DNA from: Fusobacterium ulcerans
Lineage (GTDB): Bacteria; Fusobacteriota; Fusobacteriia; Fusobacteriales; Fusobacteriaceae
DNA length: 64,000 nt
Direction: 5' to 3'
NCBI RefSeq assembly: GCF_003019675.1
Contig: NZ_CP028105.1
Coordinates: forward strand, 3,054,282 to 3,118,281
The notes under the pieces were generated by a model, which made no database searches, had not been told where the DNA came from, and was given only the letters and a program-made list of their open reading frames with translations. Of this stretch, positions 1 through 64,000 are shown in pieces. The translations under genes were made by a program, and so were the position numbers. Position 1 is the stretch's first letter, and every line of letters starts with the position of its first letter.

Positions 1-1
1 A

Positions 2-310
2 GGGGCTATCAGCCTTAGTGGTATGATGATAAAAAATTCTATTGTCCTCATAGACGAAATAAAATATGAAATAAATGTAGATAAAAAAGATCCTTACACA
101 GCTGTTATTGATTCAGCAGTAAGCAGAATAAGACCTGTATCTATGGCATCAGTCACTACTATCTTCGGTATGCTTCCTCTGGTTTTCGATCCATTGTATG
201 GAGATATGGCTATAACTATAGTTTTTGGTCTGACAGCATCAACTATGCTGACACTGTTTGTAGTGCCTCTTCTATATTCTTTACTGTATAAAATCGAAAA
301 GAAACAATAA
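2..310 (+). CDS. RND-family efflux transporter, C-terminal fragment
   Basis: This is the last ~102 residues of an inner-membrane RND (AcrB/HAE1-type) proton-driven export pump; the reading frame is open to the window edge, so the gene begins outside. The visible part opens with GAISLSGMMIKNSIVLIDEI-like sequence typical of the last transmembrane bundle, then RIRPVSMASVTTIFGMLPL, the conserved RP..mT..ttilGllPL segment, and ends with a hydrophobic TM helix (TMLTLFVVPLLYSLLY) and a short basic tail. The substrate cannot be told from this piece. A hairpin terminator follows directly. Family assignment is secure; specificity is unknown. Confidence 0.9.
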   Translation, partial: GAISLSGMMIKNSIVLIDEIKYEINVDKKDPYTAVIDSAVSRIRPVSMASVTTIFGMLPLVFDPLYGDMAITIVFGLTASTMLTLFVVPLLYSLLYKIEKKQ

Positions 311-313
311 AAT

Positions 314-359
314 AAAAAGATCAAGGGAGCAGAGAAATTTCTTTCCTTTGATCTTTTTT
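314..359 (+). terminator. Rho-independent terminator after the RND gene
   Basis: The arms AAAAGATCAA and TTGATCTTTT (with a GG/CC extension and one bulge) pair around a purine-rich loop, and a T run follows. It lies just after the RND stop codon and ends that transcript. Confidence 0.75.
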
Positions 360-449
360 ATATTTCTACAAAAGAGATGACTATAATATTATTGTAACTA
401 AAAATTAAATATACATTTCAAAATTTTATTCAATAAATTTCACTCTATT

Positions 450-1532
450 TTATGAAATTTCCAATATTTCCTCTATAGATTTACCCGCTATCTTTTCAAA
501 ATATTTTTTGATATCATAAATAGCTCCCCATCTTTTAGTGGTATATTCATTTACCCCATATCTCATAGCCACATCTACAAATCTTTTTTCAAGAAAACAG
601 AATCCATCTGGAAGAGCCAAACTGTCACACATTTGAGCTAATTTATCATAATCATCATAGACAACATCTTCTATAAATTTTTTCATAAACTCATAGTCCT
701 CTTTAGAAATATCCCACTTTCCAATAGAAGTAGTTATATCTTTCAGCATAAAAGAGTGGGTTATACAAATTTGAGCTGCATTTTTCCAACCCTTAGACAT
801 ACAGTAATTATACCCTTCCAGCATATGTCTTTCTTGAACTATTCCTACTCTTCTTCCTATATCATGAAGCAGTCCTATTACATATGCTTTTTCACTGTCC
901 ATATGAGGACAATGTTCAGCAATTCTTTCACATGCAAGAGCTGCATATTTTGAATGAGTTATCCACTGTCCCGGATTGAGTTTTCCTGCTTCTTCCAATT
1001 CTCTTTCAGCAGTTTCTCTATCTGGATAACCTCTCTCATCTTTTTTTATTTTATCTACAATTTCAATTAAAGCTTTATTAAAAACATCATATCCATCATT
1101 ATTCAAATGAATTCCATCTACTGTATATTTATCTGCCAGCAGTTCTTTATCATTTAAAAGAAGATTATAGATATCAAAGAAATTTTCAGGATACAATTCT
1201 TTCAATTTTTCATTTAACATTTTTGATTTTATATTTATTCTTGGAGTATCACTTGGAAGCATACTTAACAATACCAGCTTTTTAAATCTCTTCCTAAGAA
1301 TATCTACAGTTTTGCTGTAATAATTTAAAGTATATTCTTCCTTAAAGCTGCATAAAATATCATTTACCCCTACCAAAAGAATCCCGATATCTCCTTCTAT
1401 TTCAGGCTTTTCTTCCAGAAGCCACAAGACATCTCTTGTCTTAAATCCAGCGTGTCCATAATTTATATACTTACTATTATAATTCCAATCTATGATGCTG
1501 TCACCCAGCATAACTATTTTTTCCAATGCCAT
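450..1532 (-). CDS. SGNH-hydrolase / HD-domain fusion protein
   Basis: The protein (360 aa) joins two enzyme-like domains. Residues ~1-180 form an SGNH (GDSL) hydrolase: GDSI block I near the start, the glycine of GHAG, GVNDIL (block III Asn) and DGIHLNNDGY (the D..H pair of block V). Residues ~190-360 are an HD phosphohydrolase: HSKYAALACERIA, then LLHDIGRRVG, then ITHS. The HD half resembles the YqeK type that cleaves dinucleoside polyphosphates, but that is inference. The start at 1532 is chosen because AAGGAGG sits 8-9 bases upstream; a start nine codons earlier would put this site inside the gene. No signal peptide is visible, so it is probably cytoplasmic. Neighbours give no clue to its role. 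Confidence 0.85.
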   Translation of the reverse strand: MALEKIVMLGDSIIDWNYNSKYINYGHAGFKTRDVLWLLEEKPEIEGDIGILLVGVNDILCSFKEEYTLNYYSKTVDILRKRFKKLVLLSMLPSDTPRINIKSKMLNEKLKELYPENFFDIYNLLLNDKELLADKYTVDGIHLNNDGYDVFNKALIEIVDKIKKDERGYPDRETAERELEEAGKLNPGQWITHSKYAALACERIAEHCPHMDSEKAYVIGLLHDIGRRVGIVQERHMLEGYNYCMSKGWKNAAQICITHSFMLKDITTSIGKWDISKEDYEFMKKFIEDVVYDDYDKLAQMCDSLALPDGFCFLEKRFVDVAMRYGVNEYTTKRWGAIYDIKKYFEKIAGKSIEEILEIS

Positions 1533-1694
1533 ATTATTTTCAGCCTCCTTACCTAACAATTAAATTATATTATAGATAAATTATAAAAACAATAAAATCT
1601 TATTGAAATTTCAGAAAGAAAATGTTAGTTTTTTATTATAAAATTTATTTTATATTTAATTGATTATCGGACTTTTAAATATAGCTAAAAATAA

Positions 1695-1736
1695 AATATC
1701 TGTAGTGAGTATTATTTCAACTTTTCTACAGATATT
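1695..1736 (-). terminator. Terminator of the hom-lysC-asd operon
   Basis: An 11-bp inverted repeat, AATATCTGTAG and CTACAGATATT, lies just downstream of asd; on the minus strand it runs into TTATTTTTAG. It fits an intrinsic terminator. Confidence 0.75.
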
Positions 1737-1747
1737 CTAAATTTATT

Positions 1748-2767
1748 CTATATCATTCCTTTTTTTATAAGTAGTTCACCTATTTGTACAGCATTAGTTG
1801 CTGCCCCTTTACGAACTTGATCTCCACAGCACCAGAGAGTCAATCCTTTTCCCTCATCATTAGTTATATCTTCTCTTATTCTTCCAACATACACAAGATC
1901 CTGATCGCTTGTATCTAAAGGCATTGGATATTTTTTATTATAAGGATCATCTACCAGCTTCACTCCATCTGCTTTGCTCAATATCTCTCTCGCTTTTGCA
2001 GCATCTATTTTATCTTTAAATTCAATAGTTATAGATTCTGAATGGCTTCTATATACTGGTACTCTGATACATGTACAATTTACTTTCAGCTTAGGATTTC
2101 CTAATATTTTTCTTCCTTCCTTCTGAAATTTCATCTCTTCTGAACTATATCCCTTTTCATCAAAGCCGCCTATTTGAGGTATCAGATTATATGCTATTTG
2201 ATAAGGAAATGTTTCCATAACAAAGTCTTTACCTTCAGCTATAGCTTTTATCTCAGCATCTAATTCAGTTATTCCTCCGCTACCAGCTCCTGATACAGCC
2301 TGATAAGTAGATACTATCATTCTTTCTATTTCAGAATATTTATTTAGTTCATTTACTGCTACCAGCCCTATTATAGTTGCACAGTTAGGATTTGCAATAA
2401 GCCCTTTATGATTTTCTACAGCTTCTGGATTTACTTCAGGAACTATAAGAGGAACATCATCTGCCATTCTGTAGGCACTGCTGTTATCAATTACCACTGC
2501 ACCATTTTCTATTGCAGATGGTATAAACTCCTTAGCCTGTTCATTCTCCACTGCTCCCAGTAATATATCTATTCCTGTGTAAATTCCTTTTTTAGCTTCC
2601 TCTATCTCATATTCTTTTCCTTTGAAAAACATTTTCTTACCTGCACTTCTCTTACTTGCAAAAAGTCTTATATTTTCTACTGGGAATTCTCTTTCTTCTA
2701 ATACTTTCAGCATCTCTCTTCCTACTGCTCCAGTAGCTCCCAGTATTCCTACATTATATTTTTTCAT
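1748..2767 (-). CDS. asd: Aspartate-semialdehyde dehydrogenase
   Basis: This enzyme reduces L-aspartyl-4-phosphate to aspartate semialdehyde with NADPH, the branch point for threonine, methionine, lysine and cell-wall diaminopimelate. The 339-aa length is normal. GATGAVGREM is the dinucleotide-binding motif, NPNCATI carries the catalytic cysteine, GAGSGGI and the later RVPVYRSHSESI are conserved. It is the last gene of the leftward hom-lysC-asd run, 12 bases after lysC, with AAGGAG upstream of its ATG. Its position beside lysC and hom supports a co-regulated threonine pathway. Confidence 0.96.
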   Translation of the reverse strand: MKKYNVGILGATGAVGREMLKVLEEREFPVENIRLFASKRSAGKKMFFKGKEYEIEEAKKGIYTGIDILLGAVENEQAKEFIPSAIENGAVVIDNSSAYRMADDVPLIVPEVNPEAVENHKGLIANPNCATIIGLVAVNELNKYSEIERMIVSTYQAVSGAGSGGITELDAEIKAIAEGKDFVMETFPYQIAYNLIPQIGGFDEKGYSSEEMKFQKEGRKILGNPKLKVNCTCIRVPVYRSHSESITIEFKDKIDAAKAREILSKADGVKLVDDPYNKKYPMPLDTSDQDLVYVGRIREDITNDEGKGLTLWCCGDQVRKGAATNAVQIGELLIKKGMI

Positions 2768-2779
2768 CTCTGCATCTCC

Positions 2780-4102
2780 TTAAATAACAAAGTTATTGTA
2801 TATAACATTTATAGCCTTTTCAAAGTCTTCATTTTCAACTCCAACTATAATGTTTATCTCGTCTGACCCCTGAGATATCATTCTGATATTTACTCCACTG
2901 TTTCCAATTGCAGCAAATAGTTTTCCAGACATTCCAGGTCTGTCAGCCATATTTCTTCCTACAGTAGCTATAAGACTTATGTTGTCTATAACTTTTACTT
3001 CTGAAGGTTCACATTCCTTTTTAATCTCTGCTACTATCTCATAAAGATATTTCTTTATATTTTCAGTAGCAACAACCAAGGAAAATGTATCTATTCCAGT
3101 TGGAATATGCTCTATGCTTACCTTATATTTCTCAAATATCTCCAAAGCTTTTCTTATAGCTCCTATCTCCCCTGACATATGGTCTTTATATATTGATATA
3201 ACAGAGAAGTCCTTTTTTCCTGCTATTCCAGTTATAAAATAGTTTTTAGCATTTTTCAGCAGCTCATTATTCTCATCAACAATTATAGTTCCAGGGTTTT
3301 CTGGAGCATTTGTATTTTTTATATTGATAGGAATATTAGCTCTCTTTGCTGGTGCTACTGCATCTGTATGGAGAACATTAGCTCCCATGTATGAAAGCTC
3401 TCTCAATTCACTGTATGTTATTATTTCTATTCTCTTAGGGTCTTTAACTACATTAGGGTCAGCCATTAGTATTCCTGATACATCAGTCCAGTTTTCATAG
3501 ATGCTGGCGTTTATACAATCTGCAACTATTGCCCCTGTTATATCTGATCCCCCTCTTGAAAAAAGTTTTATCTCACCATTTGGCAATGTTCCATAAAATC
3601 CTGGAATAACTCCCTTAGGGCTTCTTTCTACAGCTTTCTCCATTGCTTCTCTTGTCTTTGCTATATCCACTTTTCCATTATAATCAAAAAATATTACATT
3701 TTCAGCATCTATAAAATCATATCCTAAGTATTCTGCCATGAGCATCCCAGCAAGATATTCTCCTCTGCTCACCAGATAATCTCTGTTCATTCCCTTTTTC
3801 ATTCTGCTTTTTATTATTCTGAATTCACTTTCCAGATTACATTTTAATCCCAGCTCATCCCTTATTTCCAGATATCTGTTTTCTATAATAGCAAACATAC
3901 TCTCATAAGAAACTGAATACTTTATATGTGCATAACAAAGATACAGCAGATCAGTTATTTTGTTGTCCTCTTTAAATCTTTTTCCTGCTGCTGATACTAC
4001 TACAATTCTTCTATTTTCATCATTTTCTATTATATTCTTAACTTTTTTAAACTGCTCTGCATCTGCTAATGATGATCCACCAAATTTTGCTACTTTTATC
4101 AT
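2780..4102 (-). CDS. lysC: Aspartate kinase (monofunctional, two ACT domains)
   Basis: It phosphorylates aspartate, the first committed step of the aspartate family. The kinase domain (residues ~1-270) starts with KFGGSSLADAEQFKKV and contains the conserved SRGEYLAG, GFYGTLPNGEIKLFSRGGSDITGA and TDVSGILMADP segments. Two ACT regulatory domains occupy ~290-440 (VSIEHIPTG and the GMSGKLFAAIGNSGVNIRMISQG stretch), so feedback control by an end product is expected. It is 440 aa and sits between hom and asd, preceded by AAAGGAG. Which amino acid inhibits it cannot be read from the sequence. Confidence 0.95.
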   Translation of the reverse strand: MIKVAKFGGSSLADAEQFKKVKNIIENDENRRIVVVSAAGKRFKEDNKITDLLYLCYAHIKYSVSYESMFAIIENRYLEIRDELGLKCNLESEFRIIKSRMKKGMNRDYLVSRGEYLAGMLMAEYLGYDFIDAENVIFFDYNGKVDIAKTREAMEKAVERSPKGVIPGFYGTLPNGEIKLFSRGGSDITGAIVADCINASIYENWTDVSGILMADPNVVKDPKRIEIITYSELRELSYMGANVLHTDAVAPAKRANIPINIKNTNAPENPGTIIVDENNELLKNAKNYFITGIAGKKDFSVISIYKDHMSGEIGAIRKALEIFEKYKVSIEHIPTGIDTFSLVVATENIKKYLYEIVAEIKKECEPSEVKVIDNISLIATVGRNMADRPGMSGKLFAAIGNSGVNIRMISQGSDEINIIVGVENEDFEKAINVIYNNFVI

Positions 4103-4120
4103 TCTATTCTCCTTTAATTT

Positions 4121-5293
4121 CTAGTCCTCAAATCTAGCATAAAATATTCCCTCTTTTATATACTTTTCTGCTGTCTTTCTCATAGTATAACAGTCAATTT
4201 TTTTTGTTATATAAATAAGGTTTCCTGAATTCTCCAATTTTCTCTCAATAATATCTGAATTTTCTTTTTCAAATTCTTCATTATTAATTCTTACATAATA
4301 TTTTCCAGATACAAGAGAACTGTCTTTAGTGAGTTTCTTTTCAAATTTTCTCTCTTTCAGCTTCCCTTTAGCCTCAATAATATCAATTATATCTTGTACT
4401 ATTGCATTTCCAGTTGGGAGTTTTCCTGCTCCCTGTCCATAGAATTTAAGTTCTCCTATAGTTTTTCCATAGATAGTACCTATATTAAAATTTTGTGGTA
4501 CTGCTGCTTCTATTCTTTCATTTTTAAAAATTACTGGCTCTACCACAGCACAATATTTATCTTCATATTTTTTACCTGCTGCAATAAGCTTTACTGTACA
4601 GTTAATATTTTTAAAATATTCTATATCTGTTTTCTGTATATTTCTTATTCCAAAGACATCTATTTCTTTTTCTGATACCTCACATTCAAAAGCCAGACTG
4701 GAAGTTATCAATAGTTTTCTCATTATATCTATTCCATCTATATCAGCAGAAGGATCACTTTCAGCATATCCTTTTTCCTGTGCTTTCTTCAATATTTCCT
4801 GAAACTCATATCCTTCCTTAGTCATATTATCTAATATAAAGTTGCTTGTTCCGTTAAATATTCCATATACCTCAGTTACTTCATCTATTCTCTTTACCTT
4901 CTCTAAAGACTTTATCCATGGAATACCCCCACAGACACTTGCTTCATATTCAAATGATACTCCATTTTCATAAGCTGTCTTGGTAAACTCCTTCAAATAT
5001 GCAGCTACTACTGCTTTATTTGCAGTTACTACACTCTTTTTATTCTTCAAAGCTTTCATTATATACTCATATGCTGGGTGAATTCCTCCCATTACCTCAA
5101 CTACTAGATCAATTTCTTTATCATTCAATATCTCTTCTGCATCTGTAGTTATTATATCCATAACTTTATCTTTCTCATCTTTTACAAGAATTTTTTTTAC
5201 TTCTATGTCATCAAAAAAACAGGTTGAGGTGCTCTTAACTATCTCATATACTCCACTTCCTACTGTTCCAAAACCTAATAAACCTATTTTCAT
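4121..5293 (-). CDS. hom: Homoserine dehydrogenase
   Basis: It reduces aspartate semialdehyde to homoserine. The N-terminus GLLGFGTVGSGV is the NAD(P)-binding motif, followed by TANKAVVA, the substrate segment around SVCGGIPWI, GIFNGTSNFIL and SDPSADIDGIDIMRKL. At 390 aa it is shorter than the ~430-aa forms with a full ACT domain; the ~60-residue tail is not an obvious ACT domain. It is the first gene of the leftward operon, 18 bases before lysC, with GAAAGGGG as its ribosome site. Its promoter overlaps that of divergent thrC. Confidence 0.94.
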   Translation of the reverse strand: MKIGLLGFGTVGSGVYEIVKSTSTCFFDDIEVKKILVKDEKDKVMDIITTDAEEILNDKEIDLVVEVMGGIHPAYEYIMKALKNKKSVVTANKAVVAAYLKEFTKTAYENGVSFEYEASVCGGIPWIKSLEKVKRIDEVTEVYGIFNGTSNFILDNMTKEGYEFQEILKKAQEKGYAESDPSADIDGIDIMRKLLITSSLAFECEVSEKEIDVFGIRNIQKTDIEYFKNINCTVKLIAAGKKYEDKYCAVVEPVIFKNERIEAAVPQNFNIGTIYGKTIGELKFYGQGAGKLPTGNAIVQDIIDIIEAKGKLKERKFEKKLTKDSSLVSGKYYVRINNEEFEKENSDIIERKLENSGNLIYITKKIDCYTMRKTAEKYIKEGIFYARFED

Positions 5294-5338
5294 ATTTTAC
5301 CCCTTTCAAATTATTTTTTGTTTTTATCAGAAAAACAC

Positions 5339-5367
5339 TTGTATTTATTTGAAAAACATTATATCAT
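5339..5367 (+). promoter_or_regulatory. Sigma-70 promoter for thrC-thrB
   Basis: TTGTAT (5339-5344) and TATCAT (5362-5367) are 17 bases apart and lie ~40 bases before the thrC ATG. Its -10 overlaps the -10 of the divergent hom promoter, so RNA polymerase probably cannot occupy both at once. Confidence 0.65.
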
Positions 5368-5386
5368 AGCAAGTAGGTAAATGCAA
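5358..5386 (-). promoter_or_regulatory. Sigma-70 promoter for hom-lysC-asd
   Basis: On the minus strand TTGCAT (5381-5386) and TATAAT (5358-5363) are separated by exactly 17 bases, about 65 bases before the hom start. Confidence 0.75.
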
Positions 5387-5407
5387 TAAGAATTTGGAGG
5401 AAAATTT

Positions 5408-6886
5408 ATGAACAGCAATTTTGAAAGTACAAGAGAAAAGAAAATACAATGCTCAGCTTCACAAGCTGTAATAAAAGGGATTGCCAATGATGGAGGCCTT
5501 TTTGTAAGAAGAGATATGGACAGTTTAAAAATAAATATCTCTGATTTAAAAAATAAAAAATACACTGAAATAGCTGAGATAATTATTTCTAAAATATTAG
5601 ATGATTATCCAAAAGAGAGTATAAAATATTGTGTAGAAAATGCTTATGATAAAAAATTCAGCTCTGATGATATCACTCCACTAGTTAAAGTTGGAAATGA
5701 TTATGTGTTAGAACTTTTTCATGGGCCTACTTCTGCTTTCAAAGATATGGCTCTGTCTATACTTCCTTATCTTTCTACAGAAGCTTTGAAGTTAAATGAA
5801 ATAAAAGAAAAGATCCTTATACTTACAGCTACTTCTGGAGATACTGGAAAGGCTGCACTGGAAGGATTTAAAAATATTGATGGAATAAAAATATTAGTAT
5901 TCTTCCCAAATGATGGTGTAAGTAAGGTACAAGAAAAGCAGATGGTATCACAGGAAGGAAATAACACATATGTCTATGCTATAAATGGTAACTTTGATGA
6001 TGCCCAAAGTGAAGTAAAAAAAATATTTACTGATGAAGAAATCAGAGAAAAATTAAAAAAGAAAAATTATTCTCTTTCATCAGCCAACTCTATTAATATA
6101 GGAAGATTGGTTCCTCAAATAGTATATTATTTTTATTCATATATGAAATTAGTTGAAATGAATGAAATTACTTTAGGAGAAAAAGTTAATTTTACTGTTC
6201 CCACTGGAAACTTTGGAGATATCCTTGCTGGATATTATGCTGAACTTATGGGACTTCCTGTAAATAAACTTATATGTGCTTCCAATGAAAATAATGTCCT
6301 CTATGACTTTATAAAAACTGGTACATATGACAGAAACCGTCCATTCCACAAGACATTGTCTCCATCTATGGACATATTAATTTCCAGCAATCTGGAAAGA
6401 CTTATCTATCATTTGAGTGGAAGCAATAATGAATATATCAAGTCACTTATGGACAAATTAAAATCCGAAGGAAAATACAGTGTATCTGATGAGATAAAAA
6501 ACAGTATAGATAATTTATTCTATGCTGGATATACTAAGGGTTTACAGACAAGTGAAACAATTAAAAAAGTTTATGGAGAATATAATTATCTTTTAGATAC
6601 TCATACTGCTGTGGCATATAGTGTTATGGAAGAATTTAAGCAGAAAGATCCTCACCATAAAAATATAGTCTTGGCTACTGCCAGTCCATATAAATTCAGC
6701 AAAGCTGTTTATGAATCTCTTTTTGGAGAAAATAATGCTGATGAGTTTAAAATTATGGAGCTGTTAAATGAAAAAACTAGAGTTCCTATCCCTGAAAATC
6801 TTAAAACTTTAAAAGATAAAAAGGATATACATACTTCTGTTATAAACAAAGAGGATATGAAAAACTGCTTTGAGGTGATATTATGA
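5408..6886 (+). CDS. thrC: Threonine synthase
   Basis: This PLP enzyme converts O-phosphohomoserine to threonine. It is 492 aa, the length of the long bacterial form. HGPTSAFKDMALS contains the PLP lysine, followed by ATSGDTGKAALEGF (phosphate-binding loop), IGRLVPQIVYYFYSY and PTGNFGDILAGYYA, all diagnostic. The start follows TTGGAGG. It overlaps the next gene, thrB, by four bases (ATGA), which implies translational coupling. It is transcribed away from the hom-lysC-asd operon that supplies its substrate precursor. Confidence 0.96.
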   Translation: MNSNFESTREKKIQCSASQAVIKGIANDGGLFVRRDMDSLKINISDLKNKKYTEIAEIIISKILDDYPKESIKYCVENAYDKKFSSDDITPLVKVGNDYVLELFHGPTSAFKDMALSILPYLSTEALKLNEIKEKILILTATSGDTGKAALEGFKNIDGIKILVFFPNDGVSKVQEKQMVSQEGNNTYVYAINGNFDDAQSEVKKIFTDEEIREKLKKKNYSLSSANSINIGRLVPQIVYYFYSYMKLVEMNEITLGEKVNFTVPTGNFGDILAGYYAELMGLPVNKLICASNENNVLYDFIKTGTYDRNRPFHKTLSPSMDILISSNLERLIYHLSGSNNEYIKSLMDKLKSEGKYSVSDEIKNSIDNLFYAGYTKGLQTSETIKKVYGEYNYLLDTHTAVAYSVMEEFKQKDPHHKNIVLATASPYKFSKAVYESLFGENNADEFKIMELLNEKTRVPIPENLKTLKDKKDIHTSVINKEDMKNCFEVIL

Positions 6887-7758
6887 TTACTATAAAAGTG
6901 CCTGCTACTACAGCAAATATAGGTCCTGGATTTGATACTTTGGGACTTGCTTTTAAGCTCTATTCATATTTTACATTTAAAAAGATAGAATATGGCATAA
7001 GAATTCTTGGATGCGAAGAAAAATATCAGAATGATTCTAACCTTGTATATACTTCATTCAAAAAAACTCTGGAAATTTTGAAGTATCCTGTACCTGGTAT
7101 TGAGATAACTATAAAAAGCGACATTCCTGTATCAAGAGGACTGGGAAGCAGTGCTGCCTGTATTGTTGGGGGTGTAATGGGTGCAAATATAATTGCTGGA
7201 AGCCCACTATCTAAAGATGAAATATTTAAAATATGCAATGATATTGAAGGGCATCCAGACAACATAGCTCCAGCTCTTTTTGGAGGACTTACAGCTTCTT
7301 TGGTGGAAGAAGGTATTCCTTATACTGTTCAGTATAATATCAATGAAAATCTTTACTTCTGTGCATTGGTACCAGATTTTAGATTATCTACAGCAGAAGC
7401 AAGGAAGGTACTCCCTTCTGAAATTCCATATAAAGATGCAATATACAATATATCAAGGATTGCTGTCTTATTGAAAGCTCTTGAAAATGGAGACGACCTT
7501 CTCATAAAGAAATCACTTTCTGATACACTTCACGAAAAGTATAGAAATATTCTCATTCATGAATACGAAGAAGTAAAAGAAATTTGTGAGAAAAATGGAA
7601 ATACTGCTCTTTTTATCAGCGGTTCAGGTCCTACTTTAATGAACATTGCTAAAACTAAAGATTTTCAATGGAAGATAGAATATGAAATAAAAAATCTAAA
7701 AAACAGCTGGATTATCAGAACATTAGATATAGATATGAAAGGAGCAGTTGTTTTATAG
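6883..7758 (+). CDS. thrB: Homoserine kinase
   Basis: This GHMP-family kinase phosphorylates homoserine to give the thrC substrate. VPATTANIGPGFDTLGLA at the N-terminus and PVSRGLGSSAACIVGG (the GHMP ATP-binding loop) identify it, with GHPDNIAPALFGG and ISGSGPTLM later. It is 291 aa, the usual length. Its ATG overlaps the thrC stop, and the next gene begins 9 bases after its stop, so all three genes are one operon. Confidence 0.96.
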   Translation: MITIKVPATTANIGPGFDTLGLAFKLYSYFTFKKIEYGIRILGCEEKYQNDSNLVYTSFKKTLEILKYPVPGIEITIKSDIPVSRGLGSSAACIVGGVMGANIIAGSPLSKDEIFKICNDIEGHPDNIAPALFGGLTASLVEEGIPYTVQYNINENLYFCALVPDFRLSTAEARKVLPSEIPYKDAIYNISRIAVLLKALENGDDLLIKKSLSDTLHEKYRNILIHEYEEVKEICEKNGNTALFISGSGPTLMNIAKTKDFQWKIEYEIKNLKNSWIIRTLDIDMKGAVVL

Positions 7759-7767
7759 GAGGATATC

Positions 7768-8205
7768 ATGAAAGAAAAATACCTTATAGTCAATAAAAAA
7801 ATCCTTCCAGATTATTTTGAAAAAGTAGTTGAAGCAAGAAATCTTTTAACTGAAGGAAAGGTAAAAGGAATAAGTGATGCTGTAAAAATGGTTGGAATCA
7901 GCAGAAGTACTTATTATAAATATAAAGATTACGTTTTTCTTCCCTCTGATAACAGTATAGGGAGAAAAGCCCTTGTATCTATGATGCTTGAACATAAAAA
8001 AGGAGTGTTGTCTGAAGTTTTGAATTATCTTTCTTCTGTAAATGGGAATATAATCACAATAAATCAGAATATTCCTATTAATGAAGTGGCATCAGTTGTT
8101 ATATCTCTGGATATTTCAGATATAACTATTCCTATTGAAGATATTATCAGTGGAATAGAGCAGATAAATTATGTAGGTTCAACAAAACTTCTTTCTTTAG
8201 AATAA
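7768..8205 (+). CDS. ACT-domain protein, PheB/UPF0735 type
   Basis: A 145-aa protein with an N-terminal helix-turn-helix-like segment (VKGISDAVKMVGISRSTYYKY, residues ~35-55) and a C-terminal ACT domain (~70-145; RKALVSMMLEHKKGVLSEVLNYLSSVNGNI). This architecture belongs to the UPF0735 family often found with homoserine/threonine genes. ACT domains bind amino acids, so it is probably a regulator or sensor of the threonine pathway; that role is inferred. It follows thrB by 9 bases with its own AGGAGG. Confidence 0.88.
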   Translation: MKEKYLIVNKKILPDYFEKVVEARNLLTEGKVKGISDAVKMVGISRSTYYKYKDYVFLPSDNSIGRKALVSMMLEHKKGVLSEVLNYLSSVNGNIITINQNIPINEVASVVISLDISDITIPIEDIISGIEQINYVGSTKLLSLE

Positions 8206-8210
8206 AAATA

Positions 8211-8260
8211 AAAGAGGAGAATTTTAAAATAAAATTTATTTTAGTTCTCCTCTTTCTATT
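8211..8260. terminator. Bidirectional terminator between thr operon and PTS gene
   Basis: AAAGAGGAGAA (8211-8221) pairs with TTCTCCTCTTT (8245-8255) and the loop contains a second AT inverted repeat. A and T runs on both sides let it work for both converging transcripts. Confidence 0.8.
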
Positions 8261-8289
8261 TAATGGAACAATCCCATTTCCCTTTTTTC

Positions 8290-9783
8290 TTAAATTCCTG
8301 TCATCTTTTTCAAATCATTACATATAAATTGTGCTTTTGAACCAAAAATAGCCTGAACTCCATTAGTTCCTACTTTCAGCACCCCAGAAGCTCCCAATTT
8401 TTTCAAATCTTTGTCACTTACTGTTTTTGTATCTTTTACTTCTACTCTCAATCTTGTTATACATGAATCAAGAGATACAAGATTATCTTTTCCACCTAAA
8501 GCTTCTAAAACTCCTACTGCAAGTTCATCTGATTTTATTTCATTACCTGAAGCTGAAACCTCTTCTATCACCGCATCTTCTCTACCTGGAGTCATCAGAT
8601 TAAATTTTCTGATAGCAAATCTAAATCCAAAAAAATATACTACTGACAGACATAGTCCAACTACTATTACTAAATACCAGTTATTCTGGAATCCACTTGT
8701 TCCTGGAAGTACTCCAAAAGCTATATAGTCAATAAGTCCACCAGAGAATGTCATTCCAATTCTTACATTAAGCATATTCATCAACATAAATGACAGCCCT
8801 GCAAATATACAGTGTATTCCATAAAGAATAGGAGCAACAAATAGGAATGAGAATTCCAATGGCTCTGTTATTCCAGTCAGAAATGAAGTAAGAGCTGCTG
8901 AGAACAATATTCCTCCTACCAGCTTCTTATTAGCCGGCTTAGCTTCCTGATACATTGCTAAAGCTGCTGCTGGCAGTCCAAACATCATAAACACAAATTT
9001 TCCTGTAAGGAATTTCCCTGCCCCTTGATAAGTAGCACTTGAGAAATTAGTAACTCCATCTTTCAACATAGCAAACCATATTGCCTGATCTCCATTAACC
9101 ACTTGCCCTGCTGCATTTGTATATTCCCCAAACTGATACCAGAAAGGTGCATAGAAAATATGGTGCAATCCAAATGGAATAAGTGATCTCTCTATTACTC
9201 CAAATATGAAAGTAGATACATTTGTATTTGTTTCATTAGCTAAATACGATAATTTTGCAAGCCCTATTTGAACTGGCTGCCATATAACCGGCATTGCAAG
9301 CCCTATTACAAAAGCTGCTACTGCTGTAACGATAGGTACTAATCTTTTTCCTGCAAAGAATCCTAAAAATGCTGGAAGTTCTGTTTTATAAAACTTCTTA
9401 TAACATACTGCTGCAATTATACCAGCTATCAATCCTCCAAAAACTCCTGTCTGAAGTGTAGGTATTCCTAATACCATTGCATAAGACATATCTCCTGCTG
9501 CTATTCCAGCAGCTGCCCCTGATACGATTCCCATTGTTGTATTCATAATAAGTATTGCTACTACTGCTGATAGTGCTGCTACTCCGTCTCCTCCTACGAG
9601 ACCAATAGCTGCTCCTATTGCAAATAGTAATGGAAGGTTGCTGAATATTACCTGCCCTGCTTGTTCCATCAGTGTAAATTGCAACTTGTTTCCAAAAGCA
9701 AGGAATAGTCCAGCAGCTGGTAATATAGCAACTGGTGTCATCAATGCTTTTCCAATTTTTTGTACTTCTGCAAAAATTTTCAT
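8290..9783 (-). CDS. ptsG: PTS glucose-family transporter, EIICB
   Basis: This membrane permease imports and phosphorylates a hexose. Residues ~1-390 are EIIC with about ten hydrophobic segments and the family signature ([21 protein letters not shown] near the start, [18 protein letters not shown] in the middle). Residues ~415-497 are EIIB with the phospho-cysteine in [12 protein letters not shown] near residue 441. There is no EIIA domain, so it must use a separate EIIA. The glucose/maltose/N-acetylglucosamine family members are close; glucose is the default guess and the exact sugar is uncertain. AGGAGGAG precedes the ATG. The divergent neighbour is a Mu-transposase-like protein that could act as its regulator (speculative). 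Confidence 0.9.
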
Positions 9784-9833
9784 TTCTCCTCCTGTTTATT
9801 CTACCCTTTTTTTATTTATTCTCTGTAATTGAA

Positions 9834-9862
9834 ATAATAATATTTTTTCAAAAAAATGTCAA
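9834..9862 (-). promoter_or_regulatory. Promoter of the PTS gene
   Basis: On the minus strand TTGACA (9857-9862) and TATTAT (9834-9839) stand 17 bases apart, ~50 bases before the ptsG ATG. This is one of the strongest promoter matches in the window. Confidence 0.75.
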
Positions 9863-9918
9863 GTTTTTTTCAAATAAAATGAGCTCTTTTCAAAACAAAC
9901 TATTCATTATAGAATGAT

Positions 9919-9947
9919 TTGCATTTTTTCCCTAAATATAGTATTAT
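9919..9947 (+). promoter_or_regulatory. Promoter of the transposase-like gene
   Basis: TTGCAT (9919-9924) and TATTAT (9942-9947) are 17 bases apart, ~42 bases before the ATG at 9990. A short inverted repeat TCATT-ATAG-AATGA (about 9903-9916) lies just upstream of the -35. Confidence 0.65.
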
Positions 9948-9989
9948 CTATATAAGCAATATTTCAAAATATATTCTGGGAGAAAATAA

Positions 9990-11108
9990 ATGGATACAGA
10001 AAAAGAATTACAATTACAGCGTTTCAAAATAATTGAGCCTTTTTTAAGAAAAGAAAAAAAATTAAAAGAGATAGAAGAAGAAACTGGTGTGTCATATGCT
10101 ACACTAAAAAGATGGGTTAATGCCTACAAGAAAAACGGTATACTTGGACTTGATAAAAAACAAAGAACTGATAAAGATTCATATAGAGCTATTGATGAAG
10201 ATGGAGTAGAATTTATAGAACAAATTTGTCGTGAAAGTAAGGAAACTAAAATTTCAAAACTTTATTCTTTCTGCAAAGAAAAGCTTTCAAGTAAATATAA
10301 TATAAGCTACCCTACCTTCTATAGAATAGTTAGTAATTTAGATGGGTTTTTCAATAAATCTTCAAGCCTTCATATGAAGAAAATAAAAAAGGAAAATCAA
10401 GTTTATCTAGTTCTTGAAATTCCATTATATATCCTAGTATCTGAAGAGGAAAGTGAGCATAAAATAGTTCCTCAATTATTAATTTCTATTGATGTGGCTA
10501 CATTAAAACCTATCAATCATGCTTTAAACTACAATACTTCAAGTATATATACCCTTTTGAGTTTTATCAGAGAGAGTATGCTTAAAGTATCAGTTAAGTC
10601 TGGAAAACTTGTAAAGCCGCAAGAAATTCTTGTTTCCTCTGAAAACATAAACAACAAGAAAATATTAAAAGAAATATATGACAGTACCTCAATAAAAATT
10701 ACTGAATATTTTAGTGAAAATGAGGAAATCAGAAAGTTTGTTTCTTTTCTGGAAGAGGATATAGAAAAATTCTATTACCAAAATAATAAAATACTTTCTT
10801 ATCAAAATTTAAAAAGTTTTCTTGATTCATATATTTATTTAGATAATCAAAAATATGATTTTGCTCTTAAATATGAGATGATAGAAGTTATTCCTTCTAT
10901 TCGTGAACTTGATATTTTTCTTCAGGAAGCTAGTAGAAAAATAAGTAAATCTTCTTTGAGATTTAATAATTTTATCTACACTAACAATTCTTTAAATACT
11001 TTAGAAGGAAAAAAGGTTATTGTTAAATACAGCCCTCTTGATACTGAGATTTTGTATTTGTTTTTTAGAAATCAATTCTTAGGAACTGCTAATATTTCAG
11101 CTGGATAA
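9990..11108 (+). CDS. Mu/IS-type transposase-like DNA-binding protein, probably inactive
   Basis: The 372-aa protein has the layout of Mu-type DDE transposases. Residues ~1-60 form an HTH (LKEIEEETGVSYATLKRWVNAYKKNGILGL), ~75-120 a second HTH-like region, ~150-300 an RNase-H-like integrase core, and ~325-372 a Mu-transposase C-terminal beta-barrel (LEGKKVIVKYSPLDTEILYLFF). One plausible first acidic residue survives (LLISIDVATLKP), but at the second position, where DDE enzymes have a D..G motif, the sequence reads EILVSSENINN. No terminal inverted repeats or target duplication are visible around it, and it has its own promoter and terminator. It is best seen as a domesticated or decayed transposase, possibly a regulator. 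Other explanations remain open. Confidence 0.7.
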   Translation: MDTEKELQLQRFKIIEPFLRKEKKLKEIEEETGVSYATLKRWVNAYKKNGILGLDKKQRTDKDSYRAIDEDGVEFIEQICRESKETKISKLYSFCKEKLSSKYNISYPTFYRIVSNLDGFFNKSSSLHMKKIKKENQVYLVLEIPLYILVSEEESEHKIVPQLLISIDVATLKPINHALNYNTSSIYTLLSFIRESMLKVSVKSGKLVKPQEILVSSENINNKKILKEIYDSTSIKITEYFSENEEIRKFVSFLEEDIEKFYYQNNKILSYQNLKSFLDSYIYLDNQKYDFALKYEMIEVIPSIRELDIFLQEASRKISKSSLRFNNFIYTNNSLNTLEGKKVIVKYSPLDTEILYLFFRNQFLGTANISAG

Positions 11109-11114
11109 AAATAT

Positions 11115-11161
11115 ACTGCACCTAAAATCTTAGATGGCTAAGATAAAGAGTGCAGTTTTTT
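11115..11161 (+). terminator. Two-tier hairpin terminator
   Basis: ACTGCAC (11115-11121) pairs with GTGCAGT (11150-11156) and an inner ATCTTAG/CTAAGAT pair stacks inside; six T follow. A near-copy of the same two-tier hairpin occurs at 50090-50127. Confidence 0.8.
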
Positions 11162-11222
11162 AGTTGATTTAAAATAGCATATTTATTGAAACTATGGTAA
11201 TATACCTTAAAGAGGTGAAATT

Positions 11223-11411
11223 ATGAAACTATTAAAAAATATATTGATAGGTTTAGCAATCTTATGGTTTGCATGGGTATTCCTATTGCAAAGATTAGGA
11301 GAACTCCTGTTCTTTTTTAATGCCCCACCAGCATTACAAATAATAATAGTAGTTGCTATAATTATTATAATAAGGCTAATATGGGTAGATAAAAATAATA
11401 AACATTATTAA
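11223..11411 (+). CDS. Small two-helix membrane protein
   Basis: A 62-aa hydrophobic protein with two membrane segments (ILIGLAILWFAWVFLL and ALQIIIVVAIIIIIRLIW) and a short charged tail (VDKNNKHY). AGAGGTG lies a proper distance before the ATG, so it is probably translated. I do not recognise a family. Its TAA stop (11409-11411) coincides with the first three bases of the degenerate terminal repeat of the CRISPR array, so the array abuts the gene without a gap. Confidence 0.6.
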   Translation: MKLLKNILIGLAILWFAWVFLLQRLGELLFFFNAPPALQIIIVVAIIIIIRLIWVDKNNKHY

Positions 11412-12532
11412 GAAAAACTTCAAAGTTACTGTTATACTCTGCATATACTCTTGTGGATCAAATGGATTTAAAAACTTCAAAGTTACTGTTATACAAAATT
11501 AGAAGTGCTGATGACCCAGCTCCTGCTGCATTTAAAAACTTCAAAGTTACTGTTATACTATATCTCAAAAACCTGTAACTTTAAAATGTTTAAGATTTAA
11601 AAACTTCAAAGTTACTGTTATACTTGGAGTAGAAACAGATGTAAATGAGCTAGATGATATTTAAAAACTTCAAAGTTACTGTTATACCAGTCTTTCCAGT
11701 TGAATGTCCTGAGGTAACAACAGATTTAAAAACTTCAAAGTTACTGTTATACTTTACCATAGCTCTATACCTACCTTTTTGTCGGTCATTTAAAAACTTC
11801 AAAGTTACTGTTATACTTAGGAATAGATATAATGCTGAATCCTGAAGCAGAAGATTTAAAAACTTCAAAGTTACTGTTATACAATTTTCACAAAGGATAT
11901 CTTCCAATAGATGATTAATTTAAAAACTTCAAAGTTACTGTTATACGATATTTTGCTGCATAGTGCATAGAAAGGAGAAATAAATTTAAAAACTTCAAAG
12001 TTACTGTTATACTGGAGAAGAGAATTCAAGGGAAGTTGAAAATGATAAATTTAAAAACTTCAAAGTTACTGTTATACAAAGTCTTATTTTCCAACCTCTT
12101 TCCCCCAAAAAAGATTTAAAAACTTCAAAGTTACTGTTATACATAGTTACTTGTAAAAAAGAACTTGAAGAAAATGCTTATTTAAAAACTTCAAAGTTAC
12201 TGTTATACTTTACACTGCTTTTTAAAGCAGAAGCTCCAAGAAGATTTAAAAACTTCAAAGTTACTGTTATACCCTTACAGTTAAATTTATATAGTTTATT
12301 ATTTCTGATTTAAAAACTTCAAAGTTACTGTTATACAAGCAGAAGAGGTGGAAATTAAAATATCTGAAAAATATTTAAAAACTTCAAAGTTACTGTTATA
12401 CTAGTAGAATATTAACTGAGTAGTTTTTAAATGCCAAATTTAAAAACTTCAAAGTTACTGTTATACTAGAAAATAATCTTACTTCACATTTTAAAAATAT
12501 TATATTTAAAAACTTCAAAGTTACTGTTATAC
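11409..12532 (-). CRISPR. CRISPR array 1 (type I-B), 18 repeats, 17 spacers
   Basis: Eighteen 29-nt repeats were located one by one at starts 11409, 11466, 11530, 11595, 11659, 11724, 11788, 11854, 11918, 11984, 12049, 12114, 12180, 12244, 12308, 12373, 12438 and 12504. Spacers are 35-37 nt except the last (11438-11465, 28 nt). In crRNA sense (minus strand) the repeat begins GTATAACAGT, continues with the mini-hairpin AACT-TTGA-AGTT and ends TTTAAAT, like clostridial I-B repeats. The leftmost repeat has its crRNA-sense 3' four bases altered, marking the leader-distal end, so the leader is on the right beside cas2 and transcription runs leftwards. Spacer 12402-12437 is a perfect match to array 2. 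Confidence 0.98.
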
Positions 12533-12702
12533 CTTCATCAAATAAGCATTTTATTTATTCTTTTCCATTCTTAACAAAGAATTTAAGAATTTTTTACCAC
12601 TTTTTTTCCAAGAGAGAGAAAAAATTCAGCAATTAATTTTTTTCTTCTCATTCTCCTTTAAAATCATCACTTCATAAATTCATCTGTTTTTTAACTTGGA
12701 AA
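12533..12702 (-). promoter_or_regulatory. Leader of CRISPR array 1
   Basis: This 170-base AT-rich stretch fills the gap between array 1 and the cas2 stop. It aligns without gaps with the leader of array 2. Shared elements at the same offsets from the repeat are TCAT-N-AAAT (offset 3-11), CTTTTTTTCCAAG (12600-12612, offset 68), TAATTTTTT (offset 102) and CTTGGAAA (12695-12702, offset 163). The CCAAG/CTTGG pair is an inverted repeat 95 bases apart. It should hold the array promoter and the spacer-integration signals. Confidence 0.75.
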
Positions 12703-12987
<285 letters not shown>

Positions 12988-13989
12988 CTACATCTTTTCC
13001 TTTATAGAGAACGGAACAAACTCTTTTCCCTCTAATAAAAATTTTATTAGCTTATATGCATCATATTTTACAGCAGTTATATAGCTAACCTTTCTCTTCA
13101 AAATAGGGTGTTCAAAAGTTTCATTCATCCTATCTTCCAAAGCACCTAAAAATATTTTTTTACCATCTTCATTTAAAATACAATAATTCAAACTCTTTTC
13201 AAAATGTTTTTCTACATTCAATTTTCTGTTATTTACACATTCAAAAATTGTTCTGAATACAATGATTGGTTTAAAAACCTCTGATAAATCTAAAGATAAT
13301 GAGAATCTTCTCTCAGATGGTGAATGTAAAAAGCTTATTGTCTGCTCTAAGTGTGTTTGATAAATTTGCCCAATAGTTTTAGTATATAGAATTGAATTTC
13401 CAAAAGAAATTAAAGCATTTATCGGATTATCTGGTGGCCTTTTAACCCTTTTATTCATAATAAAATCCTCTCTTAAAAAGATTTTAAAACTATCATAAAA
13501 TTTTGCCCAAATCTCTCCTTCTACTGCCATTATCTCATTTATATCATTACTCTCATTCAATCTTCTTTCTACATCATTAGAAAGCCACTCTAAATATTCT
13601 TTTAACTCTTTTTTATCATGACGATAATAGTGATAAAGTAGTTCATAAATATTTTTACCAATTCCCTGTACAATACTTTTTGCTATAGTTTCTTTATGAT
13701 TCTTATGAGCTTCTACCTGTTTTATTACTAACTTTCCACTGACATATTTCTCTCTTGGATAAAATGTTCCAGAATATCCCTCGTAGTGATTAAAAAAATG
13801 TAATGTAATACCATGCTTAGCTAAAAAATCAAAAAGCTTTGTATTCACAGAAATTTCGTCTAATGCAAATATCTCTTTAACTCCTTCAATAGGAATATAT
13901 GTTGTTTTACTTTCGTTTTTAAAACACAGCGAATTGTCTTTTCTTTCAAGACTTCCTTTACTCAAAATATACTTTGTTCCAGCTCCCAT
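12988..13989 (-). CDS. cas1: CRISPR integrase Cas1 (type I-B)
   Basis: Cas1 inserts new spacers next to the leader. The 333-aa protein shows the N-terminal beta domain (TKYILSKGSLERKDNSLCF) and the alpha-helical catalytic part with the metal ligands: Glu in VEGEIWAKFYDSF, His in FLHSPSERRFSL, and Asp in LDLSEVFKPI. I chose ATG 13989 because AAGGAG lies five bases upstream; the GTG two codons earlier is too close to that site. It sits between cas4 and cas2 in an adaptation module. Confidence 0.96.
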   Translation of the reverse strand: MGAGTKYILSKGSLERKDNSLCFKNESKTTYIPIEGVKEIFALDEISVNTKLFDFLAKHGITLHFFNHYEGYSGTFYPREKYVSGKLVIKQVEAHKNHKETIAKSIVQGIGKNIYELLYHYYRHDKKELKEYLEWLSNDVERRLNESNDINEIMAVEGEIWAKFYDSFKIFLREDFIMNKRVKRPPDNPINALISFGNSILYTKTIGQIYQTHLEQTISFLHSPSERRFSLSLDLSEVFKPIIVFRTIFECVNNRKLNVEKHFEKSLNYCILNEDGKKIFLGALEDRMNETFEHPILKRKVSYITAVKYDAYKLIKFLLEGKEFVPFSIKEKM

Positions 13990-13998
13990 ATACACTCC

Positions 13999-14481
13999 TT
14001 AAATATAGCAATATGAATAATATGCACATTTTTTACATTTATTATTTTTTTCAACTGGTGGTAATTCATCCTGCTCAACTAATTTTTCTATTTCCTCTAT
14101 TATATTCTTGATATATGTCTCATTTTCAGCAGTAAGTTCAATCTCATAGCTTTTTTTCGAAGATTTATTTTTTTCTATTACTTCTATTTTCCCTTTTTTA
14201 TCTATTCCTTTTTCTTTTAATTTCAAGAGATAATAAAGTACCTGCATTTTTGCTGCTTCAATATCTGCATCTGATTTTTTTATCTCTATTAAATAATCTT
14301 TTTTTATTTTATCTACTTTGATATTTTCTACAGTTATTTCATCAGTCTTTTTCTCTTCATGCATAGCTTTTCCAATTTTTACTAATTCACTTTCATCTTC
14401 CATATTTATTCTATTGTAATGCATATAGCATTGCCTTTTACAATGAATAAAATAATTTATAATTGTTCCATTTATAGGCAT
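13999..14481 (-). CDS. cas4: CRISPR-associated exonuclease Cas4
   Basis: Cas4 is an iron-sulfur RecB-like nuclease that trims prespacers and helps choose the PAM and orientation. The 160-aa protein has a first cysteine in IHCKRQCYMHYNRI, nuclease residues in KIGKAMHEEKK and around IEIKKSDAD, and the C-terminal cluster KCKKCAYYSYC. Length and order (cas3-cas4-cas1-cas2) are typical for I-B. GGAGGG precedes its ATG. Its presence matters for the finding below that one spacer may have gone in flipped. Confidence 0.95.
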   Translation of the reverse strand: MPINGTIINYFIHCKRQCYMHYNRINMEDESELVKIGKAMHEEKKTDEITVENIKVDKIKKDYLIEIKKSDADIEAAKMQVLYYLLKLKEKGIDKKGKIEVIEKNKSSKKSYEIELTAENETYIKNIIEEIEKLVEQDELPPVEKNNKCKKCAYYSYCYI

Positions 14482-14494
14482 AGACCCTCCATAG

Positions 14495-17080
14495 TTACAA
14501 TATCATTTCAGTATCTTCATCTGATTGTAGCTTCTTTCTATCAAATTTTCCATTTACAAAATATTTTTCTCCATCTCCAATATACCTAATATTATCTCCA
14601 ATACTTTCCTGATAAGATAATTTACGTGTCATTTCCACAGGAATATTATATGAAAATAGATCTACTTTCTCCATTACTTTAGATAATTTTACCCTTCTTT
14701 CAGCATATCCCATTTCATTATTTAAAAGTATTTCTTTAAAATCATTCCATACTTTATTTCCTAATATCTCTTCTCCTTCTATATTTATGTTTCTAGAGAG
14801 AAATATCATTTTTGTTCTTCTATCATCTGCTATTAATTTTAATCTTTTATATATTTCCTCAAAATTTAGTTGGACAACTTTGTCTTTTCTAAAATCATCT
14901 ATATTTTCTTCTTTATTTTCATCCTTAGAAAATTTTTCTAACGCCTCTAGAATTATAGTATAGTATTCATTAAAATTCTTATTTTTAAGAATCTCTCTCA
15001 TCTCTTCATTCATGAGTGTAAATCTATCCTGTATTCTCACATCTCCTTTATAGATATCTCCTCCATCATCTAATTTGAAAAAATAGGCTTTACAATTTTT
15101 TTTCTTACAAGAACGATTAATTCTTCCTAAAAATTGTTCATCAGCATCCAATATAGATATATTTTTGAATCCAATATCCATATCTATATCCACTCCTGCT
15201 TCAATTACCTGAGTTGCTACTAATATCATACTTTTTCTTTCTTTATTTTTTGCTTCTTTTATTATTCTTTTTCTTTCAGCTTTATTATCATCACCAGTTA
15301 TTAAGAAAATATCTTCTTTGCATACTTCATTGCTTTCTAATAATTTCTTGTAGAACTCAAAAGCAGAAGCTTTTTTAATAAATTCCACTACTACTTTTTG
15401 GTTCTTATGTTTTTCAAAAATAATTTTTTCTATTTTTTTTAATAGTTCTTCTCTCCCATATTCTTTCTCTAAAAGACAGAAATCCAAAGACACCCTTTCT
15501 CTAAATATTGAATTACTATAGTACTTTTCTCTGTTAGTTATAAGAGATGGAATTTTTGCCTCTTGGTCTAGTAAAAATGATAAGTTTGGAAGTGTTGCAG
15601 ACATAATAATTATTTTAATATTTAAAATATCTGCATATTTTTTTAAGAATATAATTATCTCTTTCCAGATTTTATTTTTATAACTTTGTATTTCATCCAT
15701 TATCACTACACTATTAGCTAAATGTGGGAGAGCAAAACTACTCTCCCTGTCAATTCCAAATAAAGTTTCAAAAAAATGGACATGAGTTGTCAAGACTATT
15801 GGAGAATGTATAAATTGTCTGTTTAATAGTGATCTTTCATAATCAATATTATCTTTTTTATACTCTTCTTCACTTTCAACTTCTTTTATAGGAGTTATTG
15901 AATTTATTACTGAAATACTCTCTTCTAAAGGTGAATTTTGAAATATTTCCCTCAAAGATGAATTTGTTTGCTCTACTAAAGTATTAAATGGAAATATGTA
16001 GAATATTTTATTCAATTCTCTATTTTTTTCCAATAATCTCAATGCCAGATTAACAGAGGTAACAGTTTTCCCCGAACCAGTTGGAGCTTCTAAAAACACA
16101 ATATTCTCTTTATTAACCATTTCTAAATTTTTTTCTGCTTCTATAAACATTTCGCTTCTATAGCAGTTTATATTATCTTTTTTAAAATATTTCCCTGTTT
16201 CCTGATGTAATTTGATCCCTTTATATATTTCTGTACTATTAAAAACAGATCTATATTCATCAATATTTGTCAAAAGATTTAAGTTATCTATTGGCTTTCC
16301 AGAGCTATACTCACTTGTAGCATAGAAATCTGATGATACTAATAAAGAATACAATAGTTTTGTGTAAATATAGTAGTCAATAGAATTCCAGTCTTTATTT
16401 TCAACATATTTATTCCATTTTTCCCCATTTATTTTTAATTTTTCAAATATTTTAAAAAACTTTCTACTTGCTTTTATTGAAAGTTTTAAATTAGGACAAT
16501 AATTATTTACCTCATCAAACAGTTCTTTATATCTTTCATAATTTGTTGTTATCTCACAAAAGAAATCCTCATTTAAATTTTTAGTTGAAGAATGGTGTCT
16601 TGATATAACATAAGAATTCAATACAATAAAGACAAAACATTTAAAAATATCATCATTATTCAATTTATTTTCTGAACATAACTTAATAAGCTTATTAGCA
16701 AAATAATCAATATATATTCTTGCAGATAAGTTAGAGTGTCTTTTACTTTGACATAAAAGAACTCTTTCAAATATATCATTTCTCATTTTATCAATTTGGA
16801 AATTTATATTTAATTTACCAATATCATGCATACAAGATGCATTAATTATCATTTCATTCCAAAATTTTTTCACAGTTTCATTTTGACCAAAAAATTTTTC
16901 TGCGAGTTTATCAAAAACTATTTTTAAATTTTTATCTTCATATATTTTTTTATTATATTTTACGACTAAATCGGAATGTTCTAATAATGTCTCTGAATTC
17001 TTTCTATCTGATATATGAGCTAAAATTTTATCTTCATCTTTTACATATTTTTCTATTGAAAAAAGTTCTTCTTCAAACAT
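14495..17080 (-). CDS. cas3: CRISPR helicase-nuclease Cas3 (HD plus helicase)
   Basis: Cas3 is recruited by Cascade to nick, unwind and degrade target DNA. The 861-aa protein carries the HD nuclease at residues ~1-270 (LEHSDLV, CMHDIGKLN, RHSNLSARI, SRHHSST) and an SF2 helicase after it: Walker A LEAPTGSGKTVT, DEIQSY as the DExx box, MSATLPN, VATQVIEAGVDID and QFLGRINRSCKK. HD and helicase are in one chain as usual for I-B. All motifs are intact, so interference is expected to be active. TAGGAGG precedes the ATG, seven bases after cas5. Confidence 0.97.
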   Translation of the reverse strand: MFEEELFSIEKYVKDEDKILAHISDRKNSETLLEHSDLVVKYNKKIYEDKNLKIVFDKLAEKFFGQNETVKKFWNEMIINASCMHDIGKLNINFQIDKMRNDIFERVLLCQSKRHSNLSARIYIDYFANKLIKLCSENKLNNDDIFKCFVFIVLNSYVISRHHSSTKNLNEDFFCEITTNYERYKELFDEVNNYCPNLKLSIKASRKFFKIFEKLKINGEKWNKYVENKDWNSIDYYIYTKLLYSLLVSSDFYATSEYSSGKPIDNLNLLTNIDEYRSVFNSTEIYKGIKLHQETGKYFKKDNINCYRSEMFIEAEKNLEMVNKENIVFLEAPTGSGKTVTSVNLALRLLEKNRELNKIFYIFPFNTLVEQTNSSLREIFQNSPLEESISVINSITPIKEVESEEEYKKDNIDYERSLLNRQFIHSPIVLTTHVHFFETLFGIDRESSFALPHLANSVVIMDEIQSYKNKIWKEIIIFLKKYADILNIKIIIMSATLPNLSFLLDQEAKIPSLITNREKYYSNSIFRERVSLDFCLLEKEYGREELLKKIEKIIFEKHKNQKVVVEFIKKASAFEFYKKLLESNEVCKEDIFLITGDDNKAERKRIIKEAKNKERKSMILVATQVIEAGVDIDMDIGFKNISILDADEQFLGRINRSCKKKNCKAYFFKLDDGGDIYKGDVRIQDRFTLMNEEMREILKNKNFNEYYTIILEALEKFSKDENKEENIDDFRKDKVVQLNFEEIYKRLKLIADDRRTKMIFLSRNINIEGEEILGNKVWNDFKEILLNNEMGYAERRVKLSKVMEKVDLFSYNIPVEMTRKLSYQESIGDNIRYIGDGEKYFVNGKFDRKKLQSDEDTEMIL

Positions 17081-17087
17081 GTTCCTC

Positions 17088-17843
17088 CTAATAGAATTCT
17101 ATTATTTGATTATTTACTTTTGCAAAATTACTTTTATCCTTTAAAATACATTTTTTATTAGTAAAAATTAAAGTCTCAACCACATATTGATTAGAAATAT
17201 TATGAAGGGAAAGAGGTAATTTTTCTTCATATTTATAATCATATTTTATCTCATCTTCTTCTGGTGCCAGAAAATCAAGTTCCTCTTCCTCAGAAAATCC
17301 TTCTATACTTTTTTTCATAAATAGAGAATTTATCTCACTTTCATCTTCTAAAAAGTTTTCTCCTTGAAGTATCTCTACATCATTTATTGTTGCCAAATGA
17401 TCATTCTTTCCAAGATATACTGTATATTCAAAATTATAGTTCTGCATTCTTTCTTTCAATTCTTTATGAATATCTGTATCCTCTATTTTTATAAAAATAT
17501 CCCATTCTACATCTTCCAGCCACTGCTCTTTAACAATCAGATTTCCACCCTCTTCGTTACTTGCATATCCTACTGAATTATTAAAAAACTGGATTTTTTT
17601 TGAAAAACTTCCATTAGTATTTTTAGGCATGATAGAAATTTTGATATCTTTTAATTTTTCATAAAACTCTGGATATTCCTTTTCTCCTTGTGAATTATAT
17701 CCTCCATAGCCCATTACAGCTCCTAATAGCCCCAATAATGAAACCTTATGTATGTGTCCATAAGAAAAATATACATAAGAATTGACTTCTGGAATTTTAA
17801 AAAAAGCTGTTCTTCCACTTAAGGTAAATTTTAATATCTCCAT
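17088..17843 (-). CDS. cas5: Cascade subunit Cas5 (type I-B)
   Basis: Cas5 caps the 5' handle of the crRNA in Cascade. The 251-aa protein begins with LKFTLSGRTAFFKIPEVNSYVYFSYGHIHKVS and the glycine-rich LLGLLGAVMGYGGYN, characteristic of Cas5b/Cas5h N-terminal RAMP folds. An acidic insert (SEEEELDFLAPEEDEIKYD) lies near residues 175-195. It starts just after cas7 with GAGGT as its ribosome site. Confidence 0.92.
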   Translation of the reverse strand: MEILKFTLSGRTAFFKIPEVNSYVYFSYGHIHKVSLLGLLGAVMGYGGYNSQGEKEYPEFYEKLKDIKISIMPKNTNGSFSKKIQFFNNSVGYASNEEGGNLIVKEQWLEDVEWDIFIKIEDTDIHKELKERMQNYNFEYTVYLGKNDHLATINDVEILQGENFLEDESEINSLFMKKSIEGFSEEEELDFLAPEEDEIKYDYKYEEKLPLSLHNISNQYVVETLIFTNKKCILKDKSNFAKVNNQIIEFY

Positions 17844-17845
17844 GA

Positions 17846-18790
17846 TTATACCTCTTTTCTAGTAAAGATATTATATTCTTTAGCTCCTTTTATATCATGT
17901 TTTACTTTCACATTTAAAGTATTGTAATATATCTCTACAGATAAAATATTATCTTTGAATTGATTTATAAGCTCATCAAATCCTAATTCTATTACATCAC
18001 AATTTTTTTCTTTAGAAAATTTTATATATTGAGCCAGTTCTGGAAGATAATATCCCTCTTTTACTTCTATAAACAACGCAAACTCATTTTCACATCCTAA
18101 TTTTGAGTTTGAATTAAAGAAAGTAGCTGAAGTTAGAGCTGCATCTTTAAATTTCTTATAGTCCTCTTCTGTGTATCCTTCAGTCATTCCCATTTTTACA
18201 AAATCTCTATACACTTGTGGATTAATCACAAATGGATAAAAATAGTGAGCCTCATTGCTTACTATCTTTGTTCCCAAAGTTGATTGACTAGCTTCTCCCA
18301 TTATTCCATCCTTGCTACCATCTCTAAATGGTGACAATATTTGTTGTTCTTCTGTATATGTATCTGCATATTTATTAAATCCTTGTCCTATCTGAACTGC
18401 CCCTGTAATAGATACATTATTTTTTTCTTCCGCAAAAGTTGCCCCAAAATTCTTTACATCTATTGCTTTAAAAAGATTTTTTATTACATTAGTTTTATCT
18501 TTTTCTACTTTTAAATTAGCTTCAAATATTTCATCATATCTCTCTCTTAATGATTTAGGTCTTACTCCTATTTCTCCTTTTTTTCCTTCTCCACTATCTA
18601 CCTTCATACTTTTTATATATAGAACCTTTTCTCCCATACTTTCCCACATTTTTTTCATTGGATATTTCAGGGCCTTATCACTTCCAAATACTTCTCCTGA
18701 TGAAGTTGTTTTAGGAAATCCTGTAAAATCTGCATTCCAATTGGCCATCATTGATCTTATTCCTATTACACCATATATTCTATTTTTCAT
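17846..18790 (-). CDS. cas7: Cascade backbone subunit Cas7 (Csh2, type I-B)
   Basis: Cas7 polymerises along the crRNA spacer. The 314-aa protein opens NRIYGVIGIRSMMANWNADFTGFPKTT and continues with the RPKSLRERYDEIFEANLK and AVQIGQGFNKY segments found in Csh2-type Cas7. The gene starts after the cas8 stop with GGAGGAG upstream, so translation is likely coupled. Confidence 0.94.
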   Translation of the reverse strand: MKNRIYGVIGIRSMMANWNADFTGFPKTTSSGEVFGSDKALKYPMKKMWESMGEKVLYIKSMKVDSGEGKKGEIGVRPKSLRERYDEIFEANLKVEKDKTNVIKNLFKAIDVKNFGATFAEEKNNVSITGAVQIGQGFNKYADTYTEEQQILSPFRDGSKDGIMGEASQSTLGTKIVSNEAHYFYPFVINPQVYRDFVKMGMTEGYTEEDYKKFKDAALTSATFFNSNSKLGCENEFALFIEVKEGYYLPELAQYIKFSKEKNCDVIELGFDELINQFKDNILSVEIYYNTLNVKVKHDIKGAKEYNIFTRKEV

Positions 18791-18792
18791 AA

Positions 18793-20577
18793 TTATTCAT
18801 TCTCCTCCCCATTAGTTTCTTTAGTTTCATTATTAGCTTCATTTTCTTCTTTAGCTGATTTTTCATAAATCAATGAGTCAGCTAAATATCCTCCTAATAA
18901 CCTATCCATATTTATTTTTTCACTCTCAGTCTCATATCCTAATACTCTTTCATAAAGAGTATTAAATTTTATACTGTAAAAACCTATATCATAAGCATAT
19001 TTTCTAAAAAGTTTATAAATTTCTCTTTTTAACCCTTCAATATCTCTATTTTCAATAATTCTTACTGCCAATTCATGTGTTTTTACAGTTATTTTATTTC
19101 TAGAAATTAAAAATTTTGCTAATTGCCCTAAAGCGAAGAAATATTCTTCATCATTTTCTATTTCTCCTACACCAGTTTCAAATATATTTCTAAACTTTTC
19201 TTTTATTTCTTGATGTTTATTCACAGTCATACCCCTTTCTTTTTTTATACTATCGTCTATACTAGTCATTAAATTAAACATGTCATATGCTTCTGTTATA
19301 TAATCTTTTTTACACAAAGAATTTTTTATAAGTTCTAAAAATATTTCTTTATAATTATCAGCAAATTTTTTCATGTCTCCTTTATATATTAGTTCAAAAA
19401 AGATTTCTCTATATCTATTTGCCACATTTCTTATTCTTTCATCAAATACTTCTAATTCTCCAAAAATCATTCCATAAAGTTTTCCATCAAATAAAAGACT
19501 ATTCAATCTAGCAGCTAATTCAAAGTTTTTACTTATTGAAATTCCATATTCTAATTTACTATTTTCCCCATTTCCTAAGCAGTCTAATATTTTTATTTCA
19601 GGATAAATTTCAGCTTTATAATTTGGAATAATATCATATCTCTCTATTGCACTTTCACTTTTATCTTTTCTTATTCTTAGATAGTACCCAGTGAAATCAT
19701 CACTCAAAGACTCTCTATTTCCCAAAGGAATTATTTCTTTTTTATCAGATGAAATATATATATTTCTTTTTCCTGAATTTGCCATATTATAGATATAGTC
19801 AAAGAATTTTTTTTGCTTAAATACCTCTTCTTCATTCAATAAATAAGGAACAGTATATTTTTCTTTTCTTGTTTTATTTTCTAAATATGGTTTTTTAGAA
19901 TTCAAATTGAGATTATTATTTGGCAATCCATAAGTTTCATCATTTATTATTACATTATAGTCTACACTGTTGTATATATTAGGAATAACATATCTCTCAT
20001 TCTCTTTCTTATACTCTTCTATATCTTCATCAAAGAATATCTTGATATATTCCTTCCCATCTTTTATTTCTTCTTTTATCTTATATAGATTTTCTTTAAT
20101 CCATTCATAATTTTTTTGAATCTTTTCTTCTGAAGGTTTTCCTAACTTTTCTTCAAGTTGTGCATATACCCTTTTCTTTTCCCCTTTATCATATTTGAGA
20201 AATGGATTTTTTAAAATTTCATAATACTTCTCTATACTTTCTTCTAATTCTTTTTTCTTTTCACTTAGAACATTATTCTTAACAAAAAAAGATAGATAAT
20301 TGTTAGAATGAATTTGTTTTTTTCCATCAATTGGTTTATTCATATCTAATAATCTACTTAAATAATCTCTTTCTGCTAAATATTCATAATCTTCTATAGT
20401 TCTTCTATTTAAATTTTCTTCTATTTTTTTTGTTCTTTCTATTTTTGTATGCCTATAACTTCCATTACTTTTAACTATAAAATAGTCACCTGGCTCTAAT
20501 TCATAGCTGTCTGTTATAAATCTTTCTCCTTTTTCATTGTATATTTCAGTAAAGATTTCAACACATTCTCGTAACAA
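18793..20577 (-). CDS. cas8b: Cascade large subunit Cas8b (Csh1)
   Basis: The 594-aa protein is the PAM-sensing large subunit of I-B Cascade, of the Csh1 (TM1802-like) group. Recognition rests on length, position between cas6 and cas7, and segments such as ELEPGDYFIV, GLPNNNLNLNSKKPYLENKT and the helical C-terminus (ALGQLAKFLISRNK, EIYKLFRKYAY). It starts with TTG at 20577, supported by GAGGAGG nine bases upstream; no ATG lies nearby. In I-B systems the small subunit Cas11 can be made from an internal start in cas8b. An in-frame ATG at 19230 would give a 145-aa helical C-terminal protein, but its purine-rich AAAGGGG stands too close to be a good ribosome site. Confidence 0.9.
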   Translation of the reverse strand: MLRECVEIFTEIYNEKGERFITDSYELEPGDYFIVKSNGSYRHTKIERTKKIEENLNRRTIEDYEYLAERDYLSRLLDMNKPIDGKKQIHSNNYLSFFVKNNVLSEKKKELEESIEKYYEILKNPFLKYDKGEKKRVYAQLEEKLGKPSEEKIQKNYEWIKENLYKIKEEIKDGKEYIKIFFDEDIEEYKKENERYVIPNIYNSVDYNVIINDETYGLPNNNLNLNSKKPYLENKTRKEKYTVPYLLNEEEVFKQKKFFDYIYNMANSGKRNIYISSDKKEIIPLGNRESLSDDFTGYYLRIRKDKSESAIERYDIIPNYKAEIYPEIKILDCLGNGENSKLEYGISISKNFELAARLNSLLFDGKLYGMIFGELEVFDERIRNVANRYREIFFELIYKGDMKKFADNYKEIFLELIKNSLCKKDYITEAYDMFNLMTSIDDSIKKERGMTVNKHQEIKEKFRNIFETGVGEIENDEEYFFALGQLAKFLISRNKITVKTHELAVRIIENRDIEGLKREIYKLFRKYAYDIGFYSIKFNTLYERVLGYETESEKINMDRLLGGYLADSLIYEKSAKEENEANNETKETNGEENE

Positions 20578-20595
20578 ATAATCTCACCTCCTCTA

Positions 20596-21291
20596 TTATA
20601 CCCATCTTGGATTCACATAAGAAAATCCTCTTGCATTCATCTCTCCCAGCCCTACGCTCAGGCATAGAAAAGCTAATTTTTGAGCAGTTTCATTTTTAGC
20701 AATTCCCAGAACAAGCTTATCTCCAAGTAGATTAATATTCTTGTATTTTACTTTCACAGGAACTCTATTTTTAAATTCAATAAAATTAAATAAATCAATA
20801 TTTTCATCTAATTCCTCATTAAAAATAGAATTATATTTTTTTATTATATTTAGCTTTAATCTATTTTCATACTCTTCCAATGTAATATTCTTTTTCCAAT
20901 ATCCATTTTCTGTTTTCAGTATCGTAGGTGTAACAGAAACAAGCTTATCAATATATCTATATTCCATTTCCCTCTCTTTGATTACTAATCCTTTTAATTC
21001 CTTCGTTATATTATCTTTTAAATATTTCATAAAATGCTCTTTTAATTTTTCAGAAATAGTTCTTATCTGTATTGTATATATTTCTCCAGCATTATACTTT
21101 TTAGTATTAACTTTTACTGGATAAAAAGAATTAAAACAATACTCTTTCACTTTTCTATCTTTATGATACTCTTTCCAGTACTCATCCTTATCAAAAGTAG
21201 AATCTATAAAAGCAGCTATTTTTTCTATGGTTTTATATGGTTCTATATCTTCTAATAAAAAGACTTTCAATTCTAGAATCCAACTTTTCAT
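20596..21291 (-). CDS. cas6: crRNA-processing endonuclease Cas6
   Basis: Cas6 cuts pre-crRNA within the repeat to leave an 8-nt 5' handle. The 231-aa RAMP protein ends with the glycine-rich loop FLCLSVGLGEMNARGFSYV, diagnostic for Cas6. It is the first gene of the operon, with AAAGGGAGGG upstream. The two arrays have repeats that differ in six places, yet both keep the stem AACT/AGTT and the last 11 bases, so this single Cas6 can plausibly process both. Confidence 0.94.
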   Translation of the reverse strand: MKSWILELKVFLLEDIEPYKTIEKIAAFIDSTFDKDEYWKEYHKDRKVKEYCFNSFYPVKVNTKKYNAGEIYTIQIRTISEKLKEHFMKYLKDNITKELKGLVIKEREMEYRYIDKLVSVTPTILKTENGYWKKNITLEEYENRLKLNIIKKYNSIFNEELDENIDLFNFIEFKNRVPVKVKYKNINLLGDKLVLGIAKNETAQKLAFLCLSVGLGEMNARGFSYVNPRWV

Positions 21292-21321
21292 TTAATCCCT
21301 CCCTTTTAGTCCTCAATAATA

Positions 21322-21327
21322 ATTATA
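21322..21327 (-). promoter_or_regulatory. -10 element of the cas operon promoter
   Basis: TATAAT on the minus strand lies ~30 bases before the cas6 ATG. No good -35 stands at the usual distance (CTATTA at 17 bases), so the promoter may be weak or need an activator. Confidence 0.5.
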
Positions 21328-21417
21328 CCTCATTTTTTGATAAATAATAGACTTTAATTCGAAAATTTTAATTTTTTTTATTTGGTTTATCCTCTCCTTT
21401 GATTTTAAATTTTTTAA

Positions 21418-21438
21418 TGTGAAAAAGATTGTTTCACA
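21418..21438 (-). terminator. Hairpin downstream of array 2
   Basis: TGTGAAA and TTTCACA form a 7-bp stem with a 7-base loop about 60 bases beyond the leader-distal end of array 2 in its transcription direction. There is no clean T run, so it may be a processing or weak termination site. Confidence 0.4.
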
Positions 21439-21496
21439 CTTTTTCTTTACTATTCTATTTGGCTGTTTTTTACAAATAAGTTTTTGCTTAAAGTAT

Positions 21497-23012
21497 ATTT
21501 AAAAACTACTCAGTTAATATTCTACTCAGAAGCTTTTAAAAATCTAGAATTTGGAATATAATTTAAAAACTACTCAGTTAATATTCTACTAATTATAGTT
21601 CAGAAAATTTTAATAAAGAATTGAAATTTAAAAACTACTCAGTTAATATTCTACTGGCTACATATTTACTAGAATAATCTATAAGCGAATTTAAAAACTA
21701 CTCAGTTAATATTCTACCCCTCTATAAAATAGAGGAGATAGCTTCTAAAACTTATTTAAAAACTACTCAGTTAATATTCTACAATAACTGCCTTTCAAGA
21801 GTGCTTAATGTTAACACAATTTAAAAACTACTCAGTTAATATTCTACTGCTTCACAATTCCGAAAAAGCTTTCTGGAAAGATAATTTAAAAACTACTCAG
21901 TTAATATTCTACGTGTACTCATAGCCAAAGTACTTCATAGAGCTTTTTATTTAAAAACTACTCAGTTAATATTCTACGTCATTGATCCACTTGCCATGGC
22001 CGTTGCTATAGAATTTAAAAACTACTCAGTTAATATTCTACAGAGAAATAATCATGGACACTCTACCCTAAATACATATTTAAAAACTACTCAGTTAATA
22101 TTCTACTTTTACAAATTTTTTCTCAACAGAACTTTTTTTCTCATTTAAAAACTACTCAGTTAATATTCTACGAACTGATATAAACGAAATTTTAAAGGTA
22201 TCTACATTTAAAAACTACTCAGTTAATATTCTACGTTAGGAATAGGATTTGTTTATTTATATAAAAAATCATTTAAAAACTACTCAGTTAATATTCTACA
22301 GCTACTGGAGCAGTAAGGACAATAGGAGATTTTTTATTTAAAAACTACTCAGTTAATATTCTACTTTTTTGCTTTTTCTCTCTCTTTTCCCCAGTAATAA
22401 ATTTAAAAACTACTCAGTTAATATTCTACACCTTTTAGATTCTCTAATTTGTCAGAATTTTGTTTATTTAAAAACTACTCAGTTAATATTCTACAGAAGA
22501 GAAGTTATCAAGACAGCAAAGAACTTTGGCATTTAAAAACTACTCAGTTAATATTCTACTATGAAAGAGATTAAACATGATGATGAATGGCTTTGATTTA
22601 AAAACTACTCAGTTAATATTCTACATATTAAAAAATTAAATTTATAAAAAAATTAAGGAGATTTAAAAACTACTCAGTTAATATTCTACTAATAATATAA
22701 AATAATTATTTAAGAGACTAAAAAATTTAAAAACTACTCAGTTAATATTCTACGGGTAATATCCCCAGATAAACTAGCAGATATAGAAAATTTAAAAACT
22801 ACTCAGTTAATATTCTACTTAGTCCATGTTACAGGATTGTTCAAAGTTCCTAATATTTAAAAACTACTCAGTTAATATTCTACTGGAGAATATAAGTTTA
22901 TAAATGCAATAGAAGTCAAATTTAAAAACTACTCAGTTAATATTCTACTCTTCACTTGTAACATTCCCAAGTGCCTCTACCCCATTTAAAAACTACTCAG
23001 TTAATATTCTAC
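21497..23012 (-). CRISPR. CRISPR array 2 (type I-B), 24 repeats, 23 spacers
   Basis: Twenty-four 29-nt repeats start at 21497, 21561, 21626, 21689, 21754, 21819, 21884, 21949, 22013, 22078, 22143, 22206, 22271, 22336, 22401, 22466, 22531, 22596, 22661, 22725, 22790, 22855, 22920 and 22984; spacers are 34-36 nt. In crRNA sense the repeat starts GTAGAATATT, has the mini-hairpin AACT-GAGT-AGTT and ends TTTAAAT. It matches the array 1 repeat at 23 of 29 positions; three of the six differences fall in the hairpin loop. Transcription should run leftwards from the leader at 23013. The repeat at 22531-22559 with its immediate flanks is the exact source of an array 1 spacer. Confidence 0.98.
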
Positions 23013-23193
23013 GCTCATAAAATCAAACTTCACAATATTTATCAATCTCTCTATTCATGATTTTATCAAGCTTTTCCTTCTTTTTTTCCAAGTGCAGTAA
23101 AATTTTTATAAAATAATTTTTTCCTTCCAAATTGCTCTTAAAATATACCTTAGAAAAAATATTCAATTTTCCAGCTTGGAAACTTCTTTATTT
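23013..23193 (-). promoter_or_regulatory. Leader of CRISPR array 2
   Basis: About 170-180 bases between array 2 and the next gene. CTTTTTTTCCAAG (23080-23092), TAATTTTTT (from 23114) and CTTGGAAA (23175-23182) occur at offsets 68, 102 and 163 from the repeat, identical to array 1, as does the repeat-adjacent TCAT-N-AAAT. The leader is therefore homologous to that of array 1 although the repeats differ. Confidence 0.75.
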
Positions 23194-23805
23194 TTAATCT
23201 ACTAAATTCACTCCATACATAATTCCTAGTGACCCTTTTTTTATCTTAATATTCATAGTCTTTTTCCCTAAATATTTATCATAAAAATCCTTTTCAATAA
23301 GGAATTTTACTTCCTCGCCATTTACATCTGCTATCATATAGTAAAAATTTATATAATATTTACTTCCTGGTTTTTTAAAATATTTTTTCTGCTCTATAAT
23401 CATTTTTATAATTTTATAGTCTTTTTGCTCTCCCTTGCTCCCTATTCTATTGATAAAAAACTTTATTCTCATATAGATATATTTAGCAATAAAGCTTCCC
23501 AGCCATAATCCTATACAGAGTGATATCGTTCCTTTTAATGCAATTACCTCTTTTGTTGATACAACCTCTCCCTGTAAGTAATACTGGCAGTAGAAGATAA
23601 AGGCTGAAACTAAAAGCCCAATTACAATAGGGGAAAATCTTCCTATTCTGTCTTCAAACATAACTACTTTCCATGTAGAAAAATATATCATTATTGGGAT
23701 TATCATCAATCCAAAGTAATAGTGATGATTAATACCTAGTAATAAAAATAGCAATAAAAAGCAAATTGAAATGTTTTTTACAGTTTTTTCTGAAAAGTTT
23801 TTCAT
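23194..23805 (-). CDS. Membrane protein of unknown function
   Basis: A 203-aa protein with about four membrane segments in the first half (ICFLLLFLLLGI, YYFGLMIIPIMIYF, IVIGLLVSAFIFYC, GTISLCIGLWLGSFIA) and a soluble, basic C-terminal ~80 residues (KYYINFYYMIADVNGEEVKFLI...). I recognise no family. The start at 23805 is chosen because GGAGGAGAAAG precedes it and it overlaps the queH stop as ATGA; the open frame continues upstream only as a basic non-hydrophobic run. It is translationally coupled to queH. Confidence 0.75.
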   Translation of the reverse strand: MKNFSEKTVKNISICFLLLFLLLGINHHYYFGLMIIPIMIYFSTWKVVMFEDRIGRFSPIVIGLLVSAFIFYCQYYLQGEVVSTKEVIALKGTISLCIGLWLGSFIAKYIYMRIKFFINRIGSKGEQKDYKIIKMIIEQKKYFKKPGSKYYINFYYMIADVNGEEVKFLIEKDFYDKYLGKKTMNIKIKKGSLGIMYGVNLVD

Positions 23806-24455
23806 CTTTCTCCTCCATCTTTTTCTTTCTTCTCTTTTTCTATTTTTTCTCTTTCTACCTTGGAAAATATACAGCCACAATAGTCTTGTCTGTACAATTC
23901 ATATTCCTTTGAAATTTCAATTGATCTCAAATATCTGCTTTTCTTTTTGAAATCTCCATTGAGAAATTTGATACCATATTTTTTTCCAAGTTCTTCTCCT
24001 ATTTCATTTATCCATTGAGCATTTTTCATAGGACTTATGCTCAACACAGTTGTAAAATAGTCATAACCCAACTCCTGAGCTTTTTTCGCTGTTTCTTCCA
24101 GCCGGAGATTATAGCACTGATGGCACCTTTTCCCTCCTTCTCTTTCATTTTCCAGTCCCTTTACCTTTTGAAAAAAATCAATCTCAGGATTATATTCACC
24201 TTCAACTACATTTATTTTATATCCTCTTTTTTTATGATACTCTTTCTGTTCCTCAAGTCTTTTCAGATATTCCTCTTCAAAGGTTATATTAGGATTAAAA
24301 AAATATACTGTTATTTCAAAATACTCCTGTAAAAATTCTAAAATTGCAGAACTACATGGAGCACAACATGAATGAAGTAAAAGTCTAGGCTTATTTTCAC
24401 TTTTTTTTATTTCTTGCAATTGATTTTCCATTGCTAAATCATAGTTAATTTTCAT
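23802..24455 (-). CDS. queH: Epoxyqueuosine reductase QueH
   Basis: QueH reduces epoxyqueuosine to queuosine in the tRNA wobble base, replacing the B12-dependent QueG in many anaerobes. The 217-aa protein has LLLHSCCAPCSSA (vicinal Cys-Cys and CxxC), GGKRCHQCYNLRLEETA and YRQDYCGCIFS, the cysteines that hold an iron-sulfur cluster. The tail is highly charged (KVEREKIEKEKKEKDGGER). It overlaps the following membrane-protein gene. Confidence 0.94.
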   Translation of the reverse strand: MKINYDLAMENQLQEIKKSENKPRLLLHSCCAPCSSAILEFLQEYFEITVYFFNPNITFEEEYLKRLEEQKEYHKKRGYKINVVEGEYNPEIDFFQKVKGLENEREGGKRCHQCYNLRLEETAKKAQELGYDYFTTVLSISPMKNAQWINEIGEELGKKYGIKFLNGDFKKKSRYLRSIEISKEYELYRQDYCGCIFSKVEREKIEKEKKEKDGGER

Positions 24456-24532
24456 TATTTAAACCTCCAATATTGATTATATCATAGGTTTGTTTTTTAT
24501 CAAAGTTCTCCAACACAAAAATGGAAGAGAGT

Positions 24533-24961
24533 TTATCTCTTCCACTCCATTAAATGTTCTTTTTCATTTGTCTTTTCATCAATCTCTGTATTAGTTATTT
24601 TAAATCCTGATTTAAGATAGAAATTCATTGCTCTTACATTTCTATCATATACTGCCAGCTGTAATTTATCATGATCTGCCTTTAAAAAATCAATTATTTT
24701 ACTTCCAATACCTTTTCTCTGGCAGTCTACTTTTAAGAATAATCCACCTATGAATATATTTTCTATCAAACTTACAAAACCTTTTATCTCTCCATCTTCT
24801 TCAGAAACATAAGTATCTGAATTTGGCAGATAATTATTTTTTACATTATCATAATTTTCCAGCCAATATTCATCTGGAATAAAGTTTTGAGCCTCCATTG
24901 TTGATTCTTTCCATAATTCCATAACTATATCAATATCATCATTTCTTAAATTTCTAATCAT
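24533..24961 (-). CDS. GNAT-family N-acetyltransferase
   Basis: A 142-aa acetyl-CoA-dependent acetyltransferase. Motif A is clear (GLFLKVDCQRKGIGSKIIDFLK, with the Q/R-x-x-G-x-G/A loop), and AVYDRNVRAMNFYLKSGFKITNTEID is the usual C-terminal strand-helix. It resembles the YjaB/PhnO-like group. The acceptor substrate is unknown. It overlaps the preceding small gene by eight bases. Confidence 0.88.
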   Translation of the reverse strand: MIRNLRNDDIDIVMELWKESTMEAQNFIPDEYWLENYDNVKNNYLPNSDTYVSEEDGEIKGFVSLIENIFIGGLFLKVDCQRKGIGSKIIDFLKADHDKLQLAVYDRNVRAMNFYLKSGFKITNTEIDEKTNEKEHLMEWKR

Positions 24962-25121
24962 TCTTCTCCTTTTTCATCTTTTTTAATTCTTCTATTTGGG
25001 CACTTAATTTCTTATATTTTTTGAGAAGAGCATTTCTTTCTGGTTCATAATCACACTCATGTAGTTCTTCTTTCAGTTCATCGATCATTTTTTCCAGTTT
25101 TTCAATTTCTTCTTTACTCAT
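24954..25121 (-). CDS. Small coiled-coil protein
   Basis: A 55-aa, charged, almost entirely helical protein (MSKEEIEKLEKMIDELKEEL... KKYKKLSAQIEELKKMKKEKND) with heptad-like spacing. GGAGG lies nine bases before the ATG at 25121; two ATG codons closer to that site are less likely starts. Function unknown. It is joined by overlap to the GNAT gene. Confidence 0.65.
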   Translation of the reverse strand: MSKEEIEKLEKMIDELKEELHECDYEPERNALLKKYKKLSAQIEELKKMKKEKND

Positions 25122-25220
25122 CTTCATCATCCTCCACAAGATTATTTACCCTAATATCTTATATACCTTTGGAAATGTAAAAAATCAATAGCCTTTCTTA
25201 ATTTATTTTAAATAAAAATT

Positions 25221-25565
25221 TTACTTTAATTTTGCTATCCATTCTTTCCATATTTCAGGCTGATAACCTAATGTTGCTTCATTTTTAAATCTTCCAATAG
25301 GACTTTTAAATAAAATCGGATTTTCCAGTAAAGTTTCTTCTAAATCAAATACCATATACTGAAGATTTCTTTTTTTATATTCTGTTCCCTCTGTATCAAT
25401 TAATTCTTCAAGAGGATATTTATTAATTATACTTTTTAATTCTCCTTTAGATGGAGCTTTTTCTTTTAAGTTTATAAATTGGATTTTTATTCCTCTCTCC
25501 TTAAAAAATCTCTCAGCTTTCTTTGAATCATTGCAATTTTTCTTTCCAAAAATCTGTATTATTAT
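25221..25565 (-). CDS. ArsC/Spx-family protein with a non-standard start codon
   Basis: Translation of this interval gives an intact ~114-aa ArsC-like thioredoxin-fold protein: IQIFGKKNCNDSKKAERFF at the N-terminus (the active cysteine of the CxxS-type motif is in NCNDS), then INLKEKAPSKGEL, EELIDTEGTEYKKRNLQYM and a C-terminal SPIGRFKNEATLGYQPEIW. The frame has no ATG, GTG or TTG between the in-frame sbcC stop (TAG at 25578-25580) and the first conserved residues; the codons are GAG GGG ATT GAT ATA ATA ATA CAG. TAGGAGGGG forms a strong ribosome site, and the first ATA (25563-25565) stands eight bases after it. Initiation at ATA or ATT is inferred. Members reduce or sense thiols; the substrate is not known. 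Confidence 0.75.
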   Translation of the reverse strand: MIIQIFGKKNCNDSKKAERFFKERGIKIQFINLKEKAPSKGELKSIINKYPLEELIDTEGTEYKKRNLQYMVFDLEETLLENPILFKSPIGRFKNEATLGYQPEIWKEWIAKLK

Positions 25566-25577
25566 ATCAATCCCCTC

Positions 25578-28376
25578 CTATAGCTCTATGACTTTCTGTG
25601 CCATCTCCCTAAAAGTATCATCATGTGTTACTATTATGCTCTGTTCCAGATTTTTTAATATCTCTCCAATAGAATCAGCCAAACTTCTTCTTCTTTCTGT
25701 ATCCAGATTGTTAGTAGGCTCATCAAATATTGAAAATTTGCTTTCTGTAAATAGCTCGCTCATTGCTCCTCTTATGGAAATAGCTACTGCAACCTGTTCT
25801 CCCCCTGAAAGCTGTTCAAATTTTAATTCTCCTCTGTCTCCATCTAAAAATACAACATATTTATTTTTATCTTCATTAGACCAGACTATCTTTTCTCCTC
25901 TTCCAGTTATTTTTCTAAAATTTTCAGTTGCAAGTATTTCAATCTCTTTAAGCATATTTTTAGAGACTTCCTTACCCATTGATTTTATTTTTTCTCTAAA
26001 TATCTTAGTAAGTTCCAATTTCATATTTAATTTTTCTAAATATTTTCTTTTATTTTTCAGTAAATCTTCATATTTCTTTATTTCATCTAATTTCATTTTT
26101 AAATTTTCTATTTCCCTGTTTACTGCCCCTAATTTCTCTCTTATTTCTTCAATATCAAATGTAACTTTGAGGTCTTTCTCTTGAAGGGTTTTCAGATCTA
26201 TCTTTTCCATCTCTTCTCTTTTTAATTTTATCAAGATATTTTTTTCCTGAAATCTCATTTCACTATTCTTGATGGTAGTTTTGATACTTTCAAGATTCTT
26301 TTCCAGTTTGCTCTTCTCCATAGCTTTTTTATAGTTTTCAAGATAGAGATTATTACTATTTTCCAAAGTATCTATTTTCTTTTCTATTTTATCAATTTTT
26401 TCATTGATACTTAGAAGTTCATCAGAAAAAATTCTATTGTCATTAATGAACTTTCTCTTTTCATCTATAGATTCTATATTTTTTCTGATTTCTATATTCT
26501 GCAATTCTATATTCTTTAGTTCCATCCCTATACTTTTATTCAAACTATCTATTTCTTTTTCAAGTTCATTTTTTACAGCTTCAGATTTTTCTAAATCTAA
26601 ATTATCAATTTTTGTTTTCAGTGTTATTTTTATCTCAGAAAGCTTTTCTTTATTTTCAATACTGTTTTCCAGCTTAAAGTTTTTTAATTTTAACTTTTCA
26701 TTTTCAATTTTAGATTTCCCTGTTTCCAGCTTTAACTTCTCTTGGATGAATTCTACTTCTTTCTCAGTTATTTCTTTAGATAAAGTATCTAATCTTATTA
26801 TTTTTTCTATGATTTCATTTTTATTTGTGAGATTTTCATTTATTTCTTTTACAGAATTTTTCTTGCTTTCTATCTCTTCTATATATTTCTCTCTTTTATC
26901 CTTAAAATACTCATCTATATTTTTTCCATCAAGGTTTTTACATTGTTCTTTTAAATATGGACAATATGAAGTTTTCAACATCTCAAAAGCTTCTTCATTC
27001 TCTTTTAGTAAGAGTTCCTTTTTCAATATGTCGTCTTCCAAAATCTTTTTCTTCTTTTCAGACTCTTCTATTCCAGAAAGCTGTTTATCAAGATTTTCAT
27101 CCGTGAGATATTCTCTTTTAGCTTTTTCTTTATTAATCTCTTCCAGTTTCTCTTCTAATTTTATTTCAAAGGTTCTGATATTATTTTCTCCAGCTTCAAG
27201 TTTTCTTTCAAACTCTTCCAACTTTACTAAAAGAGGTATTATTTTATCTAATTCAGATTTATACTCAACAGCTTTTTCCTTTTTCTCTATTATTTCTTTT
27301 TCTATTTCAAATAATTTATTTTTTCTTTCTAGGAGCAGAGATTCATTATTCTCTTTTTTATTCTCAAAGACTTTGATCTCTCCATCAATTTCTGAGTTCA
27401 ATTTCTCCAGAATATTTATCTCTTTTTCCTTTAAAAGACACTCTTCTTTTATCTTTTCTAACTCTTTTTTTCTAATTTTTAATCTATTTATTTCTAAAGA
27501 ATATTTTTGATACTCCTCATATTTTTCTTTATTTTCTTTTACTATTTTTTCTGAAATTTCACTCTCTTTTATAGAGGCAGAAATCTTCCCCAGCTCTTCA
27601 TTTTTATTTTTTATATTTTCAGATAGAGCATTTATTTCTCCAGTAAGTTTTTCTATCTCTAAATTTGTAATATTATATTTATTTAGGAGTTCTTTTATTT
27701 TATTTTTTTCCTCATTCAATAGATTTAGACTTAGATTATATTCTTTAGCTCTTTCTTTTTCAAAGTCCAGTTTTTCCTTTATATCAGCAGGATCTTCCAT
27801 TATCTCTGATATATTTTCCATACTGTTTTTTTCTATTTCAATATCTTTCTCATATTTATTTACAGCATCTCTTGAGTATCCTTCATATATTTTTTTATAT
27901 ATGTCAGTATTAAAAACTTTATTAAATATTTTTTCCCTCTCATTATCCTTTTCTTTAAAGGAAGATATAAATTCATTTTGTTTAGCAACTATTACATTGT
28001 CATATATTCCTTTTAGATCTCCTTTAATACCACACAACTCTCTTATTCTTTCTTCTTTTCCTACGAGCTGAAGTTCAGGATTATCTTTTTTGTATATACT
28101 GGTAGCTCCAGGAATTTTTCTTGTAACTATATATTCTTCTCCATCTATTCCAGTAAATTCTATTTCTATCTTTGCACTTTTCTTTCCATATTTTATAGCT
28201 TCTCTTTGATTTCCTCCTCTCAATTCAGAATCAAAAAGAGCATAACCTATTGCTTCAAGAATAGATGACTTCCCTTTTCCATTTTCTCCAAGAAGAAGAT
28301 TTATTCCACTATCAAATTCAACATCTAATTTATCATGAATCCGGTAATTTTCCAGATGTATTCTATTTATTTTCAT
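25578..28376 (-). CDS. sbcC: DNA double-strand break repair ATPase SbcC
   Basis: SbcC is the Rad50-like SMC ATPase that works with SbcD to cut hairpins and process DNA ends. Of 932 aa, the N-terminus has the Walker A GENGKGKSSILEAIGYALF, long coiled coils fill ~170-800, and the C-terminus has the signature FEQLSGGEQVAVAIS and Walker B SIFDEPTNNLDTERR. The apex where a zinc hook CPxC is expected (residues ~470-480) reads YCPYLKEQCKN, with cysteines at about 472 and 479, so the spacing is unusual. It overlaps the end of sbcD by 14 bases. Confidence 0.95.
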   Translation of the reverse strand: MKINRIHLENYRIHDKLDVEFDSGINLLLGENGKGKSSILEAIGYALFDSELRGGNQREAIKYGKKSAKIEIEFTGIDGEEYIVTRKIPGATSIYKKDNPELQLVGKEERIRELCGIKGDLKGIYDNVIVAKQNEFISSFKEKDNEREKIFNKVFNTDIYKKIYEGYSRDAVNKYEKDIEIEKNSMENISEIMEDPADIKEKLDFEKERAKEYNLSLNLLNEEKNKIKELLNKYNITNLEIEKLTGEINALSENIKNKNEELGKISASIKESEISEKIVKENKEKYEEYQKYSLEINRLKIRKKELEKIKEECLLKEKEINILEKLNSEIDGEIKVFENKKENNESLLLERKNKLFEIEKEIIEKKEKAVEYKSELDKIIPLLVKLEEFERKLEAGENNIRTFEIKLEEKLEEINKEKAKREYLTDENLDKQLSGIEESEKKKKILEDDILKKELLLKENEEAFEMLKTSYCPYLKEQCKNLDGKNIDEYFKDKREKYIEEIESKKNSVKEINENLTNKNEIIEKIIRLDTLSKEITEKEVEFIQEKLKLETGKSKIENEKLKLKNFKLENSIENKEKLSEIKITLKTKIDNLDLEKSEAVKNELEKEIDSLNKSIGMELKNIELQNIEIRKNIESIDEKRKFINDNRIFSDELLSINEKIDKIEKKIDTLENSNNLYLENYKKAMEKSKLEKNLESIKTTIKNSEMRFQEKNILIKLKREEMEKIDLKTLQEKDLKVTFDIEEIREKLGAVNREIENLKMKLDEIKKYEDLLKNKRKYLEKLNMKLELTKIFREKIKSMGKEVSKNMLKEIEILATENFRKITGRGEKIVWSNEDKNKYVVFLDGDRGELKFEQLSGGEQVAVAISIRGAMSELFTESKFSIFDEPTNNLDTERRRSLADSIGEILKNLEQSIIVTHDDTFREMAQKVIEL

Positions 28377-29544
28377 TTCCTATCTCCTCCTCAAGCATGG
28401 CATCGAAAAGCTCAAAGAAATCTTTTTCTCTGTCATTTTCCTCTTGGTATTCTTTGAATTTTTGAAGATAAGCTGTTACCTTTTCAGCATCAGAAAATTC
28501 TTCCCATTGATTTATAATTTCCTTCTCTACATCTCTTACAGAATAGCATCCCTCTTCTCCCAGATTCCTGTCAAAAATAGAGTTAGGATATCTCAATTTT
28601 ATATAACCTTTCAATGCTCCACTATTTTCCAGTATCTTTTCCAGTTCATTTACATTTATATAACCACTGTCTTTCAGTTTTACATTGACAATAACCAGCT
28701 CTTCTCCAGTGAGCTCCAAAGCTTTTGTAAACTCTTCAAACTCCTGTAAAATATCCCCCTCATATATAAATTCCTTTTCAATTCTCTTTCTTGGGGATAA
28801 CTCGGAAAATTCATATTCTAAAGTATCTGTATCAAAAATTATAACTCCCTTAGAGTTATTTTTTTCATTTAAAACATTCCAGAACTCAGTAGAACCGGGA
28901 ATGAAAAAATATGGGTTATCCTTAGGATAACTTACAAAGGAATGAAGATGCCCCCCTGCCATATATATGACTTTATCTTTAAATTTCTTTATTATATCAG
29001 TATTTACCAGTCCCGGAAGAAACTCTGAGCCTCCCAATGCAGTATGCACCATTACTATATTTTTTTCATTTTCATCTAAATTTTCACTTAACTTTTCAAG
29101 GACTTCATCTACAGCAAACCCAGGATATCCTACTCCATAAAAATTAACATCTTCTATTGTTATTTTTTCAAAGTCATATCCTTCATTTGAAGCTTTATAT
29201 TTTCCTCGTCTTACATACCCTTTTCTTTCCAGATACCCAAGCCATGAATTTATCTCATCATATCCTGATATATTATCATGATTCCCTTCTATAAGCAGAA
29301 CTTGAATATTATTATTTTTTAGTTTCAAAAATACTTTTTCACATCTATCTAAAGTATCTGGTGAAAGTTCTTTTTTATCAAACAAATCTCCAGTTATTAG
29401 AAAAACATCTACTTTTTTCTCTATTCCTCTATCTGCTGACTGTTCAAAAGCATTGAAAAAATCCAGATATCTTTTTTGAGAAAATTCTTTTGTTCCAAAA
29501 GGTCTTTTTCCTAAGTGTATATCTGAACAATGAAGTATTTTCAT
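28363..29544 (-). CDS. sbcD: DNA repair exonuclease SbcD
   Basis: SbcD is the Mre11-like metallophosphoesterase partner of SbcC. MKILHCSDIHLGKRPFG, ITGDLFDKKE, LLIEGNHDN and the histidines in MVHTALGG and GGHLHSF are the phosphodiesterase motifs. The start at 29544 follows GGAGAG and leaves a 393-aa protein; six extra codons upstream are unlikely. It begins two bases after the helicase stop, so helicase, sbcD and sbcC form one repair operon. Confidence 0.95.
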   Translation of the reverse strand: MKILHCSDIHLGKRPFGTKEFSQKRYLDFFNAFEQSADRGIEKKVDVFLITGDLFDKKELSPDTLDRCEKVFLKLKNNNIQVLLIEGNHDNISGYDEINSWLGYLERKGYVRRGKYKASNEGYDFEKITIEDVNFYGVGYPGFAVDEVLEKLSENLDENEKNIVMVHTALGGSEFLPGLVNTDIIKKFKDKVIYMAGGHLHSFVSYPKDNPYFFIPGSTEFWNVLNEKNNSKGVIIFDTDTLEYEFSELSPRKRIEKEFIYEGDILQEFEEFTKALELTGEELVIVNVKLKDSGYINVNELEKILENSGALKGYIKLRYPNSIFDRNLGEEGCYSVRDVEKEIINQWEEFSDAEKVTAYLQKFKEYQEENDREKDFFELFDAMLEEEIGNENK

Positions 29545-29546
29545 TT

Positions 29547-32384
29547 TTACTCTCCTCTGCAATAATCTTTAAATTCACATTCACTGCATTTTTCTTCTGA
29601 ATATTCTCGTCTATTAAACTCTTTATTCAGTATTTTTTTTACTGTATTATCAAAATTTGAAATAGTTTTATCTATCTTATCTTTTTTCAGTGGTATTTCT
29701 ACCATAGGTTCATTTCTATTTCCAGTGTAGTAGAGATAAGCTTTCAGATTTTCCAAATCATATTTTTCTCTCAGCATATGTGAATATATTTCTATCTGTC
29801 TCTCATAAGAAATATATCTGGCATCTTCATATCCTGAAAATCTTCCAGTTTTAAAATCTATCAATTCTATTTTATCTCCCTGTTTTCTCAAAAGGTCAAT
29901 TGTCCCTTCTAAGATATAGCTATTTTCTACACTATACTCTTTTTCTTCTGAGCTTATTATATTAGCCCAATTATTTTCTGCACTGTCTACATATCTCTTA
30001 ATCTGCTCAAATGCTCTTTCTCTTATATTCTCCCCAAGAAACACTCTGATATTTTTCTTTAACATATTATAGTTCTTCTCAATAAGCTCTTTTAGTTCTT
30101 CATCAGAATATTTCTTTTCAGTATCAGCTTTTACCTCTTTATGAATATTTTCAATGGATTTATGCACCAATATTCCAAAAGATGTCTTGTTAGTTTTTAG
30201 AGGTTTAAATTCAAATTCCTTATAAAATCTATATCTCAAAGGGCAGTCTTCATAGATCAGTATATGCCCTGTATATGATAAAAATTCCTTAGTATCTGCC
30301 TCTTTTAATTTAGAAATCTGAAGTCTTTCAAAATGAAAACTTTCGTCGTTCCAATAAGGTATAGTTTCATAAACAGGTTTAAAAATCTTTGATGGAAGTT
30401 CCTTTCCTCCTGCTCTATTTTCTATACTTGTAAGCACAAGAAGATTCTGAGCTCTTGAAAAAGCTGTGTAAAACACTCTCCAGAAATCAAAAATATTCTT
30501 CCTGTCTTTTGGCTCAAAATCATTTCCTAAAGTGATGATATCTTCCAGTCTGTCTTCCTCTGTAGGCTCTCTGTTGTCAGGTTCAGACTCTAAAGATCCC
30601 ACTATGACCACTGGAAATTCCAATCCTTTTGCCTGATGAATAGTCATAAATGACACTGCTCCCAGCAAAGTCTCTTTATTTTCATATTCATCTATCCCTT
30701 TTTCAAAAAGGAGTCTGATATGTGTTACAAATAGATATCTTACTACCTTCTCTATATTTTCCTTTGTAATATATTCTATTCTGCTCAAATTTTCAAATTT
30801 ATCAAATATCTGTGAAAGAATTCCCAGATTATATATCTCTCTTCCCTCTTTAGCACCATTTTTATTTAAGTCTATCAATTCTTTAAAAGTTTTAAATTCA
30901 AAAAGAGAATAAAAGATTCTGCTTATATTTTCGCTTTTCTCTTCTCCTAAATCTCTGTTTTCCTCTCTCTTCTTTAGTATCCACTCATATAGCTCTTTAT
31001 CTTTGCTCAGATGTTTTTTCAATACATTGATGCAGTCATTATAGTATGCAGCTGTTTTTCTTATATAGACATCATCCAGCACCAGAGGTTTACTTTGTGG
31101 AAACAATACAAGCAAGGCTCCCAGTACTAGCTTTACCTCATTTCTGTAGAAAAAGTTTTTAGAACGAGGAGAATAAGCTGGTATTCCTCTATCCTCAAGG
31201 TAATCTATCAGTTCCTTTACTCTTGAAAATCTCACTGATTTAAATAAAAATGCCACCTGACTGTAATCTTCAATCTTCCCTGTTGTCTTTAAGTTTTTTA
31301 TAAACTTGTATATATTTTCTTTCCATTGAGTTTCAGAGCCTCCACCTATTCTGATGACTCCAGGATTATCAACAAATTCCTTCTCTGGTGGGGGCTGTAT
31401 ATCTTTTTGATATCTGAAGTTTTTCCAGTTTATAAGACTTATCCATCTATTACAGAAAGTTATTATATCTCTGTGAGAACGATAATTTATATCCAGTGTT
31501 ATTATTTTACATTGATTTTCTTCAAATTTCTCTGGAAATTCTAATATATTTTTTACTGACGCCCCTCTGAATCTATATATTCCTTGGTCGTCATCTCCTA
31601 CTACACATATATTTTTTCTGGTTCCTCCTAGTTCAAAGATTATTTTCTCCTGAATAGAGTTTGTATCCTGATATTCATCTATCATTATGTATTGGATTTT
31701 TTCTCTTATCTCTTCTGCTACAATTTCATTATTTAGAAGCATTCTGTAAATTTCTCTTTGTATAGAAGCAAAATCTATCACATTGTCTTCAATTAATAAT
31801 TTCTGATACAACTCATGAGCATTCTTCAAAAATGTTATTTTCTTATCCTGTTCCTCTTTGACATAGTCCAGACTTCTTCCCTCTTCATTTATTCTGTTTA
31901 CCCATTTTTGAATTTTTCCAGCTTTTCCCCAGTTATTAGCTGATGGAATCTCTTTAAAAAACTCATTATATCCTTCCAGTTCCTTAAATTCTTTTGTCTT
32001 GGAAAAAATAAAAAAATGCTGCTCTAACTCATCCAATACCTGATAACCTTCAGAAAAATCAGAATATTCTATATATTCATCTATCAAACGAAGACATATA
32101 GAATGTAAAGTTCCCATATATATGTCATTTATATTTACTTTTAAATCATAATCTTTTATTCTTTCAGAGATTCTTCCAATAAGTTCTTTTGAAGCTCTAT
32201 CTGTAAAAGTTGATACCATTATTTTTTCTGGAGAAATTTCTTTTTCTGTAAGCATATGGACTACTCTTTCCACCAATGTCCTTGTCTTTCCAGAACCAGG
32301 TCCTGCAATTACCAAAAGAGGCCCTTCCGTATGAGTTACAGCCGCCTTTTGCTCTCTATTTAAATTTATCTCTCTATTTTCCAT
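29547..32384 (-). CDS. UvrD/PcrA-type helicase with C-terminal RecB-like iron-sulfur nuclease
   Basis: A 945-aa SF1 helicase fused to a PD-(D/E)XK nuclease. Helicase motifs: LNREQKAAV (Q motif), AGPGSGKTRTL (Walker A), IDEYQDTN (Walker B), VVGDDDQGIYRFRGA, and MTIHQAKGLEFPVVIV. The C-terminal ~200 residues contain LIDFKTGR (nuclease lysine) and cysteines in EDCPLRYRF and the terminal KCSECEFKDYC, the pattern of an iron-sulfur-bound nuclease as in AddB, AdnB and Cas4. It begins the helicase-sbcD-sbcC operon, so it probably resects double-strand breaks. It is shorter than AddA and may function without a second subunit; none lies adjacent. Confidence 0.9.
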   Translation of the reverse strand: MENREINLNREQKAAVTHTEGPLLVIAGPGSGKTRTLVERVVHMLTEKEISPEKIMVSTFTDRASKELIGRISERIKDYDLKVNINDIYMGTLHSICLRLIDEYIEYSDFSEGYQVLDELEQHFFIFSKTKEFKELEGYNEFFKEIPSANNWGKAGKIQKWVNRINEEGRSLDYVKEEQDKKITFLKNAHELYQKLLIEDNVIDFASIQREIYRMLLNNEIVAEEIREKIQYIMIDEYQDTNSIQEKIIFELGGTRKNICVVGDDDQGIYRFRGASVKNILEFPEKFEENQCKIITLDINYRSHRDIITFCNRWISLINWKNFRYQKDIQPPPEKEFVDNPGVIRIGGGSETQWKENIYKFIKNLKTTGKIEDYSQVAFLFKSVRFSRVKELIDYLEDRGIPAYSPRSKNFFYRNEVKLVLGALLVLFPQSKPLVLDDVYIRKTAAYYNDCINVLKKHLSKDKELYEWILKKREENRDLGEEKSENISRIFYSLFEFKTFKELIDLNKNGAKEGREIYNLGILSQIFDKFENLSRIEYITKENIEKVVRYLFVTHIRLLFEKGIDEYENKETLLGAVSFMTIHQAKGLEFPVVIVGSLESEPDNREPTEEDRLEDIITLGNDFEPKDRKNIFDFWRVFYTAFSRAQNLLVLTSIENRAGGKELPSKIFKPVYETIPYWNDESFHFERLQISKLKEADTKEFLSYTGHILIYEDCPLRYRFYKEFEFKPLKTNKTSFGILVHKSIENIHKEVKADTEKKYSDEELKELIEKNYNMLKKNIRVFLGENIRERAFEQIKRYVDSAENNWANIISSEEKEYSVENSYILEGTIDLLRKQGDKIELIDFKTGRFSGYEDARYISYERQIEIYSHMLREKYDLENLKAYLYYTGNRNEPMVEIPLKKDKIDKTISNFDNTVKKILNKEFNRREYSEEKCSECEFKDYCRGE

Positions 32385-32473
32385 ATACTCAACTCCATAT
32401 TTTCTCTACCTCTATCTATATACAGATTATATCATATATTCTCTAACTAAAAAATTTTATTTTGCTAAAAGTG

Positions 32474-32502
32474 TTGACCTAATCTTAAAAAAGGTCTACA
32501 AT
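32474..32502 (+). promoter_or_regulatory. Promoter of the 63-aa gene
   Basis: TTGACC (32474-32479) and TACAAT (32497-32502) are 17 bases apart, 36 bases before the ATG at 32538. Confidence 0.65.
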
Positions 32503-32537
32503 ATATTTACTGGAGAAATACAGGGAGATGGTCTTAA

Positions 32538-32729
32538 ATGAAAGAACATAAATATGTAAATTTTTCTCAGGATTATGATGTAAACTATATTATCAATAGG
32601 TATCCTAAGAAAGCTCATGACACAGTCAAGGAATACCTTGAAACGTTAAAATCTCAAAAAAATCTTACTCACGAAGATGTTTTTAGTCTGATAGAGAAAA
32701 ATTTAAAGTTAAAAAAAATAACTAAATAA
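32538..32729 (+). CDS. Small hypothetical protein
   Basis: A 63-aa soluble, basic protein (MKEHKYVNFSQDYDVNYIINRYPKKAHDTV...). No family is recognised. It has its own promoter, a GGGAGATGG site before the ATG and a clean terminator 57 bases after the stop, so it is a monocistronic gene rather than a chance ORF. Confidence 0.65.
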   Translation: MKEHKYVNFSQDYDVNYIINRYPKKAHDTVKEYLETLKSQKNLTHEDVFSLIEKNLKLKKITK

Positions 32730-32785
32730 TCTATCTTTGATTGATTTTAATATTTTGATAATTTTTAAATAATATCTCCAGTTAC

Positions 32786-32821
32786 AAAAGAGCAGTCTAA
32801 ATATTTGGACTACTCTTTTTT
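32786..32821 (+). terminator. Terminator of the 63-aa gene
   Basis: AAAAGAG-c-AGTC pairs with GACT-a-CTCTTTT around a ten-base loop and ends in a T run. Confidence 0.8.
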
Positions 32822-32940
32822 ACACTCAGCATAATTCAATTGAAAAATATTTTTGTTCAATATAAATTAACTATTGTCAATTTTGATAAAAAGTTGTAAT
32901 ATCTAATTGTTAGAATAATCATATGCTGGGGATGATTTAA

Positions 32941-33624
32941 ATGAAGGTATTAAACAAAATGTTGCTCAATTGGATTTATATGCTTTGTTTCTTGGGTGGG
33001 TATATTAATGCTATCTGTATTGTAAAATATTCCTATACAGTTTCACATTTTACAGGAAATATTTCTAAAGCTGCTATCAATATTTCTCAGGGAAACTTTA
33101 GTGAAGTATTTAAAGTACTGACTATTTTAATAGCTTTTGTTATTGGAACTACTATTTCTGGCTCACTTGTAGATGGGAGGGAATTTAATCTCAAAAGACG
33201 TTACGGATATGCTTCAATAATTTTAGGAACTGGGCTTTTGGTTTTATATTCATTTCTCTATGATACTCTTCCATTTTTTTACTATCTGCCATTTATGGTT
33301 GGAGTAGAAAATGGGTTATTTATCTCATATAAAGGAGTAGTAGTAAGAACTTCACACATCACAGGAAGTCTCACAGACATGGGAGTATATATAGGACATT
33401 GTATCAAGGGAAAAACTGAAGATAAGTGGAAAGTATATTTTTGCTTATTTACTATTCTGGCTTTTATGGCTGGAGGTTTTTTTGGAATAGAGGCTTTCTA
33501 TATATTTAAAAAAGAAGCTTTTCTCATTGCAGCTTTCTTATATATTGGTGTGGGATTGACTTATTTTACAATCAGACAGAGATATCAAAAAGTAATAGGA
33601 TACCCTGATTTAAAATTATATTGA
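32941..33624 (+). CDS. YoaK-family (DUF1275) membrane protein
   Basis: A 227-aa integral membrane protein with about six helices. The N-terminal FLGGYINAICIVKYSYTVSHFTGNISKAA is the DUF1275 signature (gGyvDa...f...f.ahmTGNi), repeated in part at SYKGVVVRTSHITGSLTDMGVYIG. Function of the family is unproven. It is the first of three closely spaced rightward genes (gaps of 11 and 10 bases). Confidence 0.85.
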   Translation: MKVLNKMLLNWIYMLCFLGGYINAICIVKYSYTVSHFTGNISKAAINISQGNFSEVFKVLTILIAFVIGTTISGSLVDGREFNLKRRYGYASIILGTGLLVLYSFLYDTLPFFYYLPFMVGVENGLFISYKGVVVRTSHITGSLTDMGVYIGHCIKGKTEDKWKVYFCLFTILAFMAGGFFGIEAFYIFKKEAFLIAAFLYIGVGLTYFTIRQRYQKVIGYPDLKLY

Positions 33625-33635
33625 AAGGAAATAAA

Positions 33636-33830
33636 ATGGAAAAATATTTAATAACAAAAGAAGAAAAAGAAAATTATATGAAAGAGTTTCCAGTACTGAA
33701 TTGTGCAGAGTCTATTGGAATTGATTATGATGGATATGTTTCTGTCAAATGTAAAAAACTTTCTGGTACTTGTACTTATAGGATAAGCCAGAAAGAAGAG
33801 TATAAGAATTGCAGACTTTTAACTAAATAA
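33636..33830 (+). CDS. Small cysteine-containing hypothetical protein
   Basis: A 64-aa protein with four cysteines (LNCAES, VKCKKLSGTCTY, NCRLL), suggestive of a metal-binding or disulfide fold. The start at 33636 is favoured because GAAAGGA is well placed; a TTG further upstream overlaps the previous gene. I recognise no named family. It lies between the YoaK gene and the methionine sulfoxide reductase gene, 10 bases before the latter. Confidence 0.65.
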   Translation: MEKYLITKEEKENYMKEFPVLNCAESIGIDYDGYVSVKCKKLSGTCTYRISQKEEYKNCRLLTK

Positions 33831-33840
33831 TGGAGGTAAT

Positions 33841-34347
33841 ATGGCTTTTAATATAACTTTGTATAAAGATTTAAGCTTCAAAGAAAAATATTCAGCTTTT
33901 TTAGAGGAGCTTGAAGGTTATCTTTCAAAAGAAAGTGATCCCATTGCTAATCTTGCCAATGCTTCAGCATTTATTTCAGCATTTTTTGATGATATAAACT
34001 GGAGTGGATTCTATCTTCTAAAAAATAATGAACTGGTTCTAGGACCATTTTGCGGAATGCCTGCTACAACAAGAATTCAAATAGGCAGTGGTGTATGTGG
34101 AACTGCTGTGGAAAGAAAAGAAAAAATAGTAGTAGAAAATGTATGTGAATTTCCTGGGCATATTACTTGTGATGTAAGATCAAAATCCGAAGTTGTTATC
34201 CCTCTTATTAAAAATAAAAATATATATGGAGTACTGGATATTGACAGTGCTGTTTATTCAAGATTTTCTTTAGAAGAGGTAGAAATTTTAGAAAAAGCCA
34301 TAGATATTATTAATAAATATACTGATTATGAAAAAATAACTTATTAA
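33841..34347 (+). CDS. msrC: GAF-domain free methionine-R-sulfoxide reductase
   Basis: This 168-aa single GAF-domain enzyme reduces free methionine (R)-sulfoxide. The whole family pattern is present: NWSGFYLL, LGPFCGMPATTRIQIGSGVCGTA, HITCD, SEVVIPLI and GVLDIDSAVYSRF. In E. coli YebR three cysteines matter (IAC, GVCGTA, IACD). Here the first is threonine (PAT), while a cysteine appears seven residues earlier in GPFC. The other two are kept. Activity is probable, with a changed resolving cysteine. Confidence 0.88.
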   Translation: MAFNITLYKDLSFKEKYSAFLEELEGYLSKESDPIANLANASAFISAFFDDINWSGFYLLKNNELVLGPFCGMPATTRIQIGSGVCGTAVERKEKIVVENVCEFPGHITCDVRSKSEVVIPLIKNKNIYGVLDIDSAVYSRFSLEEVEILEKAIDIINKYTDYEKITY

Positions 34348-34387
34348 AAAAATGGAACTCAGAATTTTACTTTTGAGTTCCATTTTT
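34348..34387. terminator. Bidirectional terminator
   Basis: AAAAATGGAACTCA and TGAGTTCCATTTTT form a 14-bp stem between the converging msrC and PBP1A genes. Confidence 0.9.
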
Positions 34388-34390
34388 ATA

Positions 34391-36562
34391 TTAATTACCT
34401 AAAAGTCTTTTGAATAAAGAATCATTTGAAGTTGTATTTTCAGGAGCTATATTATTATTTGTTTTTTCAATAACTGGATTATATCCTCCGCTTCCATCTG
34501 TTCCATTTTCTTTCTTTAATTCTCCAAATATTCCTGCTATTCCATTTGCATACTTCATTTCACTTTCCATCTGCAATTTACCTTTTCTTACAAGAAATTC
34601 TCTTCCTGCTCCAGAAATAAGCCCATTATTTACAGTCAGCGTCTGCAAATTAAAATCTCCATTTTTTAAATGGTTTTCAAGGAAAGAGAAAGTACCAGGA
34701 GCATACAGTCCTTTATCTATCAAAGTCTGATAATATTTTGCCCATAGAGGAGCCACTCCAGTTCCTCCAGTAACATTTCCCTTTATAGCTCTGTTATCAT
34801 CATAACCTATATAGATAGTTGTTACATAATCAGGAGTTATTCCAGCAAACCATATAGTTCTATTATCATTTACAGTTCCTGTTTTTCCTCCCTGTTCTAT
34901 TCTTTTTTTATCTTTAGTATATACAGAGGCTCTGTTAGAACTTCCATATTGTACAGAACTTTTCAGCATAAAAGTTATTATACTTGTATCAATACTGTCA
35001 AATACCTTTTCTTTTTTAGGAGTATTTTGATAAATAGGATTTCCATATCTATCTTCTACATCTATAACTGTTATAGGTTCTACTACATATCCACCATTTG
35101 AGAATATTGCATAATCTATGGCATGCTGCAATGGCGTATTTTCAAATGAACCTAGTGAAGCAGTCAAATCATCAGGTATATTTAAACTAGGATCAAATTT
35201 TGCAACATTTTCTTTAAATGTTTTTGTTCCTATTTTTTGAAGTAATTTTATAGAAACTATATTTAATGATCTATCTAAGGCATTAAGCAGAGTAACATTA
35301 TTTGAATATCTGCTTCCATAGTTCTTTGGTGTCCAGCTTCCAAATGAGATAAATGAATCTTCTACTACTGAATTCATTTCCATTCCATTTTCTATAGCTG
35401 TAAAATACAAAAATGGTTTAAATGAAGATCCTAGCTGTCTTCTTGCCATAGTTGCCCTGTTGAAGTTTCCAGATTTAAATCCTCTACCACCAATAAGAGA
35501 TATTACATGCCCATTATTTGGATCTATAGTTGCCATTCCACCTTGCAGTTCATCATTCTTTTTAAAAAACTCATAATTTTCAAATGTTTCCTTTGCAACT
35601 TTCTGCATTTCTAAATCAAGAGTAGTATGTACTTTCAATCCTCCAGTATATACCATATTTTCTCCAAATTTATCCACAAGGAATTCTTCCACCATGTTTG
35701 AAAAATCAGGATAATTGATTGCTACATCACTTTTTTTGTTATATATAATTGTTGTATTATCATCCATTTTAAAATCTTCTGGAAGTTTATCTTCGTTTAT
35801 AAATTTACGGTTTTTAGCCTGCTCATATTCTTCTTTTGTTATAAGCTTATCTTTATACATTTCAGACAAAATCAGATTAGCTCTCTTTAATGAAGCCTCT
35901 AGATTTCTTCTAGGATTATATTTTTCAGGTCTGTTAGGTATCCCTGCTAAAAGAGCAGATTCAGCTATATTTATTTCTGATATATCTTTTCTGTATAACT
36001 GCTTGGCTGCTGTTTTTATTCCATAAGATCCAGCTCCAAAATATATCTCATTTAAATATTTTTCAAATATCTCATCTTTAGTATATCTTCTTTCTATTTC
36101 AAATGTTATTATAGCTTCTTTTATTTTTCTTGAAAGTTTTCTCTCATGAGAAAGAAAGGCATTTTTTGCAAGCTGTTGAGTTATTGAACTGGCACCCTGC
36201 ACAGCACGGCCACTACGAATATTTGCTACAATAGCTCCTATCAATCTCTTCATATGTATTCCATGATGTGAATAAAACTGCTTATCTTCTATTGCTAAAA
36301 AAGCATTTCTACTATAAATAGGAACTTCTTTTAGTTTTACTGTGTCTCTTGATTCTCTGTATATAGTATCAATTACTTCACCATTTCTATCATATAACAC
36401 AGTTGGAAGAGATGGAGCATAATCTTCTATTAAAGTCACTATATCAGGAAGTTCTTTGGAATATTTATTTATAACTCCTAAAACTACTCCCACAGATGCA
36501 ATACTTCCAACAATAAATAAAACTATCATTATTTTTATTATTCTTTTTACAAGTATTTTCAT
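34391..36562 (-). CDS. Penicillin-binding protein 1A (class A)
   Basis: This bifunctional murein synthase polymerises and cross-links peptidoglycan at the outer face of the inner membrane. It is 723 aa with an N-terminal anchor helix (IIKIMIVLFIVGSIASVGVVLG). The glycosyltransferase domain has AIEDKQFYSHHGI, GASSITQQLAKN and RKIKEAIITFEIERRYTKDEIFEKYLNEIYFG-type motifs. The transpeptidase has the serine in GSSFKPFLY (SxxK), DRSLN, and KTGTVNDNRTIWF (KTG). The last ~70 residues are low-complexity, Asn/Gly rich. The converging msrC gene shares its terminator. Confidence 0.94.
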   Translation of the reverse strand: MKILVKRIIKIMIVLFIVGSIASVGVVLGVINKYSKELPDIVTLIEDYAPSLPTVLYDRNGEVIDTIYRESRDTVKLKEVPIYSRNAFLAIEDKQFYSHHGIHMKRLIGAIVANIRSGRAVQGASSITQQLAKNAFLSHERKLSRKIKEAIITFEIERRYTKDEIFEKYLNEIYFGAGSYGIKTAAKQLYRKDISEINIAESALLAGIPNRPEKYNPRRNLEASLKRANLILSEMYKDKLITKEEYEQAKNRKFINEDKLPEDFKMDDNTTIIYNKKSDVAINYPDFSNMVEEFLVDKFGENMVYTGGLKVHTTLDLEMQKVAKETFENYEFFKKNDELQGGMATIDPNNGHVISLIGGRGFKSGNFNRATMARRQLGSSFKPFLYFTAIENGMEMNSVVEDSFISFGSWTPKNYGSRYSNNVTLLNALDRSLNIVSIKLLQKIGTKTFKENVAKFDPSLNIPDDLTASLGSFENTPLQHAIDYAIFSNGGYVVEPITVIDVEDRYGNPIYQNTPKKEKVFDSIDTSIITFMLKSSVQYGSSNRASVYTKDKKRIEQGGKTGTVNDNRTIWFAGITPDYVTTIYIGYDDNRAIKGNVTGGTGVAPLWAKYYQTLIDKGLYAPGTFSFLENHLKNGDFNLQTLTVNNGLISGAGREFLVRKGKLQMESEMKYANGIAGIFGELKKENGTDGSGGYNPVIEKTNNNIAPENTTSNDSLFKRLLGN

Positions 36563-36588
36563 AGTTTCAGTACTCCTTCTAAATCAAA

Positions 36589-37641
36589 CTATTTCTTAGG
36601 AGCTTTTTGTCTCAGCTGACCGCAAGCACCATCTATATCAGTCCCTTTTTCTCTTCTCAATGTGACATTTACTTTTCTTACATCTTTTAAGAAAGTAAAG
36701 AACTTTTCTATTTTCTTTTCAGAAGGTCTTTCAAATTCTGTTCCAGCCACAGGATTATATGGGATAAGATTTACCACATGATCAAATTCATGTACAAAAT
36801 CAGCCAGTGCATTAGCATCTATATCTGATACATTGAAATCATTGATCATAATATACTCAAAACTTATTCTACGTTTAGTCTGTCTTTGATATTCCTGTAA
36901 TATTGCATAAAGATCCTCAAGAGGATAACTTCTGTTTACAGGTATTATCATATCTCTTTTTGCATTTATTGCACTATGAAGAGATATAGCCAGTTCAATT
37001 GGAAGTTTTTCCAGTAATATTTTTTCTATATTAGGTACTATTCCTGATGTAGAAATAGTTATTTTTCTCTTAGAAATATTTATTCCATTTTCATTAGAAA
37101 GTATATCCAGAGCTTTCAATACATTTGAAAGGTTAAGCAAAGGCTCTCCCATTCCCATGAAAACTATATTATTTATATTGCTTCCTTGTTTTGTAAGTCT
37201 TCTTTCTACAGTATAAACTTGATTGATTATTTCATTTACATCAAGATTTCTCACAAACCCATCTTGTCCAGTTGCACAGAAAGCACACTTTACAGGACAT
37301 CCTACCTGTGATGATATACACAAAGTATTTCTTTTATCTTTGTGTCTTAAAAGTACAGTTTCAATTGTATTTCCATCTTCTAATTTAAAAAGAAATTTTT
37401 CTGTCTTATCAATTTTAGACACTTGCTGTTTTAAAAGATTTAAAAATGGTATATAAGCTTTTTCAGATAAAAGCTCTCTATCTTTAAGTGAAAGATTTGT
37501 TATCTCATTAAGGTCTCTTACTATTTTTTGATGAAGCCAATTAAATATTTGCTTTCCATAGAATTTTTTCATTCCAAGAGAAATTACCAATTCCTCTAAC
37601 TCTTGTTGATTTAAATTTAATAAATTAATTTTTTCTGACAT
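36589..37641 (-). CDS. rlmN: 23S rRNA/tRNA adenine-C2 methyltransferase RlmN
   Basis: This radical-SAM enzyme methylates A2503 of 23S rRNA and A37 of some tRNAs. It is 350 aa. The cluster motif is [11 protein letters not shown] (CxxxCxxC), with [31 protein letters not shown] and the C-terminal methyl-carrying cysteine in [11 protein letters not shown]. All parts are intact. It is 26 bases downstream of PBP1A's start side on the same strand and may share its transcript. Confidence 0.96.
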
Positions 37642-37696
37642 TATTCCTCCGATTATAAAATTACTAACATGATATTATATCAAAAAAAATGCACAA

Positions 37697-38821
37697 TTAC
37701 AACTTATTAAGAAAAGTTTCAAGTTGTTTTTTTAATTCCTCTTTTGATATTTTTCCTTTAAAATTTCCCTTTATTTGATTTCCTCCACCTTTAATATTAT
37801 TACTGGCAGAAGTCAATTCTTTCAGAAAATCTTTACAGTTAATTTTATTAGAAATAATTGAATAACTGTCCTCACTTCCAGTTATCAATAAATACTCTTC
37901 TGGATTTATATGTCTTGGCAAATATTGTACTGTTGTTTTATCTCCCACATATATGATAAACTTATAACCATTTATTTCCTCTGCTTCCTTCATTAATTTC
38001 TCTCCTAAAAGCTCAGAAAATTCAGAAGCAATCATTTTCATTTCTGTTTCTATTTTTTTCTTTTCATCTAAACTTTTATTCAGCATTGTAAGAATTTCGT
38101 GATCCTTACAACTGAATATATGACATAGCTCTTTTGATAATTCATGTTTAAAAGCATAATCTTTTAAAGCTCTGTCTCCAGCTATAAAGAAGAATCTTGT
38201 ATAATTTCCCTTTATTTTTTCATGAGATAATATTTTGAATAATTTTATATCTTTGGTATTTTCCACATGAAACCCAGCACAAGCTCCTAAATCAGTATCT
38301 GGTATCTCTACAAATCTTACATCTCCAGTTACTTTATCTTTGATAGCCTTTCTCAATCCCTCTATTTTCATAGCCTCTTCATGATTAAGTGTATATATTT
38401 TCAATTCTATCGCTCTTCTTATAACCTCATTAGCTTTATTTTCCAGTTCTTTTATAGTTTCCTCTGTTATTGTATTAGAATCTAAATCTACTGTTGTATA
38501 TTCTTCAGCCATTCTAAATCCCATAGTATTCAATTGATAATCATTGTATGCCAAAGCAGAAAAAAGATGCTGAGCTGTATGTTGAGAAGCTATATCTTTT
38601 CTTCTTTCCATATTTATACTGCATTCCTGCTCTCCTAGAGCTACTTCTTTATCAACCAGTATACTTCCATCTTTCACTTCAAGAACAATGCTCTCTCCTA
38701 TTGTTCCTCTATCTCCTAATTGTCCCCCTTTTCCATCTATGTAAAAAGGTTCATTTCCATCTTTTAATTTTACTATATATCCTTCTTTAATTTTTTCACA
38801 ACTTAAAACTTCTACTTTCAT
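37697..38821 (-). CDS. Alanyl-tRNA editing protein (AlaX long form with DHHA1)
   Basis: A 374-aa stand-alone relative of the editing half of alanyl-tRNA synthetase, which hydrolyses Ser-tRNA(Ala). The editing site shows HTAQHLFSALA (HxxxH) and GACAGFHVENT, equivalent to the CxGTH motif but with Phe for Thr. The C-terminal part (~240-374) is the oligomerising DHHA1 domain with NIKGGGNQIKGNFKGK. It is complete and preceded by GGAGGT. Confidence 0.9.
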   Translation of the reverse strand: MKVEVLSCEKIKEGYIVKLKDGNEPFYIDGKGGQLGDRGTIGESIVLEVKDGSILVDKEVALGEQECSINMERRKDIASQHTAQHLFSALAYNDYQLNTMGFRMAEEYTTVDLDSNTITEETIKELENKANEVIRRAIELKIYTLNHEEAMKIEGLRKAIKDKVTGDVRFVEIPDTDLGACAGFHVENTKDIKLFKILSHEKIKGNYTRFFFIAGDRALKDYAFKHELSKELCHIFSCKDHEILTMLNKSLDEKKKIETEMKMIASEFSELLGEKLMKEAEEINGYKFIIYVGDKTTVQYLPRHINPEEYLLITGSEDSYSIISNKINCKDFLKELTSASNNIKGGGNQIKGNFKGKISKEELKKQLETFLNKL

Positions 38822-38895
38822 TAAAATATACCTCCAGACATCTAGAATTTACCACTCTATTATATCACATAACAGATTAAATTCTTAATAAAAAA

Positions 38896-39012
38896 TAGAG
38901 GATAATCAAAAGCCGAGTTAAAATTTTAGAAGTTTATATGTTAGAGAAATTTCTCTTCTTTCTCTGGTAAAAAATTTCTAAAATTATATTCCTGCTTGTG
39001 AGCTATCCTCTA
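38896..39012 (-). ncRNA. Candidate structured RNA, 6S-like
   Basis: Between two minus-strand genes lies a 117-base nested hairpin. The outer stem TAGAGGATA/TATCCTCTA (39004-39012 with 38896-38904) encloses asymmetric single strands, then a 10-bp stem (AATTTTAGAA at 38922-38931 with 38976-38985) and an apical 7-bp stem (AGAGAAA/TTTCTCT). On the minus strand a -10 TATACT (39013-39018) lies just upstream and TTTTTT follows the outer stem like a terminator. A long rod with a large central bubble is the 6S RNA layout. GATAGCTCACAAGCAGG on the 5' side resembles the E. coli 6S GATGTTCGCAAGCGGG. It is shorter than usual 6S RNA, so identity is tentative; a structured transcript is well supported. Confidence 0.45.
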
Positions 39013-39090
39013 AGTATAAAATTTTAATTTAAAAGTTTTTTAGGCAATATAAAATCAATATAAGAAATTACTATAAAATAAATATCAATT

Positions 39091-39882
39091 TTATATTTTT
39101 ATATCTTTTATGCTTTCTAATACAAAATCAGGTTTATATGGGCTGTCCTTTATATCTTCCCTTTTGCTCTCTCCAGTCAAAACCAGTATAGTGTCGCAGT
39201 CATTATCATAACCACAGGCTATGTCAGTGTATAATCTATCTCCTATTATCACAGTTTCTTCTTTAGACACTCCATTTTTTTTAATGCAATAATCTAATAT
39301 TTCTCTTGAAGGTTTTCCTAGAAATAAAGGTTTTCTTTTTACTGCATACTCCAGCATTTTACATATAGATCCACAATCAGGAAGAAATTTACCTCCTTCT
39401 ACAGGATATACAAAATCTGGATTGGCAGCTACATATTCCACTCCTTCACTAAGCAGTTCACATGCTGTTGTTATCTTTTGATAATTAAGTTCGCTGTCTA
39501 AGGCAACTGCTACATAGTCTACATCATACTTTCCATTAATCTTCTGAGGCTCCTCTACTATTTTTACTCCCATATCCTTTAAAAGTTTTTTCAAAGATTT
39601 AGTTCCCACCAAATATACAGAAGGGCTGGTCTTTTTTTCTATAAGATATTCTCCAAGCATATATCCAGCAGTGACTATTTCCTCTTCAAAAATTTCAATG
39701 TTCATCTTTTTAAATTTCTCCACATACTCTAATCTAGTTCTTGAAGAATTGTTTGTAAACAGCATGAATTTCTTCCCTTTTCTTCTTATCTCAGTAATTA
39801 TATCCTCTGCTCCATTTATAGGTTTATTTCCTAAAATTAATGTTCCATCAATATCAAATAAATACAGTTTTTTATTTTTCAT
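39091..39882 (-). CDS. HAD-IIA phosphatase (NagD-like)
   Basis: A 263-aa sugar-phosphate or nucleotide phosphatase. HAD motifs: DIDGTLILGNKPI (motif I nucleophile), LFTNNSSRTR (motif II), GKPSREILDYC (motif III lysine) and IGDRLYTDIACGYDNDCDTILVLTG (motif IV). The C2-type cap between motifs II and III places it in HAD-IIA with NagD/AraL. The substrate is not determined. Confidence 0.92.
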   Translation of the reverse strand: MKNKKLYLFDIDGTLILGNKPINGAEDIITEIRRKGKKFMLFTNNSSRTRLEYVEKFKKMNIEIFEEEIVTAGYMLGEYLIEKKTSPSVYLVGTKSLKKLLKDMGVKIVEEPQKINGKYDVDYVAVALDSELNYQKITTACELLSEGVEYVAANPDFVYPVEGGKFLPDCGSICKMLEYAVKRKPLFLGKPSREILDYCIKKNGVSKEETVIIGDRLYTDIACGYDNDCDTILVLTGESKREDIKDSPYKPDFVLESIKDIKI

Positions 39883-40079
39883 TTTATCTTCCTCATTTCA
39901 ATTAAATTTTATTTTTTATTATACAATAATTTTTCTATGTTTCCTACAATTTAGATATCATAATTTCTTTTTAAATAATTTCAGGTCCTGTTTAGACTTT
40001 AACATATCTATGTAAAAAAAATACAAAATCTATGTTAATTGTAAGTAAAAATTAGAGAATATTATTGAAGGTATCTCTA

Positions 40080-40108
40080 TTGACATAATGCATTTTGTAA
40101 GGTATAAA
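40080..40108 (+). promoter_or_regulatory. Promoter of the nitroreductase gene
   Basis: TTGACA (40080-40085) and TATAAA (40103-40108) are 17 bases apart, about 41 bases before the ATG. Confidence 0.75.
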
Positions 40109-40149
40109 AAGAATAGATGTTTAGATAAAAAATCAAAAGGGGGAAAATT

Positions 40150-40761
40150 ATGTCAGAAATTTCAAAAACGTTATTAGAGAAGTCAAAGAAACGTCGTACT
40201 TATCGTGAATTTTTAGAAGAACCTGTAGATATTGAAATAATCAAAGATTGTATCATGACTGCTGCTACTGCTCCAAGCGGTGCTGACAAACAGCCATGGC
40301 ACTTCTCTATTGTTGTTGACCCTGCTATGAAAAAGAAGATAAGAGAAGAAAGCGAAAAAATAGAAAAAGAGTTTTATGAATCAAAAATCACTAAAGAATG
40401 GCAGGAAGATTTAAATAAATTGACACTTACTTGGGAGAAGCCTTTTCTTACTCAGGCACCTTGCCTTATTGTAATATTTAAAGAATTTTATAAGGAACTG
40501 GAAAATGGAATTATTGATAAAAATTATTACGTTAATGAATCTATTGGTATTTCTATTGGTTTTCTTATCAATGCACTTCATAATGCTGGATATGCAAGCC
40601 TTACATATACTCCAGCACCTGTAATGTTTTTGAGAGATTTATTAAAAAGACCATCTGGAAAGACTCCTGTAATGGTATTGGTTGTTGGAAAACCAGGCCC
40701 AAATTATTCTCTTCCTGTTTTAACTAAAAAAACTTTTGATGAAATAGCTGAAATAATTTAA
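40150..40761 (+). CDS. Nitroreductase-family flavoprotein
   Basis: A 203-aa FMN-dependent oxidoreductase. KRRTYREFLEEPVDIEIIKDCIMTAATAPSG is the FMN-binding N-terminus (RR..R.f..pv), with QPWHFSIVVD and the C-terminal ALHNAGYASLTYTP and LLKRPSGKTPVMVLVVGKPG. Members of this subgroup reduce nitro-compounds or quinones with NAD(P)H. Monocistronic: own promoter and terminator, GGGGGA before the ATG. Confidence 0.9.
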   Translation: MSEISKTLLEKSKKRRTYREFLEEPVDIEIIKDCIMTAATAPSGADKQPWHFSIVVDPAMKKKIREESEKIEKEFYESKITKEWQEDLNKLTLTWEKPFLTQAPCLIVIFKEFYKELENGIIDKNYYVNESIGISIGFLINALHNAGYASLTYTPAPVMFLRDLLKRPSGKTPVMVLVVGKPGPNYSLPVLTKKTFDEIAEII

Positions 40762-40768
40762 AATAAAC

Positions 40769-40800
40769 AACCTCAGAAAGATATCTCTCTGAGGTTTTAT
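40769..40800. terminator. Bidirectional terminator
   Basis: AACCTCAGA and TCTGAGGTT pair around a ten-base loop between the converging nitroreductase and lipoprotein genes. Confidence 0.85.
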
Positions 40801-40802
40801 CT

Positions 40803-41816
40803 TTATTTTATTACTTTTATAATCTCATCATTTTTGTATTTTACTTTCTTCTCTTCTTTTCCACTGGAAGTGTAGAAAGTTACAGTTCCTTCAGTTTTTC
40901 CATTTTTATAATTTTTTTCAAATATAAGCTGCCCATTTTTATAGTATTCCTTATGGCTTCCTTCTAATTTACCATTTTTATAATGACTTTCATCTGCTAT
41001 TTCTCCTGTTACATAATAACTCTTATAGCTTCCATCTTTTTTTCCATCATTATATGAAGTTTCTATATTTAATTGCCCGTTATTATAATACTGTCTATAT
41101 ATTCCTTCTTGTTTTCCATCTTTATATTTTGTCTCACTGTAAAGCTGTCCATTTTCATAATAAACTTTATATGCCCCTTTTATCTTGTTTTCTTCCATAT
41201 TAGTTTCAATATTCAAATTTCCATTTTCATAATATTTTTTATATATTCCATCTTTTTTTTCATTTTTTATATTAGCTTCAACACTTATATTTCCATTTTC
41301 ATGGTATTCTTTAAAAATTCCTTCTATTTTTCCATTTTTAAAATTTGTTTCATATTTTAAATTTCCATTCTCTATATACAATTTATAAATTCCATCTTTT
41401 TTCCCTTTTTTATATTCAGTCTCACTTTTGATTTTTCCATCTTCATAATATTCTTTGAATATTCCTTCAACTTTATTATCTTTGTAGTATTTCTCTGTAG
41501 AGAGTTGCCCGTTCTCATAATATTTTCTCTGTTCACCATCTAAATGATTATCTTTATAATTCCATTCGTTGTGAACCTGCCCATCTTCATAGTACTCTTT
41601 TACTGTACCTTCAAGTTTCCCATCTTTATATTGAGATTCCATTTTTATTTGACCATTTTCATATTTTGATATAATTTTTCCTGTAAATGGTTTTTTTTGA
41701 TTTTCAACATATACTATTCCATTTTTTTCCTCTTTTTTAGATATGTCTACTTCTTTCATTCCTCCACATCCAAATAAAAGAATCACTAAAGATAGCAGTA
41801 CTAAGCTTTTTTTCAT
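40803..41816 (-). CDS. Lipoprotein with ~12 MORN/YwqK-type repeats
   Basis: A 337-aa exported protein. The N-terminus MKKSLVLLSLVILLFGCGG is a lipoprotein signal with the acylated cysteine in LFGC. From about residue 45 it consists of roughly twelve 23-residue repeats of the form YYENGQ...E..YKDGK.EG.YK, the MORN_2 pattern of YwqK-type proteins. The repeats are tandem also at DNA level, so copy number may vary between strains. Such proteins are often called antitoxin YwqK, but no cognate toxin is visible here and the function is unknown. A second protein of this kind lies at 47755-48267. Confidence 0.85.
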   Translation of the reverse strand: MKKSLVLLSLVILLFGCGGMKEVDISKKEEKNGIVYVENQKKPFTGKIISKYENGQIKMESQYKDGKLEGTVKEYYEDGQVHNEWNYKDNHLDGEQRKYYENGQLSTEKYYKDNKVEGIFKEYYEDGKIKSETEYKKGKKDGIYKLYIENGNLKYETNFKNGKIEGIFKEYHENGNISVEANIKNEKKDGIYKKYYENGNLNIETNMEENKIKGAYKVYYENGQLYSETKYKDGKQEGIYRQYYNNGQLNIETSYNDGKKDGSYKSYYVTGEIADESHYKNGKLEGSHKEYYKNGQLIFEKNYKNGKTEGTVTFYTSSGKEEKKVKYKNDEIIKVIK

Positions 41817-41897
41817 GGCTTCCCTCCATAAACATTATATTATTTGTATTATATCATATATTTATAAAATAATGTCTTTTCTTTTGTGAATTCAAAA

Positions 41898-41918
41898 CCC
41901 CAGAAATATTATCTGGGG
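41898..41918 (-). terminator. Terminator after the 190-aa gene
   Basis: CCCCAGA (41898-41904) and TCTGGGG (41912-41918) form a GC-rich 7-bp stem; on the minus strand TTTTGAATT follows. Confidence 0.7.
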
Positions 41919-41929
41919 CCTTTCATTCA

Positions 41930-42502
41930 TTATTTTTTTATTATCTCTTTAATTTCTTTTAATTTTTCTTTGTCTTTTTCTATTCTATTTTTTATTTTTT
42001 CAGCTTCACCTTTTAGCCCTTTTTTCAGTTCTTTATTACATTCTTCTATATCTTTTTTTAAATAATCTAGATTTTTTTTCAATTCTTCAACTATTTTTTC
42101 AGTTTCTTCTGAAATTTCTTCTTTTGTTTTAGATGCTAAATCCTTAACCTTTACTTCAATTTCTTTTTCTTTCAAAAATACTTTAGGAGTTTCTTTAGTT
42201 TCAATATCTGGTCTTAATCTAAGCATTTCTACATTCCCATCATAAGGAACATATATTATTATATCTTTGTCTGATTTCTCTCTTTTTATTTCTTTTTCAT
42301 TAATTTTCACTTCTTTAACATGGTACTTATCAAAATATTCTTCCATTTTTTCTTCAAGAAGAGCTTTTAGCTCCCCAGTTGTCAAACTATTAGCACTTTT
42401 AGCAACTTCACATCCAAAAGCTTCTATAGCTTCTTCTCTTTTTTTCTCTGAATAATCATTAATTTTTTCCTTTGAAAAAGCATGAAATTCTTCGTGTTTC
42501 AT
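41930..42502 (-). CDS. Charged, helical hypothetical protein
   Basis: A 190-aa, Lys/Glu-rich cytoplasmic protein with no signal peptide or membrane segment. The first ~80 residues look mixed alpha/beta (HEEFHAFSKEKINDY..., SANSLTTGELKALLEEKMEEYF). The last ~80 are a strong coiled coil (EEISEETEKIVEELKKNLDYLKKDIEECNK...). I recognise no family. AGGAGGAATGAT precedes the ATG and a terminator follows, so it is a genuine single gene. Confidence 0.75.
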   Translation of the reverse strand: MKHEEFHAFSKEKINDYSEKKREEAIEAFGCEVAKSANSLTTGELKALLEEKMEEYFDKYHVKEVKINEKEIKREKSDKDIIIYVPYDGNVEMLRLRPDIETKETPKVFLKEKEIEVKVKDLASKTKEEISEETEKIVEELKKNLDYLKKDIEECNKELKKGLKGEAEKIKNRIEKDKEKLKEIKEIIKK

Positions 42503-42740
42503 AATATCATTCCTCCTAAAATTATTACAATCACGTTTTCAACTCAAATAAATATTCCTACTATAAAATAATACTTCTAAGCAATAATATACTTTTGTAT
42601 TTTCTTACACTCAATATTCTATTGCTCATTCAAACTTCCTCTATTATTTATTAATATTTTTTCGTTATCCAACATTTATTTTAACTTTTTTCTTTTCTTA
42701 AAATAATTAAATTTAAAATTTAAATTCTAAAAGCTTTAAT

Positions 42741-42768
42741 TTACTTAGTAAGACAACTATGGTATAAT
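42741..42768 (+). promoter_or_regulatory. Extended -10 promoter of the pseudouridine synthase gene
   Basis: TATAAT (42763-42768) is preceded by TGG, an extended -10 (TGn), with TTACTT 16 bases upstream; it stands 29 bases before the ATG. Confidence 0.65.
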
Positions 42769-42797
42769 ACTCTTTGATATAAATTAGGAGGAATATA

Positions 42798-43682
42798 ATG
42801 ATAAACAAAAGTAAAAAAAATACTGTATTTAAAGTTACAGAAAAAAATGAGTTAATGAACTTTTTAATAGAAAAAATGCCTGAAAAAAGTCGTACAAGTA
42901 TAAAATCTCTTCTTACTAAAAGAAAAGTTTTTGTAGGAAATGATGTAGTTTCTCAATACAATCATCCACTTCTTCCAGGACAAACAGTCACAGTTGATTG
43001 GGGAAAAGTAACTATTGATACAACTATGAAGGGAGTGTCTATCATTTATGAAGATGATGATGTTTTGGTTGTAGAAAAAGAAAGTGGAATTCTTTCAATT
43101 GCTACTGACAATGAAAGAGAAAAAACTGCATATAATATGCTGAAAGAATATTTAAAAAACAAAGATCCTAAAAACAAAATTTTTGTTGTACACCGTTTAG
43201 ATAGAGATACTTCTGGAATTATGATATTTGCTAAAACAGAAAAAGCTCAGGATATACTTCAAACTACATGGAACGATTCTGTAAAAGAAAGAACTTATGT
43301 AGCATTAGTTGAAGGTGTTGTTTATAAAGAAAAAGATACTATAATATCTTATTTACAAGAAAACAAAGCTTTTATAACTTATTCAAGTCAAAATCCTAAA
43401 GAGGGTAAAAAAGCAATTTCTCACTATAAAGTTTTGAAAAAAAATAAAAACTATTCACTTCTTGAAGTAAATATAGAGACTGGAAGAAAAAATCAGATTC
43501 GTGTACATATGCAGGATCTTGGACATAGTGTAGTTGGAGATAAAAAATATGGTTCTGGTAAAAGCCCTATCAACCGTTTAGGACTGCATGCTAATACTAT
43601 TGTTTTTGTTCATCCTATTACTAAAAAAGTGTTACATTTCTCAAGTAAGATTCCTGCGGTTTTTACAAAAATATTTAATTAA
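42798..43682 (+). CDS. RluA-family RNA pseudouridine synthase
   Basis: This 294-aa enzyme isomerises uridine in rRNA or tRNA. An S4-like RNA-binding region is at residues ~20-70 (SRTSIKSLLTKRKVFVGNDV). The catalytic domain has IIYEDDDVLVVEKESGILSIA, then FVVHRLDRDTSGIMIFAKTEKAQ with the catalytic aspartate of HRLDxxTSG, and GRKNQIRVHMQDLGHSVVGDKKYG. RluD and RluA/RluC types are alike here, so the exact site is not assigned. A tRNA gene follows within 52 bases but has its own promoter. Confidence 0.92.
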   Translation: MINKSKKNTVFKVTEKNELMNFLIEKMPEKSRTSIKSLLTKRKVFVGNDVVSQYNHPLLPGQTVTVDWGKVTIDTTMKGVSIIYEDDDVLVVEKESGILSIATDNEREKTAYNMLKEYLKNKDPKNKIFVVHRLDRDTSGIMIFAKTEKAQDILQTTWNDSVKERTYVALVEGVVYKEKDTIISYLQENKAFITYSSQNPKEGKKAISHYKVLKKNKNYSLLEVNIETGRKNQIRVHMQDLGHSVVGDKKYGSGKSPINRLGLHANTIVFVHPITKKVLHFSSKIPAVFTKIFN

Positions 43683-43690
43683 AAAAAGTA

Positions 43691-43719
43691 TTGACTTTTT
43701 TTGATAAATGTTATATTAT
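43691..43719 (+). promoter_or_regulatory. Promoter of tRNA-Leu
   Basis: TTGACT (43691-43696) and TATTAT (43714-43719) are 17 bases apart, with the tRNA beginning 14 bases later. Confidence 0.75.
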
Positions 43720-43733
43720 AATTGAGTAACGAT

Positions 43734-43820
43734 GCCTGGGTGGCGGAACGGTAGACGCGACGGACTCAAAATCCGTTTCCTGTCAAAGGAGTGAGGGTTC
43801 AAGTCCCTCCCTAGGCACCA
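43734..43820 (+). tRNA. tRNA-Leu(CAA)
   Basis: An 87-nt class II tRNA. The acceptor GCCTGGG pairs with CCTAGGC (one G-T), the anticodon arm ACGGA-CTCAAAA-TCCGT gives anticodon CAA, a long variable arm (CCT...AGG) is present, the T arm reads GAGGG-TTCAAGT-CCCTC, and CCA is encoded. It reads UUG leucine codons. Confidence 0.96.
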
Positions 43821-43873
43821 TTCAATCCCTCACTTTTTATAGTAGATGATTGAAATATATATATGTTAGCAAT

Positions 43874-43908
43874 GCCTCTGGATCAAATGGTCTGAGGCCT
43901 TTTTTTTA
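43874..43908 (+). terminator. Terminator after tRNA-Leu
   Basis: GCCTC (43874-43878) pairs with GAGGC (43894-43898), with further partial pairing inside, and eight T follow. Confidence 0.75.
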
Positions 43909-44009
43909 CTTAAAAAATTAGTACAAAGTGGCAATGGGGAAGAAGATATATAATATTTTATTGTATTATTATTTTTCTGCTGTTCGATTCAGTAAAAGGG
44001 GGGATGTCT

Positions 44010-44123
44010 ATGCAGCTTATTTTAAGTTTCACTAGTTTTATTTCAGCTTTAATAACAATTTGGGATAAAGCTTCTTCTCTTTTGGGTAGTGAGGGGATAC
44101 GCCCCTTGGCCAGTTTATATTAA
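44010..44123 (+). CDS. Possible 37-aa hydrophobic peptide
   Basis: A short ORF begins at ATG 44010, six bases after an unusually strong purine site (AAAAGGGGGG), and encodes MQLILSFTSFISALITIWDK followed by ASSLLGSEGIRPLASLY. The first 17 residues form one membrane-spanning helix followed by charges, the shape of type I toxin peptides or other membrane microproteins. A strong terminator begins seven bases after the stop. I recognise no family and saw no certain antisense RNA promoter. An alternative ATG two codons upstream is too close to the ribosome site. Confidence 0.45.
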   Translation: MQLILSFTSFISALITIWDKASSLLGSEGIRPLASLY

Positions 44124-44129
44124 TTAAAA

Positions 44130-44159
44130 GAAAAGAGAAGAAATTAATCTTCTCTTTTC
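44130..44159. terminator. Bidirectional terminator
   Basis: GAAAAGAGAAGA (44130-44141) and TCTTCTCTTTTC (44148-44159) form a 12-bp stem between the peptide ORF and the converging 95-aa gene. Confidence 0.85.
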
Positions 44160-44180
44160 AAAAATTCATTTTTTATCTTT

Positions 44181-44468
44181 TTAAATTCTTCCTGTAGATT
44201 TATATAAATATATCATAATAATAGCTGCTATTATGAAGATTATCCTCTGACTCCATGATCCATTCATCAAATCTCCTGTTACATTTTGAGCAATTTCTAA
44301 AATGCCCCAAAATACTGCTACACCAAATAAGAAAAACAGAAATAAGAAAAAATCTTGTATTCCCAAAGGTACAAAAATCCCTGAAGTCACATATGCCCAG
44401 ATTACAAAAGCAATAAATAGTAATACTGCTGGAAGAAAATATTTTAGTAAAAATACTTTTTTTTTCAT
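44181..44468 (-). CDS. Small membrane protein, unknown
   Basis: A 95-aa protein with three predicted membrane helices (YFLPAVLLFIAFVIWAYV, FFLFLFFLFGVAVFWGIL, IIFIIAAIIMIYLY). No family recognised. It follows the 354-aa gene by two bases and is likely co-translated, so the two probably act together at the membrane. Confidence 0.7.
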   Translation of the reverse strand: MKKKVFLLKYFLPAVLLFIAFVIWAYVTSGIFVPLGIQDFFLFLFFLFGVAVFWGILEIAQNVTGDLMNGSWSQRIIFIIAAIIMIYLYKSTGRI

Positions 44469-44470
44469 TT

Positions 44471-45535
44471 CTATTCTCCTTTTTTTATTTCTGTTTTAAT
44501 AGCTTCTTTTGTTGTATATGTATCTGGTAATATATTTGCAAAATCTCCTAATAATGCTTTTAAAGTTGTAGCACCATATTCTCTATACGGAACTGACTCT
44601 GTTCCCCAAGTACTTACTGCTACATCTTTAAATTTGATTTTATAATACATTTTATTATCTCCACTATGTTGAACTAAACCTTTTAAACTTTGGTATGACT
44701 TATTCATAGATTCATACAGCGTCAAAATAGACAAAGCTAAGTTTATATTATTATATGTATCTATTCCTATATTTTTATTTATATTAATTTTGGAACTTCT
44801 TCTTTCTAAAAAATCAATAAGAATTTCTCCTAATGGTTGATAAACCCAATCACGTGTCATATTAAAGCTACCCATTTTTTCAGGTTCTCTTTTTATGGCA
44901 AAAGTAACATCTGCCATGAATTCACTTATCATTCCTGTTCCATGTGCTATAAAAAAGAAAATTACTACTCCACTAGCAGTAGTTAAAGTACTAGCTCCAA
45001 CTTTCCCTAGTAATCCCATTCCTCCAAGACCATTCATCCCACTTAAAAAAGAATTGTTCATTGTCTCTCTGAAATTAAAATCTTGTGGCATTATTATCAT
45101 ATCACCTTTTACACCTTTTAATGTTACAGTTCTTATATATGCCCCTTCTCTATTTATTTGTCTATGTTCTCTCAAAATAAAATGAAATCTATAACCCTTT
45201 GCATTGTCATAAGATTCATGATAAGATGATAAATACCCTTCAAATATCAAATGCCTTAATACATATCCATTTCTTGATATTTTAATTTCTATATCCCTTA
45301 ATGCTCCTTTTGATGTTCCAGTAATCATACTCCATTTATTTAGTTTCATAATTTCAGCTAGATTTTTTTCATCTTCTCCTCTTAAATAACCTGTTATGAT
45401 GAAAATTCCTTTTTTAAGAAACATTTTTATATTAGAAAAATCTATCTGTTTCAGTTCTATTTCTTCATCATTAATTTTAGATTTTATAAATATTTCTGTT
45501 TTTATTGCTTCATCTTCATAATGGTATAACTCCAT
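44471..45535 (-). CDS. Hypothetical protein with one membrane segment
   Basis: A 354-aa protein I cannot assign. The first ~150 residues are beta-rich and soluble (KGIFIITGYLRGEDEKNLAEIM, GYRFHFILREHRQ). A Gly/Met-rich stretch (FLSGMNGLGGMGLLGKVG) leads into a hydrophobic segment (TASGVVIFFFIAHGTGMI) near residue 195, and the C-terminal ~130 residues are helical and polar. No export signal at the N-terminus is visible. It pairs with the 95-aa membrane protein. The surrounding 44-50.6 kb carries other unassigned genes, so this may be an accessory region. Confidence 0.7.
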   Translation of the reverse strand: MELYHYEDEAIKTEIFIKSKINDEEIELKQIDFSNIKMFLKKGIFIITGYLRGEDEKNLAEIMKLNKWSMITGTSKGALRDIEIKISRNGYVLRHLIFEGYLSSYHESYDNAKGYRFHFILREHRQINREGAYIRTVTLKGVKGDMIIMPQDFNFRETMNNSFLSGMNGLGGMGLLGKVGASTLTTASGVVIFFFIAHGTGMISEFMADVTFAIKREPEKMGSFNMTRDWVYQPLGEILIDFLERRSSKININKNIGIDTYNNINLALSILTLYESMNKSYQSLKGLVQHSGDNKMYYKIKFKDVAVSTWGTESVPYREYGATTLKALLGDFANILPDTYTTKEAIKTEIKKGE

Positions 45536-45825
45536 AAATCAATCCCCCTTTTATTAAAATAGTTTTAATATATAAAATATTATACCATATAAATTTACTA
45601 TTTAGTTTTTGTTAAAATTATAGAGATGCAATATAATTCTTTGCTGCGTTTTTATTTCTTTCAAATTTTTTTATAATATATTCTAAGATAGCATTTTTTA
45701 TAAAAATAGCTTATTATATATAGATAAATTAATATTTTATAAAACTACTAAACACACTACTAAACATTTGTTTTTACCTTTATTCACATAAAATTATCTC
45801 ATTAATTCTAATATTGGAGGACTGT

Positions 45826-47373
45826 ATGTTGTTTCATAAAATATTTCATAAAAAGCAAAATTTTTTCTCATCAAGTCTTGATTCACATATCCAAGATTTT
45901 TATGCTGGAGATCTTAGAGCATTAGCAAAAATTTTTTGTGTTTTTGCTGAAAATATTTCAACCCAAAAATTAAAAGCTTCCCAAGTGTTAAATGAAGCTC
46001 TGATTTCATCCTCATTTGATGATATATGTAAAATTGATATACAAATGCGTGAGACCACTTCAATGGAATGGAATATTGACTGGAAAACTTTAAAAATTGA
46101 AAATTTTATTACAAAGCAAATGTCAAAAGATGAACAGCGAGCTATGCTTATCTTCTCTTCTTTCAATCCGAATGGATACATTAGAGAACAAGCTTTAAAA
46201 CTTCTGGTTTTTTATGAAGAAACATTGCCATATCTTGTTCTAAGATTAAACGATTGGGTTTACAACGTGCGTCAAACTGCCTTAACTATGTTTTCAAAAC
46301 GGTTGGTAGAGGCTACTGATGAAGAACTTATCAATACACTTCCCTTTCTCCATAAGCTTCAAAAAAGTAAAAGAGGTGATAATTTTATAATTTCTTCTCT
46401 TATGCAGGATAAATTTTGTGCCAATGAAAAGCTTTTAGAAAAAGGATTGGCAAACTCTGATGTAAGAACAAGAAAAACTTGTCTTTCTTTTCTTTCAAAT
46501 ACTTCATTGCCTAAAGCTGCATTATTATTGAAGCATATAAAAAAAGAAAGTGATCCATTTGTAAGGAGAATGATTTTTCAAATACTTTTCAAAGAAAATA
46601 TAAAAATTGAAGAATTGAGTAAACAGTTTTTAAAAGATAAGTATCCTGCAAATCGGCTTCTTGCTTTACAATATTTATATGATTATAATATTGATCTTGC
46701 TTTTATAAAGGCATATCAGATGCTTTTAGATCGAAATTTGCAAGTCCGTATTTTATCCCGCGAAATTATTAAAACTATTAAAAAGACTGATAATTTTCAT
46801 CAATTTTATCTTGAAAACCTTTCTTCAAACACTACAATTGCTGTCTATGGATTGGGAGAAGTAGGCTCCAAAGAAGATTGTTATATTATTGAGCCTTATT
46901 TGAAAAATAGTAAAATAGCTGTCGTTCGTGCTGCAATGATATCTCTAATGCATTTAGATTCTGAAAAATATATTACAATAATTACTGAAATGTTGTATTC
47001 TGAGCATTCAAGTATCGTTAATACTGCTTTTATACTTCTCAAAAAATATAAAGACTATGATTATAAAAAAATATTGAAAGCATACCAAGAAATAGACTAT
47101 GAAAATGCAAAAATAAAATGTGCTTTGTTACTATTTCAAGCATCTAAATGGAAGACTTTACTATATATATTAACAATAATTGGAAGTAATTATGAAAAAT
47201 TAGAAGCTATATGTCAAGCACAGCTAAGTAGATGGCTTTTATTATACAATAATTCTTTTCAGTCACTATCAAAAAAAGACTCTGAAGAAATTAAAATACT
47301 TATTAATATTAAAAAACCATTTTTAACTTCTAAGATAGAAAAAGAATTAATATTTTTGCTAAAAAATAATTGA
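45826..47373 (+). CDS. HEAT-repeat protein
   Basis: A 515-aa all-helical protein with HEAT-like repeats through most of its length, e.g. GYIREQALKLLVFYEETLPYLVLRLND, WVYNVRQTALTMFSKRL, SDVRTRKTCLSFLSN, DPFVRRMIFQILF, NLQVRILSREIIKTIKK and KIAVVRAAMISLMHLDSEKY. Such scaffolds bind proteins or nucleic acid; no enzymatic motif is visible. The start at 45826 follows GGAGG by five bases, whereas the frame's upstream TTG overlaps that site. It stands alone, between divergent and convergent minus-strand genes. The partner is unknown. Confidence 0.8.
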   Translation: MLFHKIFHKKQNFFSSSLDSHIQDFYAGDLRALAKIFCVFAENISTQKLKASQVLNEALISSSFDDICKIDIQMRETTSMEWNIDWKTLKIENFITKQMSKDEQRAMLIFSSFNPNGYIREQALKLLVFYEETLPYLVLRLNDWVYNVRQTALTMFSKRLVEATDEELINTLPFLHKLQKSKRGDNFIISSLMQDKFCANEKLLEKGLANSDVRTRKTCLSFLSNTSLPKAALLLKHIKKESDPFVRRMIFQILFKENIKIEELSKQFLKDKYPANRLLALQYLYDYNIDLAFIKAYQMLLDRNLQVRILSREIIKTIKKTDNFHQFYLENLSSNTTIAVYGLGEVGSKEDCYIIEPYLKNSKIAVVRAAMISLMHLDSEKYITIITEMLYSEHSSIVNTAFILLKKYKDYDYKKILKAYQEIDYENAKIKCALLLFQASKWKTLLYILTIIGSNYEKLEAICQAQLSRWLLLYNNSFQSLSKKDSEEIKILINIKKPFLTSKIEKELIFLLKNN

Positions 47374-47754
47374 TTTTTTATTATTATATTTTTAATTTTA
47401 TATAATAAATTAAGTAGATAAATTTTCATTTTTTACTTTTATTTTTTTTAACATTTTTATTTAAATAAGAGGAAAGCAATATATTTTAAGAATAATGATA
47501 TATCCATGAAAAAATCTTTCCTCCAAAAGATATTTTTATTGTTTAAAAAAAGGGAGTTTCAATATAGTTGAAATTCCCTTTTATCTTTTTCCTTATTAGA
47601 CTACTTTAATTCTTACTTATTTTCATATTATTCCAATTTTAATTCCAGATTTTCTAACTTAGATATTTCTGATATAGCCAAATTATTTTAATATAGATAA
47701 AACTCTATGGCAATCTCAAATATTAGATGTTTAAATTTTTAAATCAATCAAATT
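47374..47754. other. Gene-free stretch with one terminator
   Basis: I see no coding frame or RNA gene in these 381 bases apart from the bidirectional hairpin at 47545-47584 (AAAAGGGA-g-TTTCAA pairing with TTGAAA-t-TCCCTTTT) between the converging HEAT-repeat and MORN genes. Confidence 0.7.
47545..47584. terminator. Bidirectional terminator
   Basis: AAAAGGGA-g-TTTCAA and TTGAAA-t-TCCCTTTT form a 14-bp stem with one mismatch and a five-base loop, flanked by A and T runs. Confidence 0.8.
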
Positions 47755-48267
47755 TTAACTTTTTCTTACGATTTCTCCATTCTTCCATAAAATTTTTTCT
47801 TTTATTTTTCCTTCTAAATCATATATTAACTCTATTCCTTCTTTTTTTCTATTTTTATTATATACAGATTCTGATTTTTTAATATTGTTTGGGTAATATT
47901 CAATAATCACTTCTAAAACTCCCATATTATAAATCTCCTCTCTTTTATCACCCTCATAGGAATATTCTATTTGAGGTCCATCTTTAAGTCCTTGCTTTAA
48001 ATTTCTTTCATAGGCCTTTCTTCCATTAAGGTAATAATCTATCACTTTCCCATCTGCTAATCCATCAACAAAATAATATTCAGTGGCTGTGCCTGAGATA
48101 GAATATTTTTTAAGTACTCCAGTAAATGCTTCTGTTTCCTCTTTAACATAAACTCTTACTTCTCCATTTATTCTTCTTTTTTCTATATCCCCTGGAAAAA
48201 CAATTCTAGTTTCACTATAAGATAATGTTCCAAATAAAAATATTATTGCTGTTATTAGCTTTTTCAT
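47755..48267 (-). CDS. Exported MORN/YwqK-type repeat protein
   Basis: A 170-aa protein with a cleavable signal (MKKLITAIIFLFGTLSYSE) and three to four MORN_2-like units (GTATEYYFVDGLADGKVIDYYLNGRKAYE, KDGPQIEYSYEGDK, KEGIELIYDLEGKIKEKILWKNGE). It is related in repeat type to the lipoprotein at 40803 but lacks a lipobox. Start 48267 follows AAGGAG. Function unknown. Confidence 0.8.
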   Translation of the reverse strand: MKKLITAIIFLFGTLSYSETRIVFPGDIEKRRINGEVRVYVKEETEAFTGVLKKYSISGTATEYYFVDGLADGKVIDYYLNGRKAYERNLKQGLKDGPQIEYSYEGDKREEIYNMGVLEVIIEYYPNNIKKSESVYNKNRKKEGIELIYDLEGKIKEKILWKNGEIVRKS

Positions 48268-48595
48268 AAAATTCTCCTTCAAGTGTTGATGTACTCTTAT
48301 TGTAAAATAAAATTAATTTATTCCTGAAAATAGCTTTTTAAAAATTTTTTCTCTTCGAATATCTATGTTTCCATATAAATTTCTCTTTATTTCATATAAA
48401 AATATAACATGAGAAGACAATGCCATTCACAAGGTATTGGTTATGCTCTTATTTTTTGACTTGGCTCTATTTTTATATTAAGGTGCAATTATAAAATTAT
48501 AATTTCTATCACTTATTTTTCTATTTAAAAAAATAGCTGCCAGAAGGCAGCTTTTCCATTAATACTTGTTTTAAACAATATATTTATTAACAAAA
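48268..48595. other. Gene-free stretch
   Basis: These 328 AT-rich bases hold the upstream region of the 170-aa gene and the terminator at 48524-48552. I see no coding frame. Confidence 0.6.
48524..48552 (-). terminator. Terminator of the 201-aa gene
   Basis: AGCTGCC (48535-48541) and GGCAGCT (48546-48552) form a 7-bp GC-rich stem with a four-base loop; on the minus strand ATTTTTTT follows. Confidence 0.85.
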
Positions 48596-49201
48596 TTATT
48601 CTTTATTGCTTTTCTCTATTTGTTCCAATTCTTCTACAACATCATTTAATGTTTTATATATTTCTTTTTCTGTTCCTTCTTTAATTTTAGTATTATCTAT
48701 TTCAAAATTCACTCCATATAATTTTAAATTAGAAGGAATTCCTTCCATTAAAAATCTAAAGTTTGCTCTTACTCCACTTTCTTCTGGAATTGTTATATTT
48801 AAAATAGGATGTAAAGAATATGAAACATACCCTTCTTTGTCTTTTAACTGTAACACTTTTTTTTCTGATAAATTAGCAAGTCTTACTGTTTCCTTTGATT
48901 TATTTTTTAATCCCACTTTTATCTCATAATATTTTGCAGTTTTTTCAACTGAAAGAATAGTACAGTCAATATATTCATTAAAAGCTTTTTGATCCAATAT
49001 TATTATTGCTTCGTCAGTACTATTTCCTTCAACCCTTCCTTTGTCTATTCCTTTTTTCAATCCCTTTAATATATTTTTTCCTGTAGATACTGCTCCTGAA
49101 ACAGCTTCTGTTACTCCATCAGTAACCAAAGATTCCTTTTTTTCTGTTGAATATCCACTAATAGACAATCCAATAAATAGAATTAATATTATTTTTTTCA
49201 T
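48596..49201 (-). CDS. Exported hypothetical protein
   Basis: A 201-aa protein with a signal peptide (MKKIILILFIGLSISGYST). After a short helical linker (VTDGVTEAVSGAVSTGKNILKGLKKGI), residues ~70-180 form a beta-rich domain (KYYEIKVGLKNKSKETVRLANL, GVRANFRFLM) reminiscent of DUF4352-type immunoglobulin-like folds, though I cannot confirm this. Start 49201 follows GAGGAG. No operon partner. Confidence 0.7.
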   Translation of the reverse strand: MKKIILILFIGLSISGYSTEKKESLVTDGVTEAVSGAVSTGKNILKGLKKGIDKGRVEGNSTDEAIIILDQKAFNEYIDCTILSVEKTAKYYEIKVGLKNKSKETVRLANLSEKKVLQLKDKEGYVSYSLHPILNITIPEESGVRANFRFLMEGIPSNLKLYGVNFEIDNTKIKEGTEKEIYKTLNDVVEELEQIEKSNKE

Positions 49202-49384
49202 AATCACTCCTCAGATGTTTTATTAAATTATTATAGCATTTATTTCTTATTTTAAAAAACAATAAATAATAATTTTTTATAATAAAAAATCAATTATTGT
49301 TTCTTATTTCAACCATTTTATTTAATAAAAAATAAAGTATATATTTTAAAATTTCATTGAACTTTTAAAACTATCAAAAAAACC

Positions 49385-49891
49385 TTACCAACCTCTAAGA
49401 GATATTTTTTCATATAACCTTTCACCTTTTTTCTTAAGCCTTTCTAAAAGATCTTTATTATGCTTTTCAACTTTTATTTTTAAAGCTTCTGAAACCTCTT
49501 GAAGATTTTTCAAATATTTTTTAAGTTTTAAATTGATATCAATTTTATTTTTTTTCAAAACAAATACTATCTCTCCTTCTTTTTTTATAATAGGTAATTT
49601 GAGTGGTTTTATTGAATCAGGAAAAGTTTCTAATAATTCATCATTTCCTGTAAATTTAAGATAAAATATTGCAACATCTTTTTTATCTATTTTTTTTATT
49701 TCCTCATATAAAAATTCAAGAGGTTCTATTTTATTTTTTTCATGTACCTCTTCTATAACTTCAGAAAATTTTTTTAACCCAGTTCTCATTTTTTTAGCTT
49801 CATCTTTTAAGTCTCTTAGTGCATAATTTCTCATCCTATTAAGATAACACTCACAACTAACTCCATTAAAAATAACAAATTTATCTCTCAT
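49385..49891 (-). CDS. Hypothetical helical protein
   Basis: A 168-aa, strongly basic and charged protein with no signal peptide. Long amphipathic helices alternate with a short beta region (GEIVFVLKKNKIDINLKL). Two cysteines occur near the start (VSCECYLN). No family recognised. Its ribosome site is only AAGGAGTTAG-like, some way from the ATG, and it stands alone. Confidence 0.6.
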   Translation of the reverse strand: MRDKFVIFNGVSCECYLNRMRNYALRDLKDEAKKMRTGLKKFSEVIEEVHEKNKIEPLEFLYEEIKKIDKKDVAIFYLKFTGNDELLETFPDSIKPLKLPIIKKEGEIVFVLKKNKIDINLKLKKYLKNLQEVSEALKIKVEKHNKDLLERLKKKGERLYEKISLRGW

Positions 49892-50307
49892 GTCATCTTC
49901 TAACTCCTTATAATGTATTTTTTATGATCAATATATTTTTACATATTGTTTATATTATACCATACTTTTTAAATTTTTATTCGTTTTTAAATAAATAAAA
50001 GATTATTTATAAAAAATACATTATTTTTTGTTTTTTATTTTGAAAAAATAACAATATTTCATTTTATAGTATTCTCAATTATAAAAAAACTGTACCCAAA
50101 ATCTTAAATACCTAAGATAGGGTACAGCATTTTATGTTTATAGTATTCCTGATTAAATAACAAGTATTGTAGTTCAATTTGTTAAATTAATATTAAGAGC
50201 TATATAGTTAAAACATCTTTTAATATTTATACTATACCACTTTTAAAATTTTCTTTAGCAAAGTTTTAAGTATAATTTATTTCATACTAAAATTGAATTT
50301 AGTCTGC
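49892..50307. other. Gene-free stretch with a repeated hairpin
   Basis: No coding frame is visible in these 416 bases. They contain a two-tier hairpin (50090-50127) that closely resembles the terminator of the transposase-like gene at 11115, possibly left by a lost mobile element. Confidence 0.6.
50090..50127. repeat. Two-tier hairpin, second copy of the 11115 motif
   Basis: CTGTACCC (50090-50097) pairs with GGGTACAG (50120-50127), and inside it ATCTTA pairs with TAAGAT. The layout, inner stem and spacing match the hairpin at 11115-11156 (CTGCAC, ATCTTAG/CTAAGAT, GTGCAG), with paired changes that keep the stems. Confidence 0.6.
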
Positions 50308-50627
50308 CTATAACTCTTCAATTGAATAAATTAATGTTGTTCCTTTAACTTTTAGAGCTAAACTTTGTCCATTTTCTGCAAATTTATATGCATGTTCATT
50401 ACTTGATTTTGTTTTTCCTAATTTTGTATGTACTTTTACCCAAACAGGAGCTCCTGCTGCTATAGTTCCTTTATATTCAGCTAAATCTATTGTTCTAGAC
50501 TGTCCTACTGGAAAAGAGTCACTTGACCATAATTTTTTTCTTTTCCATCCTCTGCATACATAACATCAAAACTCATTACAAAAGCAGCACTGTTAACACA
50601 TGATATTTTTTGAATTTCTTTTGACAT
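50308..50627 (-). pseudogene. Small conserved-looking gene with a -1 frame break
   Basis: The first frame from ATG 50627 (AGGAGTG upstream) encodes MSKEIQKISCVNSAAFVMSF and stops at 50505-50507. A -1 shift in the seven-A run (T run 50533-50539 on the plus strand) joins it to a continuous second half (LWSSDSFPVGQSRTIDLAEY..., ending SIEEL at the TAG 50308-50310), giving a coherent 106-aa beta-rich protein. The break could be a mutation, a homopolymer sequencing error, or programmed slippage at A-AAA-AAT. A consensus promoter lies upstream, so it is transcribed. Family not recognised. Confidence 0.65.
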
Positions 50628-51001
50628 TTTTATCACTCCTTGTTTTTAATTTAACATTAAAATATATATTCCGAGTATATGCTGTAAGTTGCCTTAAAAA
50701 ACTTTATTTTTCTCTTTATCTATCCTTAATTTTAAATTATACTCTGATATTTTTGTTTGTCAATCTATAAATATACTTTATATATTTATAAAAATTTTAT
50801 TAAAAAATAATTTTATTTTTAATTTAATAATATTTTCAAAACTATTATAAAATTATATTAAAAAGTATACATCAATGATTCTGAAACTTTAACTACTAAA
50901 AACAGTTAAATAAAATTAATTTTCAATATATCCTTTTAATATTTATTTTTCCTATTTTACTTTTAGTGCCAGCTCTTTATTAATAAAGTATATTTTCAGA
51001 T
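50628..51001. other. Gene-free stretch
   Basis: These 374 very AT-rich bases contain the promoter at 50736-50763 and the 5' leader of the small gene. I see nothing else that is recognisable. Confidence 0.6.
50736..50763 (-). promoter_or_regulatory. Strong promoter of the frame-broken gene
   Basis: On the minus strand TTGACA (50758-50763) and TATAAT (50736-50741) are both perfect consensus, 16 bases apart. They lie ~110 bases before the ATG, leaving a ~100-base untranslated leader. Confidence 0.75.
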
Positions 51002-51496
51002 TTAAACTGTAATAATATCATTTTCATGCACCATATAATAACTTAAAACATAAATAGCTGACCAAAATTCTGCTGGAAAGTCATCTGATGAGGAAATTTC
51101 TTGAGAATGAAAACTAAAGAAAGGTGAAATTTTTCCAATAACTTTATTTTTCGAAATAAATGAAATACTAAAATCTTTTTCTTGCACAGCTTTCCATTCA
51201 CCATAAGGAGTGTTTATAATCATATATTCAACTTTAGGTGAATGAACAATTGAACTTTTTTCATCTTCCTTAAATTTTAATTCTGTTGTAGCTATTATTT
51301 CATTATCTTTATTTTTTATAATATATTTATCCTCTTTATTTTCAATAATTATATCTGTTTCATATACAATGGAATTATCTTTTAATATTAATCTTGCTGA
51401 ATCCATAAAGTTTTTTGATTTTATACAGTCTATTACAATCCCTTCATTGTTTTCAATTTTATATCCCATTAAAGTGCTTTTAACATATAAGTTCAT
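51002..51496 (-). CDS. Hypothetical protein, tubby/LURP-like beta fold possible
   Basis: A 164-aa soluble protein made of alternating beta strands (GYKIENNEGIVIDCI, SARLILKDNSIVYETDIII, KYIIKNKDNEIIATTEL, FSISFISKNKVIGKISPFF) with a C-terminal helix, the rhythm of tubby-C-like/LURP-one domains. This assignment is by pattern only. Its start overlaps the stop of the second chromate transporter gene by one base, so it is the third gene of that operon and may be an accessory factor. Confidence 0.6.
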   Translation of the reverse strand: MNLYVKSTLMGYKIENNEGIVIDCIKSKNFMDSARLILKDNSIVYETDIIIENKEDKYIIKNKDNEIIATTELKFKEDEKSSIVHSPKVEYMIINTPYGEWKAVQEKDFSISFISKNKVIGKISPFFSFHSQEISSSDDFPAEFWSAIYVLSYYMVHENDIITV

Positions 51497-52068
51497 TACA
51501 TCCCTCCCATAAAACCATATACAATTCCTCCAACAATACCACTTCCAATCATGACATAAGTTGGGTTTAATCTAAATTTTCTTAAAAAAAACATCCCCAC
51601 AGCAAATAAAAATACAGAAAAATAATTCAAATGAATTTTTCCAATTTCTATTTCACTTTCACCAAAAAAAGCCAGCAAAACCATTGATACTCCAGCAGAT
51701 GCTATCAAAGAAACCACAGCAGGTCTCAATCCATCTAAAATTCCATTTATAACAGTCAATTTTCTATATTTGAAATATACCATTGCTATTGATAAAACGA
51801 TTATAAATGAAGGAGTTACACATCCTAATGTTGCTATTACAGCTCCCGGAAATCCTGCTATTTGTATCCCAACAAATGTAGCACTATTTATAGCGATTGG
51901 ACCAGGTGTCATTTGAGAAATAGTTATTATATCTGCAAATTCTTTCATAGTAAGCCAGCTATGAATAGTGACGACTTCATTTTGTATAAGAGGCATAGCT
52001 GCATAACCACCACCTATACTGAACATTCCTATTTTGAAAAAACTTAAAAATAATTGTATATATATCAT
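51496..52068 (-). CDS. Chromate transporter, short-chain subunit B
   Basis: A 190-aa CHR-family protein with about six membrane segments. The domain motif is clear: FFKIGMFSIGGGYAAMPLIQNEVV, then TISQMTPGPIAINSATFVG. Short CHR proteins work as pairs that together equal one long two-domain ChrA. They export chromate or related oxyanions; here the true substrate is unproven. It follows its partner by one base. Confidence 0.9.
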   Translation of the reverse strand: MIYIQLFLSFFKIGMFSIGGGYAAMPLIQNEVVTIHSWLTMKEFADIITISQMTPGPIAINSATFVGIQIAGFPGAVIATLGCVTPSFIIVLSIAMVYFKYRKLTVINGILDGLRPAVVSLIASAGVSMVLLAFFGESEIEIGKIHLNYFSVFLFAVGMFFLRKFRLNPTYVMIGSGIVGGIVYGFMGGM

Positions 52069-52069
52069 T

Positions 52070-52642
52070 TTATTTTCCCCTTTTTAATCTGAAATTACTA
52101 TGAATAGCACCAACAATTCCACAAACTATTATAATTAGAATTATATTTATTTTAAGAAAATAAGTCGCAATAAAAACTAATATCATCATACTGATAGGAA
52201 GAAGTTTTTTTGATTTTACTACTTGTGAAGCCATTGAATAGACAACATCAATAATTACTGCTGCTACTCCAGCCTGCATGCCTTTCATCACTGCATTTAC
52301 AATTAGATTTTCTTTGAAGGCTAAATAGAAGAGGGAGATTACTGAAAGGATTATTAATGGAGGTAAAACTGTGGCAACTGTGGCAATTACTGCCCCCATA
52401 ATTCCGCTGAGACGATAACCTATTATTATTGAAGCATTTACAGCTATTGCTCCTGGAGAAGACTGTGCTATTGCTATTAGATCAAGCATTTGAGTATCCT
52501 TCATCCACTTGTATTCCTCAACAAATTTTTTTCTCATCAGGGGAATTATTACAAATCCTCCCCCAAAGGTGAAACTACTAATGTAAAATGTTGATAAAAA
52601 TAATTTTCGATAAAAATTTTTTTCCTGATTTTTGGTAGACAT
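52070..52642 (-). CDS. Chromate transporter, short-chain subunit A
   Basis: A 190-aa CHR-family membrane protein, partner of the next gene. FYISSFTFGGGFVIIPLMRKKFV and IAQSSPGAIAVNASIIIGYRLSG are the two halves of the CHR signature. It is the first gene of the leftward operon, with AAGGAGG before the ATG, and is divergent from a LysR regulator that probably controls it. Confidence 0.9.
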   Translation of the reverse strand: MSTKNQEKNFYRKLFLSTFYISSFTFGGGFVIIPLMRKKFVEEYKWMKDTQMLDLIAIAQSSPGAIAVNASIIIGYRLSGIMGAVIATVATVLPPLIILSVISLFYLAFKENLIVNAVMKGMQAGVAAVIIDVVYSMASQVVKSKKLLPISMMILVFIATYFLKINIILIIIVCGIVGAIHSNFRLKRGK

Positions 52643-52728
52643 TTTTTTCCTCCTTAAATTCTTATTTATTAAATTATACTCCTTGAAGATATATAAATAA
52701 AATAGTATAATCTTATATTATATATAAA

Positions 52729-52756
52729 TGATTAGTTATCTATTTTGATTAGTTAT
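52729..52756. promoter_or_regulatory. Direct repeat, candidate LysR-regulator site
   Basis: TGATTAGTTAT occurs twice, at 52729-52739 and 52746-52756, with a 17-base period, between the divergent chromate and lysR genes and just downstream of a TATAAT at 52706-52711. It may be an autoregulatory operator. Confidence 0.4.
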
Positions 52757-52773
52757 AAAACTAAGGAGAAAAA

Positions 52774-53646
52774 ATGACAGTACGACACATGAAAATATTT
52801 ATAATGGTTTGTGAATGCAATAGTATCACTTTAGCTGCAAAAAAACTTTTTGTTGCACAGCCAGCAATAAGTTTTGCTATAAAAGAATTAGAAGAATACT
52901 ATGGAGTTAAATTTTTTGACAGAATATCTAAAAAACTATACATTACAGAAAAAGGAAAAGAGTTTTTCAGTTACTCTTCTCAAATAATAAATTTAGTTGA
53001 AGAAATGGAAAACAAAATAAAAAACAATGATACACTAGGTATATTAAAGATAGGTTCAAGTCTGACTATTGGAAAGTATTTTCTAAATGATTATCTAAAA
53101 AAATTTCAGCAAGCATATCCACTTATTCAAACAAATATATGTGTTGAGAATTCAAATATAATAGAAGCTAGAATACTGGATAATCTTTTGGATATTGGTC
53201 TCATAGAAGGAATTGTTCACTCTGACAGCATTGTATCTGAAACATTTTTTGAAGATAGATTAGTTTTTATCTGCAATAAATCTCATCCCTATGCAAAAAA
53301 AGAAAAATTATTATTTAAAGATATTTTAAAAGAAAATTTCATACTGAGAGAAAAAGGAAGCGGAGTCAGAGAAATATTTAATAGTTTCATTACCTCTAAA
53401 GAGTTAGCAGTAAAACCCGGCTGGGAAAGTATAAGTACAGGAGTAATAATTAATGCAGTAAAAAGCAATATGGGAGTCTCCCTCCTTTCATATCAGATGG
53501 TGAAGAAAGAAATAGAAGAGGGAAAATTAGCAATTTTAAATGTAAAAGATGTTGAATTGAAAAGAAAATTTAATATAATTTATCACAAAAATAAGTTTAT
53601 AACACCATCAATAAAAAAATTTATTAATATATGTAAAAATATCTAG
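52774..53646 (+). CDS. LysR-family transcriptional regulator
   Basis: A 290-aa regulator. The N-terminal winged HTH (MTVRHMKIFIMVCECNSITLAAKKLFVAQPAISFAIKELEEYYGVKFFDR) is classic LysR, followed by a periplasmic-binding-like effector domain from residue ~90 (GILKIGSSLTIGKYFL..., DIGLIEGIVHSDSIV). Similar proteins are CysL/YwfK-like. It is divergent from the chromate transporter operon, the usual arrangement for a regulator and its target. The effector may be an oxyanion such as sulfate or chromate, by inference. Confidence 0.92.
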   Translation: MTVRHMKIFIMVCECNSITLAAKKLFVAQPAISFAIKELEEYYGVKFFDRISKKLYITEKGKEFFSYSSQIINLVEEMENKIKNNDTLGILKIGSSLTIGKYFLNDYLKKFQQAYPLIQTNICVENSNIIEARILDNLLDIGLIEGIVHSDSIVSETFFEDRLVFICNKSHPYAKKEKLLFKDILKENFILREKGSGVREIFNSFITSKELAVKPGWESISTGVIINAVKSNMGVSLLSYQMVKKEIEEGKLAILNVKDVELKRKFNIIYHKNKFITPSIKKFINICKNI

Positions 53647-53733
53647 TTTATTTTAATATCCCTTAATTGCTTTTGTTTAATTTTTACTATATACTAACAT
53701 TAGGTACTAATAAAATTTACTGGAGGAGAGATT

Positions 53734-54318
53734 ATGACTAAGATGGAATTTTGGCAGTTAATGGATGTATTTAGAAAAGACAGCAATGGAGATAATGAAA
53801 TATTTCTTCAATCTGCACAAGAATACCTAAGCAGTTGCAATATAGAAGATGTGTGTTACTTTGGAGGATATCTTGGAGCATACATGGAAGCTGTAAATGA
53901 ATGTGTATGGGTAGATATGGCTTGTAAAGTAATCAATGGTTATGTAAGTGATGATACTGGATTATATTTTGCTCTATGGCTTATCTCTCAGGGAGAAGAG
54001 GTCCTAGTTAAATCTCTTATTGATCCTGATTCTTTAGCAGAAGTGCCAAATATTCCTTTTGGAAATGCTGAATTTGAAATGCTTATGAGTATTACTTATG
54101 AATTAATAGGTGAAGAAATGGATATTGATAAAGTTAGCTCTTTTCAAAGGGAATGCTTAGAAATAATAACTCCAGATATTCATTATAAAAACAATGATAA
54201 ATATGGTAATTATGAATACTTTGAAGAGGCAATGGAAGATATTCCAAATGTTCTCCCTAGACTTATTGAAAGAGCAGCCTCGGAAAATTTTGACTGGAAA
54301 AACTTGTATGAATTTTAA
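53734..54318 (+). CDS. DUF4240 protein
   Basis: A 194-aa cytoplasmic protein of the DUF4240 family: KMEFWQLMDVFRKDS at the start, YVSDDTGLYFALWLISQGEEVLVKSLIDPDSLAEVP in the middle (the conserved sDD.f.yFr.WLI.qG), and a variable acidic C-terminus. Family function is unknown; members often lie in polymorphic-toxin or immunity neighbourhoods, which I do not see here. GGAGGAG precedes the ATG. Confidence 0.82.
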   Translation: MTKMEFWQLMDVFRKDSNGDNEIFLQSAQEYLSSCNIEDVCYFGGYLGAYMEAVNECVWVDMACKVINGYVSDDTGLYFALWLISQGEEVLVKSLIDPDSLAEVPNIPFGNAEFEMLMSITYELIGEEMDIDKVSSFQRECLEIITPDIHYKNNDKYGNYEYFEEAMEDIPNVLPRLIERAASENFDWKNLYEF

Positions 54319-54388
54319 ATTTTCCTATTTTTTAAAATAAATGATTTAATTTTTTCAGATAAAATTGCCAGAATATGAATATAATATA

Positions 54389-54420
54389 AAAACCTCAGAT
54401 TTTATTCTGAGGTTTCTCTT
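54389..54420. terminator. Bidirectional terminator
   Basis: AAACCTCAG and CTGAGGTTT form a 9-bp stem between the converging DUF4240 and Hint genes. Confidence 0.85.
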
Positions 54421-54426
54421 TAACTG

Positions 54427-54954
54427 TTACCCTTTCAATTTTTCAAATTCATCCATTAATTTTTTCATCTCTGTCTCTATCTCATTTATTCTTTCATTAT
54501 TTCTATATCTAGTACTTTCTAAATTATTTTGAACTTGAAAATCTCCAACCCAAATGTCATTGCAAATGATAGTACTCATTTCTTCTAATAGTACATTATA
54601 TACTCTAGTATCAGCTTCAACTTCAGCAATAATTTCTATACTTTCCAATTGATTTTCTCTTATAACTACTTTATCCAATGGATTTACTTCTTTAAGTCTT
54701 TTATACCCTTTTTCTGTCATAATTGGATGATTAGATGTTGCTTTTAATATTATTCCATTCACCAGTTTTAACTCACTGATCTTTTCTTCATATCCTGTAT
54801 AAATATCTACAATTCTTTTAGCTCTGGCATCTGGGACTGCTACCATATCACCTATTTTTACTTCTTCAATTCTTTGTTTACTTCCATCAGCCATTGTAAG
54901 TATAGTTCCTTCTGCAAGACATCCGTTTAAGCATTTGCTTTTTAGGTTATTCAT
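54427..54954 (-). CDS. Free-standing Hint (hedgehog/intein-like) domain protein
   Basis: Almost the whole 175-aa protein is a Hint domain. The nucleophile cysteine is in GCLAEGTILTMADGSKQRIEEVKIGDMVAV, block B is ATSNHPIMT with the catalytic histidine, and VYNVLLEE is the late strand. The expected C-terminal His-Asn splice motif is missing; the sequence reads ICNDIWVGDFQVQNN and runs into a charged helix. It could catalyse the N-terminal acyl shift but not full splicing. There are only 11 residues before the cysteine and no toxin domain, unlike most bacterial Hint proteins. Role unknown. Confidence 0.85.
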   Translation of the reverse strand: MNNLKSKCLNGCLAEGTILTMADGSKQRIEEVKIGDMVAVPDARAKRIVDIYTGYEEKISELKLVNGIILKATSNHPIMTEKGYKRLKEVNPLDKVVIRENQLESIEIIAEVEADTRVYNVLLEEMSTIICNDIWVGDFQVQNNLESTRYRNNERINEIETEMKKLMDEFEKLKG

Positions 54955-55042
54955 ATATTCCTCCCTCTATAATGAAGATTATAAATTCATTATAACACCA
55001 TCTCTAAAAGAAAGATACTCTATTACCTAATCAGCTCAAACC

Positions 55043-57058
55043 TTATCCATTCAATCCTTTAATATACTCATTATATTTTTTTCTCAAATCTTGCAGTTTT
55101 TCAGTTGTTTCTTTTATTTTTGTATCAACATTCTCTATATTTTTATCAAGTGATATCAGCTTTATAATATATTCTTTTCCTTGTACTGAAGTACTTCCAA
55201 CAGTATCAATATTTCTTCTCATTCTGTCTTGTTCTTTTATATAATTTTCACGTAAATCAGACATTTCTTTATGTTTCATTTGAATTTCTTCCATTTCACC
55301 ATACATAGTTGCAGCTTTTACAAAAAACTCTCGAATATTGGGAGATATTTCTTTATTTGTTGAATAGTATACTAAGTTATCCTTAGAAAAATTGGCAATA
55401 CTTGTACTGGTTAGCTTTACCACTTCTTCTTTTACAAGAATTTTTGCTTCACTGCCATTTTTTATTTTCACATCAAAACGATATAAAGCACCAGTTTTCT
55501 CCATATATTTTTGCGGTTCTATTAATTTTGAATTATTCATAATAGGATGCTCTACCACAATATTCTTATCTTTAGTACTATTATTTTTGAATGTATAGAC
55601 TTTTTCATAAACATGTTTTATGCTTATATTTAAAACGCCTTTAACCACTGTTACAGTATCTGTTTTAGCTGTTTCTGAAGCTGATACTGTTCCAGTTACA
55701 GAAAGATCATCTCCATAAGCTATCATTCTTTCATCATTCTCAGGTAAAAATTCTAAAAGTGCATCTCCTACATATGTCCCATCATCATATATTGTAATAG
55801 GGCCTGCTGGTAATTTCATTCCAGAATTATTTTTAAATTTCACTCCAAGTGCTGGATTAGAACTGACACCATATCCTGCATTTCTTCCATCAAATATAGA
55901 TACTTTCTTTGCATCAAAATTAGTCTGTACTAATGGAATCATTGCACTTTGCTGTCTCTCCAAAGTAACGGGTTTTGGTGTTGTAAACACAAACATATCA
56001 CCAGCGTTTCTAGTATTAGTTACTTCTTGATGAACATTCCCTGCAAAAGCCATAGGAGACTTCATCATTTTCCTTCCATTTATATTAATTTCTGAAGCAA
56101 GAACTTCCTTGCTCATCTCTATATTATCCTCTCCAACATAATATGTATCCACCATACCGCTTTCATATGTCCTAGCTTGTGCAAATCCAGCAATTGACAG
56201 AGGAATAATAGGTCTATTCAGATGATATGGTGCATATAGTTCTTGTATAAATGATACAGGTTTTCCTGTGACAAGAGATAGTTCCACATTATCCCAGTCC
56301 ATTTCGCCTACATTGTCCACTATTGCCCAACCTTGAAGATATGGTTTTTCACCAGCCAAATCAAATCTATAAGTAGCTTTCCATACAGGAGCTGCTATTA
56401 CATAACTAAATTCTATATCTCTTTTTTTATCTCCAGAAAGATTGATATTTATATTTTTTATATTGCTATTTTTAGAATTCAATATTAGATCAAGTGCCCT
56501 GTTCATATCATCAGTTATTTTTGGATCTGTAAAACTATAGGATATAATTTCATCTGTTTTTATAGTTTGAATTTGACCTTCACTTAATATAGAAAGACTG
56601 GATATTTCTGCTGCCTCATCTCCTATTTTTACTTTTTTAATTCTAGCTCCTATTATTTTTCCTGTTATTTCTCTAGTGGCTGTAATCTTTACCTCTGCTC
56701 CTCTTAATGAATTTAATATCTCTTCAATAGAGGGATTATTATTAAGATCAATACTCAAGCTGGCAAGAGTCCTTTTCACAGTCTCTTCTGAAGGATAATT
56801 TATCACTGGTAAAGCAGTATTAGGATCATATATAATAATAGATTTTAATACATCATTTAAAGCACTTGTTTCAAATGGCAATGTTAATTTCGATGCATTT
56901 TCAATAGTTCCCTTGTGCTCAAAATATCCTACCCCTGATGAATATAATGTTACTTTCTTTATTGGTACATCTGCATTTTTTACTGTGTTATTAGCTTCTA
57001 GATTCATGGTTCCTCCTATTATTAGACCTGCTAAAATTAATAAAACCTTTGATTTCAT
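55043..57058 (-). CDS. Exported DUF4139-domain protein
   Basis: A 671-aa secreted or periplasmic protein. A signal peptide (KSKVLLILAGLIIGGTMNLEA) is followed by an N-terminal beta domain (PIKKVTLYSSGVGYFEHKG, the DUF4140-like start) and the DUF4139 region with SYVIAAPVWKATYRFDL and WAIVDNVGEMDWDNVELSLVTGKPVSF. A coiled coil lies at ~600-671. Relatives are called mucoidy inhibitor MuiA-like, with no proven function. Start 57058 is well placed after AGGAGG. Confidence 0.87.
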   Translation of the reverse strand: MKSKVLLILAGLIIGGTMNLEANNTVKNADVPIKKVTLYSSGVGYFEHKGTIENASKLTLPFETSALNDVLKSIIIYDPNTALPVINYPSEETVKRTLASLSIDLNNNPSIEEILNSLRGAEVKITATREITGKIIGARIKKVKIGDEAAEISSLSILSEGQIQTIKTDEIISYSFTDPKITDDMNRALDLILNSKNSNIKNININLSGDKKRDIEFSYVIAAPVWKATYRFDLAGEKPYLQGWAIVDNVGEMDWDNVELSLVTGKPVSFIQELYAPYHLNRPIIPLSIAGFAQARTYESGMVDTYYVGEDNIEMSKEVLASEININGRKMMKSPMAFAGNVHQEVTNTRNAGDMFVFTTPKPVTLERQQSAMIPLVQTNFDAKKVSIFDGRNAGYGVSSNPALGVKFKNNSGMKLPAGPITIYDDGTYVGDALLEFLPENDERMIAYGDDLSVTGTVSASETAKTDTVTVVKGVLNISIKHVYEKVYTFKNNSTKDKNIVVEHPIMNNSKLIEPQKYMEKTGALYRFDVKIKNGSEAKILVKEEVVKLTSTSIANFSKDNLVYYSTNKEISPNIREFFVKAATMYGEMEEIQMKHKEMSDLRENYIKEQDRMRRNIDTVGSTSVQGKEYIIKLISLDKNIENVDTKIKETTEKLQDLRKKYNEYIKGLNG

Positions 57059-57077
57059 TATACCTCCTATCATGTTA

Positions 57078-57479
57078 TTACAACAGAGATTTTTTATATG
57101 AAATTTTTTTAAAAATTTGATACAAAAAACCTTCTAAATAACAAACTAAAAATGTAACAACAAAAGCAAATGAAAGTATTTCTGTCATTTTTACTTCATT
57201 TGTATATCCTTGTTCAGAAAAAACTTTTGTCATAAATCCTATAGATTTTCCTGTTATAAAACTAATGATTACATATCCAAGAAAATATTTTATTTTAAAA
57301 GATTTATCTTTTAGTTTATATAAGAAAATAATAATGTAAAAAATAACATTTCCGTAATTTCTTATTTTATCTAAATCCACTTCTCCATAAAGTACTGAAA
57401 ATAAAACACTTAAACCTAGTGCAATAATATTAAAGCTTACTCCACTCCAAAATACAAACATATCAATTTTTTTAAACAC
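57078..57479 (-). CDS. Small membrane protein, unknown
   Basis: A 133-aa protein with four hydrophobic segments (FWSGVSFNIIALGLSVLFSVL, NVIFYIIIFLY, YFLGYVIISFITG, ILSFAFVVTFLVCYL). No family recognised. It precedes the DUF4139 gene by 19 bases on the same strand and AGGAGGAATT lies before its ATG, so the two may share a transcript. Confidence 0.7.
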   Translation of the reverse strand: MFKKIDMFVFWSGVSFNIIALGLSVLFSVLYGEVDLDKIRNYGNVIFYIIIFLYKLKDKSFKIKYFLGYVIISFITGKSIGFMTKVFSEQGYTNEVKMTEILSFAFVVTFLVCYLEGFLYQIFKKISYKKSLL

Positions 57480-57962
57480 AAATTCCTCCTAAAGATTAAC
57501 AAACTTTATTTATATAATATCCTATTTCACTCAAAACATCTACTATTATAATAATTTCAATAACTTAAAAAAGTATTTCTTTCAATCTTTAAGACTATGA
57601 CACAATCAAAGTTAAATATAATAAAAATAAAATATATTAATTATTCCCTAAAACAGCAGCTAAAAATATAATATCTGAAAGAAAAATTATAAAAATGAGA
57701 ACTATTCCTTAATTTATTTTTTTGATTTTATAACTATCTCCTAGAAAAGTATATAAAAGATTATTCAGAAAAAAATAGAGGGATAGAATATGTTTATCAA
57801 CTTCTTATTTTTAGAAGAAATTTAAAGTTGGGCGAAATATTTTATTTGAAACTATAAAAAAAGTTGGCATCTTGCCTTTAATAGAATGGATGCAGAGCAT
57901 ATACGAATAAATTATTTAAAAAAAACCACAGATTTAATATCCGTGGTTTTTATAAAGAAAAT
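57480..57962. other. Gene-free stretch
   Basis: These 483 bases contain no coding frame that looks real. The only structured element is the terminator at 57921-57951; the remainder is AT-rich and probably includes the promoter of the 133-aa gene. Confidence 0.6.
57921..57951 (-). terminator. Terminator of the aroK-SDR pair
   Basis: AAAAACCAC-a-GAT and ATC-c-GTGGTTTTT pair around a short loop, just after the SDR stop codon on the minus strand. Confidence 0.8.
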
Positions 57963-58745
57963 TTATTTTTTATATACAGTACGTCCATCAGCTTGGAACA
58001 TAGGAGTCATAACTATCTCTGGGATTTGTACGTTATCAGGAAGATTACAGATATATGTAACTGTATCAGCTATATCATCTGGAGTAAGAGCTTCTATTCC
58101 TTTATATACTTTCTCGGCTTTATCCTTATCTCCTTTAAATCTTATTACACTGAAGTTAGTTTCAACTAATCCAGGTTTTATATTAGTTACTTTTACTTTT
58201 GTATCAACTAAATCTATTCTAAGTCCATCAGAAAGAGTTTTTACAGCTGCTTTAGAAGCACAATATACTGCTCCTCCTGCATATGCAGCATCTCCAGCTA
58301 CTGATCCCATATTTATTACAAGAGCTGGTTTATCTCTTTCAATCATTCCAGGAACTACTTCTCTTATCATATAAAGCATACCTTTTACATTTGTGTCTAT
58401 AACTGCATCTATATCTTCTGCTGAATTAGAATACACTTTTTCCATACCTAGAGCAAGTCCTGCATTATTTACAAGAATGTCTATATTTTTCCATTCTCCT
58501 TCAAGAGCAGCTATCTTCTCAGCGACTTCATTATAGTTTCTTGCATCAAGTTGTATAGGCAATACTTTTACACCATATTTTTTTTCTATTTCATTTTTAA
58601 CTTCATTTAATACTTCAGTTCTTCTTCCAGTAAGAATAAGGTCAACTCCCATTCCTGCAAGCTTTTCCGCACAAGATTTTCCTATCCCACTTGTAGCTCC
58701 AGTAATTAAAGCAAGCTTCCCCTTTAAACGATTTTCATTGCACAT
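57963..58745 (-). CDS. Short-chain dehydrogenase/reductase (YdfG-like)
   Basis: A 260-aa classical SDR. LITGATSGIGKSCAEKLA is the TGxxxGIG cofactor loop, LVNNAGLALG the NNAG motif, and SSVAGDAAYAGGAVYCASKAA-type sequence holds the catalytic Ser-Tyr-Lys (the Ser is in MGSVAG, Tyr-Lys in YCASKAA). The C-terminus KPGLVETNFSVIRFKGD is typical of the YdfG/serine-3-hydroxy-acid dehydrogenases. The substrate is likely a 3-hydroxy acid by similarity. It follows aroK by 18 bases. Confidence 0.9.
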   Translation of the reverse strand: MCNENRLKGKLALITGATSGIGKSCAEKLAGMGVDLILTGRRTEVLNEVKNEIEKKYGVKVLPIQLDARNYNEVAEKIAALEGEWKNIDILVNNAGLALGMEKVYSNSAEDIDAVIDTNVKGMLYMIREVVPGMIERDKPALVINMGSVAGDAAYAGGAVYCASKAAVKTLSDGLRIDLVDTKVKVTNIKPGLVETNFSVIRFKGDKDKAEKVYKGIEALTPDDIADTVTYICNLPDNVQIPEIVMTPMFQADGRTVYKK

Positions 58746-58763
58746 AAAAAATCCCTCCTTATT

Positions 58764-59282
58764 TTAACTGTTATAAATATAAGCTTCTTTTATCTTTTCC
58801 GCAGTATCGTACATATTACTTTCTACATCTATTCTCACACTGAAATCTGCTGATATTCTATAAAGTATCTCTCTTTTAGAATGAAGCTCCTTTATCTTCT
58901 CAAACATATCCTCTACATTGAGAAGAGGTCTTCCCTTACTATGTCTTACTCTTTCATATATACATTCAATCGTACAATCAAGATACACAATAAACGAAGT
59001 TTCCCTTAGAGTTTTGATATTTTCATTGTCTATTATGACTCCTCCACCAGTAGCAATAACTATATTATTATCTAAAGATTCCTCATAAACAATCTCTCTC
59101 TCTAATTTTCTGAAATAAGCTTCTCCCTTTTCCTCAAATATTTCAGGGATTGTTTTTTTCTCTCTTGCAGAGATCATTTTATCTATATCAATAAATTTCA
59201 TATCTAAGTATTTGGCTAGAACTCTGCCTATAGTGCTTTTTCCACTTCCCATAAAACCAATTAGAGCTATATTATCCTTCAT
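58764..59282 (-). CDS. aroK: Shikimate kinase
   Basis: It phosphorylates shikimate in chorismate synthesis. The 172-aa protein has [18 protein letters not shown] (Walker A), FIDIDKMI, the substrate arginine region in [17 protein letters not shown] and the lid RHSKGRPLL. All residues are standard. It begins the leftward aroK-SDR pair. It is isolated from other aro genes in this window. Confidence 0.95.
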
Positions 59283-59428
59283 TCGTTCCTCCTTCGGTAA
59301 TTATACCATTTCTTTAGTATAATTTAAAGTTTAAATCTAGAAATATTTTGAAATTATTTGTCTATTGTTTTTTTTCCGATTTATAAGTATAATTTAGGAA
59401 ATAATATCAATTTTGTTTGGAGGAAAAA

Positions 59429-60856
59429 ATGCTAGATAAAGTTTTGATTATCAACACTGGTGGAACTATTGGGATGGTAAATAGTGAAAAAGGGGATCCA
59501 AATAGTCCGTTAAGACCAGCTAATGACTGGAATGAAATTGCAAAAGAACACCCTATTCTTGAAAAATTCTCAACAGATTATTATCAGTTCTCTCCATTGA
59601 TCGATTCATCAGATATGTCCCCAGAAGTATGGATTAAAATAGCTGGTATAATTGAAAAAAATTATGAAAACTACAGAGGTTTTGTTGTCCTACATGGAAC
59701 TGATACTATGGCCTTTACAGCTTCTGCTCTCTCATTCATGCTTAAAAATCTTGATAAGCCAGTGGTTCTTACTGGATCACAAGTACCTCTGCAATTTCCA
59801 AGAAGTGACGCTCTTCAAAATCTTATCACGGCTATACAAATAGCAGGTAATGACCTGTATGGTGTAAAACTTGTTCCTGAAGTTTGTATTTTCTTTAGAG
59901 ATACTCTAATGAGAGGAAACAGATCAAGAAAAATAGATGCTACTAATTATTTTGGATTCTCTTCTCCTAATTATCCAGCTATTGGAGAAATTGGTGGAGA
60001 TATTAGAATAATAAAAGATAGAATTCTTGACAGACCAGCAAGTAAAAATTTTTATGTAGATGGAAAAATGAACAGCAAGGTTATTATTCTTGAATTATTC
60101 CCTGGGTTAAATCCACAATATTTAAAAAGTATATTTGAAAATACCAATGAAATAAAAGGAGTTATCTTAAAAACTTTTGGAAATGGAAACGCCCCTACTA
60201 GTGAAGAATTTTTGAATGTGCTTAAATATATTTCATCTAAAGGCATAGTTATAGTAGATATCACTCAGTGTACAAAAGGTTTTGTAAAAATGGGATTATA
60301 TGAAGCAAGTGCAAAACTGACAGATGCTGGAGTAATAAGTGGTGTAGATTTGACTCCAGAAGCTGCTGTTACAAAATTGATGTACCTTATAGGAAAAGGA
60401 TATGATACTGAAGAAATAAAAAGACTTATGCAGATAGATATGTGTGGAGAACAAACTATCAGCCAGTATAATTTTGTTTTTGAAAATACTTCCTCTGCTC
60501 CTTCAGACAACTTTGAACTTGAAGTATCTATTCCAGATACATTAAGAGAAGAGGATCTATTTGAAGCAGTAGTGAGAATGAAAGAGATAGCAGACAGAGA
60601 ATTTATTGATAAGGAATTAAATATTTCTGTTGCTATTGAGGGAAAAAATCATCATGAAAATGAAAAAATGCTAAAAATAAATAACAAAATAAGTAAAATA
60701 ATTGCTGCTGATAAGAAAAGCCTTCATACAATTTTCAATCATTCTATAAAAAGTATTATCGATGAAAATGATACATTGAAGATAAAAATAAATAGCAATA
60801 TGAAAATCAGTTGGAAAAAAATTAATTTTTCTGTTTACTCTGAATGCCTAAAATGA
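59429..60856 (+). CDS. ansA: Type I L-asparaginase with a C-terminal extension
   Basis: It hydrolyses asparagine to aspartate and ammonia. The N-terminal ~340 residues are a complete AnsA: LIINTGGTIGMV (first catalytic Thr), VVLHGTDTMAFTASAL (second Thr and Asp), VVLTGSQVPL, and GVILKTFGNGNAP. After this follow ~130 residues (SVPDTLREEDLFEAVVRMK-like to SVYSECLK) not needed by ordinary 330-345-aa type I enzymes; it is mixed alpha/beta and unassigned. No signal peptide, so cytoplasmic. The start follows GGAGG by five bases. Next downstream is aspartase, so the pair makes fumarate and ammonia from asparagine. Confidence 0.92.
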   Translation: MLDKVLIINTGGTIGMVNSEKGDPNSPLRPANDWNEIAKEHPILEKFSTDYYQFSPLIDSSDMSPEVWIKIAGIIEKNYENYRGFVVLHGTDTMAFTASALSFMLKNLDKPVVLTGSQVPLQFPRSDALQNLITAIQIAGNDLYGVKLVPEVCIFFRDTLMRGNRSRKIDATNYFGFSSPNYPAIGEIGGDIRIIKDRILDRPASKNFYVDGKMNSKVIILELFPGLNPQYLKSIFENTNEIKGVILKTFGNGNAPTSEEFLNVLKYISSKGIVIVDITQCTKGFVKMGLYEASAKLTDAGVISGVDLTPEAAVTKLMYLIGKGYDTEEIKRLMQIDMCGEQTISQYNFVFENTSSAPSDNFELEVSIPDTLREEDLFEAVVRMKEIADREFIDKELNISVAIEGKNHHENEKMLKINNKISKIIAADKKSLHTIFNHSIKSIIDENDTLKIKINSNMKISWKKINFSVYSECLK

Positions 60857-60965
60857 TATAATAATTTTGTGACAAGATATTTTCATAACATTAAAAAAAA
60901 ATATGTTTATTTTCATTTTTATTAAATAAATATATAATTATTTAATTGGTATATTCTTATGGCGA

Positions 60966-60993
60966 ACTTCATATATTTTTTGAAGCTTTTTTT
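60966..60993 (+). terminator. Weak terminator after asparaginase
   Basis: CTTCA pairs with TGAAG around an AT loop and CTTTTTTT follows. The stem is short, so some read-through into aspA is possible. Confidence 0.5.
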
Positions 60994-61006
60994 GGTACTT
61001 TCTATC

Positions 61007-61035
61007 TTGAAAAATATTCATTTACCCTGTATCAT
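61007..61035 (+). promoter_or_regulatory. Promoter of aspA
   Basis: TTGAAA (61007-61012) and TATCAT (61030-61035) are 17 bases apart, 32 bases before the ATG. Confidence 0.65.
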
Positions 61036-61067
61036 TATTGTGAGGATAAAATTTAGGAGGGGTAAGA

Positions 61068-62489
61068 ATGATAAAATACAGATTAGAAAGTGATTCAATT
61101 GGAACTTTAGAGGTGCCAGCAGACGCATATTATGGAGTACAATCTCTTAGAGGACAAAATAACTTCCACATTACTGGTTACAAAGTAAGTGATACTTTTA
61201 TAAAAGCATTAGCATATGTAAAAAAAGCAACATCAAAAGCAAACTATGAAGCTGGAGTTATCAGTCAAGAAGTAGAAGCTGCTATGATAAAAGCTGCTGA
61301 CGAAATCATCGCTGGAGGATTCAGAGATCAATTCATCACTGATGTTATCCAAGGTGGAGCAGGAACTTCTATGAACATGAACATGAATGAAGTTATTGCT
61401 AACAGAGCTAATGAAATATTAGGTGGAGAACTTGGAAAATATGACAGATGTCATCCAAATGACCATGTAAACTATGGACAATCAACTAACGACGTTGTTC
61501 CAACTGCTGGAAAACTAACAGTTCAATTTATGATAAAAGATTTATTAGTTTCTTTACAAGAACTTTTCGATACATTACAAGCTAAAGGAGACGAATTCGA
61601 CCATGTAATTAAAATGGGAAGAACTCACCTTCAAGATGCTGTACCTATTAGATTAGGACAAGAATTCAGAGCATTCTCTGGACCAGTAGCAAGAGATATC
61701 AAAAGAATCAAAGGAGCAGTAGAAGAGCTTACTTATGTAAATATGGGAGCAACTGCTGTTGGAACTGGTATCAATGCTGACGTTAACTATGTAGGAAACG
61801 TTGTAAGAATTCTTTCAGAAGTTTCTGGATTTGATTTCAAACAATCTCCAGACCTAGTTGATGGAACTAGAAACCTTGACAGTTTTGTATGGTTATCTTC
61901 TGCACTAAAAACTTGTGCTGTAAACCTATCAAAAACTGCTAACGATTTAAGACTTATGGCTTCTGGACCAAAAGCTGGACTAGCTGAAATCTCTTTACCT
62001 CAACAACAGCCTGGTTCTTCAATCATGCCTGGTAAAGTAAACCCAGTTATTCCTGAAGTATTAAACCAAGTATGTTTCCAAATATTCGGAAACGACATTA
62101 CTATAGTAAAAGCTGCTGAAGCAGGACAATTAGAATTAAACGTATTTGAACCAGTTTTATTCTTCAACTTATTCCAATCAATAGAAATATTGAAAAATGG
62201 AATCAACACTTTCATAGAAAACTGTTTGAAAGGAATCACAGCTCAAGAAGAAAACTGTAAAGGTTGGGTAGATAGAAGTGTTGGTATCATCACAGCTCTT
62301 AACCCACATATTGGATATAAAAATGCAGCTGAAATAGCTAAATTATCTATAAAAACTGGAACTCCAGTTGCACAAATAGTTCTTGAAAGAGGATTATTAA
62401 GCAAAGAGGATCTAGATATTATTTTAAATCCGTTTGAAATGACTAAACCTGGAATCCCTGGAAAAGAACTTTTAAACAAAAACAAATAA
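61068..62489 (+). CDS. aspA: Aspartate ammonia-lyase (aspartase)
   Basis: It deaminates aspartate to fumarate. The 473-aa protein belongs to the fumarase/aspartase family: IGTLEVPADAYYGVQSLRG, GGAGTSMNMNMNEVIANRA, the catalytic signature GSSIMPGKVNPVIPEVLNQV and GRTHLQDAVPIRLGQEF. The combination MNMNEVIANRA...GGELG and PVIPEVLNQV favours aspartase over fumarase. Codon use is visibly different from its neighbours: more C-ending codons such as AAC and TTC, the sign of a highly expressed gene. AGGAGGGG precedes the ATG. Confidence 0.95.
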   Translation: MIKYRLESDSIGTLEVPADAYYGVQSLRGQNNFHITGYKVSDTFIKALAYVKKATSKANYEAGVISQEVEAAMIKAADEIIAGGFRDQFITDVIQGGAGTSMNMNMNEVIANRANEILGGELGKYDRCHPNDHVNYGQSTNDVVPTAGKLTVQFMIKDLLVSLQELFDTLQAKGDEFDHVIKMGRTHLQDAVPIRLGQEFRAFSGPVARDIKRIKGAVEELTYVNMGATAVGTGINADVNYVGNVVRILSEVSGFDFKQSPDLVDGTRNLDSFVWLSSALKTCAVNLSKTANDLRLMASGPKAGLAEISLPQQQPGSSIMPGKVNPVIPEVLNQVCFQIFGNDITIVKAAEAGQLELNVFEPVLFFNLFQSIEILKNGINTFIENCLKGITAQEENCKGWVDRSVGIITALNPHIGYKNAAEIAKLSIKTGTPVAQIVLERGLLSKEDLDIILNPFEMTKPGIPGKELLNKNK

Positions 62490-62516
62490 TAGCTCACAAA
62501 CCGTCAATCATTCATA

Positions 62517-62551
62517 AAAAAAACTCCCTGTCCATGCAGGGAGTTTTTTTA
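62517..62551 (+). terminator. Terminator of aspA
   Basis: ACTCCCTG (62523-62530) and CAGGGAGT (62537-62544) form an 8-bp stem extended by A/T runs, with seven T after it. Confidence 0.92.
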
Positions 62552-62806
62552 TTACCTCTATATTTTATTTGTTATTCTTATTCAATTACTTTTCTTCATT
62601 ATTTTTCTATGGTTTGTGTATTTATAATATTTCTTTTATAACATTGGTAGTTTCTCATAATTAATTCACTCTCCATCTTTTATTCCTCACAGCACTTCAT
62701 TTAACAAACATTTCATAAAACAGCCAAATAATTAATAATAATTGTAACACACAATTCTTATTACAATTTTTAATGAAACAACTCTTCCCTCAAAAAATAT
62801 TTCGTC

Positions 62807-62832
62807 ATAAAAAATAAATATTTATTTTTTAT
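62807..62832. promoter_or_regulatory. 26-base perfect AT palindrome
   Basis: The half-site ATAAAAAATAAAT is followed at once by its exact reverse complement. It lies ~57 bases upstream of the sulfatase -35 and might be an operator, though an all-AT palindrome can arise by chance here. Confidence 0.3.
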
Positions 62833-62888
62833 TTAACGGTTTATATCGGTACAAATAATATAGTTATAAAATATTTTCATATTATTTA

Positions 62889-62917
62889 TTGACATATTTT
62901 AAGAAATATTATATTAT
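62889..62917 (+). promoter_or_regulatory. Promoter of the sulfatase gene
   Basis: TTGACA (62889-62894) and TATTAT (62912-62917) are 17 bases apart, ~53 bases before the ATG at 62971. Confidence 0.75.
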
Positions 62918-62970
62918 AATCTTATAATTAATTCGTAATATAAATCAATTATTTTCAAGGAGATATTTTT

Positions 62971-64000
62971 ATGAAAAAAAGACCTAATATTTTATTGATA
63001 ACAAGTGATCAGCAGCACTTTGATACAATAGGTGCTTTTAATAAAGAGATTCTGACTCCTAATCTTGACAGGTTAGTTAAGGAAGGAACTACTTTTGACA
63101 GAGCCTACTGCCCAAATCCTACTTGTACCCCTACCAGAGCATCTATTATCACGGGAAAATATCCAAGCCAGCATGGTGCATGGACTTTAGGAACTAAATT
63201 ATCTGAAAATGAAACTACCATTGGAGATGTACTCAGAGGAAATGGATACAAGAGTGCTCTAATAGGAAAAGCACATTTTCAGCCGCTGGCATCTACAGAG
63301 GAATTTCCTTCTTTAGAAGCTTATCCATATTTACAAGACCTTGAGTTCTGGAAAAATTACAGAGATAGATTCTATGGATTCGACCATGTGGAGCTTGCAA
63401 GAAATCATACTAACGAATCTCATGTAGGACAGCATTATGCAATATGGCTTGAAGAAAAAGGGTGTAAAAACTGGAGAGATTATTACCTGAATCCTACTGG
63501 TAATATGAGCGAAGAAGAATATCCAAGATTAGAAATATTAGTAGAAAAAGAAGGAAACATTCTCAACAGCAAGAGAAACTGGGGAAAATGGGAAATTCCA
63601 GAAGAATATCACTATAATTCATGGATAGCTGAAAGATGCAGCAGTATGCTTGAAGATTACAAGAACAATGATGAAAATTTCTTTCTTTGGGCAAGTTTCT
63701 TTGATCCTCATCCTGAATATTTTGTACCTGAACCTTGGGCATCTATGTATGACCCAGAAAAACTCTCTATAGATGAAGAGACAATAAATGATGATCATAA
63801 ATATAATCCACCACATTTTAGGAAAACACAGGAAGAAAATCCTGATTTCAGTGAATATAAAGAAACTGGATTTGGCATCCATGGTATGCACTCACATCTG
63901 CAAAAAAAAGAAGATATCAAAAAAGACCTTGCACTATATTATGGAATGGTATCTATGATGGATAAATATATTGGTAAAATTTTGGATAAACTGGAAGAAT
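62971..64000 (+). CDS. Cys-type sulfatase, N-terminal part
   Basis: The reading frame is open to the window end (343 codons seen), so the gene is cut by the edge. KRPNILLITSDQQHFDTIGA is the N-terminal metal-binding strand of the alkaline-phosphatase/sulfatase fold, with one metal Asp in TSDQ. CTPTRASIITGKYPSQHG carries the CxPxR formylglycine motif with Cys at residue 52, so activation needs an anaerobic sulfatase-maturating enzyme (not in this window). KAHFQP holds a conserved active-site Lys and His, and FLWASFFDPHPE the central DPH. No signal peptide is seen, suggesting a cytoplasmic sulfatase acting on a small or imported sulfated sugar. AAGGAGA precedes the ATG. Confidence 0.9.
   Translation, partial: MKKRPNILLITSDQQHFDTIGAFNKEILTPNLDRLVKEGTTFDRAYCPNPTCTPTRASIITGKYPSQHGAWTLGTKLSENETTIGDVLRGNGYKSALIGKAHFQPLASTEEFPSLEAYPYLQDLEFWKNYRDRFYGFDHVELARNHTNESHVGQHYAIWLEEKGCKNWRDYYLNPTGNMSEEEYPRLEILVEKEGNILNSKRNWGKWEIPEEYHYNSWIAERCSSMLEDYKNNDENFFLWASFFDPHPEYFVPEPWASMYDPEKLSIDEETINDDHKYNPPHFRKTQEENPDFSEYKETGFGIHGMHSHLQKKEDIKKDLALYYGMVSMMDKYIGKILDKLEE

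What the first reader, a model, noticed from the sequence alone, without database searches (positions are those of the whole stretch)
12402..12437. A CRISPR spacer in array 1 was taken from array 2 of the same locus
The 36-nt spacer at 12402-12437, read as its reverse complement, is identical over all 36 bases to 22526-22561. That segment is one complete 29-nt repeat of array 2 (22531-22559) plus the last five bases (TTGGC) of the spacer before it and the first two (TA) of the spacer after it. The unique flanks identify exactly which of the 24 repeats was the source, so this is not just a resemblance between repeats. It is the second spacer from the leader, hence a recent acquisition. Spacers that capture another CRISPR array's repeat-spacer junction are rare; here donor and recipient arrays share one cas operon.
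Basis: seen in the sequence. Interest (0 to 1): 0.95.

Follow-up and report, generated by a model that had tools for sequence, protein, structure and literature searches.

The report
CRISPR spacer copied from neighbouring array
A bacterial CRISPR system appears to have stored a piece of one of its own memory banks as if it were an invader; it is a clear natural example of a mistake so far seen mainly in laboratory adaptation experiments, and the orientation of the copied piece suggests why the cell survived it.

Summary
The spacer at 12402-12437 is the reverse complement of 22526-22561 over 36/36 bases: one array-2 repeat plus 5 and 2 unique flanking bases. No other copy exists in the closed 3.54 Mb genome, in 98 genomes of the phylum, or in the plasmid and viral collections. 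Among 132 spacers from this genome and its relatives it is the only one made of a repeat (29 nt shared; next best 9 nt).

The two arrays flank one apparently intact type I-B cas operon and both are read on the minus strand. Fourteen non-self protospacers give a 5'-TCA/TCT PAM (9/14 on the sense side, 0/14 on the other). The donor has ACT on the sense side but TCA on the other. A second perfect self-spacer (A1s11, from the cell's own trkA) behaves the same way: CAG sense, TCT at the wrong end. Best reading: Cas1-Cas2(-Cas4) captured chromosomal DNA at a normal PAM and it went in back to front, so its crRNA sees no consensus PAM and is tolerated. A plasmid-matching spacer (A1s1) was added later.

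Active CRISPR loci are reported hotspots for self-acquisition, so this is a natural record of a known kind of error, not a new mechanism.

The parts
12402..12437 (-). spacer A1s2 of array 1, the self-derived spacer (36 nt; contains an array-2 repeat in inverted orientation)
   Evidence: exact match to 22526-22561 on +; unique in genome
22526..22561 (+). donor segment: 5 nt TTGGC (part of spacer A2s8), one array-2 repeat (22531-22559), 2 nt TA (part of spacer A2s7)
22562..22564 (-). TCA read on the minus strand: consensus PAM at the 'wrong' end of the donor (would be the capture PAM if the spacer was integrated flipped)
22523..22525 (+). ACT: the trinucleotide the A1s2 crRNA would meet as PAM; not TCW
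11409..12532 (-). CRISPR array 1: 17 perfect repeats GTATAACAGTAACTTTGAAGTTTTTAAAT plus degenerate terminal repeat (11409-11437), 17 spacers
12533..12702 (-). leader of array 1 (end towards cas2 approximate)
   Evidence: 78.6% identity with the leader of the corresponding array in congener G010
21497..23012 (-). CRISPR array 2: 24 perfect repeats GTAGAATATTAACTGAGTAGTTTTTAAAT, 23 spacers
23013..23190 (-). leader of array 2 (outer end approximate)
   Evidence: 77.9% identity with the leader of the corresponding array in G010; 94.7% over 95 nt to sister contig L054
11817..11853 (-). spacer A1s11: second perfect self-match, to the cell's own trkA (G000:C1:649896-649932); also with TCW only at the wrong end
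12467..12503 (-). spacer A1s1 (newer than A1s2): matches plasmid-type contig of G010 with TCA PAM, 1 mismatch
12337..12372 (-). spacer A1s3 (older than A1s2): matches plasmid-type contig of G010 with ACA, 1 mismatch
12703..12987 (-). cas2
   Evidence: TIGR01573 4e-13; PADLOC Cas2b
12988..13995 (-). cas1 (type I-B)
   Evidence: TIGR03641 1e-121
13999..14481 (-). cas4
   Evidence: TIGR00372 6e-20; PADLOC Cas4b 5e-54
14495..17080 (-). cas3 (HD and helicase domains, full length)
   Evidence: TIGR01587, TIGR01596; PADLOC Cas3b 2e-284
17088..17843 (-). cas5b
   Evidence: TIGR02592 8e-54
17846..18790 (-). cas7
   Evidence: PF05107 8.5e-40
18793..20577 (-). cas8b
   Evidence: PADLOC Cas8b 3e-161, profile covered 1-559/559; no hit in NCBIfam or Pfam
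20596..21291 (-). cas6
   Evidence: TIGR01877 2e-17; PADLOC Cas6b 1e-85

Best explanation
The type I-B adaptation machinery (Cas1-Cas2, probably with Cas4) of this lineage captured a 36-bp piece of its own array 2 as a prespacer and inserted it at the leader of array 1. Shown: identity, unique donor repeat, spacer-sized and in-register insertion, and a complete cas operon. Inferred: the prespacer was cut at a normal TCA PAM on the minus strand, inside the end of spacer A2s7, and integrated in reversed orientation. Its crRNA therefore meets ACT rather than TCW beside the donor site and causes little or no self-attack. The same pattern in the trkA self-spacer A1s11 suggests that reversed integration is how self-spacers survive here. 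Unlike A1s11, a correctly oriented A1s2 would carry an array-2 repeat in sense inside the guide, which Cas6 should cut, so for A1s2 reversal is not strictly needed for survival (inference). The confidence given is for self-capture from array 2; for the reversed-integration step it is about 0.65.
For: 36/36 identity with a unique junction. No alternative donor in 98 phylum genomes, viral contigs, genome contigs or plasmids. Spacer length of 36 nt, the commonest length in the arrays. Intact cas set. PAM from 14 non-self protospacers: TCW 9/14 at the 5' end, 0/14 at the other end; for the two perfect self-spacers 0/2 and 2/2. Fisher p = 0.018; chance that both show TCW at the wrong end is about 0.045 squared, or 0.002 (after removing two rows that are array self-hits). 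A newer plasmid-matching spacer lies in front of it. CRISPR loci are reported self-acquisition hotspots and flipping is documented in P. atrosepticum (PMC5059440); hotspots also upstream of the E. coli array (PMC10011333), and at active CRISPR loci in P. furiosus and H. volcanii (PMC8406132). The C. difficile I-B PAM is YCN, which ACT does not fit and TCA does (PMC8406132).
Against: Flipping is rare in the one system measured (<0.5% of spacers), so with only two self-spacers a plain acquisition at a non-consensus ACT PAM remains possible; a neighbouring spacer, A1s3, matches its plasmid with ACA. DNA from a sibling cell with the same array 2 cannot be excluded. No strain series of the same species was available. 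Cas activity and array expression are not shown.
Confidence: 0.85

Rival explanations
1. Captured in normal orientation at a non-consensus ACT PAM from the cell's own array 2; tolerated because ACT does not license interference.
For: Sense flank is ACT, and NCW-like ACA occurs for A1s3. Flipping is rare elsewhere. Type I-B H. volcanii accepts ACT (PMC8406132).
Against: The other end carries the consensus TCA, and the second self-spacer A1s11 shows the same reversal (TCT) with a non-matching CAG sense flank.
Confidence: 0.3
2. Donor was not the cell's own chromosome but incoming DNA (sibling-strain DNA, plasmid or phage) that carried the same stretch of array 2.
For: The neighbours A1s1 and A1s3 both match plasmid-type contigs of G010, so plasmid DNA was being sampled at about that time. 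A contig in the viral collection carries R2-type arrays.
Against: No viral, plasmid or other genome record holds the 36-mer or the flanking spacers A2s7/A2s8. The G010 plasmid-type contigs hold no array of this type. The sister contig's spacers are all different.
Confidence: 0.1
3. The spacer is maintained because its crRNA regulates the system: it is antisense to all 24 array-2 repeats in the pre-crRNA and could dampen array-2 crRNA maturation.
For: Predicted duplex with the array-2 repeat -38.9 kcal/mol versus -5 to -11 for seven other array-1 spacers; both arrays are read from the same strand.
Against: No expression data. The complementarity follows automatically from the origin of the spacer. 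A single case, at a young position, with no conservation.
Confidence: 0.05
4. Assembly or recombination artefact.
For: Repeats are error-prone regions.
Against: Single-contig genome; exact spacer length, in register between two perfect array-1 repeats, inverted relative to the donor, with PAM at one end.
Confidence: 0.02

Closest known systems
Self-targeting (chromosome-derived) CRISPR spacers, as reviewed by Wimmer and Beisel 2020 (PMC6990116)
   Same: A spacer with a perfect match to the host's own chromosome, in a genome with full-length cas genes and a non-consensus PAM at the target
   Different: The target here is the repeat of the sister array of the same locus rather than a gene or prophage; the guide is mostly repeat sequence
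CRISPR-locus hotspot of naive acquisition in Pectobacterium atrosepticum I-F (PMC5059440), with analogous reports for E. coli I-E (PMC10011333) and for P. furiosus / H. volcanii I-B (cited in PMC8406132)
   Same: Spacers taken from the cell's own active CRISPR locus; flipped spacers with the PAM at the wrong end are described in P. atrosepticum
   Different: Those are deep-sequenced laboratory populations; this is a fixed spacer in a natural genome, followed by a further acquisition
Archaeal spacers matching cas genes of other CRISPR systems (Brodt et al. 2011, PMC3285040)
   Same: A CRISPR locus is the source of a spacer
   Different: There the targets were mostly cas genes of other systems; here a repeat-spacer junction of the same locus

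Membership tests
Type I-B CRISPR-Cas system | cas6-cas8b-cas7-cas5b-cas3-cas4-cas1-cas2 gene set with I-B specific Cas1, Cas5, Cas8b | tested here: met
Type I-B CRISPR-Cas system | 5' PAM at protospacers matching its spacers | tested here: met
   TCW at 9 of 14 non-self protospacers, 5' side only
Self-derived spacer | perfect match elsewhere on the own chromosome, outside its own position | tested here: met
   36/36 at 22526-22561
Self-derived spacer | no better external donor | tested here: met
   none in 98 phylum genomes, viral contigs, genome contigs or plasmids; strains of the same species were not available
Flipped spacer | consensus PAM at the 3' end of the spacer's protospacer and none at the 5' end | tested here: met
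   3' side TCA, 5' side ACT; the 5' ACT is not fully excluded as a weak PAM
Autoimmune (interfering) self-targeting spacer | crRNA expressed and target licensed by a functional PAM | not testable with these tools
   no expression or interference data; the target array is intact with 24 perfect repeats

The most novel reading that the evidence does not exclude
The captured repeat has become a built-in antisense guide: crRNA A1s2 pairs with every array-2 repeat in the pre-crRNA and lowers maturation of array-2 guides, so that one array controls the other.
Probability: 0.05. Interest if true: 0.75.

Novelty: new member of a known kind. Interest (0 to 1): 0.38.

Why it matters
It is a clean natural record that a CRISPR adaptation machine can sample its own sister array, with the donor repeat identified to the base. 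Together with the trkA self-spacer it suggests a simple rule for which self-spacers survive: those whose consensus PAM ends up on the wrong side. That rule can be tested across genomes by asking whether perfect self-spacers carry the PAM at the 3' end more often than foreign ones do.

Tried and rejected
Protospacer search in the phage collection with all 40 spacers: no match. Intramolecular folding of repeat-A1s2-repeat: not among the six most stable of the 40 repeat-spacer-repeat units, so self-sequestration by a hairpin was dropped. A1s15 looked faintly like an array-1 repeat (19/28, shuffle p 0.02), but with 94 spacers tested this is chance. Slipped PAM for A1s2: the sequence read at the sense end (AAGAACT|TTGG) shows no TCW in frame or within 3 nt, so slipping does not explain it. 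Strain comparison: only one genome per species is held; the nearest contig (L054, 92% identical over 8 kb) shares no spacer with this genome. Rfam scan: no RNA family in the region. Naming the organism through genome contigs failed.

Full report
Observation. The segment 12402-12437 lies between two perfect array-1 repeats. Its reverse complement, TTGGCATTTAAAAACTACTCAGTTAATATTCTACTA, is identical to 22526-22561. That place holds one array-2 repeat (22531-22559), the five bases before it and the two after it. In the whole 3.54 Mb single-contig genome the 36-mer occurs nowhere else; the next-best sites are other array-2 repeats with 3 mismatches. Given the repeat, the seven flanking bases fit any of the 24 repeats by chance with probability about 0.001. 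Among 132 spacers from this genome and its relatives the longest stretch shared with any of four repeat types is 29 nt for this spacer and at most 9 nt for every other.

Anatomy. A complete type I-B operon, cas6-cas8b-cas7-cas5b-cas3-cas4-cas1-cas2, lies on the minus strand between the arrays. Array 2 (21497-23012, 24 perfect repeats) lies upstream of cas6 and array 1 (11409-12532) downstream of cas2. Each leader, at the high-coordinate end, is about 78% identical to the leader of the corresponding array in congener G010, and the degenerate last repeat of array 1 is at the opposite end. Both arrays are therefore read on the minus strand and the spacer is second from the leader. The two repeats differ at 6 of 29 positions.

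PAM. Spacers from this genome, three congeners, a sister contig found in the viral collection and the genome's own orphan arrays were matched to protospacers in the genus. The table lists 16 non-self rows, of which two (L034p6 and L074) are hits of array spacers to their own arrays and were removed by hand. Of the remaining 14, nine have TCA or TCT directly 5' of the protospacer and none has it at the other end. The background rate of TCW is 0.045. The sense flank of A1s2 is ACT, while its other end, read inward, is TCA. The only other perfect self-match among the 40 spacers, A1s11, lies in the cell's own trkA gene and has CAG on the sense side and TCT on the other. The chance of TCW at the wrong end in both cases is about 0.002; Fisher test on orientation, p = 0.018.

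Mechanism. The simplest account is that Cas1-Cas2, probably with Cas4, took a chromosomal fragment at a normal PAM and the fragment went into the leader end of array 1 reversed. The crRNA then meets ACT at its target. The related C. difficile I-B system uses YCN for interference (PMC8406132), which ACT does not fit. Flipped spacers with the PAM at the wrong end are described in P. atrosepticum, at under 0.5% of spacers (PMC5059440). That low rate is why an ordinary acquisition at a poor ACT PAM remains a serious rival. In the correct orientation the guide would have contained an array-2 repeat in sense and Cas6 would be expected to cut it; this is inference from the sequence.

Timing and survival. 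Spacer A1s1, acquired after A1s2, and A1s3, acquired before it, both match plasmid-type contigs of G010, near a MobA/MobL relaxase gene and in a Rep3 initiator gene. Adaptation thus went on after the self-spacer was gained. In P. atrosepticum, by contrast, chromosome-derived spacers were almost always the last acquired (PMC5059440). Array 2 still has 24 perfect repeats. Both facts fit a self-spacer that does little harm.

Donor. The 36-mer is absent from 98 genomes of the phylum other than this one, from viral contigs and from genome contigs; the donor region is absent from plasmid records; the flanking spacers A2s7 and A2s8 are absent from viral contigs. The G010 plasmid-type contigs carry no such array. 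DNA of a sibling cell with the same array cannot be excluded.

Consequence at RNA level. The A1s2 crRNA is antisense to the array-2 repeat (-38.9 kcal/mol against -5 to -11 for seven other array-1 spacers). Whether this affects array-2 crRNA maturation is untested; the complementarity follows from the origin of the spacer and is not in itself evidence of function.

Known context. Active CRISPR loci are reported sources of self-spacers in I-F (PMC5059440), upstream of the array in E. coli I-E (PMC10011333), and in archaeal I-B systems (cited in PMC8406132). In C. difficile I-B, functional PAMs were not over-represented among chromosome-derived spacers, which the authors attribute to loss by autoimmunity. 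Archaeal spacers matching cas genes of other CRISPR systems are known (PMC3285040). The held papers that I searched contain no report that I found of a fixed natural spacer made of a sister array's repeat, but most subscription journals are not in that library. I file this as a new, unusually clear member of a known kind.

Noticed in passing
11817-11853 (spacer A1s11) and G000:C1:649896-649932: A second perfect self-matching spacer: 37/37 to the cell's own trkA gene, with the consensus TCT at the wrong end; homologues in four congeners differ by 3-5 bases.
   Followed up: yes
22430-22465 (spacer A2s9) and L038:5226, L039:1912: This spacer matches two places in the own genome with 2 and 7 mismatches concentrated at the seed end and no TCW flank; the first lies in a gene with a phage tail-fibre domain, so these look like resident prophages that escaped the spacer.
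   Followed up: partly
L074 (G000:C1:215500-222500) and L075 (G000:C1:3200500-3212500): Two further small or degenerate arrays with related repeats elsewhere in the genome. A sequence at G000:C1:3206049-3206085 in the second matches a spacer of congener G010 at 36/37 with repeat-like flanks, so a spacer is shared between species.
   Followed up: partly
L053 and L054 (IMGVR_UViG_2940373808_000004): A contig listed as viral begins and ends in CRISPR arrays and is 92% identical to window 21624-29544 at one end; one spacer occurs in both arrays with the same repeat variant, as if copied between arrays.
   Followed up: partly
L036:2790-3208: In congener G009 an array-like stretch repeats nearly the same 36-nt spacer (GAAGAAAGT...) about six times in a row.
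   Followed up: no
12467-12503 and 12337-12372: The spacers on either side of the self-spacer both match plasmid-type contigs (relaxase MobA/MobL, Rep3 initiator) of congener G010.
   Followed up: yes
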